Shown here: positions 1 through 61,823 of the stretch, piece by piece
Layout of the letters: every line of letters begins with the position of its first letter
Position numbering within the stretch: position 1 is the stretch's first letter
Source: a virus
Virus record (IMG/VR): IMGVR_UViG_3300022928_000025
Coordinates: 1-61,823 of that record
Length of the DNA stretch: 61,823 nt
Reading direction: 5' to 3' (one strand)
Notes under the pieces: generated by a model
Told to the model about the DNA's origin: nothing
Seen by the model: only the letters and a program-made list of their open reading frames with translations
Database searches by the model: none
Made by a program: the position numbers and the translations under genes

Positions 1-101
1 TACAACTGACCTTGGTCAATGTTCATTTCAATTTCTTCTTCTGAACAAGAGATGGCTTTGACAAGAGTACCGTCGGTTTCATAGACAGCATAAATATTCA
101 T
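1..101 (-). CDS. Tail-fibre-associated small protein, partial (C-terminus cut by window edge)
   Basis: Only the first 33 codons are present. They are base-for-base identical to the start of the complete gene at 58784-59170, and the first 112 bases of the window match 59070-59181 exactly. The start codon overlaps the stop codon of the fibre gene 98-2899 (ATGA), so the two are translationally coupled. On a circular genome this is the same gene as 58784-59170, seen a second time beside the other fibre allele. Function is inferred from position only: a small protein directly after a fibre gene is often a fibre chaperone or tip protein. Confidence 0.7.
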   Translation of the reverse strand, partial: MNIYAVYETDGTLVKAISCSEEEIEMNIDQGQL

Positions 102-2899
102 CGTTTAACCCCTAACAAAGAAATAAACCAGTTACCACCAATAGCGCCCGAACCCGTGCTACTCGCGTAAATACGATAAGTAGTATTCCCAGTAGAGGGT
201 GTATGAACAAAGCCCGCACTCATACAGTCAGAGAAACCTTGACGGCTGGTCTGCCCAACTATACCTTCTTGAGCACCTGAAGATATTCTTAGTCCACGAG
301 TAACTTCGTTACTACCAGTTATTGTGGCAATAATGTTTAGCTGACCAAAAAATTGCACTTGAGATGGCAGGAGTGACGCGTTAGAACCCCAGTTAACTGT
401 GATAGATCCGATTTGGGTCCATGCCGATCCTATAGAAACACCGCTTCCAGCTGATATAGCGCGAGGGACAGTAACATTTTCGCCGGCGATCTTTAGAGTC
501 GTTACCGCCAAATTTTCGATTTTTGCGTTGGTGACAGCTTCGTTTTGTATCTTTGCCGTCTCTACAGCTAAGTCTCTTATCTTTGCTGTGTCTACAGCTA
601 AGTCTCTTATCTTTGCCGTGTTTACAGCTAAGTCTCCGATCTTAGCTTCGTCGACTGCGAGGTCACCAATTTTAAGATTTGTTATCTGACCATTTTTTAT
701 ATATGCGTCGGTTATGTAGACGCCAGGTAAAACAGTTTCGCCATTGATCGTCGTGGTAGTAGTTTGGACTGTGAACGGAACAAGTCCAGTGCCGTTGGGC
801 CCGACGATGGCAAAACGATCAGCCGCAACTAAAAACTGTGAAGTGTCCCCTCCAGCCACCGAACTCGTAGTGGCTAACCCGAAGCCTGCAACGTAGTTCG
901 TATTGCCCACAGTACCAATTTTAACAGTGTACTGCCCTTCCAAAGACTCCCCGTCTGCTTTGGCAAAGTAGTTCTGTTCGACCGCTGCCGAAGTCGGATA
1001 ACCGGCTAGCGTGCTAGTGGCGACGAGGGTAGAAGTAGCACTTGCTATGGCTTGGTCGGCTTGTGCAGACGTATAGTAATTATTAGTTAGCGTAGCGTTC
1101 GTCGCATAGTCAGCACCGGTTACAGTCGCGCTAAGTGTAGTAACGGCGCTTGATATCGCGCTGTCTGTTTGAGCCTGCGTATAGTAATTGGTAGTTAGCG
1201 TAGCGTTCGTCGCATAGTCAGCACCGGTTACAGTCGCACCAAGCGCGTTAACGGCGCTTGATATCGCGCTGTCTGTTTGAGCCTGCGTATAGTAATTGGT
1301 AGTTAGCGTAGCGTTCGTCGCATAGTCAGCACCAGTTACAGTCGCACCAAGCGCGTTAACGGCGCTTGCTATTGCACTATTTGCATCGGTCTTCGTATAG
1401 TAATTGGTGTTTAAGTCAGCAGTAGTTGTGTAATTACCTAATGCAGTAGTGGAGACTAAGTTTTGAGTCGCTGTAGATATAGCGCTGTCCGTGTCGGTAC
1501 GCGTGTAGTAATTGACAGTCAAGTTAGCAGTAGTTGTGTAATTACCTAACGTAGTAGTAGAGACTAAGTTTTGAGTCGCAGTAGAGATAGCACTGTCTGT
1601 GTCGGCACGCGTGTAATACGTCGAAGTTAGGTCGGCAGTGGTTGTGTAATTACCTAAAGATGCGATAGATGCAAGGCTCTGAGTCGCAGTAGAGATAGCA
1701 CTGTCCGCTTGGGCAGAAGTGTAATAATCGTTAGTCAGAGTTGCCCTTGTAGCTACTAACCCCGTAGTCGGGTTGTTAACAGTGGCCTCTAATACGTCTG
1801 AACGGCTAGACAATGCTGAATCAGCAGTGACCCGCGAAGTTTTTTCACTAAATACGAGCCCCGCCGATAACTGATTAACATCTGTGCCGTTGTAACCACC
1901 TCGCATCTGCGTGGCAAGAGTCTCTCTACTTGTAGCCTCTGCACTATCTGCGTCAGTTCGAGCAGTCGCTTCCTGCTGCAGAGCTGCTATAGATGCATAG
2001 TTTCCTGGCAAAGTTGTCGAAGTCAGGGTGGTTATCTGTTGTTCTACTGCTGCGTCACCATTACTACGCGCTAAAGCCTCATCAATTAACGCTTGCGCGC
2101 GCGTAGATGCCTCTGCACTAAGGGCAGTAGTTCTAGCGGATGCTTCTGCTTGAATAGCAGCAATACGCGCATTCGTTTCAGCTAATATGGCCGCATTACG
2201 AGCTGTCACTTCATCCGCAATTTCTTGGCCTATTCTCACATTGACAGAACCAGCGCCATTCCCATCAATTAAATTAATTCTAGAGGTAAGAGTGCTATAC
2301 AGCTGGCTTTCTGTAATCTCGCCAGTTAATAGCTCAAGCATAAATTCTACATCTACAGCGGTTTCTGCAAATGTACCAGCGCTTGAGTTCCACGGCCCTT
2401 TTTGATCGCGAGTATTTACATGCCGCACCCAATAATAATAAGACTGTGCTGACCCAACTTGGTCAGTAAAAACACTGCCGTGCTCAACCCCAACAAGAAT
2501 TGCATCCGCCAGTTGATCAACTGTATGGCGCCACACTTCTGTGTAAGCATGCGGCGAATATTGAAGATACGCTTGATCCCAATCAAGAATAATGATGCTG
2601 TAAGCGCCGGTCGCCTCAAACCCCGTAGGCGCCGTTGGTAAATCCGTCTCATTAACGTCTGTACCAATTGGCAGCAGACTAGACTGAGACTGCCCAAGAA
2701 TAAACGGCTTACCTTCGACAGCTAACCCGCTGTCAATTAACTCACGCGCAGTGATTGCTCTGTCCCTTGAGTCGCCTCGGCGCCCCAAACGAATTTCGAG
2801 AGCCTCTGCGACAGACTCTAAGTACCGCCTCATCGCGGGCGAAGCATCGGCGGGGAGCTTAGGGAATCCAGGAATTTTGGTTTCTTTAGGCGTCCTCAT
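98..2899 (-). CDS. Tail fibre / receptor-binding protein with lambda J-like C-terminal half (allele A, complete)
   Basis: A 933-residue fibre. Residues about 85-180 resemble the fibronectin-III-like module of lambda tip protein J (PTGFEATGAY, then a YTEVWRH core and an aromatic HVNTR strand). A coiled-coil stretch follows (TARNAAI, AEASART), then about seven 34-36-residue repeats of the type NYYTQAQTDSAISSAV. Next comes a short domain like the central fibre domain of J (EGQYTVKIG, VAGFGLA), a ladder of ten-residue repeats (AKIRDLAVDT), and a conserved 120-residue tip ending GGNWFISLLGVKR. The N-terminus overlaps the gene at 2896-4617 by 4 nt. J proteins belong to long-tailed phages, so a J-like fibre in a short-tailed phage is a modular exchange. 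A second, divergent allele fills 59167-61823. Confidence 0.8.
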   Translation of the reverse strand: MRTPKETKIPGFPKLPADASPAMRRYLESVAEALEIRLGRRGDSRDRAITARELIDSGLAVEGKPFILGQSQSSLLPIGTDVNETDLPTAPTGFEATGAYSIIILDWDQAYLQYSPHAYTEVWRHTVDQLADAILVGVEHGSVFTDQVGSAQSYYYWVRHVNTRDQKGPWNSSAGTFAETAVDVEFMLELLTGEITESQLYSTLTSRINLIDGNGAGSVNVRIGQEIADEVTARNAAILAETNARIAAIQAEASARTTALSAEASTRAQALIDEALARSNGDAAVEQQITTLTSTTLPGNYASIAALQQEATARTDADSAEATSRETLATQMRGGYNGTDVNQLSAGLVFSEKTSRVTADSALSSRSDVLEATVNNPTTGLVATRATLTNDYYTSAQADSAISTATQSLASIASLGNYTTTADLTSTYYTRADTDSAISTATQNLVSTTTLGNYTTTANLTVNYYTRTDTDSAISTATQNLVSTTALGNYTTTADLNTNYYTKTDANSAIASAVNALGATVTGADYATNATLTTNYYTQAQTDSAISSAVNALGATVTGADYATNATLTTNYYTQAQTDSAISSAVTTLSATVTGADYATNATLTNNYYTSAQADQAIASATSTLVATSTLAGYPTSAAVEQNYFAKADGESLEGQYTVKIGTVGNTNYVAGFGLATTSSVAGGDTSQFLVAADRFAIVGPNGTGLVPFTVQTTTTTINGETVLPGVYITDAYIKNGQITNLKIGDLAVDEAKIGDLAVNTAKIRDLAVDTAKIRDLAVETAKIQNEAVTNAKIENLAVTTLKIAGENVTVPRAISAGSGVSIGSAWTQIGSITVNWGSNASLLPSQVQFFGQLNIIATITGSNEVTRGLRISSGAQEGIVGQTSRQGFSDCMSAGFVHTPSTGNTTYRIYASSTGSGAIGGNWFISLLGVKR
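1030..1740 (-). repeat. Tandem repeats encoding the fibre shaft (about 108-nt period)
   Basis: Within the fibre gene the same segment recurs with near-identical DNA. The block beginning GTAGTTAGCG at 1191 is repeated at 1299, a period of 108 nt or 36 residues, and more diverged copies lie on both sides. The encoded unit is a Tyr-Tyr-Thr start, a short helix rich in Ala/Ser, and a GADYATNATL turn. Repeats this similar allow the shaft to lengthen or shorten by recombination. Confidence 0.8.
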
Positions 2900-4617
2900 G
2901 CATTTATCTCCGCCATAGTAGACGCAAGCACTATCTCGTTAACTTGGTGTGTCGAGCTCACCTCTACTTCCCACTCGCATCCGTAGTTAGAAGGTAACCT
3001 CATGACAGGCGCGGTGAGGTTCCCGTTAGAGATACCAGCAGGGACAGTAGTCACCTGAGTGTAAACTCCGGCTGTCTCTTGCAGCTGATAATCAGCTATA
3101 AGGACTCCATCACCCCAGACTTTTACATCTATAGGATACTGGTCGCTGTGGACTTTTATGCAGCCCATACTTGTTGGTGTGCTCACAAACTTACGACTCT
3201 TCCAAGACGACGTGCGCTTAACACTTGACCCTCGAAACTCGACAATTTCATTATCAATAATGAGATAAAGCTTACCTGTCTTTTTCCGAGTGAAACCGCC
3301 ACGCACTTCATTACTCATCGTAAAAGTAGAGAAGGCATTCTGTGGTTGTCGAGGGTCAAATATCCATCCGCCGTCGTTAGCGCCGTCATTCCAGAACGCG
3401 ACGTACAGTCCTTCGTATAAGAAGGCTTTGTAGGTCGACGCGTAGAAGTCAGCCGCCCACTGTTTTGGCTCTATAAACTCAGAGGAGACAACCGACCCTG
3501 TGGTGTTGGACACTTGTACGAGCCCGTCAGGACCGGCATAGAGTACGTACTCTCCCATATCAACAATTGACTCTTTGTTGATGCATGACTGAGCAACGTC
3601 TACTTGTATAGCGGTCATGGCCGAGGGTTCAGTGCCAGTGACAAAATAAGGGTAGCCCTTGGTCATTACCACTAAGCCATTGTTAGTTGCTGACAGTCCC
3701 ACTATCTCTTCTTCTATCGTGAGTCGATACTGGATAGGCCAAGCATGGGGCAGGTACGGTTCAGACAAACATAGTCGAGCGCCGGCGAATCCGGCAAAGA
3801 CACCATTTCCAATAGGAAGCAGCCCCTGCAAGGGACCGTCGGGATAAAGAGATGTGTTGTCATCTGGCGGGCCAACCCAAGTCTCAGAAGGCAGTACTTC
3901 GCCTAAAGCCGCTGACGCTTTGTTATCGCTGTAACTAACAGTGGAGAATGGAACCTCTGCAACAAACTGAAAGTAAGTCGCTGTACTACCAACGTTAGCG
4001 CGATATATGCGTTTTAATCCGTTACTAAAATCATAAGCGCCTGACGGATCGTTTGCGCTCGGCATCGAGATAGAAACCGTTTCAGTTGAAGTCCACTCAA
4101 CAATTGCAGATGCGGGACTTGGAGGCCCCTCTTCTCCGAAACTCGTAACTAACGTATAGACGTAAGATAAGTCCTGTGCTTCTTCTGTGTCGCTGGCTGT
4201 GCCTGTCTTGGACAGCGTAGGTGCACTAGTAGGTGCAGGTACCCCTAACCTATAAGATGCCGCCGGAAATACCGAGCCACTTATCATGCTGGTATATGTG
4301 CCCACGCGCGGATAATCTTGCCCTGTCCAATAGGCTCTTTCGTAAGTGTCTTGTGCAATAGGTGACTGTACTACAGAGATATTGGCTTCGTTAAACTCAA
4401 ATACAGCCCCGCCATCTATGCCGATGCGCTCATAATAATAAAGAGATTGGCGCTGGCCATTTGACAGCGTAGCAACGGCCAGATCTTCCTCAATAGGCGA
4501 CAAGCGCCCAGTGGTAAAGGTCACATTCTCCGCTTTCTGGCCAAGTGTTTCGCCGAGAAGTCTGGCTGATTTCGCCGGTGCAATACCGGCAAAACTTTCG
4601 AGTCTGAATACGGCCAT
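2896..4617 (-). CDS. Virion structural protein, probable tail nozzle/hub component
   Basis: 573 residues, no signal peptide or membrane segment, mostly short beta-strand-like stretches with aromatic turns (for example YVLYAGPDGLV and YVAFWNDGAND), a pattern like propeller or nozzle proteins. It lies directly before the J-like fibre (4-nt overlap) and after three small membrane or coiled-coil proteins in the late operon. I recognise no catalytic motif. By size and position it could be the equivalent of the T7 gp12-type nozzle that carries the fibre, but the adaptor-like genes are 22 kb away, so that assignment is an inference. Alternatives are a minor tail protein or fibre adaptor. Confidence 0.55.
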   Translation of the reverse strand: MAVFRLESFAGIAPAKSARLLGETLGQKAENVTFTTGRLSPIEEDLAVATLSNGQRQSLYYYERIGIDGGAVFEFNEANISVVQSPIAQDTYERAYWTGQDYPRVGTYTSMISGSVFPAASYRLGVPAPTSAPTLSKTGTASDTEEAQDLSYVYTLVTSFGEEGPPSPASAIVEWTSTETVSISMPSANDPSGAYDFSNGLKRIYRANVGSTATYFQFVAEVPFSTVSYSDNKASAALGEVLPSETWVGPPDDNTSLYPDGPLQGLLPIGNGVFAGFAGARLCLSEPYLPHAWPIQYRLTIEEEIVGLSATNNGLVVMTKGYPYFVTGTEPSAMTAIQVDVAQSCINKESIVDMGEYVLYAGPDGLVQVSNTTGSVVSSEFIEPKQWAADFYASTYKAFLYEGLYVAFWNDGANDGGWIFDPRQPQNAFSTFTMSNEVRGGFTRKKTGKLYLIIDNEIVEFRGSSVKRTSSWKSRKFVSTPTSMGCIKVHSDQYPIDVKVWGDGVLIADYQLQETAGVYTQVTTVPAGISNGNLTAPVMRLPSNYGCEWEVEVSSTHQVNEIVLASTMAEINA

Positions 4618-4869
4618 TTAGCCTCCTTTATTCTGCATCCAAAATATGGCCAGTAACGCTGACAACACAGCCGTAGTAACAAATTGCGCAATCGTTATGC
4701 GTATAGCTCTTTTAGTGCCGCGCCAAGACTCAAGTAAATTTCTTAATTCATGCATATCGCTGTAAGCATTCTCGTCATGAAGACCTATAGAACGAAGCGC
4801 CTCTTTTGCCCCCCTTGAAGCCGCTGCATCAAGAAGTTTGTTTAAACGTTCATCGTCGTTGTACAACAT
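4618..4869 (-). CDS. Small membrane-anchored phage protein
   Basis: 83 residues. A soluble, charged N-terminal half is followed by one C-terminal transmembrane helix (about residues 59-77, FVTTAVLSALLAIFW) and a short KGG tail. It sits in the late operon immediately upstream of 2896-4617. The topology resembles small holin-like or virion membrane proteins, but the lysis genes of this phage are clearly elsewhere (15.2-16.4 kb), so I give no function. Confidence 0.6.
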   Translation of the reverse strand: MLYNDDERLNKLLDAAASRGAKEALRSIGLHDENAYSDMHELRNLLESWRGTKRAIRITIAQFVTTAVLSALLAIFWMQNKGG

Positions 4870-4885
4870 GACTACTACTCCTACG

Positions 4886-5353
4886 TTATTTCGTAATAAC
4901 GCTAACGATCGCTAGCCCACAAAATAAAAATATAATGCCTATAAAAGCGAAACCTATACCGTCGATAATCAGACGTCTTCGTGCGGCTCTTGCTCTTGCT
5001 GCGTCTAGTCTCTGCTTGCGAATCGCCGTGCGCGTTCTAAGCATTTCGACATAAACGTCTTGGCCTACTGTATAAGTGATAATTTCACGTAGCTGCCGTT
5101 CCATCTGCATGGTTTTTTGTTTGGCCATTGTTATTTCAAGAGCAGCACTTTCCACTGAACCCTTGGCAAATAACTTAGACATAGCCGATGCGTTCTCTAC
5201 ACCAGCCTCAGCTTCTGCAATCTTGTCTTTGGCATCGAAAAAAGCGCCAAACTTATGCGCAAGATCATTGATCTCGTGACCTTTGCTAACCGCCGCTTGG
5301 ATATAGTTAAACGCTTTCCCTGCGGCTGATACGGCTGCGATGATTTCTATCAT
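4886..5353 (-). CDS. Coiled-coil protein with C-terminal membrane helix
   Basis: 155 residues. The first 100 are predicted largely helical and rich in Ala/Lys/Glu. A very basic patch follows (KQRLDAARARAARRR), and then a transmembrane helix at about residues 130-150 (GFAFIGIIFLFCGLAIVSV). It shares this N-out helix plus terminal anchor design with the next gene at 4618. The start overlaps the end of 5350-5553 by 4 nt. It is probably a virion-associated or host-membrane protein expressed late; no family is recognised with confidence. Confidence 0.6.
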   Translation of the reverse strand: MIEIIAAVSAAGKAFNYIQAAVSKGHEINDLAHKFGAFFDAKDKIAEAEAGVENASAMSKLFAKGSVESAALEITMAKQKTMQMERQLREIITYTVGQDVYVEMLRTRTAIRKQRLDAARARAARRRLIIDGIGFAFIGIIFLFCGLAIVSVITK

Positions 5354-5553
5354 TTGAAGACCTCAACTTTTTTAAGATCGACAAATTCGGGGACGCAAAA
5401 TGCGGAGATATTTGGTCCGAGGGAGGGAGATTTTCTTTGGCGGGTAAGACGGACAGCAAAATACTGGCAGCGATTTAAATCGTACCAGTGTGTCTTTCTA
5501 GTGTCTTGAGCGTTTCCGTCCAAGATAACTATAAGCGCAAATACTAAGCTCAT
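5350..5553 (-). CDS. Small conserved-looking phage protein, possible signal or anchor peptide
   Basis: 67 residues. The first 12 residues are hydrophobic (SLVFALIVILDG), short for a signal peptide, and are followed by a polar segment with an aromatic HWYDLNRCQYFA stretch. It overlaps the next gene by 4 nt and lies 12 nt after the bilin reductase stop, so it is co-transcribed with the pigment cassette. Whether it is exported or takes part in bilin chemistry cannot be told from sequence; its downstream neighbours suggest a virion or membrane role. Confidence 0.55.
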   Translation of the reverse strand: MSLVFALIVILDGNAQDTRKTHWYDLNRCQYFAVRLTRQRKSPSLGPNISAFCVPEFVDLKKVEVFK

Positions 5554-5565
5554 GCCGGAGGCCCA

Positions 5566-6231
5566 TCATAATTCAGGAAACAAACAATCCTGAATAAACG
5601 TATTAACTACCTCCTCCTGATACCCTAGCGCTGCCATGACTTTTGGTGTGTGTGGGTTCTGCTTCTGCCAGTAACAGTACTTATTCTGCGCTGCCGTGTA
5701 GTCCGTTGCACTTCGACTACCCACATTCTCTAGATAATAATCTAAGTTGCTACTGACTAACTGCACCACTTTATCTAGTTCATCTAAGTCCGTGATAAAA
5801 CCAGCAGCGACCATGTTGCTACTAAAAATATTCCTTGCCCACTCAGGCAACTCTCTTTCTTTCGACCAGCTGAACGGTGTTACTTGGTCTTCGAACTTCA
5901 AGAGCATTTCGTGACTTTCATCTATAGGACTGAAGTCATGGAATGCACCTGTTACTTTCTTAGGCCCCGCGATAAGGTCAAAACCAAAAACCGGTGCACC
6001 GTCGTTTGTGTGCGGGAACACGGTAAGATGCATCATATAGAGCTTCTTAGTATCCCTAGCATCTACAACATCAAGATGCGCCCTTCTAAACTTATCCGAT
6101 CGCCATAAGAAGTTTTGCCACGGATACCGATGCCCTTCGTCGTAGGTCTCGAACCCGTCAAACTTCGACACCAGAATATCTTTTGCTTGCTCTAACTTAG
6201 TGAATATTGTGCTTGGCTGCGACTTTGTCAT
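5566..6231 (-). CDS. Ferredoxin-dependent bilin reductase (PcyA/PcyX/PebS family)
   Basis: 221 residues. The FDBR core is visible: His68 in HLTVFP, then FGFDLIAG with Asp85, then FHDFSPID. The 17-residue spacing His68-Asp85 equals that of the catalytic His88/Asp105 pair of Synechocystis PcyA. The PcyA Glu76 position (HLE) reads HLD (Asp54) here. A C-terminal FIQDCLF carries Asp215, a candidate for the second catalytic Asp known from PebS. Such enzymes reduce biliverdin with electrons from ferredoxin to phycocyanobilin or phycoerythrobilin. Viral members include PebS of cyanophages and PcyX of marine metagenomic phages; the Glu-to-Asp change and the non-cyanobacterial context make a PcyX-like enzyme most likely, but product specificity is not readable from sequence. 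The start lies 35 nt inside the heme oxygenase gene. No ferredoxin gene is present, so the host must supply reductant. Confidence 0.9.
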   Translation of the reverse strand: MTKSQPSTIFTKLEQAKDILVSKFDGFETYDEGHRYPWQNFLWRSDKFRRAHLDVVDARDTKKLYMMHLTVFPHTNDGAPVFGFDLIAGPKKVTGAFHDFSPIDESHEMLLKFEDQVTPFSWSKERELPEWARNIFSSNMVAAGFITDLDELDKVVQLVSSNLDYYLENVGSRSATDYTAAQNKYCYWQKQNPHTPKVMAALGYQEEVVNTFIQDCLFPEL

Positions 6232-6739
6232 ATAGGCTAATTACAAACTCAAATGCGTGAATGGCTTCTTGTTTTGTTTTTTCACTGTCGGTCAGAGAAG
6301 CTCTAATTTTTTTAATGAGATCCTCTCTATCAGTAAAATCGTAACGCCTACATTTTCCTGGTAACTTGTTCTTTAGAATCTGACCGCCGAAAAGGTCACC
6401 CATGTGATGAACGTAAAGATGGGCTAAAACCCCTTCATTATCCTGTTTCCATATGTGGTCGCAGTAGTCATCAATAAAAGGCTCGTAAGCACTTGTGCCT
6501 AACCCGTTATCACTTATTAACTCAACAAGGTCTTCAAGCATAAGTTGGTAGCGGGACACCCCAGCGAGTTCTGCTAACAACCCCTCTTTTCTCGCTTTGC
6601 TCTCAAGATCCCCATAAACTATGAGTAAGCTTGCCAACAGATCCGCATAGACCTCTGCGGCTATCCCACCCGTTATCATCGCTTGGGCTAACGGGTGATG
6701 TTCGGCTCTATCGTGTATTGGTTTTATCGCTTCTCGCAT
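6197..6739 (-). CDS. Heme oxygenase (biliverdin-forming)
   Basis: 180 residues, slightly shorter than bacterial heme oxygenases. The N-terminus REAIKPIHDRAEHHP matches the proximal-helix signature (R-E-x-x-x-x-x-H-x-x-A-E), with His9 as the likely axial heme ligand. The distal helix is HHMGDLFGGQIL, the family GDLxGGQ motif whose glycines flex over the heme. The enzyme cleaves heme to biliverdin, Fe2+ and CO using O2 and reduced ferredoxin. Its product is the substrate of the bilin reductase whose reading frame starts within its last 35 nt, so the two are coupled at translation. Both lie inside the late structural operon, so they should be made late in infection. Confidence 0.93.
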   Translation of the reverse strand: MREAIKPIHDRAEHHPLAQAMITGGIAAEVYADLLASLLIVYGDLESKARKEGLLAELAGVSRYQLMLEDLVELISDNGLGTSAYEPFIDDYCDHIWKQDNEGVLAHLYVHHMGDLFGGQILKNKLPGKCRRYDFTDREDLIKKIRASLTDSEKTKQEAIHAFEFVISLYDKVAAKHNIH

Positions 6740-6757
6740 TTGTTCAGCCTACCCGAG

Positions 6758-6994
6758 CTACCATTTACCTAAAGGACAAGACACCGCTCCGCCCATACGG
6801 ATTTTAAATGGCATAAAGCATCCACATTCCCTGCAAACTTTAATCTTCTCGTTTAACGAAGGGCACTCCGAGCAAATTTCTTTTCTTTTTACTACAAGGG
6901 ACGTTTGTGTTTCTTCACCGGCTAACTTTATATCTGAACTCTCATCCCAACTTTTACTCACTTCCATATCCTGCCCCGAATTAGCTGACCTCAC
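6758..6994 (-). CDS. Small zinc-ribbon-like phage protein
   Basis: 78 residues. The last 40 carry six cysteines: CSEC-P, then CRECGC, then a final SCPLGKW. Spacing fits one treble-clef or ribbon zinc site and matches small zinc-ribbon proteins seen among tail genes of many phages. It shares a base with the gene at 6994-7332 and lies 18 nt ahead of the heme oxygenase. I considered an iron-sulfur donor to the bilin reductase, but the pattern lacks ferredoxin spacing. Confidence 0.65.
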   Translation of the reverse strand: MRSANSGQDMEVSKSWDESSDIKLAGEETQTSLVVKRKEICSECPSLNEKIKVCRECGCFMPFKIRMGGAVSCPLGKW

Positions 6995-7332
6995 TAGATT
7001 ATTTCCGCAAGCGGCACTTCAGTAACGCCGTCTAAATCTCGTTCTACTATGCGCGTTTTTAAGACCCATCGACCCTCTATTAGTGATGGAGAGTCATCAA
7101 GTAGTATAGTTTGAGTGCCGAAGTCGAAATCATAAGTAATATCATCATAAAACACCTCGACAATAGAGAAGTTAGAACTTTCCCCCTCTTCTGTTAAATC
7201 ATAAAGTAGCGGAAGGTGAGTCTTCTGATCAAACTTAGTTGAAGGATTCTCTTCTTTAAGATTTTCTATACTGTAGGGAAACTGAATTACTACACCTCCC
7301 TTAATTTTCGCAAAACCTAAACTATCAGACAT
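6994..7332 (-). CDS. Hypothetical protein of the fibre region
   Basis: 112 residues, acidic, no membrane segment, mostly beta-type sequence (GGVVIQFPYS near the start, IVEVFYDDITYDFDFG in the middle). It follows the glycine-rich fibre tip gene by 16 nt and overlaps the zinc-ribbon gene by one base. Proteins with this start (a protein that reports on its own sequence with VxQFPYS) are common after phage fibre genes, which suggests a fibre-assembly or tip role; this is inference. Confidence 0.5.
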   Translation of the reverse strand: MSDSLGFAKIKGGVVIQFPYSIENLKEENPSTKFDQKTHLPLLYDLTEEGESSNFSIVEVFYDDITYDFDFGTQTILLDDSPSLIEGRWVLKTRIVERDLDGVTEVPLAEII

Positions 7333-7348
7333 GTTTTCCTCCCGCGCT

Positions 7349-8302
7349 TTAAGGAATCGGAGTGATTATGACGTAGCCAGTTGCTGTTCCTGGTTGTCCA
7401 CCCCTCTGAGAGCCATTTGTACCAACGTCAGCCCATGATGATATCCGTACTGGCCCGCTGGAACGGCGATACGAAGTGCCGCCGCCGCCGCCAACCGCGG
7501 GGCCGTTACCGCCAGCTACGCCTCCGTAGTACCCGCCAGCGCCGGCTGGACAACTCCCGCCACCGCTACCAAACCCACCAGGGCTGTTACCGCAGCCCGT
7601 CGTGGTGCCGCCACGCCCACCCTCTACAAAACAATAAGCGCGTTGGGGCTGATTACTAAGACAGTTGTATGAGCGAATAATATGTACACCCGTATAAAAA
7701 GAGGCGCCGCCGTCGTAGACACCATCTAAACCCGTACAGTCAGCGGAACTCCCCCTCTGGGACGTAGCAGGCCAACTGGTGGGGCCACCATCTTGGTTCG
7801 ACATTGCAACGCTATAACCACCACCACCGCCACCAGCTACAATAAGCGCATCGACGTTTGTATAGTTGTCTCCGCTGTTACAGATAGCGACGGCCGACAT
7901 ACCCCCACCAGAGTAGTTACCGGTGCCAGGGAGCCCTGCTAAGGCGACTAAACGAGCAGGCTGTTCAACAATTAAAGTACCTGAGATCATTGCGCCATAA
8001 CCGTGGCTTGTTCCTGATCCTTCTGCGCCGCCGATAGCGACCGAATATGATCCTTCAAAAATATCAAAATAGTGATACCCATTAGAGTAAACCCAGTTGG
8101 CCTCCGGCGGCATGCTCCAACTGCCAAGGCCAGTATAAGCCACTACTGGCGGCGGTTCGCTGCGGGTAGAAAGGGGTATAACACTCGTATTCACGTTTGC
8201 TTTTATATTTAAACTACTACTCCAAGCAACACCTCCTCCTGACGAAGAAGAGAACCCATACCCCTTTGCACTACCTACTGCGCGCGTATTCTGTATCGGC
8301 AT
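7349..8302 (-). CDS. Glycine-rich tail fibre tip / adhesin
   Basis: 317 residues. The C-terminal two thirds is built from glycine-rich loops (VAGGGGGGYSVAMS, FGSGGGSCPAGAGG, VGGGGGTSYRR) and ends in a hydrophobic ATGYVIITPIP strand. This layout is that of glycine-rich adhesin domains such as T-even gp38-like tips and bacterial glycine-rich surface proteins, where exposed loops between polyglycine sheets contact the receptor. Several cysteines (GSCPAGAGG, NCLSN, CTGLDG) could form disulfides. The position after the large fibre gene fits a receptor-contact role. Confidence 0.65.
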   Translation of the reverse strand: MPIQNTRAVGSAKGYGFSSSSGGGVAWSSSLNIKANVNTSVIPLSTRSEPPPVVAYTGLGSWSMPPEANWVYSNGYHYFDIFEGSYSVAIGGAEGSGTSHGYGAMISGTLIVEQPARLVALAGLPGTGNYSGGGMSAVAICNSGDNYTNVDALIVAGGGGGGYSVAMSNQDGGPTSWPATSQRGSSADCTGLDGVYDGGASFYTGVHIIRSYNCLSNQPQRAYCFVEGGRGGTTTGCGNSPGGFGSGGGSCPAGAGGYYGGVAGGNGPAVGGGGGTSYRRSSGPVRISSWADVGTNGSQRGGQPGTATGYVIITPIP

Positions 8303-8317
8303 AGAAAAATCCTTTAA

Positions 8318-11074
8318 TTACGCGAATTGCGTTTGGGAAGCTAAAACAGTGTATGTCCCAGACCCAGTTTTAATTACTACATAAGAATAGATATCTATCG
8401 ACGAGGCATTCCCTTCGGTTGGTGCCTCGCCGCCCTGCCATTTAGGAGTCACACCAGCGCCATCTATCTGCACCGAGGTGTTGTAGTAAGCCGTACCACC
8501 ACAAGTATTCACGAAGACAACTGTTATGGTTTCACCAACGTCCATCAAACTGTTTAAAGTAGTTGACGAATCCCCGCGTAAATTAATCGTAAAATTACCT
8601 GCCGCGTTAGAGGTGTAATAGATTATTTGTTGTGGCAGCGCGTCGAAATTGATAGTGCCGTTTGCAGCAGTCGCTGAAACTAAAACACTTTCCTTTATAT
8701 CGCCATTAAGTAATGCGGAGCTAAAAGTTTTGTTAGACAACGCTTGTACACTAGCTAATGTGACTAGCTCAATATCGCCCGATCCTAATAAGGAACCGCT
8801 ATTGATAGTTTTTATATCGGTGCCCGAGACAAGCGTATCCTGCTTGAGCGCTAAGCCAGTAGATAGGCTAGACGCCGCGGTGGCTTGTCCCGCGTCTATG
8901 TAGGTCTTAACTGCGTACTCAGTTGGCACTGCGGTATTACTATTGCCATTGAGTAAAGGATCTGAAGAGAATTCATTAATAGTCTCGCCAAGCTGCGCGC
9001 CAATTGACCCCAGCCTCAATGAGGTCAGGCCGGCAAGATCGAACGCGCTCGCATTAAGAGTTGCACGGCCGGTGGCTTGGTCAATACGGAAGTACTCGCC
9101 GACACGGAAATTTCCGTTCTGGTCTGTAGATACGTAATAAACTCGTCCTGGAAATACTTCATCAACCTCGTTCCCTTGTGCAGGGGCTTGAGTTGGTTCT
9201 CCTGGATAATTTGTAGTAGCGATGCCTCCAGTTCCTATGTTCAAGAAGTCATGGCCTGTCAATCTCACTTGCGAATACAAAGATCGCATAGTGATGCCGG
9301 TCCCGTCTGGAGAACCATTTACTTTCTCTTGGGCTAAATAAATGGCAATTTGGCTCGATGTATCTACATAAGTTCCTGCCGAGCTCTGGATAACGTACGT
9401 AATTGAGTCGCCGGCGATTTGAATACTTTGACCAGGAATCGGTTCTGCGGACAAATTGTCAGCTACAATAATAAAACCTTTTTGATCTTCTAGGGCGGCA
9501 GAACCTACTGTGCCTGCGCCGCCGCTAGTAAATGTCAGCGTATTGCCTGACAAGAAGGTTCCAGTCGCGCCAGAAACATAAACTTTATCTGCTGATATCT
9601 GAACATTTGTTACAGTCGCTGTACCTCCATCGGAGCTTGTGACTGTGTCCCCAACGTTTATCGCGCCGCCGCCGTAGATAAAATTAAGTTGCTGTCCGTG
9701 TATTTGACCGGTTTGTGATGTTTCGTTGGCATCAAAGCCACGAGATGTTGCACCCCACGTACCGTAGCTATTATTACCGTTGAGGGATCGGATAAAACCT
9801 CCCCCAGAAGCCGCGTACCCCATATAGCAATAGTATGTAAAACAAGAAACAATCTCTGCTTTACCACCGTCTTTTGTCCAAAAACCTACACCGTTATCAC
9901 TGATAATTGTGTAACCGTGAAACAACATACTTTTTGCGCCGGCGCCATGAACCGACCCATCAACTAAAGCGCCAATTGCACCAGAACAAATAGCGGCGCA
10001 TTCCAAGACATAAGGAGATTTCGTAGTAGCGGGCGAATTAACATTAAAACCGACAACAACGCCGGCTGGTGTTGATGTTGTTATATCTTCAGGGGTGCTA
10101 CCTGGAACCCAACCGGTCATGCCTTTAAAAGTCATCTTGTTCAAGATTGAGCCATTACTCATCTGGAACATGGTCGAAGTGTTCGTTAAAAGCGTGGGGT
10201 GTACGTTTACCGTTCGCTGGCTATCGCCAACTATGGCGACATCTGGTGGTACAACAATTGGGCATATTTCTGTATACGTACCCGCCGATACATTAATAGT
10301 AGCTGGGTTTCCGGCTGCAGCGGCAGCTGCACAGGCGGCTTTAATTGTGGCAAATGCACCAGAGATTGTTTCGCCATTATTAGTGTCTGAACCTGCGGGG
10401 GTCACATAATAAACATCGGGGGAATAGAGAGAACCACTAAACAAGAATGATTCCCAGAAAACACCGTCAGTGCTCGGCGTATTTCCTGTTGTGTTTTGTA
10501 CCGCGATATAAAGACTGCTGTTGTAATTCACCACATCATTAAGTTGGTATGCTACAGCGGCGTCGTAAATACCCTCCCATTGAACACTTTCTGTTAAACG
10601 AGCCCACGAGTTACCGACAGCGCCAGGATTTGTGTTGGTGTTGTCGACGTTAGCCACATACACAGTGGCGCCGTATGATACTGAGTCACCTACTTTATAT
10701 GCAGCGGCCGCGTCCCATTCACTTCTAAAATTCCAACCGCCAACAAACAATGTCCAATATTCAGTGTCTGTTGGGATATTCCCTGTTGATTGCACAAGAT
10801 TTGAATACATATACAAGTTGCTGCCGTAACGAACGACGCTACCGTACCCGTATTCAGTTGCCACATCCCAAAGACCGGAGAAAGCAACGCCATTAGTCAT
10901 CCGGCCCCAGAAAGTTGCGGCCGAGGTCAGCGTACCTGTGGTCCTTGCGGTGCTTATGTAGACATAAGAATTGCCTTTGAAAGAAACAACATCATTGAAC
11001 TGATATTCAGTAGAGACACTCCATTCGCCTTTGAATTGGAATCTTATTTTTCCAAGGTCAAGAATCTGAGCCAT
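8318..11074 (-). CDS. Large tail fibre / tailspike with carbohydrate-binding-like repeats and beta-helix
   Basis: 918 residues. Residues about 10-210 hold four 48-52-residue modules of the form W-x5-Y-x-x-x-DVVxYxGxxYxA (EYQFNDVVSFKGNSYV, EYGYGSVVRYGSNLYM, AYKVGDSVSYGATVYV, AYQLNDVVNYNSSLYI), the signature of chitin-binding type-3-like or fibre anchor domains. From about residue 220 (YVTPAGSDTNNG, FATIKAACAAA) starts a right-handed beta-helix like DUF1565 pectate-lyase-fold proteins, continuing to about 600. The tail carries the common fibre motif LSNKTFSSA and a compact C-terminal domain. It is likely a glycan-binding, perhaps glycan-cleaving, spike. No catalytic residues can be assigned by eye. 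Confidence 0.75.
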   Translation of the reverse strand: MAQILDLGKIRFQFKGEWSVSTEYQFNDVVSFKGNSYVYISTARTTGTLTSAATFWGRMTNGVAFSGLWDVATEYGYGSVVRYGSNLYMYSNLVQSTGNIPTDTEYWTLFVGGWNFRSEWDAAAAYKVGDSVSYGATVYVANVDNTNTNPGAVGNSWARLTESVQWEGIYDAAVAYQLNDVVNYNSSLYIAVQNTTGNTPSTDGVFWESFLFSGSLYSPDVYYVTPAGSDTNNGETISGAFATIKAACAAAAAAGNPATINVSAGTYTEICPIVVPPDVAIVGDSQRTVNVHPTLLTNTSTMFQMSNGSILNKMTFKGMTGWVPGSTPEDITTSTPAGVVVGFNVNSPATTKSPYVLECAAICSGAIGALVDGSVHGAGAKSMLFHGYTIISDNGVGFWTKDGGKAEIVSCFTYYCYMGYAASGGGFIRSLNGNNSYGTWGATSRGFDANETSQTGQIHGQQLNFIYGGGAINVGDTVTSSDGGTATVTNVQISADKVYVSGATGTFLSGNTLTFTSGGAGTVGSAALEDQKGFIIVADNLSAEPIPGQSIQIAGDSITYVIQSSAGTYVDTSSQIAIYLAQEKVNGSPDGTGITMRSLYSQVRLTGHDFLNIGTGGIATTNYPGEPTQAPAQGNEVDEVFPGRVYYVSTDQNGNFRVGEYFRIDQATGRATLNASAFDLAGLTSLRLGSIGAQLGETINEFSSDPLLNGNSNTAVPTEYAVKTYIDAGQATAASSLSTGLALKQDTLVSGTDIKTINSGSLLGSGDIELVTLASVQALSNKTFSSALLNGDIKESVLVSATAANGTINFDALPQQIIYYTSNAAGNFTINLRGDSSTTLNSLMDVGETITVVFVNTCGGTAYYNTSVQIDGAGVTPKWQGGEAPTEGNASSIDIYSYVVIKTGSGTYTVLASQTQFA

Positions 11075-11328
11075 TATTTGTACTCCATCAAAAGGCGACC
11101 TGTGCCGCTAACTGTGTAAGTAATTGTGTCCGACGACCAAAAGTAAATAAGATAGTCGTTTGCATACGTAGCATATTCCGAAGGAATTTCTACTGGAGTG
11201 CCGTCGACACCATTGTTAAAATCAAAAAATAACTGGCCATTAGCAGCGTCTAAGCGAAAACCATAGAACGATTTGTCAGCATATTCGTGGCCTAAAGTTA
11301 CATTAACTCCGCTATATATACCGGCCAT
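11074..11328 (-). CDS. Hypothetical small fibre-region protein
   Basis: 84 residues, beta-rich (GHEYADKSFYGFRLDAANG near the start, DTITYTVSGTGRLLMEYK at the end). It overlaps both neighbours by one base, so it belongs to a tight translational chain with the fibre genes. No family recognised; likely a virion decoration or fibre component. Confidence 0.5.
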   Translation of the reverse strand: MAGIYSGVNVTLGHEYADKSFYGFRLDAANGQLFFDFNNGVDGTPVEIPSEYATYANDYLIYFWSSDTITYTVSGTGRLLMEYK

Positions 11329-11651
11329 TATTTAACTCCAGTAAGTAGAGACGCTACTACATCAAACGCATCAATAAGAGTAGAAAAGGCAACCAACTGG
11401 TCACCTGCCACAAGGACAATTCGTCCCTTGATTACCTCTGCGTTTTCTCCGCTGGCGATCCTTAACTGACGAGCTATAAAGGTATCTACGCCTCCGCGCC
11501 TTAAGACTAAGGACAATGGAGCCACGGAACCAAAAACATTTGCTGCGTTGCAGCCTATAAGTAACGCTTTAGAATCTGCCGCCACTGTGTAAATTGTGAC
11601 TTCGCTCGTTCCAATATTTCTTGCTGTCGCATTAAGAAAGCTAGTAGCCAT
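11328..11651 (-). CDS. Hypothetical virion protein
   Basis: 107 residues. Hydrophobic beta strands with a conserved-looking core (TVAADSKALLIGCNAAN, LVLRRGGVDTFIARQ) and no membrane segment. It resembles the small beta-sandwich proteins that accompany fibre genes in many marine phages. It lies 9 nt after 11661-12011 and shares one base with the next gene. Function not assigned. Confidence 0.5.
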   Translation of the reverse strand: MATSFLNATARNIGTSEVTIYTVAADSKALLIGCNAANVFGSVAPLSLVLRRGGVDTFIARQLRIASGENAEVIKGRIVLVAGDQLVAFSTLIDAFDVVASLLTGVK

Positions 11652-11660
11652 TCTTCACCT

Positions 11661-12011
11661 TTAACCTAGTGCGATAGCCATCGCCATCGCCTCGTCTGCC
11701 GCATCTTCTTGAATGTCGTCCATTAATACTTTTGTGATTCTCAGTTCGACTTTATCGCCGGCGTTAAATGCACTTGCTGTTGTTTCGTCAACGCCTCTGA
11801 TAATCGTCATCGTGTCACCGGTGCGGGCAGTTACTTTTACTATTTCTGCTGCGCCCTCATCTTCACCAATTAAAGTCACGTAGAAATGATCACCCACTCC
11901 TGGATCTGGAAATTCAGCGCCACTAGAGGTCGACACGGTAAGCGACGTAGCCGTATCAGTAATGCCACCGGTTAAAGTCGATGCCGCATTATTTGAATAA
12001 AGAACAGCCAT
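11661..12011 (-). CDS. Fibre-anchor-like small structural protein
   Basis: 116 residues. The body (ATSLTVSTSSGAEFP, then YVTLIGEDEGAAEIVKVT, then TMTIIRGVDETTASAFNAGD) is the widespread phage domain found at the N-terminus of tail-fibre proteins, in which a strand pair is followed by an RG(V/Q)-(D/E)-x-T motif. Here it is a stand-alone gene. It shares one base with the repetitive protein upstream. Likely a baseplate or fibre attachment piece. Confidence 0.6.
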   Translation of the reverse strand: MAVLYSNNAASTLTGGITDTATSLTVSTSSGAEFPDPGVGDHFYVTLIGEDEGAAEIVKVTARTGDTMTIIRGVDETTASAFNAGDKVELRITKVLMDDIQEDAADEAMAMAIALG

Positions 12012-14329
12012 TACGCAGCCCTTAGATAACTAATTATGTAAGTCTCTGCATACTCAACTTCGGCTGTAGCAATCGCACCCAGCTCTACCGTGGCCACTGC
12101 CGATACGCCACTTACAACTGCAGAGTAAGTGGCGTTCGCGACAATAGGCGTAGCGCCGTAGGAACCGAATGAGGCAGAATACGTTGAGTTGTCCACTTCA
12201 TAAGCAGCACTCGCACCACTTACAGTGACTGCGGCAACTACGTTGTCGTAGAACGTGAGGACACGAAGCGCCGCGTCAGGAGTTAGTGTTACCAGCGTAG
12301 TTGCGGGATCAGCGGCTACCGGTATATCGAGATGAACGTCTGCTTCAACTGCTGCAGTTGCAACTGCGCTGGCAGCTGAATTCTTAGTGATGTGAATATC
12401 GCCAGAAGCGGCGACAGGACCAAGAACCGCTGTGCCAAGTGCCGCTGTGACATGCAGGTCGCCAGCAGTTGCTGTTTGTGCGGCGGCAGAGCCCTGCAAA
12501 TTAACAACTATATTAACGTCAGAATCTGCGACTACCGTTGCAAATACATCACCTGCAACAGGTATATCAAGGTGAATGCCGCCTGAAGTAACCGCGCTAG
12601 TAGCCGCTGCACCCGCTACAGGGATGTCTAACTCAATATAACCATCAGTAGCTGCTGCAATATCTGCAAAGCCGCTAATAAATATGTGAAGATCAATACC
12701 GCCGGTTAGCGTACCTGTAGCAGAGACACCGCCTATATCCGACTGGCCGTCAAGGTTAACAGTCAGTCCGAGCTCAGCCTCAGTCGCAGCAGCGACAGAT
12801 GCCAGTGCAGCCACTGGTATTTCTAGTTCTATACCGCCAGTAGATTGAGTCGTTGTACTGACAGCCGTCGCTAGAGGTACTGCTATAGAAACATCACCGG
12901 CCAGTGAACCGACGGCTTGTGCACCGCCCAGATCAGAAAGACCATCTAGCGGAATCTCTAAAACCACTGCCGCATTAGCGGTGCTTAATGCCTCTGCCTG
13001 TGCGGCTACGGGGATCAGTAGCTCTACGTCACCTTGGGTAGACACGCTGCTAGCAACAGCACCATCAACAGGGATAGATAGATCTATACCGCCTGCAATA
13101 GCTGCCTGAAGCACCGATGCGCCTTCGACGAATATATGCAGGTCTATGCCGCCGGCTAAAGAGCCAGACGCAAATACGCCGCCGAGTCCAGACTGACCGT
13201 CGAGGTTTACCTGTAACCCGAGTTCTGTTGCTGTGCTCGCCGTGACAGATGACTGACCCGCCACAGGTATAACTAGATCAATCTCGCCTAAAGTCTGTAG
13301 CGACGCATTAGCAGCAGCAGCGAGAGGCACATCGATTGCCACGTTTCCACTGAGAGAGCCAACCGCTTGCGCACCACCGAGATCAGACTGACCATCAAGC
13401 GGTATAGCGAGAGTAATTAGACCGTCGGTAGAGACTGCTACATCGGATGAGCCGGCAACAGGGATACTTAGATCAAAACCGCCACTAACATCAGCAGATG
13501 CATTTGCATCAACACTAATGTTATCTGTCTTAGAGAGAGGCGCGTCGGCTACAGTCAGAGAAGCATCGATTGATGCCCGAACAACATTAACTATTCTTGG
13601 TGTAGCGTCCAGTACCACTGATACCGATGCCGCACCTTCGAGGTTTGCTGACTTAGCTAACTCAGGTTGCGATACTACTTCGACATCGGACGAACCGGCG
13701 ATTGGCTTGGCAAGCACAACATTAGCTGTGGCTTCAGCCGAAGAAACAACAGTGGCTTCTATGTTTACAGTAACGTGAACATCGGCTTGCGCTTCTGATG
13801 CACCTGCCACTATGCCGCTTAAGTTTGCTGCAAGACCTAAGTCACCAGCAGCATTTGCTGCCGCGTCGACCGCGCCAGTAATTGGCTTAGTTAGATCTAC
13901 ATCGGCGGAGGTAAGGACAGCTGCTGCAACCGAGCCTGCCAGAGGTATAGCACTTGTAACGCTACCCTCGAGAGTGCCAGAAACAGATGCGCCGCCAAGA
14001 TCTGATTGTCCGTCTACAGGTATAACTAAGTGAACACCACCGTCAACAACCGCGACGCTAGTGATCCCGCCCTGTAAAGGAGATTCCAGGATAATGCTGC
14101 CGGTAATAGCACCATTTGTTTGGATAGAGCCGGCTAAGTTGTCTTTCTTAAACAGCGCACCTTGCGTACTGACTTGCGCCGAGATGGCCGCGTTCAGATT
14201 CGCGCTGTTAGAAAGTTCTGCAGAATAGCCGCTGCTGACTACTAGTGATCCTGCGAGCGCAACCAGCTTTGCAACGGTGCTAATAGCACCGTTGAACAAT
14301 ACCTGATTAAACCGCGCCCTATTCAGCAT
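12011..14329 (-). CDS. Alanine/valine/serine-rich repetitive virion protein
   Basis: 772 residues built almost entirely from 25-35-residue beta repeats such as GGIDLSIPVDG, ELLIPVAAQA, LGLTVNLDGQSD and GGIDLHIFVEG, with hardly any aromatic or basic residues. At least fifteen copies of an (I/L)-x-(I/V)-P-(L/V)-(A/D)-G core can be seen. The first 35 residues (ARFNQVLFNG) and last 80 differ and may be anchor and cap. Composition and repetition are those of a fibrous or stalk protein, or a capsid or tail decoration. It lies between small fibre-region genes. No enzymatic motif. Confidence 0.6.
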   Translation of the reverse strand: MLNRARFNQVLFNGAISTVAKLVALAGSLVVSSGYSAELSNSANLNAAISAQVSTQGALFKKDNLAGSIQTNGAITGSIILESPLQGGITSVAVVDGGVHLVIPVDGQSDLGGASVSGTLEGSVTSAIPLAGSVAAAVLTSADVDLTKPITGAVDAAANAAGDLGLAANLSGIVAGASEAQADVHVTVNIEATVVSSAEATANVVLAKPIAGSSDVEVVSQPELAKSANLEGAASVSVVLDATPRIVNVVRASIDASLTVADAPLSKTDNISVDANASADVSGGFDLSIPVAGSSDVAVSTDGLITLAIPLDGQSDLGGAQAVGSLSGNVAIDVPLAAAANASLQTLGEIDLVIPVAGQSSVTASTATELGLQVNLDGQSGLGGVFASGSLAGGIDLHIFVEGASVLQAAIAGGIDLSIPVDGAVASSVSTQGDVELLIPVAAQAEALSTANAAVVLEIPLDGLSDLGGAQAVGSLAGDVSIAVPLATAVSTTTQSTGGIELEIPVAALASVAAATEAELGLTVNLDGQSDIGGVSATGTLTGGIDLHIFISGFADIAAATDGYIELDIPVAGAAATSAVTSGGIHLDIPVAGDVFATVVADSDVNIVVNLQGSAAAQTATAGDLHVTAALGTAVLGPVAASGDIHITKNSAASAVATAAVEADVHLDIPVAADPATTLVTLTPDAALRVLTFYDNVVAAVTVSGASAAYEVDNSTYSASFGSYGATPIVANATYSAVVSGVSAVATVELGAIATAEVEYAETYIISYLRAA

Positions 14330-14348
14330 CGATGTTCAGTCCTTACTA

Positions 14349-14783
14349 TTAGGCGAACGTGACAGCTAAGGAACCAGCAGGGAAAGTAACCGTATCGCCT
14401 TCGTTTATTGTTTTATTAATAGACAAAGACCCGTGGAACAGTAAGTTTCCACCGCTTGAAGCATCATGAACGCCAAATGCAGTTACTTGACCCCACGAAG
14501 CCGAAGGCTCTGGAAAAGTAATCTCAACGTTGTTACTAGTTGCACCGCCCGTACCGGATGATGCTGTAGTGCTGCCACTAGACTGTGTTCCGGCCCATGC
14601 CGTAAGACTAGAGGTAACAGGTACACGGTCGTAGCCGTCACCTACTAACTCAGTGCCGCCACCAGTATCATCGGGAGCTGCAGTGAAAAGTGACACATAC
14701 AGTGTTGTAGTAGTTGGAGAAGTCTGACCTCTGAAAATCTGGTCAATTAAAGAATTCTCTAGGTAATCTGACATTGCTGACAT
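14349..14783 (-). CDS. Conserved phage tail-associated protein
   Basis: 144 residues. The pattern (YLENSLIDQIFRGQT, LYVSLFTAAPDD, a glycine/serine loop, VEITFPEPSASWGQVTAFGVHDA, LLFHGSL) is a well-recurring phage fold in which a short helix is followed by a beta-sandwich with an ASWG turn; it is usually encoded next to fibre genes. Probably a virion structural piece. It lies 12 nt after 14796-15131 and 19 nt before the repetitive protein. Confidence 0.6.
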   Translation of the reverse strand: MSAMSDYLENSLIDQIFRGQTSPTTTTLYVSLFTAAPDDTGGGTELVGDGYDRVPVTSSLTAWAGTQSSGSTTASSGTGGATSNNVEITFPEPSASWGQVTAFGVHDASSGGNLLFHGSLSINKTINEGDTVTFPAGSLAVTFA

Positions 14784-14795
14784 AGTTTGCCTCCG

Positions 14796-15131
14796 CTATG
14801 CAAAATCTTCACGAACATAGAATTTGAGTTTGTCGTAAACCGTTTGTAGTGCGCCGTCGAAGTTAATCTCTATCTCGCCTTCGTAAGGACCAGCAGGAAC
14901 ATTCAATGCACCGCCAGTAAAGTCGAAACGGACTTCGCCATCCACACCCCCGCCTATCTTGGAACAGGCCAAAGTGGAAAGTACTGTGTCGCTACCAACG
15001 GCACGGAAATACACATTAACCGTTGTGCCAGCATCAGATAGATCAAGTACGACCCCATCAGTGGGATCTGTCAGAGTTAGCTTTATTGAAGGTAAAGTAT
15101 CACCTTGAACGAGCTTAATTTTTTCAGCCAT
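14796..15131 (-). CDS. Ig-like structural protein (BppU N-terminal domain-like)
   Basis: 111 residues. KIKLVQGDTLPSIKLTLTD followed by VVLDLSDAGTTVNVYFRA and a final GEIEINFDGALQTVYDKLKFYV is the immunoglobulin-like pattern found at the N-terminus of baseplate upper proteins (BppU) and in stand-alone phage proteins. It is the first gene after the operator-promoter at 15152-15180, with a predicted leader of only about 14 nt, so it probably opens a sub-operon of fibre genes. Confidence 0.6.
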   Translation of the reverse strand: MAEKIKLVQGDTLPSIKLTLTDPTDGVVLDLSDAGTTVNVYFRAVGSDTVLSTLACSKIGGGVDGEVRFDFTGGALNVPAGPYEGEIEINFDGALQTVYDKLKFYVREDFA

Positions 15132-15147
15132 AGCAGCACCCAGTATT

Positions 15148-15180
15148 AATTATATTAGCTATACTAATATAATTCCACAA
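15148..15180 (-). promoter_or_regulatory. Sigma70-type promoter overlapped by 17-bp palindromic operator (site 1)
   Basis: On the minus strand TTGTGG (15175-15180) and TAATAT (15152-15157) are separated by exactly 17 bp. The operator TATTAG-CTATA-CTAATA (15153-15169, plus-strand reading) covers the -10 box. Its symmetry extends outward to 11-bp perfect arms (15148-15174), the longest arms of the set. It lies between lysozyme and the BppU-like gene. Confidence 0.7.
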
Positions 15181-15185
15181 AAAAA

Positions 15186-15605
15186 TTAACCGGCTATCAG
15201 TAATTCACACACTTTTTTAGCTCGATTTGGCGTCTGTTCTTTTGCCCATTTTGAGTCCATGAAGTTCTCTTTTGCTCCCTCCCAGTCGCCCTCTGCACAG
15301 CTAGCCAGCGCCATCTTAAATCCGGCCAGACCCGCCAAACCGAGCTGGAACGCCATTGAGATCAACACTGTCTTGCGCCCTTCTGAGAGGGCCGAATACC
15401 AAGGGTCGTATGCCTTCTTTAGCTCGGCTTCCACCCTGCCAATATCATTCTCTAAGAGGTATTTAGCCTCCTCGAGGCTGATTCCAGGGCCCTTTCCCTT
15501 CTCGATAACCCGCCCGATGCCCAGAGTTAGCACACCTTCCGTACAGTGGTAGGCGAACTGCTCGTATCCTTCCCACTCGATAAGCTTTTCTGCTGCTAAA
15601 CTCAT
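15186..15605 (-). CDS. Endolysin, GH24 lysozyme
   Basis: 139 residues. The T4-lysozyme-type active site is plain: Glu12 (LIEWEG), Cys21 in the place of T4 Asp20 (AYHCTEG), and Thr27 in VLTLGIGR, i.e. the Glu-8-Asp/Cys-5-Thr arrangement. It hydrolyses the beta-1,4 bond between N-acetylmuramic acid and N-acetylglucosamine. There is no signal peptide or N-terminal anchor, so it needs a holin to reach peptidoglycan; the holin gene overlaps it by 4 nt. C-terminal helices (VLISMAFQLGLAGLAGFK) match the family. Confidence 0.9.
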   Translation of the reverse strand: MSLAAEKLIEWEGYEQFAYHCTEGVLTLGIGRVIEKGKGPGISLEEAKYLLENDIGRVEAELKKAYDPWYSALSEGRKTVLISMAFQLGLAGLAGFKMALASCAEGDWEGAKENFMDSKWAKEQTPNRAKKVCELLIAG

Positions 15606-16093
15606 TTACCCTCTGCCCCCGTTGATTGGCTCTGGCTAGCGCCGAAGTAGAAGCTTATAACCGCTGACACCGTGCCTCCTAGATAACCGAGCACGAGTGA
15701 CACGATAGTGTCTGAGTTAGCATCTGGCGGCATCAGCGTTACCGTGAATATGTAAGCCAAGAACCCAACTATCGCGAGAATCCCGATAACCCTAGCAGTC
15801 CAATCTCCCGCAAAGTATTTACGGGCGTCTTGCTTGTCGGCAGTCTCAAGCTCAAACATATCTACGCCTAGCTCTTCCATCTTGGCAGCGTATTTAAGTT
15901 CAGCTTCCTTGATGGCCACTAGATCTTCAGGCGTAGCTTGCCTAAGTCGATCATCAATTGCCTTTGCAGAAGGGTCACAGCCAAGTACCTCAGCTAAGAC
16001 TCTCCCTGCTGTGGCACCGAGAGGGCCACCGAGTGTAGCGCCAAGCGTTGGTGCCAACCCGCCAACGATCCCTTTAATGGCGCTAAACTTCAT
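15602..16093 (-). CDS. Holin, 3-TM type
   Basis: 163 residues. A glycine/alanine-rich N-terminus (LGATLGGPLGATAG) is followed by an amphipathic helix with charged residues, then a WTARVIGILAIVGFLAYIF membrane helix and a second one, SLVLGYLGGTVSAVISFYFG, ending GASQSQST. This order is typical of the phage 3-TM holin family. It should permeabilise the inner membrane to release the lysozyme encoded 4 nt into its own end. Its start overlaps the tiny membrane gene 16090-16212 (ATGA). Confidence 0.85.
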   Translation of the reverse strand: MKFSAIKGIVGGLAPTLGATLGGPLGATAGRVLAEVLGCDPSAKAIDDRLRQATPEDLVAIKEAELKYAAKMEELGVDMFELETADKQDARKYFAGDWTARVIGILAIVGFLAYIFTVTLMPPDANSDTIVSLVLGYLGGTVSAVISFYFGASQSQSTGAEGK

Positions 16094-16212
16094 ACCGCCA
16101 CCGCCACCGCTAACGCGGCCAGAATCACAAACGCCGTAAGAGCTGCTTGTGGCTCATTCATTCGCATAAATGAGTTTTTAACTTTTTTACCTAATAGTTT
16201 TATAACGTTCAT
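16090..16212 (-). CDS. Tiny membrane protein of the lysis cassette
   Basis: 40 residues: a basic N-terminus (KLLGKKVKNSFMRMNEPQ) and one transmembrane helix (AALTAFVILAALAVAVAV) at the very C-terminus. GAGGTG lies 6 nt ahead of the ATG, and the stop overlaps the holin start by 4 nt. Size, topology and coupling suggest a holin partner, antiholin or small spanin-like factor; there is no lipobox. Confidence 0.65.
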   Translation of the reverse strand: MNVIKLLGKKVKNSFMRMNEPQAALTAFVILAALAVAVAV

Positions 16213-16220
16213 GGAACACC

Positions 16221-16352
16221 TCATCCATGTATATGTATAAGTAGGAGTCCTACAATTACATAAGTAATTTTCTGCTCAAGCGGCATTGCTGTCGCCCAGC
16301 CCATAACTGCGTCTCGCCCATTGGCGATTTTGACTTTTATTGCGTCAATCAT
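16221..16352 (-). CDS. Tiny membrane protein ahead of the lysis cassette
   Basis: 43 residues: soluble N-terminus (MIDAIKVKIANGRDAV) and a terminal membrane helix (ITYVIVGLLLIHIHG). A clean AGGAG ribosome-binding site lies 6 nt before the ATG, and the gene sits 8 nt upstream of 16090-16212. With that gene and the holin it gives three consecutive membrane proteins, so it may modulate lysis timing. Confidence 0.65.
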   Translation of the reverse strand: MIDAIKVKIANGRDAVMGWATAMPLEQKITYVIVGLLLIHIHG

Positions 16353-16361
16353 AGCTAGCTC

Positions 16362-19300
16362 CTAGAACTGGTTATAAATAGGAAGAACTCTTTCGTAGTC
16401 ACCTTGGATGAGTACTTGGTACAGCGTGTCAACGGTAGGGCCAAATACACTTACCGGCGGCTTCCCCCACTTGACATCCGTTTGGGCGCTAGTGAGAAGT
16501 GCCAAGGGTCCAAAGACTCCCGCGCTTCCATAAGCCGCTGCGAAATATTCGCCCCACTCCATATCGTCAGTTTTAAATATCGAAGCGTCTGCTTCGCGGA
16601 ACGGAAGTATCGCTTTCATTGCGTATTTGGTTTTCTCTTTTAACTCAAGAGAAAGCATCGCAAACGGAAGGACTGCTAAACCGAAAAGCGCCATGTGAGG
16701 AGCGAGATCTTGAGCAATTATCTGCCCGCCTGTTTTACCGGCTGCGCGCCCTTCTTGCTGCCGTGCTTTCATCTCACGCACTACACCACCTATGACAACT
16801 TGGCCGTAGGAGTAAGGGAAAGATTTTAACTGCCAGAGAAGCGCATAACGCGGGTCGGACGCCCACATGGGTCGCTCTGCTGCATTTGGGCGGAGCATGG
16901 TGGACTCGACGAACTTCTGAAGCCCCTGCTTAACTGCGAGTCCTGAAGGCGTACTAAACCCTTTGCCCTCAGATACCCACTGCTTAACCACGCCAGCCTC
17001 TAACCCAAGCTCATTTAAGTAACGACCCGAGCGGCTGTTGGGCGTAGTGGCATGCTTTATAATAAAGTTCTGCGCCATCTGCGCGGCGAAGACTCGTGTA
17101 AATTTAGTGAATAGGTTTAGTCCGGTATATTCAAAGAACTTGTTTGCCGCCGCTCTAGCTGTAGGAGTTAGATACTGCATATCCGACTCGCTCATAAATG
17201 CATTAGCAAGAGAGTCATTGCCTATGACACCTATGTCCCGCGCAAACTCCCACCGCTCTTTGGGATCTAAAATTGTGGCCGCGATTGTTTTGAAGCCTTC
17301 AAATACGCCCGAAAACTCTCGAGTGTTAATTACTGCTGCAGCCAGCTCGGGTATGGATGATATTGTAGCCAAACTAAGAACTGTAAAGATCTGAAGAGTC
17401 TGCGCCGCGCTCGATAACTTCTGCATGTCCTCACTTAACGGGGGATAAAAACCTAGTGCCGCGCCGAGTGCTTTCTTGGCTGTCGCTTGATCTTTTTCAG
17501 ATAGCTTAGCCAACTCTGCAGTTAGCGTATTTTCGCCGGACTTAGTGGCTCTGTTCCATTCGACGCGTTTTACAAGACGTCTCACGTAAGAAATTAATGC
17601 CACTTCCGCCGGCTTGGAATATTTATCGAGTAGCTCGCGACGAACCCCTTTGGTCAACTCAATAGATTCTTCTGCGGTATGTAAAGGGTCTAAGCCATCT
17701 ATCAGCGCCTCGGTTACATTTTCAGACGCAGTTCGTGCATTGTTTATGGTTGCAACAATAATTTCTTTAACTTGTGACGCTGTTATATCGCCGCGTTCAG
17801 TAGCGATAGTCTCAGAAAATCCGTCTAGATCTGCTGAGATAGCGTCGAAGTCTAGTAGCACTGTGTAGAAATCTTCTCGAAAACCAACTGATGTATTCTC
17901 TTCTTGGGATACATACTCGTCATAGAAGCGTTTAAGAAATCCACGAATTTGCTGCGCTTGTTCTGACAGTTCGCTTGTTGGTTTATCGGTCCTCGCCTCT
18001 TGCGCTGAATCCTTAAATTCTTGTGAAGTAAGATCGCCAAAAGTTTTTACTAATTGGCCTTCTATTTCATTTATCTTCAACGTAGATTTTTGAATGAAGC
18101 CAAGCCCTTTCTCACCGGAACGACCATAAATCATATTTGCTATTTTTACGCCTGCGCCGGTCTTAGCGCTGAGTCTCCTTACCACAGATTGCATGGGCGC
18201 AAAAATCTCCCACACTTTGTTAAGAATACTTTGCGTGTTTTTCTGAACCGCGGCGGTAGTGTTTTGATCAGATTTAGTAGGTAGTTTTGCCGCTCGATTA
18301 ACAGCATCGTTAATTGCAGCGAGCTTCATTTCCGACTTCATTGAAGATGGTTTAGCTTTAGTTTTTTGTTTAGGCGCAGGTTTCAAATCTGCATCTGCAG
18401 CAATTAACACTTCTCGGTTACCATTACTGTCCATTGGTGAAATAACACCAGCCGCTTCCATTTGGTCAAACAGCTCAACGGTTTTATTATACCCAATGCG
18501 TAATTCCCTCTGAACGGAGGAAATTGTAGCGTTTCGAGATTTTGCTACAGCAGCAACGGCTTGGTCGTAGATACTAGACCTGCTAATTTCTGATGTTATG
18601 TCAGTAAAACCAAATATTTTGGCCCGCATGAGTGCAGGGGTAGCAGAAGGATCGATAGCCCTACGTTGCCCCGCTGAAGGATCCTGCTTTCGTATTATTG
18701 ACTCCGCGATGAAGTCATCGACAGCTTGCGAATACTCTTGCCCGAAACGTTTTCTGCTGTTCGTGCTTAATGAGTTCCACAGGGATTTTAAGCGTTCCGC
18801 GACTCTCGCGAAGAATCTATGAACTACTCCTTGGGCTTTGATATTTTTCGTGGTCCACTTCGCTGTTTGGTCAGCCACCCACTCCTCAAAACCGTCCCTG
18901 CCTGGAGCGTCGTCGTAGAGCTCAGGGGACTTCGCCCGTGCCTTTTCAAAGTCCCGATAGAGACGGCCTCTAAGCTCAGGGTCTTGCAAAGCAGTTTGCA
19001 TCTCTTCAATGAACAGCGCATGGCCAATTTCATGTCCCGCTGTCAGCGTCAGCTCTAGCTCATTACCGCCGAGCACTTCATCGTTGAGAATAACAACATG
19101 CACCCCGTTGCCATCATTGCTGCGCAAGCGGTAATGTACACCGCCCGTTTTCCCATCGATGCTGTTTGCAATCTCTTGCAATGCCACACCGACATCTCTG
19201 TCGCTGGTCAAGTCGAAAATGCCATCGCCCAGCGCTTTGAGCCTACTGAGAGGCATTACAACTACCTTGCCTTTCAACCTCAGCTTCTTGAGTGCTTGGT

Positions 19301-22300
19301 TGATAGTGACCGACACCGCTTCAGGGATACCCCCCAAAGGATACTCTGCAAAAGTTCTCTCGGGATCATCAAGAACAGCGGTGGTTTGCTTAGCATCTAA
19401 GACAAACTGCGGGTTTCCTTTCGGGACCCCGCCAACACCTGTTGTCGCCCTCTTCTCACTATATCCCGTCTTTGGGGGCGGCTCTTCGTTGAGCAATCTA
19501 GTGTTGGCACTATCAAGGTTTACTGCCTCGGGACCACCATCAAAAACCCCGTCTTGTTTTTCAGTGAATCCAGTAAAAGCATCAGATAGACCTGTTGTTG
19601 GAATAGTATCTTCCGGCTTAGTATCTTCGTCTTGAATTAACCCAAATACCGCTTTTTCTCTGCGTCTGTCTTTAGCTCCTTCAGACGTAAACCCGCTGAA
19701 CGAATCATCTTGTGCTCCTAACATTATTTCTTCTGATCTAATGTTATCTTGTTTCGCCTTTTCTAACTGAGCGGCATAAGCATCACGCCTGGTAGAAGTT
19801 GCGTCGGGTTCTCTCGCATCAAATTCAGCAAGAGCCCTTTTAATGAGTCTGTCGTTGGCTTCTGCCACGTCCTTCAATCTTTTTACATTCTTTTTAGACA
19901 GTGGTTTTGTGGCTGTGTTTGGATTTCGGTTAAGTAGATCGTAAAGAGTGTCGCCTTTAGCATTAACCGTGACTAAGTTGTAACTCTGAGGTATACCACT
20001 TCTACCGTCCTCGAAAGCAAGACCAGTTCTCGGCGCTTTGACGTCACCTCGCAGCTCCCTGCCGGCAACTCTGAGTTCATAGCCTTGAACATTTAACTGA
20101 CCCATAATTGTACTCAGGCCACTGACGTCCGAATCAATTCCGTCAAAAGAGCCACCGAGTTCTGTCTCGTTGATCCTCTTCCCCGCCGCGATCATGTCTG
20201 CAATGTTAACGGTAAATTCTTCTGTAACTGTCCCGTCTTCGTCGACTGCTACCACTGACACGCCGGCGTCCTTGCTGAATTTACTCCGCCGTGACGCGCG
20301 CGCAATAGACTCCTGGATAAACTGCCCAAGTGGTAGACGACGTTGGTTGCCGCGTTTGTCTTGGATTGTATAAAGGTCACCGCCTAAGCTGGTCATCTCA
20401 ATACGGAAACGATTATCGTCCCCGAGCACTAGCTCAACTTGTGATTCAGGATTGACTGACTGGAGCTTGTTTACTTTTCTTAAAGTCGAATCGCTCGCCA
20501 ACCCAAGGGGGCTAGTTGACCAATTAACTGTCTTATTAAACGTATTCTCATATTCACGGCGGAGAGATTCCGTTTCGGGGAATATCTGATCCGCGCTTTG
20601 TTTAGGCTGATAGGTCTGCTGCTCTCTGCCATCTTCGGTGAGTTCTATCTGAATAGGCTCAGCTTCCGTAAGGCCCATGTCCTGCGCGGTCGCTTCAGGC
20701 TGCGACTGCTCGTTAGGGTCTACCGCTTCATCTGGATCAATCGTCATGTTGCGGCCTCTTTCAGCCGCGACTCGCTGCGCTCTTTGCTCTTGCGCTTGTG
20801 CTAGCGGAAGTTCCGCAATCTTGCCTTTCGAACCTGCTATATTCTGAGCAGCTACTCTGGCGGCGGGCAAACCTTCCTGCGTAGTAAGCTCTTCAGAAAT
20901 AACCTCGCCCTTCGCGTCGAGCACCTGCACAACAGTGGTCGCGTTCTCTGTCGGTGCTTTTGTCGCGCTGTAACCTAGCGCGGCGCCAACTGAGGAATCA
21001 GAACCGTTGTCGTTAACAACGCTGTTAACCACGTCGATGTCTTCAGAGAAAATCGTACCGCGCCCTTTTATGTTGGCAAAATAAACTTTCTTACCGTTTC
21101 TAGTGCTAGTGCCGCTTGAATTCTCTTCTATATCACCTAAGCCGTTATCTTTAGGTTCACCGGCAACCCACACCGCCTTCTTGCCGTAGCCTTCGTCCTG
21201 CATCGCGTCATACTGCGCGAAAATGTCGCCTTGAGATTCTTGTGTCGTATAGAAACCGCCAACATTGCCATACTGCTCTTGGTCAACTTCTGAGGAAACT
21301 TCTTGCGCGCGGCCTTTCCTAGACAGCTCTTTGGCTTTATCAAATACTCGCGATATCGCGTCTGGCGTTGTGGCCACAGCTGCACCGCCACCGCCCATAG
21401 CAGTACCGGCTATAGTGCCCATGAACCATGCCTGACCGAGTCTTAGATTTGCGTCGTCTTGGGTGTAGCTGTCATCCACAGCCATTCGCTGTGCAACCAG
21501 AAGACCTTCTTGGCCGAGCTCAGTTGCGCCCTCGGTTATAGAACTAAGGCCCGCATTCTTAGCAATGTTGGTGGCATACAGATTTAATATGCTCTTAGGA
21601 TCAGAACCTGCTTTGCGTTTCGCAAGCTTAGCGAGGTTGCTAAGGACAAGCGCTTCGCCGGTTACCTCGAGCGCCGTTGATGCACCGCCAAGTAACAAGG
21701 ACTGCAGGGCGCGGTCTGCGTTGAGATCTACGCCTGCCTCGTCAAATTCTTTAAAACTCTCGCCGGTGTTAATAGGATAAGTGCCAGCTACAACACCAGT
21801 TTGACCGCCGATCTTCGCCCCACGTTTTGTTTGGCTCCAAAGCCCTTCGACAATGTCGTTCTCGAGCGCATCGAGCGTTTCGCCACGGCCTTTTTTCTGG
21901 ACAATGTCAGTGACCAGCTTTTTCGTTATCGCTTCGACGCCTTCTGTCGCTGCTTTCCGAGCCGCGCCGTAAGCAAGGGGAGCTGCACCACCTGTAATAA
22001 AACCAGTAAGACCCGCAGCAATCGTTTCCGCCGCGAATGGGGTTACTTGCCCAAGGCCCATCTGAACTTGGTTCAAGAACCCAGAGAATGTTGGAGCATC
22101 AGTGAATTCTTGAAATGTTTCGAGTCCCGCTACAGCTTTCGACGCTTGATCGGATCGAATGCGCGCGGTCTCTATGTTTCTCTGAGCGCCCTCTTCGTCT
22201 CCGATGAGAGTGTTACCAAGCGCTTTAAAATATTCGATATCACCCGCAAACGCGTTAGCGCCTTGACGAATGCCCGCTTTGAACGGACTGTACGCGGTGC

Positions 22301-22430
22301 CAGCGGTATAAGTGGTATCAGGCGCGGGGGAGTCGGCAGTAATTATTTGATCAAGAAGCGCATTATTCTGCTCAACGAGCTTAGCGTCTTGTGCAATTAT
22401 ACTGTTTAAATATTCTGTTGCGCTCGGCAT
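16362..22430 (-). CDS. Giant ejection / internal virion protein with metallopeptidase and FtsK-gamma-like domains
   Basis: 2022 residues, the largest gene. N-terminal 350 residues contain hydrophobic helices (FAAETIAAGLTGFITGGAAPLAYGA region). A zinc-peptidase motif GHEIGH lies at residues 1132-1137 (His1133, His1137). Residues about 1284-1341 (VQRELRIGYNKTVELFDQME, then AAGVISPMD and REVLI) match the winged-helix gamma domain of FtsK. A long helical region follows, and the last 200 residues hold possible membrane helices (MALFGLAVLPFAMLSLEL). Such multi-domain polyvalent proteins are carried in the virion and injected with DNA. It is one base from the gene at 22430-24646 and heads the lysis group. 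The peptidase could open the cell envelope or cut a host protein. Confidence 0.75.
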   Translation of the reverse strand: MPSATEYLNSIIAQDAKLVEQNNALLDQIITADSPAPDTTYTAGTAYSPFKAGIRQGANAFAGDIEYFKALGNTLIGDEEGAQRNIETARIRSDQASKAVAGLETFQEFTDAPTFSGFLNQVQMGLGQVTPFAAETIAAGLTGFITGGAAPLAYGAARKAATEGVEAITKKLVTDIVQKKGRGETLDALENDIVEGLWSQTKRGAKIGGQTGVVAGTYPINTGESFKEFDEAGVDLNADRALQSLLLGGASTALEVTGEALVLSNLAKLAKRKAGSDPKSILNLYATNIAKNAGLSSITEGATELGQEGLLVAQRMAVDDSYTQDDANLRLGQAWFMGTIAGTAMGGGGAAVATTPDAISRVFDKAKELSRKGRAQEVSSEVDQEQYGNVGGFYTTQESQGDIFAQYDAMQDEGYGKKAVWVAGEPKDNGLGDIEENSSGTSTRNGKKVYFANIKGRGTIFSEDIDVVNSVVNDNGSDSSVGAALGYSATKAPTENATTVVQVLDAKGEVISEELTTQEGLPAARVAAQNIAGSKGKIAELPLAQAQEQRAQRVAAERGRNMTIDPDEAVDPNEQSQPEATAQDMGLTEAEPIQIELTEDGREQQTYQPKQSADQIFPETESLRREYENTFNKTVNWSTSPLGLASDSTLRKVNKLQSVNPESQVELVLGDDNRFRIEMTSLGGDLYTIQDKRGNQRRLPLGQFIQESIARASRRSKFSKDAGVSVVAVDEDGTVTEEFTVNIADMIAAGKRINETELGGSFDGIDSDVSGLSTIMGQLNVQGYELRVAGRELRGDVKAPRTGLAFEDGRSGIPQSYNLVTVNAKGDTLYDLLNRNPNTATKPLSKKNVKRLKDVAEANDRLIKRALAEFDAREPDATSTRRDAYAAQLEKAKQDNIRSEEIMLGAQDDSFSGFTSEGAKDRRREKAVFGLIQDEDTKPEDTIPTTGLSDAFTGFTEKQDGVFDGGPEAVNLDSANTRLLNEEPPPKTGYSEKRATTGVGGVPKGNPQFVLDAKQTTAVLDDPERTFAEYPLGGIPEAVSVTINQALKKLRLKGKVVVMPLSRLKALGDGIFDLTSDRDVGVALQEIANSIDGKTGGVHYRLRSNDGNGVHVVILNDEVLGGNELELTLTAGHEIGHALFIEEMQTALQDPELRGRLYRDFEKARAKSPELYDDAPGRDGFEEWVADQTAKWTTKNIKAQGVVHRFFARVAERLKSLWNSLSTNSRKRFGQEYSQAVDDFIAESIIRKQDPSAGQRRAIDPSATPALMRAKIFGFTDITSEISRSSIYDQAVAAVAKSRNATISSVQRELRIGYNKTVELFDQMEAAGVISPMDSNGNREVLIAADADLKPAPKQKTKAKPSSMKSEMKLAAINDAVNRAAKLPTKSDQNTTAAVQKNTQSILNKVWEIFAPMQSVVRRLSAKTGAGVKIANMIYGRSGEKGLGFIQKSTLKINEIEGQLVKTFGDLTSQEFKDSAQEARTDKPTSELSEQAQQIRGFLKRFYDEYVSQEENTSVGFREDFYTVLLDFDAISADLDGFSETIATERGDITASQVKEIIVATINNARTASENVTEALIDGLDPLHTAEESIELTKGVRRELLDKYSKPAEVALISYVRRLVKRVEWNRATKSGENTLTAELAKLSEKDQATAKKALGAALGFYPPLSEDMQKLSSAAQTLQIFTVLSLATISSIPELAAAVINTREFSGVFEGFKTIAATILDPKERWEFARDIGVIGNDSLANAFMSESDMQYLTPTARAAANKFFEYTGLNLFTKFTRVFAAQMAQNFIIKHATTPNSRSGRYLNELGLEAGVVKQWVSEGKGFSTPSGLAVKQGLQKFVESTMLRPNAAERPMWASDPRYALLWQLKSFPYSYGQVVIGGVVREMKARQQEGRAAGKTGGQIIAQDLAPHMALFGLAVLPFAMLSLELKEKTKYAMKAILPFREADASIFKTDDMEWGEYFAAAYGSAGVFGPLALLTSAQTDVKWGKPPVSVFGPTVDTLYQVLIQGDYERVLPIYNQF
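18408..18578 (-). other. FtsK-gamma-like winged-helix domain within the giant ejection protein
   Basis: The encoded stretch starts SIYDQAVAAVAKSR, continues with ISSVQRELRIGYNK and FDQMEAAGVI, and ends with REVLI. It follows the bacterial FtsK C-terminal gamma domain (S-x-LQRRLRIGYNRAARLIDQME, GIVGP, REVL) almost motif for motif. In FtsK this domain reads KOPS sequences and contacts XerD. Confidence 0.75.
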
Positions 22431-24646
22431 TACATTGCCACCGGCGAACGTTCTCGTGCTTTCGGAATTAGGGTTTTGTCTACGTATTCCCTACCAAACA
22501 AATTGTAGGCCACTATTAATGGAATTTCTCCCCTTGATATGCCGGCCTCGTCTCCGACATCGATAAACCCGAAGGTTTTCCCTTTTGGATCTACAACGAT
22601 GCGATCTAATAGGCTATCAATTGGATAGTCTACAGATGAATCCGACCGCACAAGATTTTGCCAAAACTCCTCGCTGAACATGCCAGGGTCTTTCTGTTCT
22701 GCATATTTCTTGAGTACAACGGCCGCAACCTCAGCAGCACCTCGGCCATAAGCGAATTTTGCAGGACCCTCTGGAAGGTCTTCGAAAGTACTAAATATAC
22801 GTCGTGCATCCGCTGTAATTGATACGTCGTTCCAGGGAACGGCGTCCTCCCCCTGCGCACCGGCTCTCACTGTTAGTGCATATACCTCGTCGTTCACTTT
22901 CTCAGTGATCTCTCTAAAATCTTTACTTTCAGCCGCTCTAGATTCATTTATTCTCTGGTTTAGAGTTGCCCGATTACCGAAATCGTCGATTTGCTCGCCC
23001 CGCCCATAATCCATGTCGCCGCGCTCTGCAAGATTAAACAGCTTTTGTAAAAGCGCTTGCTGTTGAGCAACGTTAAGAGATGCATCAGAAGTGGCTATTA
23101 TAGCTGCCGCAAGAGTTGCCTCCCGTGACCGTATATTTCCCAGATCTGAGGCCGTTGTAACGCCGGCATTCTTTAGTAATTGAGCCGTTTGATTGCGCTG
23201 ATCGTCTGTAAAAACTAAGTCTCCTTCTTTAATCTTCGCAATCATGTTCTCGCGAGTAAGCGTCATATCAGGTGGATCAATAGGGTTTTCTTCGGTGCCT
23301 AACTTGCTATCAGGCGTCACAGCTGATGGATTTAAGATTTCAAAATCCCTACGAGCATTCTTTAGATCACGTATGTCTTGTTGACCAGCGTGGCCACTTC
23401 TTACCGCCCTATTCTCAAGTTTCTCTATCTGAGTTTCTAAGCCGCTCGCGTAATCTTGTACTTTTTTTGCTGACGACATAGCCATTCGTGATCGATATTG
23501 ATCGGCTTCGTCCGTCATCGAATCGGGGTCATTCACATCAACGGCAGACGGAGAACGTCTCTGCTCAAAACCTTTTAGTAAACTCTTTAGCTTAGGGCTC
23601 GCGTTTTCAGGGATATTCATAGCACCAAAAGCGCCATCTTCAGATCGCTCGAAACTAAGACCCATAGCCTCTAGCGACGCTATCGCTTCCTCTCCTGATT
23701 CCGCAGCAGAAGGCAGGCGCGGGTTTCCAGAAGATTGTGATGTTGGGGATTGCTGAGTTGGTCTTGGGAACTGCGCTGCCACGTCCTCTGCAGACATACC
23801 GTGCACATCTATTATCATTTGAGCCAGCTCATCGTAGCTCGCATTATTTACATCAAGAAGGGCTCTTCTACCCGCGATAACGCCTCCAGTATCCCCAGCC
23901 TGACCCAACTGGCTTGTTTGGTCGCCGAGCCCCTGAGCGGCGAGTTTTACCATGTCGGCTCTAAGAACTGCGTCATTCATCATGGTGCCATATATCTGGG
24001 CTTGCGGTGATTCCCACCCCCCGTTAGACATCATGCCACCAAGACCATTTGCAAAGATTCGTCTCAACGTCGCGCCATCGAACTCTATGACGGGATCTGC
24101 ATCATCAGTTGTGCCCCCTTCTGTTAATGGCCCTTCTGTTTCGGCGTTTCCTACAATAACAGCATAGCGGTCATCACCAAGTTCTTCGATTTTCACTGTC
24201 TCGTATTCACCACCCGAGGGGGACCGTACTGCGGTGAACTGGGGAGACTGCTTCAGAACATTCACTACCGATTCTTTGTCGGTTGCCCACAGTTTTTCAA
24301 AAACGTCGTCGCTGACATTGAAGCCCCCATATTCATCGATGGTCAAACCTGGTCCAATGATCGGGATGATTGACGACGCTATTATCTTGTTTTCATATGC
24401 AATATTTAGAGCGTCTGCCGCACGGTCTTGATTGGCTTGCTGGGCGGTCTGATTTCTTACTGACTCTTCGGTTGCCAAGAGTTGTCTATTGCGGGCCTCA
24501 TTATTTTGTACGTCCTGAGTTTTTTGATAGGCGAGCTCAGCATCACGCTGCGCCAGAACGGAATCTCTGTACTCGTTATTTGCACGATCCTGTTTGCGTT
24601 GCCGCATCATGTTCAACATCGGCGAAAGGTCACCTAATCCAGCCAT
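22430..24646 (-). CDS. Internal virion / ejection protein
   Basis: 738 residues, soluble, strongly helical and charged. The first 90 residues are a coiled coil rich in Gln/Asn/Arg (RQRKQDRANNEYRDS, QRDAELAYQKTQDV). Low-complexity Ser/Pro/Gln linkers lie near residue 300 (PTQQSPTSQSSG), and further helices near 480-580. It lies between two shorter helical proteins and the 2022-residue protein, as in ejection-protein clusters of short-tailed phages. No enzymatic motif was seen. Tail-to-head overlap of one base with 16362-22430. Confidence 0.65.
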   Translation of the reverse strand: MAGLGDLSPMLNMMRQRKQDRANNEYRDSVLAQRDAELAYQKTQDVQNNEARNRQLLATEESVRNQTAQQANQDRAADALNIAYENKIIASSIIPIIGPGLTIDEYGGFNVSDDVFEKLWATDKESVVNVLKQSPQFTAVRSPSGGEYETVKIEELGDDRYAVIVGNAETEGPLTEGGTTDDADPVIEFDGATLRRIFANGLGGMMSNGGWESPQAQIYGTMMNDAVLRADMVKLAAQGLGDQTSQLGQAGDTGGVIAGRRALLDVNNASYDELAQMIIDVHGMSAEDVAAQFPRPTQQSPTSQSSGNPRLPSAAESGEEAIASLEAMGLSFERSEDGAFGAMNIPENASPKLKSLLKGFEQRRSPSAVDVNDPDSMTDEADQYRSRMAMSSAKKVQDYASGLETQIEKLENRAVRSGHAGQQDIRDLKNARRDFEILNPSAVTPDSKLGTEENPIDPPDMTLTRENMIAKIKEGDLVFTDDQRNQTAQLLKNAGVTTASDLGNIRSREATLAAAIIATSDASLNVAQQQALLQKLFNLAERGDMDYGRGEQIDDFGNRATLNQRINESRAAESKDFREITEKVNDEVYALTVRAGAQGEDAVPWNDVSITADARRIFSTFEDLPEGPAKFAYGRGAAEVAAVVLKKYAEQKDPGMFSEEFWQNLVRSDSSVDYPIDSLLDRIVVDPKGKTFGFIDVGDEAGISRGEIPLIVAYNLFGREYVDKTLIPKARERSPVAM

Positions 24647-24655
24647 TTCTTTCTC

Positions 24656-25249
24656 CTAGAACGACAACGCAAAAATGGCCATTGCGCCTAACTGGCCAAT
24701 GGTGCTGTATGTATTTGCTCTGCTCTGCGCTTTAGCTGCGTCAAATGCCTGCCTGCGCGAGTTAGCATCAGCTGCAGCAGAACCTAGCTGGCTCTGGCTT
24801 GAGCGGTTTACGCCTTGGCCAATGTTTATAAGATCGGCTTTTAAGTTAGTGTTAGCTTCGTTCTGCGCAATGCGAGCATCACCAACCGATTGGATCTGCC
24901 CAAGAATGCTGCCGCGCTGTATTGAACCTCGCATCGCCTGCACCTGAGCAGGAGTCATTTGACCGCCGTAACGCTGCTGGTTTCTTGACGCAATCTGCTT
25001 AGTAAGATCACTTGCCGACGTTGAATCTAGGCGTGCTTGGTCTACCAAAGAGGTGTCAGTCTGGGCGCGCTTGATAAGATCATTTTCCATACCGCGAAAA
25101 TTCTTAATGTAATCTTGGAACTCGCCGCGAGTGATTTGGGCATAGGCCGCTTCAGGATCTGCAACCACCGGAAGTGATGAGTTACCCTGCGAAGCGTTAG
25201 TTGGCAAATAGCCAAGGCCTTCCATGTCTTCATAGTTTCTATTGCTCAT
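24656..25249 (-). CDS. Internal virion protein, helical
   Basis: 197 residues, Gln/Ala/Asn-rich and helical (NQQRYGGQMTPAQVQAMRGS, AAADANSRRQAFDAAKAQSR), ending in a short hydrophobic segment (GQLGAMAIFALSF) that may insert in membrane. Composition matches small ejection proteins of podoviruses, and similar segments (AxxQSxxRAN) occur in its neighbour 25254-25871, which suggests an ancient duplication. Genes are 4-10 nt apart. Confidence 0.6.
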   Translation of the reverse strand: MSNRNYEDMEGLGYLPTNASQGNSSLPVVADPEAAYAQITRGEFQDYIKNFRGMENDLIKRAQTDTSLVDQARLDSTSASDLTKQIASRNQQRYGGQMTPAQVQAMRGSIQRGSILGQIQSVGDARIAQNEANTNLKADLINIGQGVNRSSQSQLGSAAADANSRRQAFDAAKAQSRANTYSTIGQLGAMAIFALSF

Positions 25250-25253
25250 ACGC

Positions 25254-25871
25254 TTACCCGTTTACAAAGTAGTTGAACCGGTCTCTCAGCGAACTTACTC
25301 GTTGCGGAGGTCCGGCTTGGCCACGCGGCATATTCTTCTGCGGAGTGAAGAACGTGCCTCCAGTCTCCTTATTGTCCAATCCCTGCATCACAAATGCGCC
25401 ACCGATAGTAGTCGCAGCATCTATTTTAGATTGAGCGACCATCTGCTTATTCCTGGCGCGGTTCAGTGCTTCACTTGTGCCTAATCGGGAAAGTTGTGCC
25501 ATGCCCGTAGAAGCATCCGCCGCCTGCCCGCGAGCAGTGCCAAGGACATTCGTGCCCATCTGGTTCTGAATTTGTTTCGCTGAGGTATTAGCGACGCCAA
25601 GCTGTCCTTGGTACGCTTTTCCGAGGTCAGACCCGTAATCAACCTGCTGAGTATTTCTATAAGAGGGCTGTGTCAGCGCCTGCATAGTGTCGGCGTTTGC
25701 ACGCCCACGAAGCGTTGTGCCAACATCCGCTGACTTCGCTTGGTCTCGCATTTCTTGCAAGAGCGGAGAATAGTTCTGTTTAAAGTAGTTGTAGTTCTGA
25801 AGAGCCACAGACGCTGAGGCTTTCTCCGCATCTGAAGCTTGGTAATCAGACTGTTTAGGTTTTGAAGACAT
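25254..25871 (-). CDS. Internal virion protein, helical
   Basis: 205 residues. Ala/Gln/Asn-rich helices (ASVALQNYNYFKQNYSPLLQ, ARNKQMVAQSKIDAATTIGG) and a basic C-terminal tail (GQAGPPQRVSSLRDRFNYF). It lies in the ejection-protein cluster, overlapping the GNAT-like gene upstream by 17 nt. A role in the internal core or in DNA delivery is likely from position; no motif gives a function. Confidence 0.6.
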   Translation of the reverse strand: MSSKPKQSDYQASDAEKASASVALQNYNYFKQNYSPLLQEMRDQAKSADVGTTLRGRANADTMQALTQPSYRNTQQVDYGSDLGKAYQGQLGVANTSAKQIQNQMGTNVLGTARGQAADASTGMAQLSRLGTSEALNRARNKQMVAQSKIDAATTIGGAFVMQGLDNKETGGTFFTPQKNMPRGQAGPPQRVSSLRDRFNYFVNG

Positions 25872-26304
25872 GACATGATCGCCTATAAACTATGTGATCC
25901 AGCTCCCAATCCCAGTGTTCCAGTGCTTCGCCTAGACGCTCGTTTTGGGTCCTCGTTTCGATCCACGCATAACCACTGTCCGCAGCAACTCGTGTCAGTT
26001 CTTCAAGGTGCCGAAACAAAACTGATGTTCCGTTTGGTTTACTCCAACACACCCAAACGAGTAGTGTCTTTTCGCCTGAATACTGGTCTGTCTCACTAGT
26101 CGTTACTGCAAACGCTTTGTCTGCAACCCACAATACTGCGTGTCCCGATTTAACCTCTGCATACACATCTTCTGGGATGTACGTTAAGTGTGGATTAGCC
26201 TCGAGAATCTCTTCTATCGCAGGCTTAATCCAATGCCACTCGGTTCGTATCTCACCTATATTGAGTGTATCGCCGGCGGAAAGGGCTACTGTGGTAACCT
26301 CCAT
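25855..26304 (-). CDS. GNAT-fold-like phage protein
   Basis: 149 residues. The order of elements suggests an acetyltransferase-like fold: an N-terminal helix pair (WIKPAIEEILEANPHLTYIP), central strands (HAVLWVADKAFAVTTSE, KTLLVWVCWSKPNG), a helix (FRHLEELTRVAADSG) and a terminal YAWIETRTQNERLGEALEHW strand-helix as in GNAT motif B. The acetyl-CoA loop Q/R-x-x-G-x-G/A is not evident, so it may be a catalytically silent structural copy, as found near ejection genes of other podoviruses. It overlaps its upstream neighbour by 53 nt. Confidence 0.5.
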   Translation of the reverse strand: MEVTTVALSAGDTLNIGEIRTEWHWIKPAIEEILEANPHLTYIPEDVYAEVKSGHAVLWVADKAFAVTTSETDQYSGEKTLLVWVCWSKPNGTSVLFRHLEELTRVAADSGYAWIETRTQNERLGEALEHWDWELDHIVYRRSCHVFKT

Positions 26305-26929
26305 ATTTCACATTCCTTGCTATTGGTGTATTTCCTGAACGCGCTTTATTCTCAGCATCTTTGACGCCTTCGTTGTAAAGCATTCCGTACATCTGCGCCG
26401 CAGCGTAATCAGTCCAATCTTTCGACGGAGTTCGCAACAATCGAAACAAGGCGCCATTTACAATTGCGTCTTTGTTATCGTTTAGTATCTCGTCGCTAAG
26501 AGTCGTACTGGTTACTGTTGGCTTAAGTACAGCGCGTAAAATCACGCTCTCGACAACCGTAGTATTTGGCACCGGAGCTAACCAAAACGTACTTTGGGTC
26601 TGCTGGACAAAATACTCGGGGATAGAAAACTTAGAAGGGTCGCGCCAATTTGGCTGACGCTTTTCTAAAAGCGCAGTACTGATAGGCTCTAACTTGTCAC
26701 CCTTGTAGACAGCCCAAAGAATCTTCTCAACGACCGTGCCTTTTGGAGGCTCGAGGTCATATTCATAGATTTTTGCAACCGTCGTTACAGGGTCTAGTTC
26801 TTGCTGATAGATTTCAGATTTGACGCACAGGTCTATGGCCGCGGAGCGAAGAGCTGATATAGCCATCGCATCTGAGCAGCCATGAACGCTGGGTAAAACG
26901 TCTGGTAGTAAAGACTCGAAAGTCGCCAT
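26252..26929 (-). CDS. Head-tail adaptor-like protein
   Basis: 225 residues. The opening FESLLPDVLPSVHGCSDAMA with LRSAAIDLC, and the later KDAIVNGALFRLLRTPSKDWTDYAAAQ, follow the helical design of portal-attached adaptor proteins, in which residues line up head to tail around the portal ring. It lies after the second adaptor-like gene at 26946-27644 and before the ejection proteins, the usual place. The end of the gene overlaps the GNAT-like gene. Assignment by position and pattern only. Confidence 0.55.
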   Translation of the reverse strand: MATFESLLPDVLPSVHGCSDAMAISALRSAAIDLCVKSEIYQQELDPVTTVAKIYEYDLEPPKGTVVEKILWAVYKGDKLEPISTALLEKRQPNWRDPSKFSIPEYFVQQTQSTFWLAPVPNTTVVESVILRAVLKPTVTSTTLSDEILNDNKDAIVNGALFRLLRTPSKDWTDYAAAQMYGMLYNEGVKDAENKARSGNTPIARNVKYGGYHSSPFRRRYTQYR

Positions 26930-26945
26930 TGGCGGTCACCTCAAA

Positions 26946-27644
26946 TTATTGGGTTGCCATCCGAGGTGCCACTGACATGAGATCAGTATTAGGATTCGTC
27001 ACGGCATCAATCTGAGACTTTCCAGTAATAGACGACATGAACAACTGATAATGATTCGCAGCGCGCTGGCTATTACCCGCGTACTCTGCATCTTTCATAT
27101 AAGCTGAATACAAAACATAATTAACTACTGCGTTTCCGTAGATGTCTGGGATATCTAAGTTATCGCTCTGAGTAACGCTGACTGGGTTCGCCGAATAGAT
27201 AATTTCGACGAACGCTGATCCCGTAACCCCTGGATAAACATAAAAGTTGATAGGATTACTATCATCATAAATATAATGCTTAACAGTAGCGCCGTGAGCA
27301 GCATCGCCGGTAACAGTTGGATCGTGCCAAGTAGGGGACTGCGCATCGAGCACCTCGCGATCTACAATTCGTACAGCGCGTGCGCCAGTACCATCAACTG
27401 CGGCGGACATATTTCTTACGACGCGTAACAGCCGGTTACCATCGTTAGGTATTGACTGCTTAGTGCCGGCGGCAAGTGTCACTGTCGTATTCTTCGCCGA
27501 CGCGTCTGGCTTAAAGAGTGCAATTTCTCGCTGTGCGTCGTTGACCCACAGAACAAGCTCACTAGTAACAGGCCATCTAACGCCCGTTGTGTCTTGGAGC
27601 GTTATTTGAACGCGGTCTACAATCGATTGAACAGATACACTCAT
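26946..27644 (-). CDS. Head-tail connector / adaptor protein (DUF6682-like)
   Basis: 232 residues. QSIVDRVQITLQD and TSELVLWVNDAQREI, then FKPDASAKNTTVTLAAGTKQ, with a later IPDIYGNAVVNYVLYSAYMK and a helix with AANHYQLF, is a pattern met in connector proteins of many short-tailed phages: N-terminal helix pair, a beta domain, and C-terminal helices that pack on the portal. Located between the coat protein and the ejection genes. Confidence 0.6.
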   Translation of the reverse strand: MSVSVQSIVDRVQITLQDTTGVRWPVTSELVLWVNDAQREIALFKPDASAKNTTVTLAAGTKQSIPNDGNRLLRVVRNMSAAVDGTGARAVRIVDREVLDAQSPTWHDPTVTGDAAHGATVKHYIYDDSNPINFYVYPGVTGSAFVEIIYSANPVSVTQSDNLDIPDIYGNAVVNYVLYSAYMKDAEYAGNSQRAANHYQLFMSSITGKSQIDAVTNPNTDLMSVAPRMATQ

Positions 27645-27660
27645 GATTCTTTAGCTCCCA

Positions 27661-28011
27661 TCAGCCATTTAGCACTTGATCCCAAGCGGCTTCTCTAATC
27701 TCCGCAGAGACTTGCTTTCCCATCACACGATGGATTGCGGCTGCTTTGGGCTCGCCAGTTGTCTTAAAATCGTCCGGTGATCCAACATTAATCAACTCTT
27801 CGATTGCGTTTACAGCTTCGAATACTGGATCAACATCAGGCTCAACGGGTTCTGGGGCAGACTCAACCGATACACCTATGGCCTCCGCTCCCATGCCAAT
27901 AGCGATAGCAGCTATTGCCTCTGAAACATCTCTTTCCACTCCAGCTTGCAGGCAAACGACACCGCCGCCTAAAGTGGCTACTCTCAAATCAAATTCGGCC
28001 TTAATTCTCAT
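27661..28011 (-). CDS. Hypothetical head-region protein
   Basis: 116 residues. Short N-terminal strands (MRIKAEFDLRVATLGGGVVC), an acidic proline-rich linker (ESAPEPVEPDVDP), and a helical end (DFKTTGEPKAAAIHRVMGKQ). The end resembles the small FxxTGxPK-type helical hairpins coded near capsid genes of other phages. It lies just beyond the terminator 28022-28060, so its expression needs read-through from the coat gene or another promoter. Function unknown. Confidence 0.5.
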   Translation of the reverse strand: MRIKAEFDLRVATLGGGVVCLQAGVERDVSEAIAAIAIGMGAEAIGVSVESAPEPVEPDVDPVFEAVNAIEELINVGSPDDFKTTGEPKAAAIHRVMGKQVSAEIREAAWDQVLNG

Positions 28012-28021
28012 TTTCTAGCCT

Positions 28022-28060
28022 TTAAAAAGGCCCCCTCGCAGCGTTAGCTGTAAGGGGGCA
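28022..28060 (-). terminator. Rho-independent terminator after the coat protein gene
   Basis: In the leftward direction a stem GCCCCCT/AGGGGGC (28053-28059 with 28030-28036) encloses a second stem CAGC-GTTA-GCTG. A CCTTTTT run follows directly. The strong stem and T-tract sit 18 nt after the coat protein stop and inside the gap before 27661-28011. Partial termination here would give the high coat-to-tail ratio that virions need. Confidence 0.75.
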
Positions 28061-28077
28061 ATGCTCTCAAGGGGAGA

Positions 28078-29223
28078 TTACTGAGCAGTATCTAGGCAGA
28101 TAACACCGAAGTCTTCGACAGCGCCGTTGTAGTCGCTGTTGAACTTGGGCTTCTTCAGACCGAAGATCTTGCCGATAGAGATGCCTGACTGGTTGCCATA
28201 GTCGAAAGTATCTTCGACGATTTCTGGCGCGCCAATGTCAGCCATTGCAAGGGCTTGTGCTCCGCAGAACAGTGCGCGTGCGCCTGTAACATCTGCGTCT
28301 GCACCCCACTTGTAACCGGCAGCACCTGCGTTAGCAGAAGTTCCAGTAGTTCCGCCTTCAGTTGAGAAGACGTGACGGAACTCGTGACACATAACACCAT
28401 CAACCATCAGGCTGCTAGAGCCAGAGAACAAGCTGTTGCTTGTGCCACGGACGCCAGCGTTGCGGACGTTCGCAAGGAAGTCGGCATCGAGCTTGAGGTT
28501 AGCCATCTGCTGTGGGGTAACAAAGAGGTGGAATGTCTCTTCGTTGCCAGCACCGCGAATACCACGGATATAGTTATCCTTCGCGTAAGCTTTCAGTTCA
28601 ACGATCTGCTTGTAACCCAGCTTGTCAGTCGCTGTAACAGCAGTGGTATCACCAGTAGTAATATCAGAGCCGCTAACGCGAAGGTGACGAGCTGCAGTAG
28701 GCGTAGTTACGTCTGAGGCGTACTCAAGATCAGAAAGATCAAGACCTGCACCTGCGTTGTTTACTCGCAGCGCGCCGTTGGTCTTGTTTGTGTAAGCAAC
28801 ACCTGACAGCGTGAGGAATGCCAACTGATCCATACGGTCAGCCATAGCATAAGCCAGCGCGTCGCGTGAAGTTTCACGGAAGTTAACCACCGACTTCTGA
28901 TCCGCCATACGACCGGCAATGCGGTTAGCGAAACGAAGCTGATCGAGATTAACAACGATGTCATACGCACGTAGCGCTTCTTCGTTGCCTTCCAGAGTGT
29001 AGTCACCAGTTACACCGTCGCCAGTCATATCAGCAAGCAGTGTAATAACAGCACGGGTGCCTTTCTCAGAACGAGTAAGTTCAGTGATACGCTGAACCAT
29101 TGCATTTGAACCAGATCCTGCGAACTGGTTGATGAAGCTCATGTTACGAGCTTGACGCCAAAAATCCCGACTCCACGCGGTTAGTTGCTCAGAAGTCAGG
29201 CTAGCAAAATTTGTTAAAGCCAT
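28078..29223 (-). CDS. Major capsid protein (N4-gp56/DUF4043-like)
   Basis: 381 residues from the chosen start. The N-terminal signature SEQLTAWSRDFWRQARN, then FINQFAGSG, EKGTRAVITLLADM, and YDIVVNLDQLRFANRI, VVNFRETSRDALAYAMADRM is that of the N4-gp56/DUF4043 HK97-fold coat family. An ATG twelve bases upstream (29235) is also in frame, but GGAGG lies exactly 5 nt before the ATG at 29223, so that start is preferred. The gene is followed by a strong terminator and preceded by an unusually long leader of about 177 nt and an operator-controlled promoter at 29407-29435. It forms the icosahedral shell around the scaffold encoded upstream. Confidence 0.85.
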   Translation of the reverse strand: MALTNFASLTSEQLTAWSRDFWRQARNMSFINQFAGSGSNAMVQRITELTRSEKGTRAVITLLADMTGDGVTGDYTLEGNEEALRAYDIVVNLDQLRFANRIAGRMADQKSVVNFRETSRDALAYAMADRMDQLAFLTLSGVAYTNKTNGALRVNNAGAGLDLSDLEYASDVTTPTAARHLRVSGSDITTGDTTAVTATDKLGYKQIVELKAYAKDNYIRGIRGAGNEETFHLFVTPQQMANLKLDADFLANVRNAGVRGTSNSLFSGSSSLMVDGVMCHEFRHVFSTEGGTTGTSANAGAAGYKWGADADVTGARALFCGAQALAMADIGAPEIVEDTFDYGNQSGISIGKIFGLKKPKFNSDYNGAVEDFGVICLDTAQ

Positions 29224-29235
29224 GATGGCCTCCAT

Positions 29236-29403
29236 TTGTTTGCATTAAATTAAAATAGCCTTGTAAATCGTCCTTTTCGTGCAGACTAACGGTCGCGCGT
29301 TTTAGCGAGAGCGGTCTCGGCGCATTTAACGTCTGTGCAGACGGGAGTACGGTTTTTACGTGAACGACACGATCAGTTTTCGTACTGATACACGAATGGT
29401 ACA
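29236..29403 (-). promoter_or_regulatory. Structured 5' leader of the coat protein mRNA
   Basis: Between the predicted start of transcription (about 29400) and the coat ATG no gene is visible, but several hairpins are: ATCAGT-TTTCGT-ACTGAT, CGTCTG-TG-CAGACG and GAGA-GCGG-TCTC. Other leaders in this phage are under 20 nt. It may stabilise the coat transcript or regulate its translation. Confidence 0.45.
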
Positions 29404-29406
29404 TTA

Positions 29407-29435
29407 ATATTAGCGTTACTAATAAACTATGTCAA
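29407..29435 (-). promoter_or_regulatory. Consensus sigma70-type promoter with operator (site 2), upstream of capsid
   Basis: Minus strand: TTGACA (29430-29435), 17 bp, TAATAT (29407-29412). The -35 is the exact consensus. Operator TATTAG-CGTTA-CTAATA lies at 29408-29424 and covers the -10 box. Confidence 0.8.
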
Positions 29436-29447
29436 CAAGATACTGGG

Positions 29448-29735
29448 TCACCATTTAACTTTATGACTCCAATATCGGGCACTTAGGATGTCTGGTTTTG
29501 AGTCTTGGGCGTTGTGTCGTGCGTAGTAAGACTTCCTGCGCGCCTTATCTTTTTCTGACGTAGGGTTCTTGCCCGCGCCAGAGACCCCCTGCTGCCCAAA
29601 GCGAATGGTTTTTGTCTCGCCCGATGAATTCCTAGCTACAACAACATGCGATTTTGTCGCGTGCGAAGGAGTCTTTTTGGGTTTGTTAAAACCAGCCACG
29701 CCTGCGCGAGCTAATCTGGGGTCTCTGGTTGTCAT
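29448..29735 (-). CDS. Small basic phage protein of the head cluster
   Basis: 95 residues, strongly basic. FNKPKKTPSHATKSHVVVA is followed by KTIRFGQQGVSGAG, EKDKARRKSYYARH and a final ARYWSHKVKW. This order of motifs recurs in small proteins located between scaffold and capsid genes of marine podoviruses; the basic arginine-lysine segment suggests a nucleic-acid contact. It lies 10 nt after the scaffold stop. Molecular function unknown. Confidence 0.6.
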   Translation of the reverse strand: MTTRDPRLARAGVAGFNKPKKTPSHATKSHVVVARNSSGETKTIRFGQQGVSGAGKNPTSEKDKARRKSYYARHNAQDSKPDILSARYWSHKVKW

Positions 29736-29745
29736 AGCATTCCCT

Positions 29746-30756
29746 CTAGAAAATATCGCCTCTAAGCCTTCTCAGCGTTGCTTCAGGAAGAGCATTAAAT
29801 TCCTCTTCAGAAAGTGAGCTTATATCGAGTGCTTTCTCACCGTGGCTGCTGCTTCCTTCTCCAGGAAGTTCTGGCGGCTGCTTCTTAGCTGCGTCTAACT
29901 TCTTAGCAACCTCTGCCCTCTTCTTCGCCACTTCATCTACAGACTTCTTTGGTGCTTGTTTAGCGGTCAGCGCAGAAGAGTCATCCGATTCAGAACCAAT
30001 ATCATGGGCTTTTATGACAAAATTAGATGCCTTCGATAGCGCATCTACCGCCCCTAAACCCTGAATCATAAACGCGTCGCGTAGCTCAATTACTTCTTGC
30101 GTAAAGTCTTCGTTATAGTCGGCAGAATTTTGGTCGAATACGGGGTATTCTGTTTCCAACAGGTTTGCAGCCTGCTGGAGAGCTGTTTCTTCGTTGTTTC
30201 TCGTAACAGTCTGCTCAACTTCTCGACGCAATTCATGAGACATAGCCTCCCTTTCCGCATTACGAATCTCACTACGCAGCTTCGCAGCTTTATCAGGCTC
30301 ACCATCAAGGATAAAGTCCTGATATTCGCGCTCTTTGGCCTCGAAGTCATACGAAGGTAGCTCAGGCGGAGGGGGCTGATTGGCCTGCTTAAGCTCGTCG
30401 AGCTGCTTTTGCAGCGCCTTCTGTTTTGCTAACACCTCGTCAAGGCGAGATTTAGGCACCATCTGACCTTTTTTCTTGGCCTTTGGTTCCTCTAGTACCT
30501 CTTCGAGCTCTTCGGTTTCGTCGAGCGCGACGGGCTCGTCGTCGGTTTCGGCTTCGGTTTCATCGACTTCTTCTTCGGCAGTTGGTACATCTTCAGTCTC
30601 CAAAGTTTCTATGTCGGACGTTTCATCCTCTTCTTCTGGTTCAGCTTCATCTACACCGAGCCCGAAATTGAGATCCACATCTACATCTTCAACCTGATCG
30701 ATAGCATCCGATCCTGGCATCCTGTCGAATTCTAAATTTTCATCCTTATCAGCCAT
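29746..30756 (-). CDS. Capsid scaffolding protein
   Basis: 336 residues. The first 115 are extremely acidic (DETSDIETLETEDVPTAEEE and more). A KKKGQMVPKSRLDEVLAKQ coiled coil follows at about 115-150, then long helices, a Lys-rich stretch (VAKKRAEVAKKLDAAKKQPP) and a C-terminal SEEEFNALPEATLRRLRGD. An acidic head plus helical body plus basic C-terminus between portal and capsid is the classic scaffold, whose basic tail binds the coat protein. No protease motif is visible. Confidence 0.8.
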   Translation of the reverse strand: MADKDENLEFDRMPGSDAIDQVEDVDVDLNFGLGVDEAEPEEEDETSDIETLETEDVPTAEEEVDETEAETDDEPVALDETEELEEVLEEPKAKKKGQMVPKSRLDEVLAKQKALQKQLDELKQANQPPPPELPSYDFEAKEREYQDFILDGEPDKAAKLRSEIRNAEREAMSHELRREVEQTVTRNNEETALQQAANLLETEYPVFDQNSADYNEDFTQEVIELRDAFMIQGLGAVDALSKASNFVIKAHDIGSESDDSSALTAKQAPKKSVDEVAKKRAEVAKKLDAAKKQPPELPGEGSSSHGEKALDISSLSEEEFNALPEATLRRLRGDIF

Positions 30757-30759
30757 AAC

Positions 30760-32877
30760 TTATCCTTTGGGGGTTAGAGATTTGTTGGTTTGTTGCATCG
30801 CCGTTGTGGCAATTCTTGTAGCCGCCGAAGTTTCTTGGTTAGTTCGGCGTGTAGTATTAGTTAGATCCGCAAGCTCTCTTCTGAGATTGAGCTCCATTTC
30901 CTTCATGCGCATCTGACTCTCAAGCTCCATGACCTTAAGCTGCGGCGTAACGTCTGCCACATCTTGAGTTTTCGCCATGTTGATCGCAGCTTCTGACTGC
31001 AGCTTCTGCACTTCTGCTCGTAACTTCTCGATAGTGAGCTGAATCTGCTCCATCTCCATTTCGTGATGGATCTGCTGCATCTGCGCTTGTTCTTCACTAG
31101 GCGGTTCAACACCAGTAACAGTGCGAATTCGTTTAGCCAGTTCACCCTTACGCGCGAGGTGGCTGTACTCTACGATAGCGTCATCTGGAATCATCACGCC
31201 TGCGCTGCGCAAACTCAGAGCCTCAGCGAACTGAATCTCGTCGAAGCTGTCGCGGGCGGGGGCTGTAGCAATAACTACATCGTATTCACCGATAGTTAGG
31301 TCATTAACAATTCGCCCCTCGGGAGTCATTTCGTTAATAACTATCGGCTCACGCGGCTTAAGGGGATCATCTTCATTTGTAATCTGAACTATTCGCTGCT
31401 CGGTGTAGAACCGCTGTATCAGATTCAGAATCTTCTCTGCCAAGTGCTGACGAGTCTTGTTCAAGTTATCCAGTGGCACCTGAATCATTATCGCGCCACG
31501 ATTCTGCTTAGCTTGTATCGCAATACCTGACACTTCAGCTGAGTCAGTACCCAGCATAGAGTCATTAATACCCGATATGGCTTTTATGTTTGCCGCCGCT
31601 TTCTGACCGATACGATCTAGACCAGTAGGGATAGTGTTAGGCTGAATCTTTTGGGGTGCCGTGGTGCCACGGGCGTACTCAAGCACGAGGCCAGTTTCGG
31701 CGCCATGCTCCTCGAGATCATCTGGTGTCATACCTACCAGTGAGCCGCTCTCTACCATCCACCCGCTATTAGCAGTGGTGTTAACAATATGCAGCTCTTG
31801 CGAAGCGATCTTGTTAAGCTGTTCTTGTGGGGATAACAGGTTACGTACCATGCCGAACGGACGACCGCGACGGAAGTAAGCGAAGAATGGTACTAACGTG
31901 AAGTCATCGTATGGCGACCAGTCATCGTGCAGCACAACTTTGTCACAGGTCACTGTCCAACGTACCTGCTTTACCATCTTAGTAATTACAGACAACCCGT
32001 GCTCTTTCGCGAACGCTTTCACCTTCCGCTCGTTCCAATTTTCTGGCACGCGCCTCTGGTCGCCGGTTGTGGGGTCGACATAGAAGTCTGACCTAGTCAG
32101 CTTTCGGTGCTGTCGCTCAATTACCCGAAGCGCCCTGACGTTTCGGTACTCTTCCTCTCCAGGAATCTGTGCACCTAAAAAATCTTCTCGGGTATCTATG
32201 TCGCCGTAGCGAGTCTCTTCGTACTCTACCGAGTCGCGGCCAAAACTGTTGCCGTTTTCTGCGATGAACTGCAGCTTGTCAGCTTTGTCTTTACCGTAGA
32301 CCTCTTCAATCTCGTCAAGGGTCATCCATTTCGTTTCGAATATCTCGTTCCAAGTGCGCGCGTCATACTCTTTTGCGTCTGGATCTATCAGTATATCCAG
32401 AGGATCTTTCGCCGTTATCCGCACCTCACCTTCAGTGCTGTCACTGAAATCTATGCGAACGTCAAAATAACCACGGCCATCAAGGATCAATCCGTCACTA
32501 AACACCTGCTGCTCTATCCAATCCATTTTGTTGTTGTCAGAGATCTGCATGAACAACTTAGTCAGTGTGTTCGCTATATCACCGTCGCCGCCTTTGCGGG
32601 GTTTAAACTTCACGTCTGCCCGCCGTGAGCTCTGCTCACCTAGCACCGTATTAACCGTAGGCAGGATCGTGTTAATTGTCAGAGCAGGACGTCCGGCCTG
32701 ATCGAGAGCTGCAATGTCTTCAGCCGCCCACTGATCACCTCGGTAATATGAGTCGCACTTCTTAGCCATTTCAATGTAATCAAGGTGGCCATTATCACGA
32801 GCACGTACATATCTGTCCCACTGGCCAGACGCAATCATGTGCTCTTTGTCTGCGGTCAATCGCTTTGTATTCTTCAT
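30760..32877 (-). CDS. Portal protein (P22-like)
   Basis: 705 residues. YIEMAKKCDSYYRGDQWAAE, LDQAGRPALTINTILPTVNT and VLGEQSSRRADVKFKPR are the opening of the P22-type portal family. A stem region (SPYDDFTLVPFFAYFRRGRP, then FGMVRNLLSPQEQLNKI), the helix with SGIAIQAKQNRGAIMIQVP, and a long C-terminal Gln/Glu-rich coiled coil (QMQQIHHEMEMEQIQLTIEK), a barrel-like extension, complete it. It forms the dodecameric DNA-entry ring that holds terminase and later the tail. It lies 3 nt after TerL. Confidence 0.9.
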   Translation of the reverse strand: MKNTKRLTADKEHMIASGQWDRYVRARDNGHLDYIEMAKKCDSYYRGDQWAAEDIAALDQAGRPALTINTILPTVNTVLGEQSSRRADVKFKPRKGGDGDIANTLTKLFMQISDNNKMDWIEQQVFSDGLILDGRGYFDVRIDFSDSTEGEVRITAKDPLDILIDPDAKEYDARTWNEIFETKWMTLDEIEEVYGKDKADKLQFIAENGNSFGRDSVEYEETRYGDIDTREDFLGAQIPGEEEYRNVRALRVIERQHRKLTRSDFYVDPTTGDQRRVPENWNERKVKAFAKEHGLSVITKMVKQVRWTVTCDKVVLHDDWSPYDDFTLVPFFAYFRRGRPFGMVRNLLSPQEQLNKIASQELHIVNTTANSGWMVESGSLVGMTPDDLEEHGAETGLVLEYARGTTAPQKIQPNTIPTGLDRIGQKAAANIKAISGINDSMLGTDSAEVSGIAIQAKQNRGAIMIQVPLDNLNKTRQHLAEKILNLIQRFYTEQRIVQITNEDDPLKPREPIVINEMTPEGRIVNDLTIGEYDVVIATAPARDSFDEIQFAEALSLRSAGVMIPDDAIVEYSHLARKGELAKRIRTVTGVEPPSEEQAQMQQIHHEMEMEQIQLTIEKLRAEVQKLQSEAAINMAKTQDVADVTPQLKVMELESQMRMKEMELNLRRELADLTNTTRRTNQETSAATRIATTAMQQTNKSLTPKG

Positions 32878-32879
32878 GG

Positions 32880-34526
32880 CTATGCACTCATCGCCGATTT
32901 GTTTTTAGGACCACCCTTAACAATATGGGCGAGCTTGTCCCTCCAAGAGGGAGTGTGAACAGTAGGCGCGTGATAACTTGAAAATTCAGCCATCATCAAT
33001 CCAAGCCACGCGAGCGCGTCGACCTGATCGTCATGGACGCCGTTTGGGAATCTCAATAGTTCTGCCACCAGCGGGCCTGTAAACACAGCATCACGAGGCA
33101 GGAATACCATCCCCTGCTGCATACGGCCTTGGATGGCGCGGGCGCGGGCTTCTTTGTCTCTTCTACCCGTGCGTAGGTCTTTGATGTACATTTCATACAA
33201 CCCCCTTTCACGCACACGTTTCTCAAGGAACGGGCCAAGGGCCATCTCGATGTGACCCTTCTCGATACCGACAATTGACGGTTTCCACTCGACGTATAAA
33301 TCCAAAATCTTCTCTACAATCTCGAACCCGTCAAACCGCCCACGGACAATGTCCATGACGTACAACTTGTCAGCCTCGTCGACGCCAATGACCATCCCAA
33401 CCGAGTAGTCGTTCCTGTCGTTTTTACCGATGGCTAAATCCCATGCGGCGTAGTACTTCATGCGGTCTTCGTCGATATCCTCAGGGTCGTAGTACTTAAT
33501 CATGCTGCGAGTAAAGTAATCACCCTCGTCTGCCACAGGATTCTGTTGATACAACGCGGACCAATCTCGAGGGCCAACTGCTTTTCGTATACGGTTAAGT
33601 GACGCGGCGTCATACCGATCAAGGTGTAACGGCTCGCCCATCTTCCGGTACTTCTCGTCTTCCTCAGCGATGGCGGGATAGCGAACTACTTCCCAATCGT
33701 CGCCGCCTTCGGTCGCCATTTTTAGTAGGCGCCCCGCAAGATCGTCGTCATGCCAACGAGTGAGAATAACCAGTACCCCGCCGCCAGGAGCCAGACGGGT
33801 GTACGCCGTTGACGTATACCAATCCCAGTTAGCCTCTCTATTATTCTGAGACTCAGCGTCTTCTCGGTTTTTTACGGGGTCATCGATAACTAATATGTGT
33901 GCCCCTTTACCCGTGATACCGCCACCAACACCTGCAGCAACAAAGCCGCCGCCACCAGTGGTGAGCCACGCTTCAGCACTTTGAGAGTCAGGATCTAGAC
34001 GTGTTTTGAAGGCACTCTTGTAGGACGGCTCTCGCAGCAGGTTACGCACCTTTCTCGAGAAACCCATCGCCAGTGAGCCTGAGTATGAGCAGCTAATGAA
34101 CTCGTGCTCAGGGTTACGTCCCAAGTGCCAAGCGGGGAACGCTACCGAGGCAAGTGTCGATTTCCCATGCCGAGGGGGCATGAACAACATTAACCGTGGC
34201 GACTTCTTATCAACCACGTCTTGTGAGAACTTCTCTAACCTTTGGCAAATGTCCTTGTGCACCCAGCCTGCTTGGTAATCTGGATTGAACCGCTCAACGA
34301 AGGGCAGCATCCGTTTACGCGTGAGGATACGCATGGCCAACTCTTCGCGAGCCATTTCTTCAGAAGTTTTTGGTAGAGGGACATCAGTACTGGGGTCTTT
34401 CGGCGAAGGCAGGGAGTCCTGCCGGTCTGCTTGGCAGTACACACACCAGTTGTCCGCGCCCATAAGAGTAGACGGAACCGACTTCTTACACCGTTCGCAT
34501 GTGCTCTTGGGCGCTTCATCCGTCAT
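32880..34526 (-). CDS. terL: Terminase large subunit with N-terminal zinc ribbon
   Basis: 548 residues. Walker A-like PPRHGKST, Walker B ILVIDDP with the following K/R, motif III region VILTRWHDDD, and the RNase H-type nuclease WDLAIGKNDRND then VDIVRGRF and later HDDQVDALAW. This motor packages DNA into the prohead and cuts it. The first 40 residues hold CERCKKSVP and WCVYCQADR, two CxxC pairs forming a zinc ribbon, an addition not present in most TerL proteins. It overlaps TerS by 11 nt. Confidence 0.92.
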   Translation of the reverse strand: MTDEAPKSTCERCKKSVPSTLMGADNWCVYCQADRQDSLPSPKDPSTDVPLPKTSEEMAREELAMRILTRKRMLPFVERFNPDYQAGWVHKDICQRLEKFSQDVVDKKSPRLMLFMPPRHGKSTLASVAFPAWHLGRNPEHEFISCSYSGSLAMGFSRKVRNLLREPSYKSAFKTRLDPDSQSAEAWLTTGGGGFVAAGVGGGITGKGAHILVIDDPVKNREDAESQNNREANWDWYTSTAYTRLAPGGGVLVILTRWHDDDLAGRLLKMATEGGDDWEVVRYPAIAEEDEKYRKMGEPLHLDRYDAASLNRIRKAVGPRDWSALYQQNPVADEGDYFTRSMIKYYDPEDIDEDRMKYYAAWDLAIGKNDRNDYSVGMVIGVDEADKLYVMDIVRGRFDGFEIVEKILDLYVEWKPSIVGIEKGHIEMALGPFLEKRVRERGLYEMYIKDLRTGRRDKEARARAIQGRMQQGMVFLPRDAVFTGPLVAELLRFPNGVHDDQVDALAWLGLMMAEFSSYHAPTVHTPSWRDKLAHIVKGGPKNKSAMSA

Positions 34527-34992
34527 GTGTCTGAGGCTCTAGGTACTGCGTCCCTTTGCCAGCAAGCTTCAACAACTCGTCGTCACTCAGTCGTTCGAGC
34601 TGCTTGGCACCATTAATCTGTATGTTGACCTGCTGATTCTGAGATTCTTTCGCCAGACCATGCAGACGCACCATACTGTCTACCGTATTCTTCATCTCTG
34701 TCGCGTTGGCAGAGGACACGTAGGCATTCATATACATTGAGTGTGCTTGTTGAATGCCAAATTTCACTTCCTCATGCATCTGCTCGCGGAAATACTGAAT
34801 GGCACGTGCCACGGCCTCTACTTTAGCGGCGGAGTAGGCATTGGCAGGTGACGCGTAACCAGCAGCACGCCCTGCAGCGGCAATAGTCATCCCACTGCAG
34901 ATGAACTGGACTAGTTTCTCCTGTTGAACGCTAAGCACACCAATTTGAAGCCCCATATAAGGCATGTGGGAGTCAAACTCGGTCTTTGACAT
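34516..34992 (-). CDS. terS: Terminase small subunit
   Basis: 158 residues from the chosen ATG, 4 nt after the stop of 34997-35296. A GTG at 35049 would add 19 residues overlapping that gene, with no better ribosome site. VQQEKLVQFICSGM, TIAAAGRAAGYASPANAY is the helix-turn-helix of small terminases, which reads the packaging site; a coiled coil and a C-terminal QLERLSDDELLKL segment for TerL binding follow. Stop overlaps the TerL start by 11 nt. Confidence 0.8.
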   Translation of the reverse strand: MSKTEFDSHMPYMGLQIGVLSVQQEKLVQFICSGMTIAAAGRAAGYASPANAYSAAKVEAVARAIQYFREQMHEEVKFGIQQAHSMYMNAYVSSANATEMKNTVDSMVRLHGLAKESQNQQVNIQINGAKQLERLSDDELLKLAGKGTQYLEPQTHDG

Positions 34993-34996
34993 TTGT

Positions 34997-35296
34997 TCAG
35001 TGGAGGGTGTGATTGTTGGAGTCGTCGTTATCGAAGTAATATCTATCACCCCCCGCGATGTAATTGCTCATTTCATTACTAAAATTAACGAAAATTGGAG
35101 GGTTGATGTAATCAACCTGAGTTACTTCTTCCACAAACTCTTGTATTTCGTCGTCTGCGTAGCCACTGGCACGTAAAACTTCGATTGTTTTGGCGTAGTC
35201 GTACACCAAAACAGGCGCGCTGCCCCTTAGAACGACTTGATACCCTATACAGGCGTCTTCTAGCCCTTCTAGGCACAGCACTTCTATATTATTCAT
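34997..35296 (-). CDS. Hypothetical acidic protein, probably read from a leaderless mRNA
   Basis: 99 residues, acidic, one possible nucleic-acid mimic run (EVLRASGYADDEIQEFVEEV). The -10 box of the promoter at 35303-35331 ends 6 nt before the ATG, so transcription should start at or within a base or two of the ATG. There is no ribosome-binding site. It is the first gene of the packaging operon and lies just ahead of TerS. It may be a very early late-gene product or part of the packaging switch. No family recognised. Confidence 0.55.
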   Translation of the reverse strand: MNNIEVLCLEGLEDACIGYQVVLRGSAPVLVYDYAKTIEVLRASGYADDEIQEFVEEVTQVDYINPPIFVNFSNEMSNYIAGGDRYYFDNDDSNNHTLH

Positions 35297-35302
35297 AGCA
35301 AT

Positions 35303-35331
35303 ATATTAGCTTTACTAATATTATTTTGCAA
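35303..35331 (-). promoter_or_regulatory. Promoter with operator (site 3), upstream of terminase genes
   Basis: Minus strand TTGCAA (35326-35331), 17 bp, TAATAT (35303-35308). Operator TATTAG-CTTTA-CTAATA occupies 35304-35320. The -35 lies inside the last codons of the HNH gene. Confidence 0.7.
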
Positions 35332-35821
35332 GCAACTGCCCAGCGATATTTTTAATCCACCACATAAACATATTCTCATCCAAGGTGTGCTTCATCAGGT
35401 TTATGCGGTTACAGACCAAGTGTACATTGTCAAGTGAGTAGCCGCGTGCTGGGTCTCGACGGTCAATTGACGCGTTTAGATCGACTCTACTAATGCCATC
35501 TCTGTAACTGGTCATTAAAATGCCGCTATAGGCGCACTTACCGTCCTGCCGCTCCCAAATTTGCATCAAATCTTCAGGAGTTAGCGAAAAACCGTCAGGT
35601 TCTTTGCCTCGTAGCTTTTTTCTGTGCGAATAGCGTTGGTTTGCGCAGATCCTGGAGAAGTAACTCTCGGTACTCTGGTTGGTATTGATCCTTTTGCTAT
35701 GCCAACTGCATTCTTTACACTTAGTCGACCTACTATTGTTGCCGCGCTTATTCAATTTCATTTCGAAAGCGCTTTTAGGCAGCGCGCTGCGGCAATTTCT
35801 GCATGTATATGTCTTTTCCAT
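35321..35821 (-). CDS. HNH endonuclease
   Basis: 166 residues. Two zinc ligand pairs near the start (CRNCRSALP, TKCKECSWH), then CAYSGIL, VDLNASIDRRDPARGYSLDN and VHLVCNRINLMK, the beta-beta-alpha metal nuclease site with the D-x-R and N-H residues. HNH enzymes encoded next to terminase often help the terminase cut DNA for packaging; free-standing homing endonucleases share the fold. Its promoter at 35829-35857 puts transcription start within a base of the ATG, so this mRNA also looks leaderless. Confidence 0.85.
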   Translation of the reverse strand: MEKTYTCRNCRSALPKSAFEMKLNKRGNNSRSTKCKECSWHSKRINTNQSTESYFSRICANQRYSHRKKLRGKEPDGFSLTPEDLMQIWERQDGKCAYSGILMTSYRDGISRVDLNASIDRRDPARGYSLDNVHLVCNRINLMKHTLDENMFMWWIKNIAGQLLAK

Positions 35822-35828
35822 GCCATGC

Positions 35829-35857
35829 TTTATATATTAGTAAAGCTAATATCGCAA
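35829..35857 (-). promoter_or_regulatory. Promoter with operator (site 4) filling the spacer, upstream of HNH gene
   Basis: Minus strand TTGCGA (35852-35857), 17 bp, TATAAA (35829-35834). Operator TATTAG-TAAAG-CTAATA (35835-35851) occupies exactly the 17-bp spacer. A regulator bound here would cover RNA polymerase contacts completely. Confidence 0.6.
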
Positions 35858-35955
35858 ATTATATAGAAATTTTTTATAAAAATATTTTTAAATTTCACTC
35901 ACACACTATCTCCCCTCCTCGAGTTTAGCGACCTACCCTCCCCCGATCCGGTTTC

Positions 35956-35995
35956 TGGAACCTTGTTTTGGATTTGACTCTTGGAACCTTGTTTT
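35956..35995. repeat. Direct repeat TGGAACCTTGTTTT, 26-bp period
   Basis: The 14-mer occurs at 35956-35969 and 35982-35995 in the space between the divergent late and early operons. The region also holds C-rich and CGCTCG tracts but no reading frame. A pair of regulator sites, or part of the control region of the rightward operon, is possible. Confidence 0.55.
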
Positions 35996-36043
35996 CGCTC
36001 GCTCGTCCCTCGCTCACAGTCGGTTGTTTCTTTGTATTTACTC

Positions 36044-36071
36044 TTATCAATTATCAATTATCAATTATCAA
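36044..36071. repeat. Four tandem copies of TTATCAA ahead of the first early gene
   Basis: The 7-mer TTATCAA is repeated head to tail at 36044, 36051, 36058 and 36065. Single or double copies recur in other early gaps (36434, 36896-36915 with GGG spacers, 38353, 51593). The array lies 12 nt ahead of the ATG at 36083, between the presumed promoter and the ribosome site. Confidence 0.7.
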
Positions 36072-36082
36072 GGATCACTCTC

Positions 36083-36205
36083 ATGCTCATACTCGCCTTT
36101 ATTCAAGAACAAATATCTTACGCAACAGCCGGTGAACTCATCGCTTCTGGCTTCATTCTTTCCATCTACTTACTCGACCTATATTCAATGACCAAGGAGT
36201 ACTAA
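36083..36205 (+). CDS. Small membrane protein, first gene of the early operon
   Basis: 40 residues with one membrane helix (ATAGELIASGFILSIYLLDLY) and a short charged tail. The AAGGA ribosome site is 8 nt ahead of the ATG. First of four consecutive tiny membrane or secreted proteins, a typical place for phage factors that alter the host envelope or exclude other phages. Function not known. Confidence 0.6.
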   Translation: MLILAFIQEQISYATAGELIASGFILSIYLLDLYSMTKEY

Positions 36206-36207
36206 CC

Positions 36208-36426
36208 ATGAACAACATCAAAATCTTCAGCACCGCCGCAATCAAATTCTTTCTCTTTCTATTAGCAGTCTACGCAATCTCAGCTACCTTCGCCTTCGCT
36301 ACCCAAACCGTCGTCAATCCCAACGACATCTCAAACGATTACATCTGCATCAAAGACTTATTTCCCGACGCTTACTACTGCAAGCCCAAAGCCAAAGATC
36401 CTATCCCTTGGTTTCTTGACCTTTAA
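36208..36426 (+). CDS. Small secreted or membrane-anchored protein
   Basis: 72 residues. A basic start (MNNIKIFSTAAIKF) followed by a hydrophobic segment (FLFLLAVYAISATFAFA) and an AFAT cleavage-like site gives a probable signal peptide. The mature part has two cysteines (YICIKD, YYCKPK) that could pair in the periplasm, ending in PWFLDL. The leader box AGTACTAACC precedes the ATG, as in neighbours. Likely a periplasmic early protein. Confidence 0.6.
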   Translation: MNNIKIFSTAAIKFFLFLLAVYAISATFAFATQTVVNPNDISNDYICIKDLFPDAYYCKPKAKDPIPWFLDL

Positions 36427-36462
36427 CCCTTATCACTTATCAATTATCCAGGACTATTAACC

Positions 36463-36687
36463 ATGAACTACCTAACTAACAAACTCAGCACTATCAACTA
36501 TCAAGCTCATCTGCAAACAGCCAAAGAACTAGCACTCAAAGCCAAAGACTACGCTAAAGAAAACCCAGACACCGTATTCCTCGGCCTCACCTCGCTACTG
36601 CTCCTAGACATCAGTGACTCACTCGACAATCTCGAAGACCACTCAACTATCCAAACCATCTTAGACCTCAAAAATAACGGATACTAA
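36463..36687 (+). CDS. Hypothetical early protein related to 37372-37584
   Basis: 74 residues. AKDYAKENPDTVFLGLTSLL followed by DISDSLDNLED closely resembles the gene at 37372-37584 (HAKANPDVWALGLLAFVV, GDLSDITEALSEL), so the two are paralogues flanking the iteron array. A weakly hydrophobic central helix (VFLGLTSLLLL) may touch membrane. Function unknown. Confidence 0.6.
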   Translation: MNYLTNKLSTINYQAHLQTAKELALKAKDYAKENPDTVFLGLTSLLLLDISDSLDNLEDHSTIQTILDLKNNGY

Positions 36688-36689
36688 CC

Positions 36690-36794
36690 ATGAAAAAGAA
36701 ATCATTCGAACTACTCATCGTTAACCTCACAGGCATAAGCTGCTGCGTACTCCTCGGCTTGTGGCTCGCCTTCCTACTCACATTACCCTTCTAA
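36690..36794 (+). CDS. Tiny membrane protein
   Basis: 34 residues: MKKKSFELLIVN then a single membrane helix (CVLLGLWLAFLLTLPF) with a double Cys at its start. It starts 2 nt after the previous stop with the shared GATACTAACC leader box, and the terminator 36798-36839 follows at once, so it closes the first early operon. Confidence 0.6.
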   Translation: MKKKSFELLIVNLTGISCCVLLGLWLAFLLTLPF

Positions 36795-36797
36795 CTC

Positions 36798-36839
36798 ATC
36801 GCTTTACTCGCGGCCCCCCGACAGGGGGGGCTTAGCGAT
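36798..36839 (+). terminator. Strong hairpin terminator of the first early operon
   Basis: GCCCCCC-GACA-GGGGGGC (36813-36831) forms a near-perfect GC stem with a tetraloop. An outer ATCGCT/AGCGAT pair extends it. A T/C-rich run (TTTGGCCTCTTT) follows instead of pure T. It separates the four small membrane genes from the iteron region. Confidence 0.7.
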
Positions 36840-37371
36840 TTGGCCTCTTTACGAGCCAGATAAACGTGCATGTGTAAGCAATAAACGTGCATGGACACTT
36901 ATCAAGGGACACTTATCAAGGGACAAATGACAACGGGCAGGGGTCAATGGCCAAGAATCACGTAAATTGATCAAATATTAACCAATAACGGCCAATGTGT
37001 GTCAGAAAACGAGGTGTGTGTCAGGTTTTACGGTGATGTGGACAGATTTGTGTGACAAATGTTAGTGAACACTATCCCCTTAATACTCAACAACTTACCC
37101 TCAAAAAGGGCAAATGTGTGTCAGGTGTGCCACCTTTTTCAACTCTATTCTAATAATTTGTAATTCCTTTTTTTAAAAACGTTTTCTAGGGAACTCTATG
37201 AAAAAAGTTGTCCACTGGCACACACTTAAGAAAAAGTGACTTAAACCTATGATAACTATAAGAATAGCGTTTACTAACTTCTGGCACACAATCTGGCACA
37301 CATTTTCCAAAAGCTGGCACACAGCAACTTTTCTGGCACACAAGACCTTACAAACTACAAGGATATAAACC
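36840..37371. other. 577-bp non-coding region with iteron arrays; candidate replication origin
   Basis: No credible reading frame lies between 36795 and 37371. Left part: direct repeats ATAAACGTGCATG (two copies) and ACTTATCAAGGGAC (two copies) within 36858-36926. Middle: three TGTGTGTCA copies at 36996, 37015 and 37115, each on the plus strand, and one GGTGTGCCACC. Right: five TGGCACACA copies at 37216, 37282, 37294, 37315 and 37334, which are the reverse complement of TGTGTGCCA. The two arms therefore face each other around an AT-rich stretch (about 37145-37192, with a run of T and A). This arrangement fits a phage origin or partition site. Confidence 0.7.
36996..37342. repeat. Inverted arrays of the 9-bp motif TGTGTGYCA
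   Basis: Three forward copies with T in the variable position at 36996-37004, 37015-37023 and 37115-37123, and five reverse-oriented copies (TGGCACACA) at 37216-37224, 37282-37290, 37294-37302, 37315-37323 and 37334-37342. Spacings in the right arm are 66, 12, 21 and 19 bp; two are near whole helical turns. Confidence 0.85.
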
Positions 37372-37584
37372 ATGACTATCTATGACGAATTCGAAAAAGT
37401 TAAGGGTACATTCCAACAGAAAGTACCCACATCAACACTTGGCAAGGTACAAGCGAGAGCTAATTACCTACTTCAACATGCCAAAGCTAACCCTGACGTC
37501 TGGGCACTTGGCCTCTTGGCTTTTGTCGTAGGTGACTTGTCAGATATCACTGAAGCCTTATCCGAATTAACTACCGAGGTGTAA
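37372..37584 (+). CDS. Hypothetical early protein, paralogue of 36463-36687
   Basis: 70 residues. DEFEKVKGTFQQKVPTST, then ANYLLQHAKANPDVW, ALGLLAFVVGDLSDITEAL. The shared AxxNPDxxxLGL...DxSD core identifies it as a paralogue of 36463-36687. It is the first gene after the iteron array; AAGGATATAAACC precedes the ATG. Function unknown. Confidence 0.6.
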   Translation: MTIYDEFEKVKGTFQQKVPTSTLGKVQARANYLLQHAKANPDVWALGLLAFVVGDLSDITEALSELTTEV

Positions 37585-37587
37585 CCC

Positions 37588-37779
37588 ATGAACCCTGAAA
37601 TTGTACGCTCGGCCTTCGGCCGTAAACTCATCGAGATCCACAACGATTGGTGCTTAACCAATAACCTTCCTCAAGCGATGCTTGACTATGAACACTTAAC
37701 AAGTGTCGACGAACCAGAGCTCGTGTCAGGTGAGCATTACTTCCCTTATAAGGAAACTCAACATGATCAAACCACATAA
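37588..37779 (+). CDS. Hypothetical early protein
   Basis: 63 residues, soluble and acidic towards the C-terminus, with an aromatic EHYFPYKETQHDQ end. It starts 3 nt after the preceding stop and overlaps the next start by 17 nt. I recognise no family; position argues for a host-takeover peptide. Confidence 0.5.
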   Translation: MNPEIVRSAFGRKLIEIHNDWCLTNNLPQAMLDYEHLTSVDEPELVSGEHYFPYKETQHDQTT

Positions 37780-38062
37780 CTATTTTAGTTTTTACAGAGC
37801 AGACGTAGTCGCCGAATGCTGGGACGATGTCCCAGACGCGCTATATCGTACTCTCTGGAACGATATCGTACCCGTCCAAGAAGAGCTTGGCGAAGTCCCC
37901 GAAGTGGGAGTCGCAGCACTGTCTGACTATTGGCACCTGCTGTCTGAAACTGATCAAACACTCCTCAACACCCTCGCAGCAAATATTGAAGCTGAGTGGG
38001 AACAAAAAGATGAGTTAGAAGAAAAAGAAGAGTGGGACGAAACAGGCGATATCCCCTACTAA
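37763..38062 (+). CDS. Hypothetical acidic early protein
   Basis: 99 residues, strongly acidic at the end (EWEQKDELEEKEEWDETGD). A DDVPDALYRTLWNDI motif lies near the start. The ATG at 37763 has AAGGAA 7 nt upstream and is preferred to a more upstream in-frame start at 37703. An acidic tail of this type is common in phage DNA mimics and small regulators; nothing more can be said. Confidence 0.55.
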   Translation: MIKPHNYFSFYRADVVAECWDDVPDALYRTLWNDIVPVQEELGEVPEVGVAALSDYWHLLSETDQTLLNTLAANIEAEWEQKDELEEKEEWDETGDIPY

Positions 38063-38156
38063 CCCTCCCCCGCAGAATAACAACTCGATCCTCCGGCTCT
38101 CGTCAGTCGGTATTAATTAATAAGTTAGTTCTATATGTCTCTATATAGTTCTATCT

Positions 38157-38190
38157 TATTAGTTGTACTAATAAATTCATTAGCTAATAT
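38157..38190 (+). promoter_or_regulatory. Operator (site 5) with a second short palindrome; promoter region of 38203
   Basis: TATTAG-TTGTA-CTAATA at 38157-38173 and ATTAGCTAAT at 38179-38188. TTGTAC (38163-38168), 16 bp, TAATAT (38185-38190) is a possible promoter, but its start point would fall after the ribosome site AAAGG (38191-38195), so the true -10 may lie further upstream. The site shares 18 bases with the one at 56858. Confidence 0.6.
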
Positions 38191-38202
38191 AAAGGTAACG
38201 CT

Positions 38203-38349
38203 ATGAACAAAATTATAAACCTCCACGTTGACCACTGGCACTTGGTATTTGACGTCGAAGAAGAGCAAGTGCACCCAAAGACCTTTGACGACTATGTCGA
38301 AGAGCTTTTCATGAAAGAAGTAGAGCAGTACGAAGCAGTATCAATTTAA
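38203..38349 (+). CDS. Hypothetical small acidic protein
   Basis: 48 residues, acidic, with histidines near the start (INLHVDHWHLVFDVEEEQ). AAAGG is 7 nt ahead of the ATG. First gene after the operator cluster at 38157-38190. No family recognised. Confidence 0.5.
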   Translation: MNKIINLHVDHWHLVFDVEEEQVHPKTFDDYVEELFMKEVEQYEAVSI

Positions 38350-38383
38350 AACTTATCAATAATCTATGTAGAGATGATCAATT

Positions 38384-39160
38384 ATGGCTAATTCAGCAAA
38401 AGTAGCACCTTACGTATACCCTAAAAACCTTGACGCAGACCGTCCAGAGCTCGTCAACCCCAACGAAACAGAACCAGATCACTATCGTGCAGACACGATC
38501 GCAGACCCAGAGGGCGCGCGTATCCGTGACAACGTCAAGTATCTCGGCTTCCCGAAGTTCGTACTAGATAACTTCTATGACGACACCAAGAACTTGTGGG
38601 GTAAGCCCAACAAGTCAAACGCACAGATGCTGCGTCCGACAGATGTACACATTCAAGAGTGCATCGGGTTCTCAACTATCACCGACGAGGACGACGTCGC
38701 CATGAACCGCATGGCATACGGCACCCACGGCGATGCAATTACACAAGTACGCGACGCGTACATCACCATACTCGACACAATCGAGTCCACCATGCACTTC
38801 GAGATCATGAAACAGGTTGCGAACATCACAACCAACATGCTCGCCAAGCGCGCCATTGCAAAAGCCACGTATAACGCAGCCACTGGACGCGTGACAGAGT
38901 CACACGAGTCAGTGCCAGAGTACATCGAGAACTTACAGACTCGCATGTTCGAAGCGTCAGCTAACGCAGGTATGTGGCGCGCCATACACGCAGACTTGTG
39001 GACTCACCTTAACTGGCAGAAGGCACCGCTCTATTACGTAGACAATGCCATCAAGATGGATCTGCACCAGAAAGCGTCGTACTTCGACAAGACTTACCGC
39101 CCAGTCGCCCCAGCGACCGCCACGGTAGACGACCTCAAGAAGTTCACTATCGCTTGTTAA
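38384..39160 (+). CDS. Hypothetical early protein, probably abundant
   Basis: 258 residues, soluble, mixed alpha/beta; HFEIMKQVANITTNMLAKRA gives a long helix, SVPEYIENLQTRMFEASANA a second. I know no family that matches. It is by far the largest gene of the left early region. Codons are richer in C-ending forms (CGC, AAC, GAC, ATC) than in the AT-rich small genes that follow, a sign of strong expression. A GC hairpin (39168-39196) follows the stop. Candidates include a DNA-binding or host-takeover protein. Confidence 0.55.
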   Translation: MANSAKVAPYVYPKNLDADRPELVNPNETEPDHYRADTIADPEGARIRDNVKYLGFPKFVLDNFYDDTKNLWGKPNKSNAQMLRPTDVHIQECIGFSTITDEDDVAMNRMAYGTHGDAITQVRDAYITILDTIESTMHFEIMKQVANITTNMLAKRAIAKATYNAATGRVTESHESVPEYIENLQTRMFEASANAGMWRAIHADLWTHLNWQKAPLYYVDNAIKMDLHQKASYFDKTYRPVAPATATVDDLKKFTIAC

Positions 39161-39167
39161 CACTTAA

Positions 39168-39196
39168 CCCTTGCCGAGTTAACCGCTCGGCAGGGG
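39168..39196 (+). terminator. Probable terminator after the 258-residue gene
   Basis: TTGCCGAG-TTAACCG-CTCGGCAGGG forms a 7-8-bp GC-rich stem with a seven-base loop. It is followed by TCCTTTA rather than a pure T run, so it may be a partial terminator or an mRNA-protecting hairpin. Confidence 0.55.
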
Positions 39197-39239
39197 TCCT
39201 TTAAACCCAGGACACTACGTGCAGGAGGACTACGTGCGC

Positions 39240-39440
39240 ATGACAAACCTTGAACTCATAGAGCTGCTTGATAAGACCACACAAAAAATAAATGAACAGG
39301 GACGCATCGTTGATGATCACCTGCTGCAACGAAAGCGGAACTTAGAAGCTGTGCTGCAAGAGCAGCGTCAGTTGGAACAGAAAGTAAAACAACAACAGCT
39401 AGAACTGGCTCAGATATTCGGAGCTCGGGAGGCCCAATGA
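39240..39440 (+). CDS. Small coiled-coil protein
   Basis: 66 residues from the ATG at 39240; AGGAGG lies 11 nt upstream and a GTG at 39234 is also possible. Almost entirely helix: ELIELLDKTTQKIN and a Gln-rich EQRQLEQKVKQQQLELAQIF coiled coil. Stop overlaps the next start (ATGA). No family recognised. Confidence 0.55.
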   Translation: MTNLELIELLDKTTQKINEQGRIVDDHLLQRKRNLEAVLQEQRQLEQKVKQQQLELAQIFGAREAQ

Positions 39441-39646
39441 TTGTAGAACAGGTCAGCAAAGACTTTTGGCGCTTAACAGTTGGTCATGGATGCAGACAGC
39501 TTGTCTTCTTCTCCACTAACAGTGCAGAAGAGGTACAGAACAAATGGCAGCGCTACGTGCGTGACTTGGACTTTGATAAATACCGAGTAACAAGTTCACC
39601 TTTATGGCACGCACTGGAACATTACGATTTAAAGGACTTCAACTAA
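39437..39646 (+). CDS. Hypothetical small protein
   Basis: 69 residues, compact alpha/beta (VSKDFWRLTVGHGCRQLVFF, then SAEEVQNKWQRYV). Overlaps both neighbours by a few bases, as expected in a translationally coupled chain. No family recognised. Confidence 0.5.
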   Translation: MIVEQVSKDFWRLTVGHGCRQLVFFSTNSAEEVQNKWQRYVRDLDFDKYRVTSSPLWHALEHYDLKDFN

Positions 39647-39861
39647 TGACACAACGCTTGGACATGCAGCCTAAATGGATAATAAAAATTCAGCAGCTAA
39701 TCACAGTAATAGAAAACCCAGAAGCAGACCCACAGCGCGTTGCTGAAGCACGCGAATCACTTATTAACTTAGCAACTTATGTAGACCTAATGAACTCATT
39801 ACAAATAGGAGTGTTTGAAGAAACAGTTACGTTCTCTGATGACCCCGTCATGCTCCACTGA
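39646..39861 (+). CDS. Hypothetical small helical protein
   Basis: 71 residues. Start overlaps the previous stop (TAATG). Two helices (WIIKIQQLITVIENPE, QRVAEARESLINLATYVDL) and an acidic end. No function assigned. Confidence 0.5.
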   Translation: MTQRLDMQPKWIIKIQQLITVIENPEADPQRVAEARESLINLATYVDLMNSLQIGVFEETVTFSDDPVMLH

Positions 39862-39869
39862 GCAAGGAA

Positions 39870-40454
39870 ATGAAAATGAATATGACACTAGATGAATTAG
39901 TAAACGCACAGATTAGAGACTATTTGAGCAGCGAAGATTTTATAAATAAGTACGACACCGAACAATTGGTAAAAGACGAAGTTGAAAATCAAATGTCTGA
40001 CTACTTGAATTCCTATGATGCCGACGAAAAGTACGCAACCACTGAGTACGTCGACGAAGAGATTCGAGAACAGGTTCGATGCGTCATTGACTCCGATGAA
40101 TACGCCACTGAAGAATTCGTTCGTGACCTGTGCTCGATGGTACAAGCAGAGCTGAAGGCAACGGAACAAGTTATTGACGTTGTCTATAAACAAATGCACG
40201 AGTTAAGAAAAGAACTACACCTCGAAGGGCTGGTCCCAGCAGAAAAAGAAAAACCCGTTAATCAGCTCGATCAGTTTATACATCCTCACGGCTTGATTGC
40301 TGGTTACAACAACTTAGAAACATTAACAAGCTTCATGGGGGCCTCTCTCTCCGACCCATCACAAAAGCAACTGGTCATAGCAATGGTGCTCGCTACCGCA
40401 CGAAATCTAATCCAGGAGCAACTCGACAATGATCACAAAGAAATTGGAGGCTGA
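39870..40454 (+). CDS. Hypothetical acidic coiled-coil protein
   Basis: 194 residues. The first 120 are very acidic and helical (LSSEDFINKYDTEQLVKDEV, DYLNSYDADEKYATTEYVDE) with a repeated DYL-S/N-S-x-DxxxKYxT-like unit. A C-terminal helical domain (LSDPSQKQLVIAMVLATARN) follows. The largest gene among the tiny ones. Repeats of charged helix suggest a fibrous or DNA-mimic protein; this is inference. Confidence 0.55.
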   Translation: MKMNMTLDELVNAQIRDYLSSEDFINKYDTEQLVKDEVENQMSDYLNSYDADEKYATTEYVDEEIREQVRCVIDSDEYATEEFVRDLCSMVQAELKATEQVIDVVYKQMHELRKELHLEGLVPAEKEKPVNQLDQFIHPHGLIAGYNNLETLTSFMGASLSDPSQKQLVIAMVLATARNLIQEQLDNDHKEIGG

Positions 40455-40457
40455 GTC

Positions 40458-40652
40458 ATGAACCAAAACATTTATGTGAACACTGTGGCATATATGGAGA
40501 AGCCTCAGTCTTGGTCAAGCCCAATTGCTACTTTCGCAAGTGAAGAGCTTTACGCTTTGTGCGCGCCGACTATTGAAAAGTGGATAGCAGAGCAAAGTCC
40601 AAATTTCATACTTTCGGAAACTTGCGAGATTAACAAACTAATAACGTTATAG
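40458..40652 (+). CDS. Hypothetical small protein
   Basis: 64 residues; GGAGG precedes the ATG by 7 nt. Contains two cysteines (LCAPTIEKWIAEQSP, ETCEINKL) and no membrane segment. No family recognised. Confidence 0.5.
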   Translation: MNQNIYVNTVAYMEKPQSWSSPIATFASEELYALCAPTIEKWIAEQSPNFILSETCEINKLITL

Positions 40653-40665
40653 GAGCAACTTGACA

Positions 40666-40842
40666 ATGATCACTAGACAGCAACGCGTAGCCCTACACCG
40701 TGTATGGCTGCGTAACGACCAAGGAAAAACGTACCGACAATTTAGGAAGTCTGCCACAACCGGCATTGGCATGGACTGCGTCATCGTTCGCTGGTCAGGT
40801 ATTTGGCTTGGTATCGAGTACGACGGGTACACACACAGTTAG
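40666..40842 (+). CDS. Conserved-looking small phage protein
   Basis: 58 residues, basic. ITRQQRVALHRVWLRNDQGK is followed by TYRQFRKSATTGIGMDCVIV and RWSGIWLGIEYDGYTHS. This type of compact beta protein with a YRxFRxS core and WxGIWLGI ending recurs in early regions of many tailed phages. ATG chosen over an in-frame TTG at 40660 because AGGAG is 10 nt from the ATG. Function unknown. Confidence 0.6.
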   Translation: MITRQQRVALHRVWLRNDQGKTYRQFRKSATTGIGMDCVIVRWSGIWLGIEYDGYTHS

Positions 40843-40850
40843 GAGTGACT

Positions 40851-41021
40851 ATGCCAAAACCAAAAATCTCAAACGGTAGGCCGTGTGAAATATGCAATGT
40901 ATTCATCAGAGCAATTAAAGGCGCGATTCTGTGCGAGCCCTGCCAAGAACAAGTCATTAAATTAAATCAACTTTGGACGAGGCCGTCATCTGATGCCACG
41001 CACGAATCAGCGAACCGGTAA
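40851..41021 (+). CDS. Small zinc-ribbon protein
   Basis: 56 residues. CEICNVFIRAIKGAILCEPC gives two CxxC pairs 14 residues apart, a zinc ribbon. AGGAG is 6 nt upstream of the ATG. A sister gene of similar design follows at 40993. Such peptides commonly bind host RNA polymerase or nucleic acid. Confidence 0.6.
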   Translation: MPKPKISNGRPCEICNVFIRAIKGAILCEPCQEQVIKLNQLWTRPSSDATHESANR

Positions 41022-41169
41022 AAACTGCGAAAACTGCGGCGCTCTTATCCCTTATCAAGATTTCTTTTGTAAACCTTGTAAAGAGATGAGCACATTACTT
41101 CATAAACCTTGGAGAAAAACGTATGGACATAAATTGCAGGCACTGTGGCGAGCCTTGGGACGCAAGTGA
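40993..41169 (+). CDS. Small zinc-ribbon protein, basic
   Basis: 58 residues. CENCGALIPYQDFFCKPC is a zinc ribbon with spacing similar to its neighbour. The rest is basic (KPWRKTYGHKL, LGRK). It overlaps the previous gene by 29 nt and the next start by 47 nt, so it is easily missed. The repeated CxxC-n-CxxC design next door suggests a tandem duplication. Confidence 0.55.
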   Translation: MPRTNQRTGKNCENCGALIPYQDFFCKPCKEMSTLLHKPWRKTYGHKLQALWRALGRK

Positions 41170-41380
41170 GCTACATGAATTTGGTGATTATCACACACGA
41201 GCAGCTCTGTTTGCTCAACACGGATGTGGGGCATTTGACAGTGAAGACCCGACACTTGTTACTAAATGCAGTAACGAAGTTTATGACCAACAATTAGCTG
41301 ATATATCCGCAGCATTACAGGACGACAGTGATTACCCTGACGAATGGATAGACGCAGATGCTTACAGGAGAATGTTATGA
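41123..41380 (+). CDS. Hypothetical protein with Cys pair
   Basis: 85 residues. CRHCGEPWDASELHEFGDYH gives one CxxC with nearby His, a further HGCGAF, and a later KCSNEVYD; together they could bind zinc. C-terminus acidic. Stop overlaps the next start (ATGA). Confidence 0.55.
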   Translation: MDINCRHCGEPWDASELHEFGDYHTRAALFAQHGCGAFDSEDPTLVTKCSNEVYDQQLADISAALQDDSDYPDEWIDADAYRRML

Positions 41381-41619
41381 ATTTAGATAAAGCGCTACAA
41401 CAAGTAGACGGCGAATTAATAAAAGTTTTAGACATTCGTCCAGCAGGCGTAGACACCTACCCTACCGCAATAGTTGTCGTTAAACGAAACACAAAACTAC
41501 ACCCTTACGTGACCTGGCGCGCAGTTGATTCATCACGAGACGGAGTCCCAGCGCATTTTCTATCTGGTAATTACTGCGAGACTCTTGAAGAAGCCCTTCA
41601 AGACACCCGTAAAGCATAG
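41377..41619 (+). CDS. Hypothetical small protein
   Basis: 80 residues; ATGA overlap with the preceding gene. Alternating strands and helices (LDKALQQVDGELIKVLDIRP, YPTAIVVVKRNTKLHPYVTW) and an acidic helical end. No motif recognised. Confidence 0.5.
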   Translation: MNLDKALQQVDGELIKVLDIRPAGVDTYPTAIVVVKRNTKLHPYVTWRAVDSSRDGVPAHFLSGNYCETLEEALQDTRKA

Positions 41620-41620
41620 A

Positions 41621-41908
41621 ATGACGTCCCCACGGAATGAGAATGAGTCTTGGGAATTCGAACTGCAAGGCGAACATCTTCGCGTCTATTGGAATGGTGG
41701 CATCCATTTCAGCCTTCAACACTTAATAGATAGCCAATGGCACACCCGCCATACCTTCACACGAATTGGTATCCAAACCTCAAGCCAAGCGTGTTCCTAC
41801 GCCCTCAAATATATAAATGACATTAACACTAGTCCCTTGGTAAGCCCCAAAGGCAAGCTAAGTCCAATATGGAAATTCAATTATGAAAAAGACTATGGAG
41901 TTCTATGA
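41621..41908 (+). CDS. Hypothetical small protein
   Basis: 95 residues from the ATG at 41621, just after the previous stop. WEFELQGEHLRVYWNGGIHF then a helix ending SYALKYINDI. A beta-alpha pattern; no family. Overlaps the next gene by 26 nt. Confidence 0.5.
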   Translation: MTSPRNENESWEFELQGEHLRVYWNGGIHFSLQHLIDSQWHTRHTFTRIGIQTSSQACSYALKYINDINTSPLVSPKGKLSPIWKFNYEKDYGVL

Positions 41909-42158
41909 CTTCCGCAGAATTTTTAAAGAGCATCGCCCAGACAATTTCACTGACGATGGTTTGATTGCTCTATGGCGAGTCCTAGAGGAATTTGAAGAAG
42001 AAATGGGCGTGGAGATGGATTTTAATCTAGCTGACATTTCCTGCTCTTACGCAGAATATGCGTCCCCCAAAGAACACGCCGAAGAAGCTAGCGATTACAA
42101 CCATGTTCTAGTTGCTACCACCGCCACCGGCGGCTTAATAGTGAGGAAGACTAGCTGA
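41883..42158 (+). CDS. Hypothetical acidic protein
   Basis: 91 residues. DFRRIFKEHRPDNFTDDGLI then LWRVLEEFEEEMGVEMDFNL and ISCSYAEYASPKEHAEE. The last part (an S-x-E-Y-x-S-x-x-E-H box) resembles antirestriction and other early phage proteins only loosely. Overlaps the next gene by one base. Confidence 0.5.
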   Translation: MKKTMEFYDFRRIFKEHRPDNFTDDGLIALWRVLEEFEEEMGVEMDFNLADISCSYAEYASPKEHAEEASDYNHVLVATTATGGLIVRKTS

Positions 42159-42529
42159 TGAACACCATAGACATGAATGTTATCTGGAATGCCCTGCAGT
42201 GCTATCGAGAAGACTGTATACCTGAAAGTGACCCATTTTACGACGATGAGTGGGATCAAATCTGTACTCAAATGGCATGGATACACGAAGCGTTAGGGAT
42301 TGATTATGACGAACCTATTTCTCCAAGGCTTATGAAAAAATATTCAAATATTAAAGTCGGCTCTATTGTCACACTGAACAACTTAGAGGACGCCGTGCAA
42401 TGGAAAGTAGTAGAACGTGACGACTTCATTATAGGTGTTAAATCAGTTCGAGAAATGCACATCCGTAATTTAGTCACTCAATTTACCGACGTCTCTTGCG
42501 TCGCAAAAGTAATTGGAGACACAGAATGA
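42158..42529 (+). CDS. Hypothetical protein with short beta-barrel-like segment
   Basis: 123 residues. The middle (IKVGSIVTLNNLEDAVQWKV followed by VERDDF) looks like a small beta-barrel turn, and the N-terminus is helical with three cysteines. ATGA overlap with the next gene. No function assigned. Confidence 0.5.
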   Translation: MNTIDMNVIWNALQCYREDCIPESDPFYDDEWDQICTQMAWIHEALGIDYDEPISPRLMKKYSNIKVGSIVTLNNLEDAVQWKVVERDDFIIGVKSVREMHIRNLVTQFTDVSCVAKVIGDTE

Positions 42530-42738
42530 CCACCTATAAATGGACCGTAACAGCCCTTGATATCGCACCAACAAAAATAGTTATCGCTGGCTCCGATTTC
42601 TCTCGAAGAATTGCTGACGAGATATCTGACGCCTTGCATGACTATGCAGTTGACGCTGGCTTTGAACCCTCGGCAATTGCATGGTCTATCCACGCGGAGA
42701 TTGATCAGCAAAAAGACTCTATTGAGGAGAACGAGTAA
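42526..42738 (+). CDS. Hypothetical small protein
   Basis: 70 residues; mixed alpha/beta (YKWTVTALDIAPTKIVIAGS, then ADEISDALHDYAVDAGFEPS) with an acidic tail. Overlaps both neighbours. No family recognised. Confidence 0.5.
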   Translation: MTTYKWTVTALDIAPTKIVIAGSDFSRRIADEISDALHDYAVDAGFEPSAIAWSIHAEIDQQKDSIEENE

Positions 42739-42953
42739 TGAACGAACTAGATTACTCAACGTGGGAAACACATGACCTTAAAAGTTTGCTAGATGAAATA
42801 ACCGAGATCTACAAAGATCGTTTAGCAAACCTCGTAATTGAGCAGATAAAACAAGATATCCAAAACGGAGATTGGACTGCTATCCACCAATTGTTGATGC
42901 TTGTTTCTATCCAATATTTAGAAGGCTATCTACCAGAAGAGGAGAACGAGTAA
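42738..42953 (+). CDS. Hypothetical helical protein
   Basis: 71 residues, mostly helix (LKSLLDEITEIYKDRLANLV, IEQIKQDI), ending YLPEEENE. One-base overlap with each neighbour. Confidence 0.5.
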   Translation: MNELDYSTWETHDLKSLLDEITEIYKDRLANLVIEQIKQDIQNGDWTAIHQLLMLVSIQYLEGYLPEEENE

Positions 42954-43156
42954 TGTCTTCACTAATTCCAGCTACATATTACGGTAACACCGCCGAAGAG
43001 TGTCGTCACATAATTGCTAGTTACCTTCACTACACACAATTTGGAAAAGTTATTGAAGAGCATCCTAATAAATATGAAAGCCTTGCGCCTTTTGAAGGAT
43101 GGTGGAACGAGTATATATCCGATGAAGAACCTAACTTTTTAGAGGAGCAAGTGTAA
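42953..43156 (+). CDS. Hypothetical small protein
   Basis: 67 residues. The start overlaps the previous stop (TAATG). NTAEECRHIIASYLHYTQFG and an acidic end. No motif. Confidence 0.5.
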   Translation: MSSLIPATYYGNTAEECRHIIASYLHYTQFGKVIEEHPNKYESLAPFEGWWNEYISDEEPNFLEEQV

Positions 43157-43302
43157 TGGCTACAATTACTTGGATTAACGAGCTAGATTCACAGGCTACT
43201 GACTTTATAGCGGAAGTAGTCCTCGAAGAATTGCAAGATAGAGGCGTTAACGCTACAGAAATTTCATTTCGCATCGAAGTGGAATACGAGGAGGAATTGT
43301 AA
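43156..43302 (+). CDS. Hypothetical tiny acidic protein
   Basis: 48 residues. Helix TDFIAEVVLEELQDRG, then a strand ISFRIEVEYEEEL. Overlaps its neighbours by a base at each end (TAATG), which supports translation despite its length. Confidence 0.5.
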   Translation: MATITWINELDSQATDFIAEVVLEELQDRGVNATEISFRIEVEYEEEL

Positions 43303-43508
43303 TGTGTCATTTCGATGAAAAAACTCAAACGCTTCAAGACCCTTGGTCGGTGGACGATGTACAGAATCAAAGACCCGATCTTAACCATGAGCAATCTGTC
43401 GAGGTGCTTGCTTTTATAGCGGATCGCTTTGACGCAAACATCGGTATCAATTGGGATGTTATAGATTCCGCAGCCGATAATTTGTATCCAGAGGAAGACG
43501 AGGTATGA
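43302..43508 (+). CDS. Hypothetical small acidic protein
   Basis: 68 residues, very acidic (DPWSVDDVQNQRPDLNHEQS, LYPEEDEV). GAGGAG before the start. One-base overlap upstream and 4 nt downstream. Confidence 0.5.
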   Translation: MCHFDEKTQTLQDPWSVDDVQNQRPDLNHEQSVEVLAFIADRFDANIGINWDVIDSAADNLYPEEDEV

Positions 43509-43693
43509 GGTGGGAAATTTTGTTTCGGTGGAATGACGAGCTAAACGACCCGCCGCGAACGGCGATAGTCTCAGACGACCCGTTGTCCTTGAAGGACGAC
43601 ACAGTTATGTACACGCTAGACGAAAACGAAGTAGCAAATGGCGTAATTGGCGATTACCTTGATTTTAGAATTATACAAGCGAGAGCGGAATGA
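43505..43693 (+). CDS. Hypothetical small protein
   Basis: 62 residues; ATGA overlap both sides. RWEILFRWNDELNDPPRTAI followed by acidic segments. No motif recognised. Confidence 0.5.
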   Translation: MRWEILFRWNDELNDPPRTAIVSDDPLSLKDDTVMYTLDENEVANGVIGDYLDFRIIQARAE

Positions 43694-43893
43694 GTAACGT
43701 TGATTACAGAGACTACGCTTTAGAAGGCGTGGAGAACGGCTTCTTTAATGCCGAGCATTTGCTGTTTTGCTGCCTCAAGTATATGTCGCAAGACGACGTC
43801 AGAGACATGTTAGAAATTAACGAGTATCCCTTATGGAAGGAAGGCAATAATGAAGCATGTAAGCTACACGACCTCGAAACAAACAGCCCGTAG
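43690..43893 (+). CDS. Hypothetical small protein
   Basis: 67 residues with LLFCCLKYMSQDDVRDMLEI (a double-Cys helix). Its end overlaps the methyltransferase start by 44 nt. No function assigned. Confidence 0.5.
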   Translation: MSNVDYRDYALEGVENGFFNAEHLLFCCLKYMSQDDVRDMLEINEYPLWKEGNNEACKLHDLETNSP

Positions 43894-45169
43894 TACACGC
43901 GTTTGGATAGAAGGCGAAGCCCTTACCCGATCAGGTTTTACAGTAGGCACCCCAATAGGCGTTGCCTTCAACAAAGAAAACAAAGAAGTTGTCATCTTTA
44001 AAGATGCTAACTCTACCCGCAAAGTCACCAACAGCAGTCGCAATGGTAAGTCACGCCCTATCATCGACTTGCACAACAAAGATATTCAAGACGTATTCCC
44101 CGCTGGAACTCGCGTTGTAGTCATGTATGCCGACGGCAACATACTCATGAAACACAACCACGAGGACCAAGCCAAAGACGAGCGAGAGAAGCGCTTGGCA
44201 CTTAACATCGAAACTAAAAAGTTGACCACAGCCTCGATGTTTACTGGTGGCGGCATCTCCCACGAGGCCATCCACCAAGCGGTGACCGACCAGGATATTA
44301 CGTGCAGCACAGCATGGATTGCCGAGGCCGAGGTTAAGTACAGCGAGTCAGCCCTTGGCAATTGCCTCTCGATCACTGACGACACGGTTATGTTATCCGG
44401 CACTGTCGAAGAGATAGAAGACATCTACTATAAAAAGGTAGATATCCTCAGCTTCTCCATGCCCTGCGCTGGCTTTAGCAAAGCAGGTAAGGTCAAGCAC
44501 AACCTCTCGTCAGAAGAACACAGCGGCACTGCCCTCTTCGGCGTCTATAACGCCCTTAAGATGGCTAACCCCGCCATAGTGATCAGCGAGAATGTAACCG
44601 AGGCCCAAGACTCTCCCATGTACACACTCCTCAGATGCGAATTACAGCGTCGGGGGTACAAAGTGTTCGAGCAAGTCCTGGATTCTTCCTACACCGATTC
44701 TTTAGAGAATAGAAAGCGGTACTGGCTTGTAGGTATATCAGAAGGTATTGCCCCTGAATCATTAGCCCTTGACCCTGTACAAGCGTCTAACCGCCTCTTA
44801 TCGAGTGTCTTGCAGCCCGTGCCTGAGCAGGAATGGAAAGATCATACTTACCTAAAAGACAAAGCCATCACTGACGCAGCTGCAGGCAAAGGCTTCGCTA
44901 AGCGTCAGTTACTTAATGGCTCTGAAACTCGAATAGGCACTATCGGTAGGTTCTATGCCAAGCGCCGAAGTACTGAGCCGTTCATGACCCGAGAGGATGG
45001 TAAAGAGAGATTATTGACTCCAATCGAGCACGCAGCGGTTAAGTCAGTGCCTGCTCACCTTATAGCAGGTAACAGCACGACAACTGCCCATGAAATTCTT
45101 GGTCAGTCAGTTGATTACTTGCAGCCCTACAAACTAATGCAATTAATATATTCATCTATTTATAAGTAA
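43850..45169 (+). CDS. DNA (cytosine-5)-methyltransferase with N-terminal extension
   Basis: 439 residues. Catalytic order: motif I-like TTASMFTGGGIS, motif IV SMPCAGFSKAGK with the catalytic Cys, motif VI SENV, motif VIII SLENRKRYWLVGI, and the C-terminal motifs IX-X EHAAVKSVPAHLIAG and ILGQSVDYLQP. It methylates C5 of cytosine in duplex DNA; no cognate endonuclease is adjacent, so it is an orphan, protecting phage DNA from host restriction. The first 115 residues (RVWIEGEALTRSGFTVGTPI, then KEVVIFKDANSTRKVTN) are an AbrB/SymE-like addition not found in typical enzymes. Confidence 0.88.
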   Translation: MKHVSYTTSKQTARSTRVWIEGEALTRSGFTVGTPIGVAFNKENKEVVIFKDANSTRKVTNSSRNGKSRPIIDLHNKDIQDVFPAGTRVVVMYADGNILMKHNHEDQAKDEREKRLALNIETKKLTTASMFTGGGISHEAIHQAVTDQDITCSTAWIAEAEVKYSESALGNCLSITDDTVMLSGTVEEIEDIYYKKVDILSFSMPCAGFSKAGKVKHNLSSEEHSGTALFGVYNALKMANPAIVISENVTEAQDSPMYTLLRCELQRRGYKVFEQVLDSSYTDSLENRKRYWLVGISEGIAPESLALDPVQASNRLLSSVLQPVPEQEWKDHTYLKDKAITDAAAGKGFAKRQLLNGSETRIGTIGRFYAKRRSTEPFMTREDGKERLLTPIEHAAVKSVPAHLIAGNSTTTAHEILGQSVDYLQPYKLMQLIYSSIYK

Positions 45170-45184
45170 TACTGATATTTACTA

Positions 45185-45213
45185 TTGACCATAACTATTA
45201 GCAACGCTAATAT
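45185..45213 (+). promoter_or_regulatory. Promoter with operator (site 6), upstream of replication module
   Basis: TTGACC (45185-45190), 17 bp, TAATAT (45208-45213). Operator TATTAG-CAACG-CTAATA at 45196-45212. The start of transcription should be near 45220, so the leader is about 13 nt and consists mainly of the ribosome site GGAGG. Confidence 0.8.
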
Positions 45214-45232
45214 CATAACCCTTGGAGGTTGC

Positions 45233-45448
45233 ATGGAAACGCAAGAATACCTTTCCCTCGCAGAACAGCTGGATTCTCAGCTTCGCCAAGATCAGCACCA
45301 GTTTGAGTTGTACTCGTTTATGACGGTATGGCTCAAATCTAGGATGCCTAATCTATATACCGAGCTAGAAGCCGACTTCAGGAGGATAGAGCCGAATGTC
45401 TATTCAGTACACGCAGCAAGAGATAATTCCATCGACCATCCCTTTTAG
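45233..45448 (+). CDS. Hypothetical protein, first gene of the replication operon
   Basis: 71 residues; the ATG at 45233 is preceded by GGAGG at 45224-45228. A frame extending upstream to 45185 would translate the operator and is rejected. Helical (YLSLAEQLDSQLRQDQHQFE). Function unknown. Confidence 0.6.
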   Translation: METQEYLSLAEQLDSQLRQDQHQFELYSFMTVWLKSRMPNLYTELEADFRRIEPNVYSVHAARDNSIDHPF

Positions 45449-45749
45449 CAAAACATTTGCTAAAATTATGTATGCCAATTCACGGCATGTAAGCTCACAT
45501 GATTGGTCTTTGTTACCTAACACCCCACTTATAAGTATTATTAGTGATGATGTTGATACTTATTTCTTGCTCGTACCGGAAGACAGTTATCACCTTCACC
45601 AAAGCCTCATAGACTTTGGATTCTCATTCGCGTTTGTTTCTCTGTTGCAGGTAGCAGTTAGAAACAGCGCTGCGTGGATACACTTCTCACCTACAAACCC
45701 ATTGATTTCCGGCATTCATGTGTTCTCACAAGAGGACATTGTTCAATGA
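45396..45749 (+). CDS. Hypothetical protein
   Basis: 117 residues. Ribosome site AGGAGG ahead of the ATG. Hydrophobic strands (TPLISIISDDVDTYFLLVPE, DFGFSFAFVSLLQVAV) in a soluble-looking fold; a long overlap (53 nt) with the preceding gene. No family recognised. Confidence 0.55.
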   Translation: MSIQYTQQEIIPSTIPFSKTFAKIMYANSRHVSSHDWSLLPNTPLISIISDDVDTYFLLVPEDSYHLHQSLIDFGFSFAFVSLLQVAVRNSAAWIHFSPTNPLISGIHVFSQEDIVQ

Positions 45750-45976
45750 GTTCTTTCACCGCACAAATTCAAGAGAAAGACGAAGACCGCCAAAGAATAG
45801 AATCCCATATACAGGCCTATTTAGCAGCGGGCGGCACTATCACTCAAGTGCCCCGTGGCTATATGGCCAAACATGCCGAAGATGATTATATAGATAGAAA
45901 GCGTGCCGCTGAGAATTCACTCAAGCTTCGGTTCTCTTTTAATTCCAGTAACAAAGATCGAAATCTAACCCATTAA
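45746..45976 (+). CDS. Hypothetical protein
   Basis: 76 residues. ATGA overlap upstream. IQEKDEDRQRIESHIQAYLA then GGTITQVPRGYMAKHAEDDY and basic end; the AYLAxGGxITQVPRG pattern recurs in phage and plasmid small proteins. Eleven nucleotides ahead of the DNA polymerase. Confidence 0.6.
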   Translation: MSSFTAQIQEKDEDRQRIESHIQAYLAAGGTITQVPRGYMAKHAEDDYIDRKRAAENSLKLRFSFNSSNKDRNLTH

Positions 45977-45987
45977 GGAGAGTTACT

Positions 45988-47787
45988 ATGTTAGTAACTC
46001 TTGATTTCGAGACTTACTTTGACGTCCGTCTATCTTTAACTAAGATGACTACGATGCAGTACATCAACGACCCCGAATTTAAAGTTTGGGGCGCTTCTTT
46101 GAAGTTTGATGACTTACCCGCAGAGTGGTACGGCGAATCAGATATAGAAGAGGCTATCTCTCAGGTCAACTGGGATGAAGCTTCTTTACTGTGCCACAAC
46201 ACAGCATTTGACGGGGCAGTTCTTGCTCAGCATTACGGACACACCCCCAAATACTATCTAGATACGAGCTCAATGGCGCGTGGCATTTATCCTGGACATT
46301 CGTCCTCGTTAAAGAATACAGCCATTAGAGTATTCCCTGATGATGAATCAAAGCGCAAAGGCGATGACTTATCTAAAGCAAAAGGTATCTACGACTTACC
46401 TCCTGAGATTGAAGAGGCTCTGGCTTCGTACTGCGTGCAAGACAGCGAACTTACTTATGCCATCTATCAGGCAATAAAAGACAACCTTCCACAGTCTGAA
46501 ATGGATCTTATCGATCAAACAATACGCATGTTTGTCGAACCAGAATTGATCCTTGACCGTGAGCGTTTAACGATCTACATGGACGGGGAAAAAGCCAACT
46601 CGGAAAAAGCTATATCAGACTCAGGTGTAGCGCGAGAAGTTCTATCCTCAAACGCCAAGTTCTCTCTCTACATAGAAGAGACGCTAGGCTTAACAGTACC
46701 CACTAAGAAGTCCCCTACTACAGGTAAAGACATTCCCGCGCTCGGTAAAAACGACGCAGGCTTTCAACAGCTAGCCAAGATGTACCCGCAGCACAAGCAT
46801 GTATGGGACGCAAGAACAGCAGTCAAGTCTCGTCTTAAGGAGACACGAGCTAAGCGCTTCTTAGACGCAGCTAACCCTGATAATAAGATTGGCATACCAC
46901 TTCGCTACTATGCAGCTCACACAGGACGCTACGGCGGCTCTGACAAACTTAATTTTCAAAATATGCCCAGAGGCTCAGAACTCAGAAAATGCCTTTGTTC
47001 TCCCAAAGGGCATTATATATACGTTGCAGACTTATCAAATATAGAAGCGAGGATGCTTGCATGGTTATCTGGTCAAGATGACTTACTAGAGCAATTCCGA
47101 ACTGGGACTGATGTCTATTCAGCCTTTGCTTCGTCTATCTATGACCGAGAGATAAATAAGGATGATGATCCCACTGAGCGTTTCGTAGGAAAAACCGCTG
47201 TACTCGGCCTTGGCTACGGCATGGGATGGAAGAAATTCCAAAGCACCCTTGCTCTTGGTGCAGCAGGCCCAGTTGTAGAAGTCCAAGACGAGAAAGCGTG
47301 GCAGATCGTTAATGCTTATCGTTCGAAATTCTGGCGCATACCGCATTTATGGTCTGTCTGTAGTCAGTTTTTAATCGATATGCTCTCAGGCTCTGACAAC
47401 GCATACAGTGTTCTTAGAACTGAGAAGAATAAGATCATACTCCCTAACTCAATGTGTCTTTACTACGAAGGGCTAACCAACACTCGCGACGGTTTCCAGT
47501 TCTCTTCCGGTAATAAGACTACTTACACATATGGCGGCAAGATTACAGAAAATGTCGTTCAAGCTCTTAGCAGGATTGTTGTCACAGACGCTCTCCTGCG
47601 CATTTCTAAGATAGCGGACATCAAAGTCTGCCTCACAGTCCACGATGAGATTGTTTGCATAGCTCCTGAAGAAAATCCAGAACAGCGTCTGCAACAAATC
47701 ATCGACACTATGTGCATCGCACCTAGTTGGGCCGAAGACCTTCCCCTCGCCGCCGAGGGCGGCTTCGACAGAGCATACTCTAAATGA
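45988..47787 (+). CDS. DNA polymerase, family A, with 3'-5' exonuclease
   Basis: 599 residues. Exonuclease: DFETYFD (Asp6, Glu8), HNTAFD (Asp75), YCVQDSE (Asp152). Polymerase: motif A DLSNIEAR (Asp348), motif B O-helix Arg398-x3-Lys402-x3-Leu406-x3-Tyr410 (RFVGKTAVLGLGYG), and motif C VHDEIV (His552, Asp553). Leu406 corresponds to Phe762 of E. coli Pol I. This is the replicative polymerase. In marine phage surveys Leu at this site has been linked with temperate lifestyles, which fits the integrase and repressor here. It overlaps the CsrA-like gene by 4 nt. Confidence 0.95.
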   Translation: MLVTLDFETYFDVRLSLTKMTTMQYINDPEFKVWGASLKFDDLPAEWYGESDIEEAISQVNWDEASLLCHNTAFDGAVLAQHYGHTPKYYLDTSSMARGIYPGHSSSLKNTAIRVFPDDESKRKGDDLSKAKGIYDLPPEIEEALASYCVQDSELTYAIYQAIKDNLPQSEMDLIDQTIRMFVEPELILDRERLTIYMDGEKANSEKAISDSGVAREVLSSNAKFSLYIEETLGLTVPTKKSPTTGKDIPALGKNDAGFQQLAKMYPQHKHVWDARTAVKSRLKETRAKRFLDAANPDNKIGIPLRYYAAHTGRYGGSDKLNFQNMPRGSELRKCLCSPKGHYIYVADLSNIEARMLAWLSGQDDLLEQFRTGTDVYSAFASSIYDREINKDDDPTERFVGKTAVLGLGYGMGWKKFQSTLALGAAGPVVEVQDEKAWQIVNAYRSKFWRIPHLWSVCSQFLIDMLSGSDNAYSVLRTEKNKIILPNSMCLYYEGLTNTRDGFQFSSGNKTTYTYGGKITENVVQALSRIVVTDALLRISKIADIKVCLTVHDEIVCIAPEENPEQRLQQIIDTMCIAPSWAEDLPLAAEGGFDRAYSK

Positions 47788-47981
47788 CCAGATTAGTATT
47801 AACGCGAAAGACAGATGAAGAAGTAATTATTTCAGATAACAGCGGAAGTGTTGTCTGTTCTATCACTGTTAATAAAGTAGATAGAGGAAACGTAAGACTG
47901 TGTTTTGAGGCTGACTCAGACCTGCGGATAGATAGGAAGGAAGTTTTTTTATCTAAAAAGAAAAACAACGAATTGGGGTAG
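47784..47981 (+). CDS. csrA: CsrA/RsmA-like RNA-binding regulator
   Basis: 65 residues. RLVLTRKTDEEVIISD, then VVCSITVNKVDRGNVRLCFE, DLRIDRKEVFLSKKKN aligns along its length with bacterial CsrA (LILTRRVGETLMIGD, VRIGV, VHREEIYQRI). Leu4, and Arg51 in the place of CsrA Arg44, the key RNA contacts, are kept; a two-residue insertion lies near residue 20. CsrA dimers bind GGA sites near start codons and alter translation and stability of mRNA. A phage copy could redirect host carbon flow or tune phage mRNAs. It sits between the polymerase and primase genes. Confidence 0.85.
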   Translation: MTRLVLTRKTDEEVIISDNSGSVVCSITVNKVDRGNVRLCFEADSDLRIDRKEVFLSKKKNNELG

Positions 47982-47988
47982 GTGACAT

Positions 47989-50484
47989 ATGCAAGTTACT
48001 TTCCTCGAAGCGTCTAGCTCCACAACTCTTTCGAAGACTATATCGGGTCTGACTACAAAGCCATACCCTTTCGTTAAGAACGTTACGTCTCACAAATACG
48101 ATAACGTTGATATCGCACGCCTATACACTTTAATAGACCACCACGCTAACCTTGGCCATTGTCTATTAAAAGGAAACCCTGCAATTGATCTAGTTGATAG
48201 GAGCCGAGCCGGCAGCGTTCGTCGCCAGGATCTTAATCAGCTTCTAGTACTAGACTTTGACGGCATAAATCATCCTGCTCATATATGTCAGAAGGCATAC
48301 ACGCAAGCAGATGTTATTAGGTTAGCTGAAGTCATAATTAACCAGTTGCCTCCAGCGCTTAAAGAAGTGACCTACATAGCACAAGCCAGCAGTTCATTGG
48401 GTTTTAAGGGTGACAAGCTTAGCTTACATATAATCTTTAAGCTTAACTATGCACTGCCCCCTGCTACACAAAAACTTTGGCTTCAGAATACAAACTTCGA
48501 AACGCCTCTTTTAGCAGACCAGATAGGGCTATCAGTTAACGGACAAAGTCTTACTTGGCCGCTCGACGCTAGTCTTGCTGATAACTCTAAGCTCATATTT
48601 ATAGCGCCTCCCGTGTTTGAGAACGGTGCTGTAGACCCTTTCCCCTCGCCTAGTGAGCGGATAGTGCTAGTCCAAAAAGAGAAGCAAGAGCTCGCTTTAG
48701 ATCAGCTAGTCAATCTCAGCCCTGAAATTGTTCATAACAAATCTATAGAGTTTAAAAACAAACTCCGATCTGATCGTGGCTATAGCCGCCGTAAAGAAAA
48801 AATCTCAACTGTTAATGTAAACAACAGAGCAGAAGAGGTTCTCAGCAATCCCGATCGAATGACTATATCTATTGCTAATCAGACGTATCTACCTTGGGTT
48901 AACTGCAACATAAACTCTGGCAACTCAGCTGCATACTACTTCAGCTTAGAGCGCCCAAGTTATATGTATAACTTCAAAGGTGAACCTATATTCGAAATTG
49001 AAAAAGCTGATCCTGATTTCTTTGCATCAATCCACGAAATATTTGAAGACTATTTCAAAGTAAATGGTAAGACCCTTTTACCCGTAGTCCTACGAGACTT
49101 TGATACCGACACCTATTTCAACGGGTTGTTTGATCCTAATAAATCACAGTTTGATGACACCTTCCCTTTAAGCCCTAGTTCACAGACTGGCATGGAAAGT
49201 TTCATGGCTACTCATGGTGCTTTGCCGCCTGACCAAGTTATGGATGCCAAGATATATTTTAATCCTACTGAGAAGGTGCCTACGGTTGACCTTAAACAGT
49301 TGCCCATGAAGATTAATCTCTATCGCAGAACTGAGTACATGATGCACCCAGCTCCTGTCGACTCAAGGCTTACTTTCGGTGATGCAATTAATCTTAAGGA
49401 CAAGACCCCTTTAATATACAAACTCCTCCATCACGTACTTGGTAATGGTGATCAAGAGTTCGAACGTTTCATTAACTGGCTTGCTTATGTCTTTCAGACT
49501 AGAGAGAAGACAGGTACGGCGTGGGTTTTCACTGGGGTCCAAGGCACAGGTAAAGGCATATTTTATAGCCACATACTTCGACCTCTCTTCGGGTCACACC
49601 ACGTCCCAATGAAATCTATCCAATCTATAGAAGAGCAGTTCAATAGTTATATGCGTCAAGCAATCTTCATGATTGTGGATGAGTTCCACATGGCCAGCGC
49701 TACCCAAGGCACAATGAAGATGGCAGATAAACTCAAAAATCAGATCACTGAACCTACTCAGACAATCAGGGCTATGCGATCAAATCAGATTGAAGTGCCC
49801 TCCTACACTAACTTTATCTTTCTTACTAACCGAGCAGATGCAGTAAAGATCGAAGAGACAGACAGGCGCTACAACATTGGCCCTCGCCAAGAAGTCACAC
49901 TCCTCGAGGCACACCCAGAAGTTATAGATAACTTAGACAAAATTGAATCAGAGTTGCCCTTGTTTGCCGGTTATCTGGCAACTTTTAAAGTGAGCAATCG
50001 ATTAGTTAAGACTCCTATTATTAATGAAGCTAAAGAGCTTATGCGACAGGTTTCCTTAACTGATATTGAAGAGTTCTTCCAAGCCTTTAGGCAAGGCGAC
50101 TTACCATACTTTACTGATGTATTAGACATCGATGTCACTGACGTAATGAAAGCCGGTGAGCATATGACAGCTAAGCGAACAATCAAATATTGGATAGCAC
50201 AATCTAAAGACCCCTACTGCATTATCAGTTATGACTCTATGCAAATTATCTACAACACCTTAGTAGCTACTCACACGACCAGAATGAGCCCTTTACAATT
50301 TAAAAAAATGGCTATGAAGAATGGCCTTACATCTTCACGCAAACGCCCACATGGCGCCCCTCGAGAAGTAAACCCTATAAGAGGAGTCGAAATTCATTGG
50401 CGCCTTTCTGAACTCGTTCGGCAAGAACTTATAGCACGTTACTTTACTGAGCAAACGGATAAAAGATTATTGGAGCCCGCATGA
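47989..50484 (+). CDS. Primase-helicase (AEP primase plus D5-like helicase)
   Basis: 831 residues. N-terminal primase: LLVLDFDGINH (Asp-x-Asp metal site, about residue 83) and KLSLHIIFKLN (Ser-x-His), as in archaeo-eukaryotic primases. The C-terminal superfamily 3 helicase has Walker A VFTGVQGTGKG, Walker B IFMIVDEFH, sensor NFIFLTNRAD, and arginine finger DRRYNIGPR, in the DUF5906/D5 family. It should unwind and prime at the origin. Stop overlaps the nuclease start by 4 nt. Confidence 0.88.
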   Translation: MQVTFLEASSSTTLSKTISGLTTKPYPFVKNVTSHKYDNVDIARLYTLIDHHANLGHCLLKGNPAIDLVDRSRAGSVRRQDLNQLLVLDFDGINHPAHICQKAYTQADVIRLAEVIINQLPPALKEVTYIAQASSSLGFKGDKLSLHIIFKLNYALPPATQKLWLQNTNFETPLLADQIGLSVNGQSLTWPLDASLADNSKLIFIAPPVFENGAVDPFPSPSERIVLVQKEKQELALDQLVNLSPEIVHNKSIEFKNKLRSDRGYSRRKEKISTVNVNNRAEEVLSNPDRMTISIANQTYLPWVNCNINSGNSAAYYFSLERPSYMYNFKGEPIFEIEKADPDFFASIHEIFEDYFKVNGKTLLPVVLRDFDTDTYFNGLFDPNKSQFDDTFPLSPSSQTGMESFMATHGALPPDQVMDAKIYFNPTEKVPTVDLKQLPMKINLYRRTEYMMHPAPVDSRLTFGDAINLKDKTPLIYKLLHHVLGNGDQEFERFINWLAYVFQTREKTGTAWVFTGVQGTGKGIFYSHILRPLFGSHHVPMKSIQSIEEQFNSYMRQAIFMIVDEFHMASATQGTMKMADKLKNQITEPTQTIRAMRSNQIEVPSYTNFIFLTNRADAVKIEETDRRYNIGPRQEVTLLEAHPEVIDNLDKIESELPLFAGYLATFKVSNRLVKTPIINEAKELMRQVSLTDIEEFFQAFRQGDLPYFTDVLDIDVTDVMKAGEHMTAKRTIKYWIAQSKDPYCIISYDSMQIIYNTLVATHTTRMSPLQFKKMAMKNGLTSSRKRPHGAPREVNPIRGVEIHWRLSELVRQELIARYFTEQTDKRLLEPA

Positions 50485-51233
50485 AAATTGAATTTGGCAC
50501 TGAGCCATTGAAAGACTACATCGAAGAAGCACCAGACTTAGGTGACATTCGTGCGTGGTCCTACTCCTCTCTCAAGACTTTCGAGCAATGTCCATATCGT
50601 GTGTATATACAGAAAGTTAAAAAGATATCAGAAGATAGCGGTCCAGCAGCCGAAAGAGGCACGCAGATACACCAGCAAGCTGAGGATTATGTTAACGGCA
50701 CGCTTGGTGAATTCCCAGACACCCTTGCTAAATTTAAAACTCAATTTGAACAGCTTCGTGAGTTGTTTATCGAAGCCAAAGTAGAGCTCGAAGGTGAATG
50801 GGGATTTACTCTCGACTGGGCACCTACTGGCTGGCTCGTTGGCGACACATGGGCACGCATCAAGCTCGATGCTTTGGTTAATGAAGATGAAACCTCAGCC
50901 CGAGTGATTGACTACAAGACAGGCAAGAAGTGGGGCAACGAGATACCTCACGGCCAGCAAGCTCTGCTGTATGCCATCGCAACATTCTTACGATACCCAC
51001 ACCTCGAGCATGCACGAACCGAGCTGTGGTATCTCGATAAAGGCGAGACAACTATCAAAGATTTCTCTCGCAACGACGCGTTAGCTTTCCTACCAGGAAT
51101 TTATAAACGCGCCATCACCATGACTACCGCCAAAGACTTTCCTCCTAAACCAAGTGAAAGTGCCTGTCGCTGGTGTAGTTATAAAAATCCAACTGAAGAT
51201 GAGCCTGCTCCGTGCAGGTGGGGGGTAGCATGA
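50481..51233 (+). CDS. Cas4/RecB-like PD-(D/E)XK nuclease
   Basis: 250 residues. AWSYSSLKTFEQCPYRVYIQ opens it; AERGTQIHQQAEDY is the GxxxH box; KLDALVNEDE then ARVIDYKTGKKW is the D-x-K catalytic site, followed by the QxxxY helix (GQQALLYAIA). Cysteines in EQC and in the C-terminal SACRWCSYKN, APCRW could hold an Fe-S cluster, as in Cas4 and AddB. It is probably the replication-linked exonuclease. Confidence 0.85.
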   Translation: MKIEFGTEPLKDYIEEAPDLGDIRAWSYSSLKTFEQCPYRVYIQKVKKISEDSGPAAERGTQIHQQAEDYVNGTLGEFPDTLAKFKTQFEQLRELFIEAKVELEGEWGFTLDWAPTGWLVGDTWARIKLDALVNEDETSARVIDYKTGKKWGNEIPHGQQALLYAIATFLRYPHLEHARTELWYLDKGETTIKDFSRNDALAFLPGIYKRAITMTTAKDFPPKPSESACRWCSYKNPTEDEPAPCRWGVA

Positions 51234-51583
51234 TCGAAGATCCAGTATTAGCAGCAGAAGCACGTCACGATTACATGCAGTCAGAGTGGGAAAAACACTG
51301 GGACTCGTATGAAGCAACTCACGAGTACAAAGAACATTTGCAAGCTGAATTCGAAAATCTCGTCAGAGATCCTGATAATTTTTGGGAAGCTTGGGGTTAT
51401 GACGGGTTTTCTGCTTATGCCCCTGCAGACAGAATCACAAAAATAGAAGCTGATTTAATGACTGCAGTAATTGCTCAGGACTATGACTATTTAGGCCGCT
51501 TCATTTCATCTCAGTTCACACACTACTTCACGTCAACCGCAGAGGACAAAGTTAGGGAAAATTATGACCATACCACTCATTAA
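51230..51583 (+). CDS. Hypothetical acidic protein
   Basis: 117 residues from the ATG that overlaps the previous stop. Helical and acidic (EWEKHWDSYEATHEYKEHLQ), then AWGYDGFSAYAP. No recognised motif. Adjacent membrane genes follow. Confidence 0.5.
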   Translation: MIEDPVLAAEARHDYMQSEWEKHWDSYEATHEYKEHLQAEFENLVRDPDNFWEAWGYDGFSAYAPADRITKIEADLMTAVIAQDYDYLGRFISSQFTHYFTSTAEDKVRENYDHTTH

Positions 51584-51725
51584 AAAAATTCAATTATCAA
51601 TTATCTCCTTATTATTTATAGCCATTGGGCTTTCATTATTTAGCCACGCAGTAAGCCTTGCATTCATAGGCTTGCTTGCGTTCGGCCTAATATTTCTTGC
51701 GACACAAATCATTCGGAGTGATTGA
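51564..51725 (+). CDS. Small two-helix membrane protein
   Basis: 53 residues, two membrane helices (ISLLFIAIGLSLFSHAV and LAFIGLLAFGLIFLATQI). Start overlaps the preceding gene by 20 nt and the stop overlaps the next start. Function unknown; early membrane proteins of this type often act in superinfection exclusion. Confidence 0.55.
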   Translation: MTIPLIKKIQLSIISLLFIAIGLSLFSHAVSLAFIGLLAFGLIFLATQIIRSD

Positions 51726-51913
51726 TGACCCAGTTAATCTTGCGCGTAATTAACGTTATCGAAGTCTTATCTATTTATTACGCTATCAAACACAAACGTC
51801 AAGGAGACCGCAATGCTACTGAACAACAACAACATCAAGCGGATACATGTCAACCAGCACAACATCCGCAGCAACCTCAAGAACAATCACAACCTACCAC
51901 CACTGACTGTTAA
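51725..51913 (+). CDS. Small protein with membrane helix and Gln/Pro-rich tail
   Basis: 62 residues. ATGA overlap upstream. N-terminal membrane helix (LILRVINVIEVLSIYYAI), then a Gln/Pro-rich tail (QHPQQPQEQSQPTTTDC). The last 101 nt are shared in another frame with 51813-52076, which has the better ribosome site, so the tail may be a by-product. Confidence 0.4.
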   Translation: MTQLILRVINVIEVLSIYYAIKHKRQGDRNATEQQQHQADTCQPAQHPQQPQEQSQPTTTDC

Positions 51914-52076
51914 AACTTCTAAATCAAACATTATCTGCCATGACGTTGTTATTCATGGCTCATCTCGTGTCGTGTACTCACCTGATAAACCCTTGTCATG
52001 TGGCGCGCGAGTATGGATAGAAACACACTCACCCATTGAAACCACGGAGGATCAACCATGTTCATTACAGGTTTAA
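51813..52076 (+). CDS. Hypothetical protein overlapping its neighbour
   Basis: 87 residues. AAGGAG lies 7 nt ahead of the ATG. Asn-rich start (LLNNNNIKR), then VKTSKSNIICHDVVIHGSSR and SPDKPLSCGARVWIETHSP. The C-terminal pattern (RVVYSPDKPL, GARVWIET) shares the RVWIE motif with the N-terminal domain of the methyltransferase. Function unknown. Confidence 0.55.
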   Translation: MLLNNNNIKRIHVNQHNIRSNLKNNHNLPPLTVKTSKSNIICHDVVIHGSSRVVYSPDKPLSCGARVWIETHSPIETTEDQPCSLQV

Positions 52077-52348
52077 TTGCCGCCCTCGGCATGCTTTTTC
52101 TTATTTTCAAGTTCGGTATTCGTAAAGTTATTTCTTACGACATCTTCTTTGACATAGCTATCACCGGCTTTTTGCTCTGGTCTTTCGCCGGCACATACTC
52201 TGGCATGATGGCAGCTATGTTCGGCGGCATGCTTGTGTCAATCGTGTTGTTTGTTATGAAACGCACTATGACTCACGAGCGCCTTGGCTTTTCAAAGCGC
52301 CTTAAGTTCCCTTACTTCAGTTTCGGATGGCAGGAGATTCAGCCGTAG
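52058..52348 (+). CDS. Integral membrane protein
   Basis: 96 residues with three probable membrane helices (FITGLIAALGMLFLIFKFG, YDIFFDIAITGFLLWSFAG, GMMAAMFGGMLVSIVLFV) and a basic tail (KRLKFPYFSFGWQ). GAGGATCAACC precedes the ATG. Likely a host-membrane protein made early; no family recognised. Confidence 0.6.
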   Translation: MFITGLIAALGMLFLIFKFGIRKVISYDIFFDIAITGFLLWSFAGTYSGMMAAMFGGMLVSIVLFVMKRTMTHERLGFSKRLKFPYFSFGWQEIQP

Positions 52349-52563
52349 TGCCTAAACGTCACCCTCAAATGTTTTTTACTTACCAAGACATTACCTATCG
52401 CTACGAGCTTCATACAGATCCGCCCGAAGCGATGTATTGGTCTACTTATCGAATCAAACCTAGCCAACTTAAAATCTTTGACGCCAATGGAAAGCAAGTG
52501 TTTGGCGAAGCCAAGGAGCAATTATTGAATGACATTGACAGCGAGCGACCTAATAACAACTGA
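52348..52563 (+). CDS. Hypothetical small protein
   Basis: 71 residues from a GTG that overlaps the previous stop (TAGTG); an ATG at 52327 is also in frame. AGGAG at 52331-52335 precedes. FFTYQDITYRYELHTDPPEA and KIFDANGKQVF: beta-rich, small. No function. Confidence 0.5.
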   Translation: MPKRHPQMFFTYQDITYRYELHTDPPEAMYWSTYRIKPSQLKIFDANGKQVFGEAKEQLLNDIDSERPNNN

Positions 52564-53260
52564 CCGAACCCACCGTACTAGATACCTTAAATCTATATCA
52601 GCGCCTGACGAAAATATGCTCAAGCCTGCTTCTCACAATAAAAAACTCGGCGGCAAAGTAGCCATTAAAAAATGGCAGCACATGCCAATGTATGCTTTGA
52701 CCCTCGAAGAGCGGCACAGTTGCACTACATCGTGTGCGCAATACACTATCTGCTACGGTAACAACATGCCGTTTGCCAAGCGCCACGATCATACTGACCC
52801 CGCTTTCTTCAAGAAACTCGCTCAAAGCATACAAGCTGTTGCTTCCCAGAAGAAAAATGCAGACGGTTTTGTAGTACGGCTGCACGTACTTGGCGACTTC
52901 TTTAGTGAAAAGTATGTATCAGCTTGGCAATTGGCACTTATCAAGCATCAAGGGTTACGTGTCTTTGGGTATACACACCATCGGCACGACTCCCCTATCG
53001 GTAAGCGCCTTGCAGGACTAAATCAACTCTACCCAGACCGTTTCCAAATTCGTTTTAGCGACGACATGGGCACTCAATTCAGGGCGCGAGTAATACAAGG
53101 CACTTATGACAAGTCACTTAAACACTTTATCAATTACGACAAACAAGAGGTACAGAACGATGAACTCGTTTGCCCAGAACAACTTGGTAAGACAAGCGGC
53201 TGTTCAACCTGCGGCTATTGCTGGTCAAGCTCAAAACCAGTCATTTTTCTTGCCCACTAG
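52529..53260 (+). CDS. Cysteine-rich phage protein (gp88-like)
   Basis: 243 residues. HSCTTSCAQYTICYGNNMPF near residue 65, then RLHVLGDFFSEKYVSAWQLA, RVFGYTHHRHDSPIGKRLAG, RFSDDMGTQFRAR, and CPEQLGKTSGCSTCGYCW near the end. This order of Cys-containing motifs with a barrel-like centre matches the family of mycobacteriophage gene 88-like proteins common in phages and plasmids. The cysteines could hold an iron-sulfur cluster, and the barrel recalls radical-SAM folds. Reaction unknown. Confidence 0.65.
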   Translation: MTLTASDLITTDRTHRTRYLKSISAPDENMLKPASHNKKLGGKVAIKKWQHMPMYALTLEERHSCTTSCAQYTICYGNNMPFAKRHDHTDPAFFKKLAQSIQAVASQKKNADGFVVRLHVLGDFFSEKYVSAWQLALIKHQGLRVFGYTHHRHDSPIGKRLAGLNQLYPDRFQIRFSDDMGTQFRARVIQGTYDKSLKHFINYDKQEVQNDELVCPEQLGKTSGCSTCGYCWSSSKPVIFLAH

Positions 53261-54650
53261 TATTAGTAATGCTAATATTATGGTCCGAAAAGATGGATCT
53301 GGTATGGAAGCATTCGCGCATCAAACAAAGACTACAGAGCACATACTCGCTCATCCCCGTAGTCTCATCACATCTGACCCAGGAACTGGCAAAACCAGAT
53401 CCGTTATCGATGCTTTTGCTGTACGCGGCGGTAAGATGTTAGTTCTTGCCCCGCTTTCTATATTGCAAGCTAGCTGGGGAGACGACATTGATAAATTCTC
53501 TCCAAGCCTATCTTACTCAATAGCCTATGCCAAAAATCGTGACAAAGCGTTTAACTCTGACGCTCAGGTTGTTATTACTAATCACGACGCGGTTAAGTGG
53601 CTCCTTAAGAACAAGCAGCTGCTATCTAGTTTTGACACCATTTGCATCGACGAGTTTACAGCCTTTAAGAACAAAGACTCTCAGCGCAGCAAAGCCCTAG
53701 CAAAGCTTATACAAACCTTTAACTTCCGCGTTGCTATGTCCGGTACGCCAAACAGCAACACTATACTGGACATTTGGCACCCAACATTCCTAATGGACGA
53801 TGGCGAGCGATTGGGTAGACGCTTTTATTCGTTTCGTTCACACGTCTGTACCTCTCGCTTCAATGGTTTTGCAAATGAGTGGGTCGACAAGGAAGACTCT
53901 GAAGAAATAGTCGCTGCTGCACTTAGCGACATTAACATTCGCTACTCTCTTGAAGACTGTATCGATATGCCACCTCAGAGTTTCCATACCATGCACACTG
54001 AGCTGCCTCCGCAAATCAGGCAGGCTTACGAAACACTTGCCCAAGACAACGTGTTGTACACCGGTGCAGCAACAATCAATGCCGTTAACGCCGGCGCCAA
54101 AGTCAAAAAGCTTTTACAGCTGTGTACTGGCGCTATCTATGACGAGAACGGTGAGTCACAGAAAATACACACAGAGCGTTATGAGTTAGTCATTGATCTA
54201 GTCGAGGCTAGGAAGCAGTCGTTAGTTGCCTTCAACTGGAAACATGAGCGCAAGGCACTTACCGAGTTAGCTGACAAACGCAAAATTAAATACGCAGTTA
54301 TCGACGGCGACACACCCGCCCACAAACGTGGAGATATAGTAGACAGGTTACAAGCCGGTCAGCTGCAAGTCGTCTTTGCCCACCCACAGTCTGCCGGCCA
54401 CGGTCTCACAATGACCAAAGCGACAGCAGTAATCTGGGCTTCACCTACTTACAACGCAGAACATTACCAACAATTTAATCGACGCATCTATCGCGCCGGA
54501 CAGACTAAGAAGACAGAAGTAATTCACATAGCCGCCAAGGATACGTGGGAACCCGACGTCTACGACAAGCTGTCTCACAAAGTAAGCAAGATGGATGACC
54601 TATTACTTATCTTAAACAAACTCCATAAGGACGGACCAAATGACCATTAA
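53160..54650 (+). CDS. SNF2/superfamily 2 DNA helicase
   Basis: 496 residues from the ATG at 53160, which has AAGAGG 9 nt upstream; an upstream in-frame start at 53106 has none. Motifs: I SDPGTGKTRSV, II ICIDEFTAF (DEFT in place of DEAH), III AMSGTPNSN, V FAHPQSAGHGLTM, VI FNRRIYRAGQTKK, as in SNF2-type translocases. It remodels or unwinds DNA during replication or recombination. The 5' part of the gene carries the operator-promoter 53250-53278. Confidence 0.85.
   Translation: MNSFAQNNLVRQAAVQPAAIAGQAQNQSFFLPTSISNANIMVRKDGSGMEAFAHQTKTTEHILAHPRSLITSDPGTGKTRSVIDAFAVRGGKMLVLAPLSILQASWGDDIDKFSPSLSYSIAYAKNRDKAFNSDAQVVITNHDAVKWLLKNKQLLSSFDTICIDEFTAFKNKDSQRSKALAKLIQTFNFRVAMSGTPNSNTILDIWHPTFLMDDGERLGRRFYSFRSHVCTSRFNGFANEWVDKEDSEEIVAAALSDINIRYSLEDCIDMPPQSFHTMHTELPPQIRQAYETLAQDNVLYTGAATINAVNAGAKVKKLLQLCTGAIYDENGESQKIHTERYELVIDLVEARKQSLVAFNWKHERKALTELADKRKIKYAVIDGDTPAHKRGDIVDRLQAGQLQVVFAHPQSAGHGLTMTKATAVIWASPTYNAEHYQQFNRRIYRAGQTKKTEVIHIAAKDTWEPDVYDKLSHKVSKMDDLLLILNKLHKDGPNDH
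53250..53278 (+). promoter_or_regulatory. Promoter with operator (site 7) inside the helicase gene
   Basis: TTGCCC (53250-53255), 17 bp, TAATAT (53273-53278). Operator TATTAG-TAATG-CTAATA at 53261-53277. An ATG follows directly at 53280, in frame with the helicase. Confidence 0.65.
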
Positions 54651-55005
54651 TGACTTAATCAATGCACGCTTAGATATTCGCCACAAACTCGCAGATCTTT
54701 CTAAGCAAGAAAAAGCACTCAAAGCTGAACAATCTGAATTAGATTGGCAGCTTATGACCAAATTGGACGATCAGGGCTTGTCACGCACGGCTAACGACAC
54801 AGCCACGATCTCCATAAGTGAAGAAGTTGTACCTGAAGTACAAGACTGGGATGAGTTGTATAAGTACATAACATCTACAGGCGACTTCTCGCTTGTGCAG
54901 CGGCGCATGTCGTCAACTGCATACAGAGAATTGAGGGGCCAAGGGGACAATGTTCCAGGCGTAGCAGATAGGACCATCCGAAAACTCAATGTTAGAGCAC
55001 TTTAA
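54640..55005 (+). CDS. Hypothetical coiled-coil protein
   Basis: 121 residues. A long N-terminal coiled coil (LADLSKQEKALKAEQSELDW) is followed by a small domain (ISISEEVVPEVQDWDELYKY) and VQRRMSSTAYREL. This layout is common in phage proteins after helicase genes. Overlaps the helicase by 11 nt. No function assigned. Confidence 0.55.
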   Translation: MTINDLINARLDIRHKLADLSKQEKALKAEQSELDWQLMTKLDDQGLSRTANDTATISISEEVVPEVQDWDELYKYITSTGDFSLVQRRMSSTAYRELRGQGDNVPGVADRTIRKLNVRAL

Positions 55006-55026
55006 TCAATTATTAGGTAATCAATT

Positions 55027-55731
55027 ATGACAGCTAAAACCACAGAAGTAGCAACAACAAAGCCAGCACCTTCATTCCTCGCAGCGACCAACGCTACACC
55101 TGACTTTCTAAAAGAAACTGGGCGCGGTAACGAAAACGTTGGCGACAACATTGAAATACCACGCATTAAACTTCTTCAGAAGATGAACGACGAGGTCGAC
55201 AAGCACCACTCTAATTACATCGAAGGCGCTCAACCAGGACAGTTCTTAAATGTTTTATCTAAAGAATTGCATGACGAGATCTATGTTATCTCAGTTAACT
55301 TCCGCGTTGAGTATGTCATCTGGCGAAAGCGTGAAGCAGGCGGCGGTAAGCAGGGAACATTTGACTCTCGACAAGAAGCACTTAACTGGATTTCAGAGCA
55401 GCCTGAGAAAGACCAAGCTACCTTTGACTTGTCAGAGAACCATCAACACTTGTTGCTGTGTTATGACGAAGTGACAGGATCTTTACGCAACACGCCATGC
55501 ATTATGGACTTCTCAGGCTCTAAGCTTCGCGTATCGAAGAACTGGAACTCTAAGATCCTCGAGCGCGGCGGCGACCGTTTCAGCACGATATGGAAGTTTA
55601 AACCGCAGATCCAGTCAAATGACAAGGGTTCATGGGTTAATATTGCCGCTGACTACATGGGTTTTGTTGCTAACGAAAATGATTATAAGCAAGCAGAAGA
55701 GCTGTATCTAAGCACCAATAATACTCACTAA
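55027..55731 (+). CDS. Hypothetical replication-region protein
   Basis: 234 residues. PRIKLLQKMNDEVDKHHSNY and PGQFLNVLSKELHDEIYVIS are followed by VNFRVEYVIWRKREAGGGKQ, with an acidic start and end. Proteins with this pattern occur next to primase and nuclease genes in marine podoviruses and are often suggested to bind ssDNA. The beta content would allow an OB fold, but no motif proves it. Confidence 0.55.
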   Translation: MTAKTTEVATTKPAPSFLAATNATPDFLKETGRGNENVGDNIEIPRIKLLQKMNDEVDKHHSNYIEGAQPGQFLNVLSKELHDEIYVISVNFRVEYVIWRKREAGGGKQGTFDSRQEALNWISEQPEKDQATFDLSENHQHLLLCYDEVTGSLRNTPCIMDFSGSKLRVSKNWNSKILERGGDRFSTIWKFKPQIQSNDKGSWVNIAADYMGFVANENDYKQAEELYLSTNNTH

Positions 55732-55753
55732 TTACACAAACTGCTGCTAATTA

Positions 55754-56143
55754 ATGAACGAGCATAGCTTCATCAAAGCTATTCATAAGAGTCTTCCAGC
55801 TGAAGTTTATCGCTGGAAGATTCATGACACTTTTACCGGAGGGGTCCCAGATACCCTGTATGCTGGCCCTTCGGGTATTCTGTTTGTAGAATATAAGTGG
55901 CTGAAATCATTACCTAAAAAAGAAAATACCCCGATTAATCTGGGGCTATCTCAACTCCAAATCAATTGGCTAGATAAGTTTCACTCCTATAGTCAAAACG
56001 TAGCAGTAGCCGTAGGGTACTCAGATGGCGTCTTATTATTCACTAATAAAGATTGGACAAAGGATATTAACGTAGCTAATATCCAAAAATATAGCCTTTC
56101 ACGTAAAGACTATATAAGTTTCATAATTAACACTACGCAGTAA
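55754..56143 (+). CDS. VRR-NUC-like nuclease
   Basis: 129 residues. GGVPDTLYAGPSG followed by ILFVEYKWLKSLP and LGLSQLQINWLDKF gives a PD...(D/E)xK active site: Asp in GGVPD, Glu and Lys in VEYK, and the Q-x-x-W helix as in VRR-NUC enzymes. It is probably a junction-resolving or repair nuclease. Its stop codon falls inside the first repressor operator. Confidence 0.7.
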   Translation: MNEHSFIKAIHKSLPAEVYRWKIHDTFTGGVPDTLYAGPSGILFVEYKWLKSLPKKENTPINLGLSQLQINWLDKFHSYSQNVAVAVGYSDGVLLFTNKDWTKDINVANIQKYSLSRKDYISFIINTTQ

Positions 56144-56185
56144 GGATTACTGCAACTACCCAACTACGCAGTAAGGATTACTGCA
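56132..56185. promoter_or_regulatory. Two copies of a 17-bp palindrome, GCAGTAA-GGA-TTACTGC, ahead of the repressor
   Basis: A 23-bp unit (ACTACGCAGTAAGGATTACTGCA broken as ACTAC + 17-mer + A) occurs at 56132-56154 and 56163-56185. The palindromes at 56137-56153 and 56168-56184 are 31 bp apart, three helical turns, so bound dimers face the same side. The repressor ATG is 15 nt later. Autoregulatory operators are the simplest reading. Confidence 0.8.
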
Positions 56186-56199
56186 GCAACGGAGCATGT

Positions 56200-56814
56200 A
56201 TGCAAACCGTACCGAAGCCAATAACGAACGATGTTAAGACTTCAAATCTCAAGAAAGTTTGGAACGAAAAGAAACGAATTCTTGATATCACTCAGCAGAC
56301 AGCTGCTCAACAACTAGGGATTACGCAAGGAGCATTTTCTCAGTATCTCAATGGCCATTGCCCACTTAATGAAAAGGCTACTATGAAAATAGCCAAATTC
56401 TTAGGTGTTCACCCTGAAGTCATTGATCCTAATTTCAGAGATAACGTTAATATTATAAAACGTCATCAATGGAAAGCGGTTGTTTCTCACACGTCATCAG
56501 ACGCTAATAAAGAACTAGGTGAACTGGTAGAAAGTAAGTTTGATGAGCAGCCTTTGTATATAAGAATAGATAAGGTTACGAAGATTTTTGATCCTAACGG
56601 TGAACTTATATCGATCCTACCGAAAGAAGCTTTATTAGCGCTTATAGACATCCGAAATCCGAAGTACCCCGTCAAAAGAAAATGCAAAGATAACATATAT
56701 GCAATTGTGAGTAAGAATAAAAAATCTTACTCTTTTATATGTGATTCAAGGCCACCCGCCTATGGAAACAATACAGTTACTATTTATCAAGTGGTAAATG
56801 TTGTTTATTTGTAA
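56200..56814 (+). CDS. XRE-family phage repressor without S24 peptidase site
   Basis: 204 residues. HTH at about 25-80: TAAQQLGITQGAFSQYLNG and MKIAKFLGVHPEVI. The C-terminal part (LYIRIDKVTKIFDPNGELIS to VVNVVYL) is beta-rich but has no Ser/Lys pair of a LexA-type self-cleaving domain, so SOS-induced cleavage is unlikely. Probably the lysogeny repressor; GGAG is 5 nt ahead of the ATG. Confidence 0.75.
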   Translation: MQTVPKPITNDVKTSNLKKVWNEKKRILDITQQTAAQQLGITQGAFSQYLNGHCPLNEKATMKIAKFLGVHPEVIDPNFRDNVNIIKRHQWKAVVSHTSSDANKELGELVESKFDEQPLYIRIDKVTKIFDPNGELISILPKEALLALIDIRNPKYPVKRKCKDNIYAIVSKNKKSYSFICDSRPPAYGNNTVTIYQVVNVVYL

Positions 56815-56855
56815 CACCTTTTGGCTCCTTTTAATTAAACAGTTCAAGTCTACTT

Positions 56856-56889
56856 AATTAGTTGTACTAATAATTTATTTATATATACT
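56856..56889 (+). promoter_or_regulatory. Promoter with operator (site 8, one mismatch), upstream of xis
   Basis: AATTAG-TTGTA-CTAATA at 56856-56872 differs from the consensus in the first base. TTGTAC (56862-56867), 16 bp, TATACT (56884-56889) is a fair promoter; the start point would lie near 56896 with a normal ribosome site AGGAG before the ATG at 56927. Confidence 0.6.
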
Positions 56890-56926
56890 AATTAAATAGC
56901 TTTTTAGTTATTAAAACAGGAGTTCT

Positions 56927-57154
56927 TTGATGCTTTCTAAACTATTACTTCAGTGTCATGGCCCTTTAATGGACATGGACGACTTAGCAGGCGCGCTTAA
57001 AATAAAACGTGAGTCTCTCTACCAACGAATTTACTACGGGAAACTAGAGATTCCCCACATGAAGAACGGAAAGAAGTATCTATTCAAAACACAGGATGTC
57101 GCTGAATACATACAAAGTGAGTTTGAACGAGCTACTTCTTTAACTACCCATTGA
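56927..57154 (+). CDS. xis: Excisionase-like HTH protein (MerR/HTH_17 type)
   Basis: 75 residues. DMDDLAGALKIKRESLYQRI, YYGKLEIPHMKNGKKYLFKT and QDVAEYIQSE is the winged-helix pattern of excisionases and HTH_17 proteins. It runs towards the integrase and overlaps its 3' end by 11 nt on the opposite strand. It likely controls the direction of recombination and may act as a second regulator of the operators. Confidence 0.7.
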   Translation: MMLSKLLLQCHGPLMDMDDLAGALKIKRESLYQRIYYGKLEIPHMKNGKKYLFKTQDVAEYIQSEFERATSLTTH

Positions 57155-58190
57155 GCTTATCTACTAAAGACGACGCATTTAGCTGTGTGTACCGCAGCAG
57201 CTGCTTCCAATCTTTATGTCCTGATATTCTCGCCACCTCTTGGATCTGAAGACCTTTTTCAAAGAACCGAGAGACAGCTTCGTGCCGAAGATCGTGGAAG
57301 TGAAGTTCTGGTAACCCAGCTTCTTCCCGTACCTTCACGAACCTATCACTAATTGATTGAGCTAACTTCACCCCTGGAAAGACAGCGCCTGTCCGTTTAC
57401 TTTCAACCGGCACCCAAGTCTTAAGAACCTCCAACGCCTTATTTGACACTGGTATGATCTGGTTATTACCCATCTTTTCACTTGGGTGCTTCCGGTCTTT
57501 AATAAAAATAGTGCTCTGTTTGAAGTCGACATCCTTCCACTGCAACGCTTGGATCTCTCCTTGCCGCATGCCAGTTTCAACTGCCAGCATAATGATTGGC
57601 CCTATCCATCCCGAGTGGTGCTTTAAGCTGGCCTCCATAAGCTGTTTCAGTTCCTGATCACTTACTCTACGCTCCCTCCTGCGACTACCACCCACCAAAC
57701 CTATCTTTGACAGCGCTGACAGCGCGTCTCTTGCTGGGTTAGATGGCAGGTCTACGCCCCACAAAGTCCTAGCGTGGTCTATGGTCTGGGCGACGTAAGT
57801 AAGCTGCTGGTTAAGAGTAGACCTGCTGATTGGCGCTCGGCCCTTGTACCCTGCCCTTCGCTTCTCGGCATATTTAAATAACATGTCGGGCGTAAGCTGA
57901 ATAACACGCACACCTTTAAAATGCTCGGCTGTCATTTTAATGGTGGTCATCTTGCTACGTGCAAAGGGTCGATGGGGGTGAACTTCGTCGATGTACCGAT
58001 GTAGCAGGTAGTCTAGCGTGTAGCCTTCGACTGCTTTAGATTTAGGCAGTGGTTCAGACTTAAGTTCTGCCTTTTTAAGGACAGCCCAATTCTCTGCAGC
58101 TGCTTTTGTGGGGAAGGTTTTATTATATCGCTTACGGTTATGAGAGATGACGCATAACCAGCTGTTACCCCGTCTTGTAATACTCGCCAT
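57144..58190 (-). CDS. int: Tyrosine integrase
   Basis: 348 residues. N-terminal arm-binding beta domain (ITRRGNSWLCVISHNRKRYN), core-binding helices, and a catalytic domain with Arg209 (ETGMRQGEI), Lys231 or Lys234, His299 and Arg302 (HFHDLRHEA), His325 (ISGHKDW), Tyr334 (LLRYTQ). All residues of the R-K-H-R-H-Y set are in place, so the enzyme should be active. It catalyses recombination between attP (upstream, 58211-58444) and attB. Confidence 0.93.
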   Translation of the reverse strand: MASITRRGNSWLCVISHNRKRYNKTFPTKAAAENWAVLKKAELKSEPLPKSKAVEGYTLDYLLHRYIDEVHPHRPFARSKMTTIKMTAEHFKGVRVIQLTPDMLFKYAEKRRAGYKGRAPISRSTLNQQLTYVAQTIDHARTLWGVDLPSNPARDALSALSKIGLVGGSRRRERRVSDQELKQLMEASLKHHSGWIGPIIMLAVETGMRQGEIQALQWKDVDFKQSTIFIKDRKHPSEKMGNNQIIPVSNKALEVLKTWVPVESKRTGAVFPGVKLAQSISDRFVKVREEAGLPELHFHDLRHEAVSRFFEKGLQIQEVARISGHKDWKQLLRYTQLNASSLVDKLNG

Positions 58191-58210
58191 ACATGGCTCC
58201 CGAAACTTAA

Positions 58211-58444
58211 TTTCGACAGCTGTCGAAACAATTAATCGTTATAGTTTCGACATTATGGCGTTTCGACAAATTTTCGACAAGGGAAAAATAAATGTATATA
58301 AATCATGGGTTTGAAATTTGGCGGAGAGAGAGGGATTTAACTCTTTAACTTATTGATATATCGAGTTTTACCTCTATATATCTCTATTATTCTTGTGAGA
58401 CTTTTCTATTTAGTACTATTTGCTTTTTCGACAAAGTTGCGACA
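58211..58444. repeat. TTTCGACA integrase-arm-type repeats
   Basis: Copies at 58211-58228 (two, inverted, forming the palindrome), 58245-58252, 58261-58268, 58272-58279, 58426-58433, and TTGCGACA at 58437-58444. They flank the tRNA-like segment on both sides. Confidence 0.75.
58319..58338 (-). other. Probable attP core: 3' end of tRNA-Ser
   Basis: Minus strand reads AAATCCCTCTCTCTCCGCCA. This equals the last 20 bases of many gammaproteobacterial tRNA-Ser genes except at the start (GAAT usually). Phage integration at this point would restore the tRNA gene end. Confidence 0.65.
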
Positions 58445-58489
58445 CGGAGAGAGCGACTCTCGAATCGTTACCCTCTCCTATTCGCTCCG

Positions 58490-58588
58490 TCACTTGGCCT
58501 TTGACGCGTAACCCTTGGCGGCTTTACCTTTCGGCATTTTGTCTTTTTTGGGTGGCTGATTCAACGTGCATTTTTTACCTTTGTGCAT
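58490..58588 (-). CDS. Tiny lysine-rich protein
   Basis: 32 residues from the ATG with AGGAG 7 nt upstream (an upstream ATG at 58594 overlaps the previous stop). MHKGKKCTLNQPPKKDKM then PKGKAAKGYASKAK. Very basic, no fold predicted; such peptides bind DNA or are packaged in the head in other phages. Last gene of the late operon before attP. Confidence 0.6.
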   Translation of the reverse strand: MHKGKKCTLNQPPKKDKMPKGKAAKGYASKAK

Positions 58589-58590
58589 GG

Positions 58591-58794
58591 TCATACTCCT
58601 TTGGGTCTAGAGGTCTTTATCGCTTGCCTAGTGGCAAGCACACTGGTCATTTTGTCGCCGAGAGAAATGCCTTGGCTGGCTAGTTCGGCAAATGCTTCGA
58701 AGATAGCTTCTTGCGCAGCGCCTTCGCTTTCCAGTTTTTCATAAGCGTTCTTACGGGACTCGATCGGGTCTTTCGTTAGGTTTCTATGCGACAT
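58591..58794 (-). CDS. Hypothetical small helical protein
   Basis: 67 residues. NLTKDPIESRKNAYEKLESE and AAQEAIFEAFAELASQGISL are helices, then a basic end. Overlaps 58784 upstream by 11 nt; co-transcribed with fibre genes. Function unknown. Confidence 0.5.
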   Translation of the reverse strand: MSHRNLTKDPIESRKNAYEKLESEGAAQEAIFEAFAELASQGISLGDKMTSVLATRQAIKTSRPKGV

Positions 58795-59170
58795 TTATAA
58801 TTAGCCTTTTTGAGACATACATAGGATGTCTAAGCTCAAAGAAATAGTCCCCCCCTACATCAGCGCTGAACGAGAGCTCTCCATCATCTTCAGGTGTTAC
58901 TACTGCGTCGGGCCATCTCACCTTTGTTCCAGTGGGAATATTAGTAACACTTATTGTGCTGCCTAACGTGGCAGGAGAAACGTTAAGTTCTGGGAACTCG
59001 GTCTTATCTACTATCGCACCGCCGCTTATGTACTGTGTATCGTAATTTGCGAATACATCAGTGGCCATATACAACTGACCTTGGTCAATGTTCATTTCAA
59101 TTTCTTCTTCTGAACAAGAGATGGCTTTGACAAGAGTACCGTCGGTTTCATAGACAGCATAAATATTCAT
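58784..59170 (-). CDS. Fibre-associated protein (complete copy)
   Basis: 128 residues. NIYAVYETDGTLVKAISCSE at the start, an N-terminal beta domain and a C-terminal Ig-like domain (VSPATLGSTISVTNIPTGTK, VGGDYFFELRHPMYVSKRLI). Start overlaps the fibre stop (ATGA). Small proteins with this start and a C-terminal Ig fold are often tail-fibre assembly or tip proteins. The window's first 101 bases repeat its 5' end. Confidence 0.6.
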   Translation of the reverse strand: MNIYAVYETDGTLVKAISCSEEEIEMNIDQGQLYMATDVFANYDTQYISGGAIVDKTEFPELNVSPATLGSTISVTNIPTGTKVRWPDAVVTPEDDGELSFSADVGGDYFFELRHPMYVSKRLIINVA

Positions 59171-61823
59171 CGTTTAACCCCCAACAAAGAAATAAACCAG
59201 TTACCACCAATAGCGCCCGAACCCGTACTGCTGCCGTAAATACGGTAAGTAGTATTCCCAGTAGACGGTGTATGAACAAAGCCCGCACTCATACAGTCAG
59301 AGAAACCTTGAATGCTAGACTGTCCAACTATACCTTCTGCCGAACCTGCAGCTATTCTAAGTCCACGAGTAACTTCGTTAGTACCAGTTGATGTAGCAAT
59401 AATGTTTAGCTGACCAAAAAATTGCACTTGAGATGGTAGGAGTGACGCGGTAGAACCCCAGTTAATTGTGATAGATCCGATTTGGGTCCATCCCGATCCT
59501 ATAGAAACACCGCTTCCAGCTGATATAGCGCGAGGGACAGTGATATTTTCGCCGGCGACATTTAAAGTTTGTATTTGAGCACTGCCAATCTTTGCAGTGG
59601 TTATTTGAGCATCACCAATCTTAGCGCTGGTTATTTGAGCCTCACCAATCTTAGCGGTCGTTATAGTTGCGTTGGCTATCTTGGCCCCCGTCACGGCCAG
59701 GTTATCAATTTTTCCTGTAGTCACAGCTAAGTCGGCAATCTTTGCGACGTCTACTGCTAGATCTCCAATTTTGGCAGTAGTAATAGTACCGTTCTGTATG
59801 AATGCGTCTTTTATATAAACCCCAGTGAGAACAGTTTCTCCGCCAATCGTTGTTGGGCTCGTCCTTATAATAAAAGGAATATCGAAATTTTGAGTCGTAG
59901 AACCGATAGCAAACTCATCGGCTCTTACATAAAACTTAGAAGAAGTGCTGTTATTAACGAGCCCAAACCCCGCAACCATGCCATTTGAATCAATTCTTAC
60001 TGAGTACTCGCCCTCAAGCCCATCTATAGACGTGGAGTTCTGGCTTACTGTAGCCGACAACCCATTCACGTTTGTAGTGACTTGGTTCACTGATGAAGCG
60101 AGCGTGCTTACCTGACCCGTGACTGAGTTGACACTCGACTCGACAGTGTTTATCTGTTGAACGAGCCCTGAAGTACTGCTGCCGATAGTAATCTCGATAG
60201 CATTTATATCTTGGGCATTGGCAGATATTGTGCCCGCTTGCGAAGTCACAGTCGTTGTCAGGTTAGATAAACCAGTCGCCGTAGCAGTCAATCCTGTAGC
60301 CGGATCGTTAACACTAGACTCGAGGGTGTTAAGCCGAGAACCGTGGGAAGTAATTACCCCGTTTTGTGTTGACACAGTAGTGCTGAGGCTCGATAACCCT
60401 CCAGCTGTCGCATTCACACCGGTAGTTGGATCATTGACCGTTGTCTCAAGGCTGGTGATATCTAAGGCGTTGGTAGAGATATTGTCGCCTTGTTGAGTAA
60501 CCGTATTTGACAACGTAGAAAGAGCGCCAGCCGTAGCAGACAAACCGGTTGTCGGATGGTTAACAGTTGTCTCGAGGCTGGTGATATCGGTAGCATTGGT
60601 AGAGATGTTGTCACCCTGCTGAGTAACGGTCGTAGACAAGTTTGACAGCGCGCTAGCTGTCGCATCAACTCCGGTTGTCGGGTGGTTTACAGTTGTTTCA
60701 AGATTCGTAATGTCAGAAGCGTTAGTTGTAATACTATTGCCCTGCTGCGTCACTGTTGTTTGCAGACCAGACAAAGCACTAGCTGTCGCATCAACTCCGG
60801 TTGTCGGGTTGTTAACAGTTGTCTCAAGAGCAGTAATGTCAGAGGCATTAGTTGTAATACTATTGCCCTGCTGCGTCACTGTTGTTTCTAGACCAGACAA
60901 AGCGGTGGCTGTCGCATCAACTCCGGTTGTCGGATGATTGACCGTTGTTTCGAGAGCAGTAATATCAGAAGCGTTTGTGGCGGTAGTTTGTTGTAGAGTG
61001 GTTATATTTGAACTGTTCGAACCCACAGTCGTATTCAGATTAGTTATTAGTGAAGTTTGCGTCGCAGTCACTGTCTCTAACGACGCAATATCATTTTCGT
61101 TTGCCGCAATGCTCAACTGAGCTGCCGTTATAGCTCCCTGTGCAGTAGCTAAATTGGACTGAGTTATAGCTAAATTTGATTCAGCCGTAGCTAAATTGGT
61201 TTCAACCGTAGATACAGCAAGCTCAATATCAGCAATGCTAAGCTCCTGCGCATCTATTAGATCTATTTTGTCAATCAAACCCTGATAAAACGCATCCTCA
61301 GTTATCGAACCCGTAAGCAACTCAAGAATAAATTCGACATCGATAGCCGTTTCAGCAAACGTGCCAGCATTTGAGTTCCAAGGCCCCTTCTGGTTACGAG
61401 TATTTACATGCCGCGCCCAATAGTAGTTCGCTTGCCCACCGCCAACTTGGTCGGTAAACATCATGCCGTGCGAAACACCTACTAAGACTGCATCCGCCAG
61501 CTGGTCAACAGTATGCCGCCAAACTTCTGTGTAAGCATGGGGAAAATAAGTAGGTTGGTCCCACTCCAAAATAACAACACTGTAAGCGCCGGTCGCTTCA
61601 AACCCCGTAGGCGCCGGTGGCAAACTTGTCTCGTTAACGTCTGTACCAATTGGCAGCAGACTAGACTGAGACTGCCCAAGAATGAACGGTTTGCCCTCGA
61701 CAGCTAACCCGCTGTCAATTAACTCACGCGCAGTGATTGCTCTGTCCCTTGAGTCGCCTCGGCGCCCCAAACGAATTTCGAGAGCCTCTGCGACAGACTC
61801 TAAGTACCGCCTCATCGCGGGCG
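59167..61823 (-). CDS. Tail fibre / receptor-binding protein, lambda J-like (allele B, 5' end beyond window)
   Basis: At least 885 residues; about 22 N-terminal residues lie outside. The first 190 and the last 120 residues follow allele A closely (for example YTEVWRHTVDQLADA, and SGAIGGNWFISLLGVKR). The middle is unrelated: instead of NYYT repeats it has about six 42-residue units (SALSGLQTTVTQQGNSITTN and SDITNLETTVNHPTTGVDAT), a coiled coil with strong SDIT...LETTVNxPTTG phase. The same J-like domain (EGEYSVRIDSNGMVAGFGL) and ten-residue AKIGDAQIT ladder follow. Same locus as 98-2899, swapped shaft. Confidence 0.8.
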   Translation of the reverse strand, partial: PAMRRYLESVAEALEIRLGRRGDSRDRAITARELIDSGLAVEGKPFILGQSQSSLLPIGTDVNETSLPPAPTGFEATGAYSVVILEWDQPTYFPHAYTEVWRHTVDQLADAVLVGVSHGMMFTDQVGGGQANYYWARHVNTRNQKGPWNSNAGTFAETAIDVEFILELLTGSITEDAFYQGLIDKIDLIDAQELSIADIELAVSTVETNLATAESNLAITQSNLATAQGAITAAQLSIAANENDIASLETVTATQTSLITNLNTTVGSNSSNITTLQQTTATNASDITALETTVNHPTTGVDATATALSGLETTVTQQGNSITTNASDITALETTVNNPTTGVDATASALSGLQTTVTQQGNSITTNASDITNLETTVNHPTTGVDATASALSNLSTTVTQQGDNISTNATDITSLETTVNHPTTGLSATAGALSTLSNTVTQQGDNISTNALDITSLETTVNDPTTGVNATAGGLSSLSTTVSTQNGVITSHGSRLNTLESSVNDPATGLTATATGLSNLTTTVTSQAGTISANAQDINAIEITIGSSTSGLVQQINTVESSVNSVTGQVSTLASSVNQVTTNVNGLSATVSQNSTSIDGLEGEYSVRIDSNGMVAGFGLVNNSTSSKFYVRADEFAIGSTTQNFDIPFIIRTSPTTIGGETVLTGVYIKDAFIQNGTITTAKIGDLAVDVAKIADLAVTTGKIDNLAVTGAKIANATITTAKIGEAQITSAKIGDAQITTAKIGSAQIQTLNVAGENITVPRAISAGSGVSIGSGWTQIGSITINWGSTASLLPSQVQFFGQLNIIATSTGTNEVTRGLRIAAGSAEGIVGQSSIQGFSDCMSAGFVHTPSTGNTTYRIYGSSTGSGAIGGNWFISLLGVKR
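60300..60960 (-). repeat. Tandem 126-nt repeats encoding the alternative fibre shaft
   Basis: The marker CGCATCAACTCCGGTTGTCG appears at 60661, 60787 and 60913, exactly 126 nt (42 residues) apart, and more diverged copies extend to about 60300. Period and sequence differ from the 108-nt repeats of allele A. Confidence 0.85.

Follow-up and report, generated by a model that had tools for sequence, protein, structure and literature searches.

Window ends of a 61,823 bp virus record probably represent two alleles of one fibre gene on a circular podovirus-like genome

The window, by which we mean the whole stretch of DNA analysed here, is a virus record of 61,823 bp that opens and closes inside a fibre gene, on the (-) strand at both ends. 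We consider it very probable that these ends reflect a fibre variant combined with an assembly effect and not a gene duplication, a judgement that applies to the explanation as a whole, including the origin of the allelic fibres by shaft exchange. Under this explanation, the window would be an assembled walk over one circular (or circularly permuted) temperate podovirus-like genome; the walk would begin in a side arm with allele A, join the common genome at a 127-mer, round the circle through 58.8 kb, cross allele B and halt at the returning 127-mer. Each phage molecule would carry one fibre gene, located between the internal virion protein gene and a gene for a 128-aa protein, and A and B would be alternative fibres of very close phages, in which homologous recombination replaces the shaft and leaves the flanking anchor and tip conserved. 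We infer that A lies at the same locus in the same population and that recombination is the origin of the pair, and any effect on host binding would likewise be presumptive.

To compare the two ends we aligned the window with itself. The left edge recurs exactly over 112 nt near the right end, with the first difference at position 113, and a stretch of 127 nt further in recurs exactly as the right end itself, with the first difference at 2714 (Table 1). Overall identity to the right-end counterpart is 93.6% for positions 1-499 and 85.5%, gaps included, for positions 2333-2841. The earlier note had described these two identities, and they hold letter for letter, with two fibre genes of different shafts lying between them. 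Beyond the fibre genes, the self-comparison detected no further repeats of such kind in the window, only short repeats within the shafts. The first and last bases of the window share no exact terminal overlap, and an end-repeat test would therefore not call the window circular; the right end instead repeats the internal 127-mer, and the end-to-end exact repeat of length k, which is the mark of a k-mer-closed circle, is absent from it.

Table 1. Positions of the fibre alleles, their neighbouring genes and the shared edges in the window.
Feature	Coordinates	Strand	Basis
Left edge, identical to 59070-59181 over 112 nt (less than k); allele-A arm ends here (dead end); includes the truncated start of another 128-aa gene copy	1..112	.	
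Counterpart of 1-112, in intact context	59070..59181	.	
127-mer common to both alleles, sole branch node of the k=127 graph	2715..2841	.	sequence comparison and graph
Second copy of the 127-mer, right window end	61697..61823	.	sequence comparison and graph
Allele A of the fibre gene, intact at 933 aa; J-like central fibre with Phage_Tail_Tip domain	98..2899	-	
Allele B of the fibre gene, truncated at the window end, 884/904 aa	59167..61821	-	
Allele A shaft (residues 191-640), with YYT...TDSAIS in its repeats; nearest to L007/L013	980..2329	-	
Allele B shaft (residues 171-590), with ITTNASDITALETTVN in its repeats; nearest to L030	60052..61311	-	
Allele A tip, residues 809-933, predicted C1q/TNF-like jelly roll	101..475	-	
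Allele B tip, 90% identical to the allele A tip	59170..59544	-	
Internal virion protein phrog_511, 573 aa, upstream of the fibre	2896..4617	-	
128-aa gene downstream of the fibre, accompanying the same tip in L029, L030 and L031	58784..59170	-	

Each allele has matches to phage tail-fibre families and to the Phage_Tail_Tip domain known from J-like fibres; among solved structures, sequence searches found only tip attachment proteins J as relatives, over about 60 residues. The first 20 residues missing from allele B are those encoded at 2840-2899. Along allele A, the amino acid identity to B is 100% in residues 20-61, 83% in residues 62-190, 27% in the shaft, 56% in residues 641-767 and 90% in the tip, so the divergent shaft that had been described between shared edges is indeed there, the two shafts being essentially unrelated. 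Within the anchor, the 127 identical bases give way at once to DNA that has diverged strongly.

Outside evidence on how the ends are related comes from an IMG/VR contig of 29,863 bp, 3300020601_000057, listed here as L006, L012, L026, L029, L055 and L058. This contig follows the window from 43759 to 61823 and then continues, without a gap, at 2842 up to 13461, with 0 mismatches over 28,685 bp; it holds one fibre gene, allele B, and no second one. It differs from the window only at 43.76 kb and below and so represents a slightly different strain, assembled separately; that it is separate follows from its own name and these differences, with samples that are possibly not independent. At this border (window 42950-43758 against L058:1-1180) small genes are rearranged or diverged next to the 28.7 kb of identity. 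L029 of this contig and two diverged relatives, L030 and L031, each have one fibre gene flanked by the internal virion protein gene and the 128-aa gene. The junction from 61823 to 2842, together with the single-fibre relatives, supports the circular genome of about 59.07 kb that had been suggested earlier, its size being 58,982 bp with allele B, or 59,069 bp with A, provided that closure is at base 1. These data also bear on a true tandem duplication, with both fibre genes side by side on one molecule. Both copies are direct and lie in one contig, as such a duplication would have it, but the junction contig runs into 2842 with one fibre gene, the relatives have a single fibre, and the exact end of 127 nt is of the kind that assemblers produce (PMC10914622), so that we regard this alternative as highly improbable. 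Both copies on one molecule were not seen, the contig, L030 and L031 having one copy each, and for the 3300020601 strain a duplication is contradicted by the single-fibre junction.

We built a de Bruijn graph with k=127 from the allele-B circle (58,982 bp) and the allele-A arm. The graph has one branch node, a 127-mer with two ways in and one way out, and one dead end at window base 1, and smaller values of k give more branches. In this graph the window is the walk from the dead end to the node, round the circle and to the node again. As the left identity of 112 nt is shorter than 127, an assembler working at k=127 is unable to join the end of A to 59.07 kb. The overlap length points to 127 as the true k of the assembler; in simulations, metaSPAdes and MEGAHIT left end overlaps of maxK where repeats break contigs, and within-population variation was modelled as well (COBRA, PMC10914622). 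A symmetric bubble was also considered and rejected, as its two edges should each share 127 nt, and the left one shares 112. The earlier note had likened the 127-nt end to an assembler k-mer, and this stands; the 112-nt identity is shorter than k and looks like the dead end of the allele-A arm and not like the second edge of a bubble. In addition, the contig L005, whose record prefix 3300028115 is that of another sample, ends exactly at window base 2715, which suggests that the fork was present in its sample too.

The relationships of the separate modules indicate how the alleles may have arisen. Shaft A is closest to L007/L013 at 66-67% identity, and the internal virion protein likewise has its nearest relatives there (91%). 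Allele B is closest to L030, at 63% in the shaft, 89% in the tail-tip domain and 80% in the following repeats, with internal virion proteins in L030 and L031 only 57-58% identical to that of the window. Such incongruent module relationships, taken with the abrupt switch at the anchor, are the usual mark of modular recombination, and the pattern of A and B fits an ordinary modular exchange of fibres. Allele A was found in no contig besides the window, so that its link to 58.8 kb was not seen; a near-identical backbone was observed for the allele-B contig. It is possible, if on balance unlikely, that the A arm came from a co-occurring sister phage that has the 2.7-5.7 kb of the internal virion protein region in common by recent recombination and is different elsewhere, in which case the window would be chimeric at its left 2.7 kb and the allele-B circle would be unaffected. 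L005, identical to the window over 2715-5707 (2,993 bp, exact) and sharply different thereafter, speaks for such an origin, as does shaft A being nearest to L007/L013, whose backbone differs. The first 112 bases of A, on the other hand, match their counterpart exactly, the start of the downstream gene included, which fits the same locus and a close backbone. In L005 itself, 23 mismatches from 5708 on and the loss of similarity beyond 6146 mark a second mosaic breakpoint.

Returning to the alleles as variants of one locus, the part exchanged is the shaft and the tip hardly differs, which does not imply any switch of receptor. The tip model (mean pLDDT 76) is a beta jelly roll, and its better matches include C1q/TNF-like heads and trimeric lectins; this gives modest support to a C1q/TNF-like jelly roll as a predicted fold, which is evidence on fold and not on function. 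Among four sequences, the variable sites of the tip are densest at residues 65-78 (8 of 21 in a stretch of 14 residues) and surround loop 66-69 of the model, and equally dense clustering arose in 1.3% of shuffles, or in 2.9% for A against B. We put forward with considerable doubt that selection acts on the reach or flexibility of the fibre and not on receptor identity, the shaft (its length and repeat type) being the unit of exchange and the tip being kept, except for one loop, within one population. The concentration of A/B differences in residues 65-78 could also be expected if a programmed switch, such as a diversity-generating retroelement, an invertible cassette or silent copies, generated both alleles within a single genome, and a retron-type reverse transcriptase does sit close to this locus in phiARM81mr. 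But every base type is represented among the A/B differences, and the window has no inverted 25-mer repeats and no third fibre copy or silent shaft; a search for a diversity-generating retroelement gave no RVT_1 match in the window and no further repeat copy in the self-comparison. Since neither a reverse transcriptase nor inverted repeats nor silent copies turned up in the window, the retroelement and the cassette were rejected, and a programmed switch of any kind is hardly credible.

The tip and the 128-aa gene had no match among named phages, and when the tip alignment served as the query, the hits were limited to three contigs that had been found before. The 128-aa gene is 78-79% conserved in two diverged relatives, alongside the same fibre tip, and may encode a chaperone or accessory of the tip. 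Elsewhere in the window, a 918-aa protein (8318-11074) has a tail-fibre match to phrog_9851 and an N-terminal match to CBM_5_12, making it a candidate second host-binding protein by its sequence.

Allelic fibre genes can mask complete circular phage genomes from end-repeat tests, and the common part of the window is a full circle. Screening records for an end k-mer that recurs internally beside an allelic gene would recover complete genomes together with natural fibre variants, and the pattern of conserved tip and swapped shaft provides a testable case for the role of the shaft in adsorption.

The marks of a temperate podovirus of about 60 kb are all present: the genome encodes a P22-like portal, a terminase and an integrase, and the fibre lies directly downstream of the phrog_511 protein, in the window as in phiARM81mr. 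By homology (PMC9144972), the virion would be short-tailed and packaging would be headful. The Bcep22-like phage JC1, which is terminally redundant and circularly permuted (PMC9144972), is about the same size as the window genome and has relatives among the phages matched here. In phiARM81mr the annotated reverse transcriptase lies close upstream of the fibre (L037:6175-7461). Megablast of window positions 1-25000 against named phages gave no match. As to the host, a first scan of genome contigs found no relative and an alignment scan found only relatives of the internal virion protein at 27-41%, mostly in Aeromonas; we therefore claim no host.

In comparison with known systems, the genome resembles temperate podoviruses of about 60 kb (phiARM81mr, Bcep22-like and Stx-type phages) in its P22-like portal, the phrog_511 protein followed by a J-like fibre, the integrase and the genome size, but its internal virion protein is only about 32% identical to those of the nearest named phages, and its tip and 128-aa gene are without counterpart among them. 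With the k-mer-overlap contig ends described for COBRA (PMC10914622) it has in common an exact end overlap of plausible maxK at a branch, whereas here the window meets itself with a different allele, so that an end repeat is lacking and the circularity goes unnoticed. In marine phages, metaviromic islands are described where related, concurrent genomes differ in host-recognition genes, among which those for tail fibres and C1q-like proteins are some of the commonest (Mizuno et al. 2014, PMC3909814). The present case would be similar in that A and B would be fibre/C1q-like variants of related phages, but in those islands the N-terminus is conserved and the C-terminus variable, whereas here it is the shaft that is exchanged, between an anchor and a tip that both stay conserved. 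Fibre variation of this kind is thus already known, and a conserved tip with a swapped shaft is mildly unusual; what our analysis adds is the exchange of the middle of a fibre instead of its end, and an assembly pattern that conceals a complete genome.

Follow-up and report, generated by a model that had tools for sequence, protein, structure and literature searches.

The window, here meaning the whole stretch of 61,823 nt that was analysed (IMG/VR virus record IMGVR_UViG_3300022928_000025), is a virus contig carrying genes for a P22-like portal, a large terminase, a KPP25-type capsid, DNA polymerase A, a tyrosine integrase and a repressor-like regulator. A first-pass annotation had pointed to two overlapping genes with intact family motifs, located on the late strand with fibre genes around them, and both open reading frames are found as described with the expected residues conserved (Table 1). 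The first encodes a heme oxygenase (HO), matching the Pfam family Heme_oxygenase PF01126 with an E-value of 1.2e-13 (51.8 bits, cut-off 23), and the second a ferredoxin-dependent bilin reductase (FDBR), matching Fe_bilin_red PF05996 with 5.9e-23 (82.2 bits, cut-off 31). A relative of the small DUF6171-like protein encoded upstream of HO is also found upstream of HO in three other loci (L030, L031 and L034).

Table 1. Features of the window discussed in the text, in order of position
Feature	Position	Strand	Evidence or remark
Tail-tip fibre protein, allele 1	98..2899	(-)	PF09327 1.6e-11
573-aa tail-region protein, downstream of cassette	2896..4617	(-)	homologue similarly placed in contig G767
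Ferredoxin-dependent bilin reductase (FDBR), PcyX clade, 221 aa	5566..6231	(-)	Pfam, tree, fold; Asp54, His68, Asp85
HO/FDBR reading-frame overlap, 35 nt	6197..6231	(-)	
Heme oxygenase (HO, HemO), 180 aa	6197..6739	(-)	Pfam, AF2 fold, His9 proximal-type, MGDLFGGQ motif
Small Cys-rich DUF6171-like protein, upstream of HO	6758..6994	(-)	
112-aa protein in the same gene run, upstream of cassette	6994..7332	(-)	no Pfam match
317-aa Gly-rich protein between fibre and cassette	7349..8302	(-)	no Pfam match at the cut-off used
918-aa tail-fibre protein	8318..11074	(-)	common to many cassette-bearing phages and T4-like marine phages
Major capsid protein, KPP25 type	28078..29235	(-)	55% to Pseudomonas phage KPP25
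P22-like portal protein	30760..32877	(-)	PF16510 1.1e-120
Terminase large subunit	32880..34526	(-)	51% to Aeromonas phage phiA008
Repressor-like HTH regulator	56200..56814	(+)	phrog_8 1.4e-8, phrog_4 1.4e-6
Tyrosine integrase	57144..58190	(-)	PF00589 5.4e-31; phrog_1 2.5e-53
Candidate attP core, reverse complement of a tRNA-Ser-like 3' end (GAGTTAAATCCCTCTCTCTCCGCCA)	58319..58343	(+)	putative, read from the sequence
Tail-tip fibre protein, allele 2 of the allele-1 locus	59167..61815	(-)	contig wraps round

Both proteins retain the residues and the fold of their families. His9, Asp115 and the GG of HO are invariant in 20 phage HOs, and the AlphaFold model of HO (pLDDT 95.3) matched solved heme oxygenases with an E-value of 1.1e-6 and rat HO-1 with a TM score of 0.84; the protein has the proximal His, the GDxxGGQ-type distal helix and the HO fold of heme oxygenases of the HO-1/HmuO type. 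For FDBR, numbered from Met1, His68 and Asp85 are each present in 117/117 distinct relatives, and its model (pLDDT 90.9) matched solved FDBRs, among them PcyA with an E-value of 2.6e-13, agreeing in fold with the structures of PcyA, PcyX and PebS (TM 0.71/0.86 to PcyX, 5owg). When compared by sequence with proteins of solved structure, FDBR gave its best match to PcyX_EBK42635 (2e-54), while PcyA matched with 2.8e-14. Chance as the source of the HO and FDBR matches is excluded.

In a maximum-likelihood tree, calculated without the alphaproteobacterial AX-clade PcyA and without the CB_2 sequence, the 221-residue reductase was placed in a clade of 29 rows (99/99) together with the crystallised PcyX_EBK42635 and the protein of Pelagibacter phage Mosig, while cyanobacterial and cyanophage PcyA fell outside this clade and cyanophage PebS formed a separate branch. 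The tree has long deep branches and does not resolve the Peb rows cleanly, and therefore only the placement with PcyX versus PcyA is used here. This phylogeny, suggested as a check in the first-pass annotation, bears out its reading of the pathway as PcyX-like. The same annotation had taken Asp54, which stands in the place of PcyA Glu76, as a hint of a different reduction product. The residue aligns, however, with the equivalent Asp of PcyX, the Asp55 described as the PcyX-specific catalytic residue (Wegner 2024, PMC11480375), and among 117 distinct relatives all but four have Asp (113) at the position, the exceptions being two with Glu, one with Asn and one with Val. Hence FDBR has the family and fold of PcyX, the clade, and Asp in place of Glu76 with the His and the second Asp kept, and since Asp54 is the hallmark of PcyX the predicted product is phycoerythrobilin (PEB). 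Among the relatives, FDBRs with Val or Asn for Asp54 are encoded at L299 4514-5180 and L036 3250-3946 and may give other reduction products. In a further contig (G011; L039 9484-11349) a tandem pair of FDBRs lies after HO, the product-determining position being Asp in one and Glu in the other, so that both PEB and PCB could be made; an AlaS-type aminotransferase is encoded on the same contig (G011:3732-4772).

Cassettes of HO and FDBR in phages of heterotrophs have already been published, in Mosig on SAR11 and in the CB_2 phage assigned to Methylocystis (Wegner 2024, PMC11480375). The window resembles the published hemO-pcyX cassettes in having HO beside FDBR, and the marine metagenome protein PcyX_EBK42635 (PDB 5owg) in the clade and the Asp/His/Asp active-site residues of its FDBR, but differs from the latter in that its cassette lies in a closed temperate genome with a P22-type portal and a KPP25-type capsid. 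As in the window, HemO and PcyX of Pelagibacter phage Mosig EXVC030M are encoded by neighbouring genes within the structural region, the proteins being 46.8% (FDBR) and 27% (HO) identical to those of the window. Unlike the window, Mosig is a SAR11 phage of the T4-like Kyanoviridae without an integrase match, and it has its own ferredoxin as well as ferrochelatase-like and four 2OG oxygenase genes nearby, none of which are found near the cassette of the window. The CB_2 phage from a peat bog, carrying vHemO and vPcyA/X, likewise combines HO with FDBR and has a non-photosynthetic host; its enzyme lacks the PcyX Asp and makes PCB, which was ascribed to the missing Asp55, and the phage has valaS (PMC11480375), whereas the window encodes Asp54 and gave no match to PF00155 (AlaS-type aminotransferase), so that the three-gene cassette with vAlaS is not present.

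When analysing the ends of the contig, the first 112 bases were found as an exact repeat at position 59070, and the region 59070-61823 re-reads positions 1 to ~2841 with another tail-tip allele, the flank being 93.6% identical and the middle divergent. The end repeat together with the re-read locus indicates a closed genome unit of ~59 kb with two fibre-tip alleles in the assembly. Within this unit the tRNA-Ser-like 3' end lies beside the integrase, which would be the position expected for the attP of a free phage. An integrase and a repressor-like gene are thus both present, in line with the temperate phage proposed in the first-pass annotation. A CsrA-like regulator is also phage-encoded (window 47784-47981, (+) strand; PF02599 2.7e-11; ORF assigned by sequence). 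The phage of the window was found in at least five contigs from other samples (L002-L005 and L014), while a search with positions 1-25000 of the window gave no near DNA match among 50,697 phage records.

A scan with the single protein gave 44 loci, all with HO upstream (44/44), and profile scans of IMG/VR gave at least 577 confirmed matches to FDBR and at least 580 to HO. Among the matches listed, HO was located within 3 kb of FDBR in 94/95 loci with enough sequence and FDBR beside HO in 64/65, but since both searches were seeded from linked pairs these fractions describe the PcyX clade only, and the HO profile, built from FDBR-linked HOs, leans towards pairing. The pairs are mostly overlapping or abutting, with 77 of the 94 paired loci in one gap class. 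The HO-FDBR pair is a known phage cargo that is much more widespread than described. Of the 50,697 annotated phage records, Mosig alone carries the HO type of the window. A bacterial origin of FDBR was considered and rejected, as no relative was recovered when 84,980 species genomes were scanned with two peptide patterns; matches to the FDBR family above cut-off were found in 1/385 alphaproteobacterial genomes, as two proteins too divergent to place. Within the two-pattern genome scan and the IMG/VR scan, PcyX is therefore found in phages and not in bacteria. Among 47 cassette-bearing records, many of which may be fragments, an integrase was found in only two, the window being one, a ferredoxin gene only in Mosig and an AlaS-type aminotransferase in five, the window not among them. 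Genes for the curli proteins CsgG and CsgF, ClpS and Hsp20 recur as neighbouring ORFs near the cassette in some of the phages.

With good probability, judging from the sequences of the two proteins, the chemistry encoded is that of a hemO-pcyX-type cassette, leading from heme by way of biliverdin to PEB. HO would open heme, presumably that of the host, giving biliverdin IXalpha, CO and Fe(II), and the PcyX-clade FDBR would take over the biliverdin and reduce it by four electrons to phycoerythrobilin. No ferredoxin gene was found in the window, and so the electrons would come from a host ferredoxin. A promoter scan was uninformative, with 3 hits versus 5.9 expected. The overlap of the two genes, the same-strand run of structural genes and the lack of a clear promoter of their own suggest that the proteins are probably produced late, once the prophage is induced or in lytic infection. 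Activities of phage HemO and PcyX have been published, while what phages of non-photosynthetic bacteria use bilin-making genes for is recognised as an open question (PMC11480375).

As the most likely use we tentatively propose, at somewhat less than an even chance, a turnover of heme during virion assembly whereby iron is freed and heme disposed of, the reductase pulling what would otherwise be a slow release of biliverdin. If the release of iron alone were the function, HO without FDBR should be common, but it is rare in the sample obtained with the FDBR-linked profile; that FDBR is nearly obligate argues for the bilin, or the removal of biliverdin, as well. Genes for 2OG-Fe(II) oxygenases adjoin the cassette in 6/24 representative loci, the window not among them, and such adjacency was observed 7 times versus 2.0 expected (permutation p ~0.001, post hoc and with few, partly related loci), which gives a lead for a role in iron use or disposal but is not decisive. 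Genes of this kind are also seen directly preceding the annotated pcyA of cyanophage Sf-CH3 (L224), directly before pebS in P-SSM2 (L209 560-2097, by sequence appearance only), and clustered with the ferrochelatase-like and HO genes in Mosig (L127).

It is also possible, if somewhat doubtful, that the reduced bilin itself is what is useful, as a radical scavenger, a photoprotectant or a signal, with CO possibly acting as a signal too. This would explain why FDBR is almost never dispensed with in the loci counted above (94/95 and 64/65, among the matches listed), and the characterised phage FDBRs yield four-electron-reduced bilins (PMC11480375). On the other hand, no phycobiliprotein-family gene was found in the 47 cassette-bearing records, in agreement with the earlier remark that no phycobilisome gene is present, and as position 54 is Glu, Asn or Val in a few relatives the identity of the product is not strictly kept across the family. 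A narrower use of the bilin, as chromophore for a host phytochrome by which the light sensing of the host or lysogen would be altered, appears improbable. The PcyA of the CB_2 phage does provide a working phytochrome chromophore (PMC11480375). That enzyme is, however, without the PcyX Asp, whereas Asp54 predicts PEB for the window. The adducts of phytochrome with PEB are photoinactive.

That the cassette feeds the phycobilisomes of a cyanobacterial host, as a light-harvesting gene of a cyanophage, is highly improbable. Relatives of the fibre protein do occur in T4-like phages of Synechococcus and Prochlorococcus, and cyanophages carry other bilin reductase genes, but the FDBR of the window, although of the same phage-borne family as the PcyA and PebS of phages with cyanobacterial hosts, lies outside both of their branches. 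The head genes point elsewhere as well. Besides its similarity to KPP25, the capsid is 47% identical to that of Aeromonas phage phiA008, and the capsid, portal and terminase module is shared with the group formed by KPP25, phiA008 and an Oceanisphaera prophage. A search of the 84,980 species genomes found the nearest capsids on gammaproteobacterial MAG contigs (82-83%), which were not counted as establishing the host because phage contigs readily end up in the wrong bin, and the nearest capsid in a named isolate on a 202 kb contig of Oceanisphaera litoralis (55%), the genome of which (G003), unlike the window, has no FDBR. The integrase has its nearest relatives in phages of Klebsiella, Pseudomonas and Marinobacter, at no more than 33-35%. 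A 23-nt core of the candidate attP had no exact match in 369 gammaproteobacterial genomes and, allowing 2 mismatches, none in four genomes with related capsids; as the pattern started with AAATCC, an attB of GAATCC type would be missed. The non-cyanobacterial host suggested in the first-pass annotation is thus also what the head genes and the integrase favour; a gammaproteobacterium is, from the head genes, probably the host and the best guess, and a cyanobacterial host is unlikely.

The surroundings of the cassette suggest that it sits in a transferable tail-fibre block. A second integrase-bearing carrier (G767, 55.7 kb, GC 58% compared with 47% for the window) has no detectable match to the capsid, portal or terminase of the window but keeps the same order of fibre (63%), HO (48%), FDBR (63%), tail-region protein (35%) and tail-tip fibre (53%), and the fibre gene is located ahead of the cassette in many other loci, though it is generally common in T4-like marine phages. 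Within the cassette, HO was swapped through a crossover inside the FDBR gene. When comparing the window with locus L006 (3428-5173), the DNA is 99.3% identical across 3146 bp downstream of window position 6146, approximately from FDBR codon 28 onward, while upstream of this crossover the HO is only 44% identical to that of the window, and in L006 a 2OG-Fe(II) oxygenase gene is inserted between HO and FDBR. As the HO is replaced while the FDBR core and its downstream flank are nearly unchanged, HO has been exchanged and the pair re-formed. Compared with locus L007, dN is 0.13 for FDBR and 0.33 for HO with synonymous change beyond the limit of the method, indicating that the proteins are under strong constraint. 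In moving together with the fibre gene among phages whose heads differ, the cassette behaves as functionless passengers carried along by recombination would, but this reading can hardly hold against the open frames, the invariant catalytic residues, the constraint on protein change over deep divergence and the re-forming of the pair after the exchange of HO.

A wider interpretation, in which HO-PcyX is a general heme-breakdown device acting at virion assembly, spread in hundreds of heterotroph phages within tail-fibre blocks that can be exchanged, and connected with phage Fe(II)/2-oxoglutarate oxygenases drawing on the iron released, with temperate carriers bringing the cassette into lysogens, would go further and is considered unlikely in this full form. 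What is new here is that the carrier is temperate and closed, how large and tight the family is, that it is linked to the tail block and that HO was exchanged, although the function is not thereby given. From the census, the HO-FDBR pair is a common and near-inseparable unit rather than a pelagiphage oddity, and a temperate carrier with a closed genome, whose host range is probably gammaproteobacterial, would allow tests in culturable lysogens.

Follow-up and report, generated by a model that had tools for sequence, protein, structure and literature searches.

A mirror-symmetric iteron array as a candidate replication origin in a lineage of marine tailed phages

Introduction

To our knowledge, few tailed phages outside model systems have mapped origins of replication. 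In the SaPI/PICI origins (SaPI5 PriRep1 and SaPIbov1 Rep) and in SCCmec (Cch2), a self-loading helicase initiator has a C-terminal domain for short origin iterons, and both SaPI Rep and P4 alpha are described as binding their iterons through a C-terminal or winged-helix domain. The SaPI origin is described as lying directly downstream of rep. P4 alpha is reported to be a primase-helicase whose winged helix binds the origin repeats before the protein unwinds and primes (PMC4234260), and its primase is reported to be of the Toprim type (PMC4234260). The NrS-1 PrimPol-helicase is reported to recognise an 8-nt motif that occurs twice in the genome (PMC7102993). In the PLE of V. cholerae, the origin iterons and the DNA-binding domain of the initiator RepA are reported to change together under pressure from Odn, the origin-directed nuclease of ICP1 (PMC8263062); this RepA is described as a RepA_N protein without a predicted helicase or primase (PMC7145576). 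Here we describe an iteron array that shares some of these properties and differs in others. Among the papers listed in searches on phage iteron origins, KPP25 and NrS-1, none gives an account of this origin in its title or the opening of its abstract.

Results

The window, by which we mean the whole stretch of DNA analysed, is an IMG/VR virus record of 61,823 bp that resembles a temperate tailed phage. Tail and head genes occupy the minus strand up to approximately 35.8 kb, and the early genes run rightward on the plus strand, encoding PolA, a primase-helicase, a PD-(D/E)XK nuclease, an SNF2-type helicase, a CI-like regulator and a tyrosine integrase. A relative of DNA methyltransferases is also encoded in the early region (43850-45169). 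Named phages with a related TerL and primase-helicase include Aeromonas phage phiA008 and Pseudomonas phage KPP25. No close phage record and no named phage matched the array region (36400-38100), and no close phage record was found for the TerS of the window. Both ends of the window have a second copy within tail-fibre-like genes, the first 112 bases at 59070 and the final 127 at 2715; these repeats may be duplicated fibre segments or a trace of how the record was closed. The genes discussed below are as follows.

45988-47787, plus strand: family-A DNA polymerase (PolA), presumed replisome partner
47989-50484, plus strand: primase-helicase of 831 aa with a primase-like N-terminus, an SF3/D5-type helicase (DUF5906) and a C-terminal winged helix; proposed initiator
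50059-50481, plus strand: C-terminal winged-helix domain of the primase-helicase (residues 691-831), proposed iteron reader; residue 784 is encoded at 50338-50340 and residue 792 at 50362-50364
56200-56814: CI-like protein
57144-58190: tyrosine integrase, 20 kb from the array

The array is flanked by the small genes 36463 and 37372, which the initial annotation called paralogous; a similarity does exist (39% over 33 aa, E 1e-6), but it is weak. The array comprises the following parts.

36996-37057, plus strand: left outer iteron cluster, with TGTGTGTCA at 36996-37004 and 37015-37023, a degenerate TGTGGACAG at 37037-37045 and TGTGTGACA at 37049-37057
37058-37114: left spacer, with an IHF-like site carrying one mismatch (ACTCAACAACTTA, found by eye); many relatives have the exact IHF consensus there
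37115-37132, plus strand: left inner pair, TGTGTGTCA at 37115-37123 and GGTGTGCCA at 37124-37132; an exact 9-bp tandem in many relatives
37133-37208: AT-rich core, presumed melting region; symmetry centre at 37169.5
37209-37224, minus strand: right inner pair, a degenerate TGTCCAC at 37209-37215 and TGGCACACA at 37216-37224; both sites are clear in relative L004
37225-37281: right spacer, with a minus-strand IHF-like site carrying one mismatch, found by eye
37282-37342, minus strand: right outer iteron cluster, with TGGCACACA at 37282, 37294, 37315 and 37334

The positions given in the initial annotation for three exact TGTGTGTCA copies on the plus strand (36996, 37015 and 37115) facing five exact TGGCACACA copies (37216, 37282, 37294, 37315 and 37334) across an AT-rich core were confirmed. 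A fourth forward site, TGTGTGACA at 37049, had been overlooked, as had the symmetry of the array: the forward sites are mirror-paired with reverse sites, with coordinate sums of 74338, 74338, 74339 and 74339. All four forward sites are thus mirrored to within 1 bp about 37169.5, which random placements equalled in 1,051 of 1,000,000 trials. In a fifth mirror pair (37037-37045 versus 37294-37302) the left member is the degenerate TGTGGACAG; the same site is intact in relative L003. When the left half was aligned with the reverse complement of the right half the score was 78, compared with a maximum of 41 among 500 dinucleotide shuffles. The array as a whole has the form of one very large, diverged palindrome with an AT-rich core at its centre.

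All nine copies of TGTGTGNCA in the window, counted on both strands, fall within 36996-37342, which disposes of the possibility that the 9-mer is equally dense elsewhere by chance; the repeats are real and not a chance occurrence. In one-mismatch scans the whole-window totals were close to chance (14 versus 14.07 expected, and 17 versus 12.86 expected); the exceptional feature is the clustering of the sites. Multiple short iterons lie beside an AT-rich region with 77% AT over 37134-37206, whose predicted stability is among the lowest 0.43% for 60-bp windows. Local stability does not by itself single out the core, since at least seven other places rank below it in the window. GC skew, suggested earlier as a check, had no clear minimum at the array and is uninformative because gene orientation flips close by. 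Immediately to the left (36860-36920) we noted two tandem pairs, ATAAACGTGCATG at 36860 and 36881 and GGACACTTATCAAG at 36893 and 36907, the latter partly retained in relatives.

Relatives in IMG/VR hold the same architecture at the same place, to the right of TerS and TerL, with an inner pair of sites, a spacer and an outer cluster following one another outwards from the core. The iteron is uniform within each array and specific to the phage, all copies switching at once. Among close relatives it is TGTGTGACA in L003, TGTGTGTCA/CCA in L005 and L006, and TGTGGACAG in L004 and L007, and the iteron types overall were TGTGTGNCA, TGTGTGCAG, TGTGTACCA, TGTGTAGCA, TGTGTGACG, TGTGTTCCA, TGTGTACAC, TGTGAGACA, TTTGTGCCA, GCTGTGTCA, GGTGTGACA, ACTGTGACA and GGTGTAGCAG. 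One of these, TGTGTACAC (L221, 111-474), is nearly its own reverse complement, and its sites are read on both strands.

A pattern scan of IMG/VR returned 50 loci, including some without a two-sided array; those with one belong to a single lineage with a common TerS, TerL and HNH-like gene on the left, and a TerS relative was present at 36 of the 38 loci compared (window included). Separately, 38 other records were picked by their primase relative, and none of them contained the TGTGTGNCA tandem. Eight of these were opened at the junction of TerL and the early region, and all eight have an array with a different uniform iteron, the array of G063 being cut by the contig end. Six further records and G087 likewise have an array with a uniform iteron other than TGTGTGNCA. 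The retrieved sequences of G031, G035, G059 and G077 had no array, and these contigs may not cover the junction.

The core measures 73-77 bp in 20 of 29 arrays. An array usually has five or six sites per side. Cores outside this range were found in the window (83 bp), L020 (83), G048 (80), G078 (85), G027 (86), G041 (95) and G074 (127), and G082 and G087 were counted as not fitting since the script split their arrays wrongly, to give cores of 14-15 bp. We read the window core as approximately 76 bp if the degenerate TGTCCAC at 37209 is taken as a site. Exact sites for the IHF consensus, WATCAANNNNTTR, were found in 28 of 41 arrays, which are not independent of one another, against 1.08 expected, and lay mostly within the spacers. 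The window has no exact IHF site, only the one-mismatch versions seen by eye.

The initial annotation held that no Rep-like initiator was encoded. This no longer stands, as the primase-helicase belongs to the same type of self-loading initiator as P4 alpha and SaPI Rep. It joins an SF3 helicase to a primase-like region, matching DUF5906 (E 5.7e-20) and, by fold, the NrS-1 PrimPol-helicase (E 1.6e-16), poxvirus D5/E5 and SaPI5 PriRep1, with a weak match of the N-terminus to archaeo-eukaryotic primase folds. Residues 691-831 are predicted to form a winged helix (pLDDT 91.6) that is closest to residues 619-718 of NrS-1 (Z 7.4, where a Z under 8 may reflect a mere common arrangement); a Foldseek search restricted to this domain returned nothing at E <=0.001. 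The early proteins shared by all eight array genomes compared are the primase-helicase, the nuclease, PolA, a small putative CsrA-like protein and two other small proteins. The small ORF directly preceding the primase-helicase (47784-47981), present in all eight, encodes the putative CsrA-like protein. One scan returned 412 relatives of the primase-helicase, and arrays were checked in a few dozen. Two relatives (44%; L091 and L092) come from contigs assigned to Planctomycetaceae and Rhodospirillaceae bins; these may be prophages or binning errors and could point to hosts.

Whole-domain covariation was tried first and was negative: distances over the whole winged-helix region did not follow the iterons (Mantel r 0.075, p 0.22; partial Mantel approximately 0) in a set reduced from 27 to 26 by removing one near-identical protein before counting. 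The signal came from column-wise tests only, on genomes that are related to one another and with tests picked after viewing the data, L114 excepted. Among 29 genomes, Gln784 was found in all three with TGTGTAGC and in none of the 26 others, and residue 784 was the sole perfect column for TGTGTAGC among 1,816 variable columns in five proteins. When the tree is built with the C-terminal domain left out, the three genomes fall at three different positions; the covariation of residue 784 with TGTGTAGC apparently holds in three separate lineages. Gln784 had been noticed in both of the TGTGTAGCA phages then known, from which the same iteron was predicted for L114, which also has Gln784; the array was read afterwards and agrees. 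A rule that Gln784 is always paired with TAGC is broken in one direction by L121/G044, which has GGTGTAGCAG iterons with Arg784.

Residue 784 covaries with iteron positions 6-7, and residue 792 with the 5′ end of the iteron, Arg792 being present in 23 of 23 genomes whose iteron starts with TG and in one of six others. Residue 792 looked decisive within the primase-helicase and was demoted because column 212 of PolA equals this association. A further genome, L300/G087 (Arg784 and Arg792), agrees with both rules and is a weak trial, both states being common. Between L254 and L256 only 15 of 835 columns differ, nine of them in the helix-wing region, where the wing is replaced as a block. The proteins of L256, L254 and L298 are otherwise nearly identical, and the block difference in their wings looks as if it came from recombination or strong selection.

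Discussion

It is highly probable, in our judgement, that the array is the phage replication origin, acting bidirectionally and of the P4/SaPI type, with the primase-helicase as its iteron-binding initiator. The comparative evidence favours this reading, which the initial annotation had offered as a candidate in which the primase-helicase might be the binder: relatives keep the layout of the array and its location, many of their arrays have IHF-consensus sites, the SF3 primase-helicase carries a predicted C-terminal winged helix, and a residue of that protein covaries with the motif. The primase-helicase is the best candidate for the iteron binder and probably recognises the repeats. Binding, double-hexamer loading, melting and bidirectional replication at the array would then proceed as follows. 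The C-terminal winged helix would bind each TGTG-based iteron. There are roughly five to six mirrored sites on either side of the core, which would be a suitable count for a single hexamer there, and these sites, together with bends at the IHF-like spacers, would assemble one SF3 helicase hexamer on each side. The two rings would then melt the AT-rich core of approximately 75 bp, move away from each other and supply primers to the phage family-A polymerase.

The nearest lookalike of the array is a lambda-type attP, in which inverted arm-type integrase sites and IHF bends would surround a recombination core for the tyrosine integrase at 57144-58190. In its inverted arms, IHF-consensus spacers and short core the array is reminiscent of such a site, and the window encodes both an integrase and an HTH_17 excisionase-like gene. 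We nevertheless consider this very unlikely: the integrase gene is 20 kb away, the core has no tRNA-like sequence and the window no tRNA gene, and the motif changes follow a residue of the primase-helicase. Nor does the array consistently occur with an integrase, a PF00589 match being absent from seven of 15 long array-bearing records, four of them longer than 52 kb, although these records may be incomplete. There is a similarly small chance that the array is an operator cluster through which an early-region repressor or an immunity protein, for example the CI-like protein, controls the early genes, and that concerted switching is immunity switching. Its position where the early region begins would fit, as would a motif that switches in the manner of immunity operators, and two weak promoter-like matches are found within or next to it, which is not above chance (3 found, 3.7 expected); however, no TGTGTGNCA copy lies near the CI-like gene or anywhere else in the window, and a plain operator cluster would not be expected to show a core of fixed length, mirror symmetry or IHF sites.

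We regard it as extremely improbable that the array serves in packaging, as a pac site recognised by TerS, or in partition. TerS and TerL are always close on the left, as noted above, but packaging is directional and the array mirror-symmetric, and among 19 genomes none of the TerS columns was perfect for TGTGTAGC, despite a moderate signal for the TG start at column 82 (MI 0.49). No ParA or ParB was noticed among the subset of ORFs scanned, and the partition and silencer alternatives of the initial annotation found no positive support; the operator and packaging readings likewise lack positive evidence.

The simplest account, and our best reading, would place an origin of the P4/SaPI kind in this lineage of temperate marine phages. 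It would differ from that kind in its distance from the gene, its mirror symmetry, a core of nearly constant length, sites with the IHF consensus and the concerted switching of its motif. SaPI5 PriRep1 is alike by fold; whereas SaPI origins are described as adjoining rep, the array lies 10.6 kb upstream of the primase-helicase gene, and for this reason we do not file it as a SaPI origin. It also differs in belonging to a large tailed phage, in its mirror symmetry and in the IHF-consensus spacers of its relatives. P4 alpha is likewise a primase-helicase with a winged helix, iteron binding by the protein of the window being our proposal, but its Toprim primase contrasts with the weakly archaeo-eukaryotic N-terminus found here. 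The NrS-1 protein is the closest solved fold over both the helicase (sequence profile 3.1e-36) and the C-terminal domain; its motif occurs twice, whereas the window has an array.

The PLE origin, at which iterons and initiator are reported to change together, offers a precedent for selection on origin iterons, although its RepA is described without the helicase and primase found in the protein of the window. It is possible, and we would lean against it rather than for it, that the iterons act as origin "passwords": the iteron of a 10-12-site origin in one lineage would have been rewritten repeatedly in all copies, with architecture and neighbours kept and the initiator wing swapped to match, driven by pressure on origin recognition. 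If so, the drivers would be origin-hijacking satellites, nucleases directed against the origin, or incompatibility in replication when relatives co-infect, amounting to an arms race over specificity at the origin of a dsDNA phage, with a protein-DNA code in which residue 784 specifies positions 6-7 of the iteron and its 5′ end is set by the wing surrounding residue 792. A candidate origin is in any case recognisable from sequence in a large uncultured marine lineage; the array would allow origins to be mapped in metagenomic phage genomes without cultures, and concerted switching with a covarying residue makes origin specificity and its evolution directly testable.

Of the two named phages, phiA008 was rejected as a comparable case, having AT-rich DNA and inverted repeats with no clear iteron array. 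KPP25 (Kochitakasuvirus) is alike in its related TerL and primase-helicase; it differs in having another repeat with no clear mirror, and its protein aligns only to residue 715 of that of the window. Intergenic TGTTACGA and TCGTGACA repeats in both orientations surround AT-rich DNA in KPP25 (L062, 6380-6840; record positions 26379-26839), and this segment is a candidate for the KPP25 origin.
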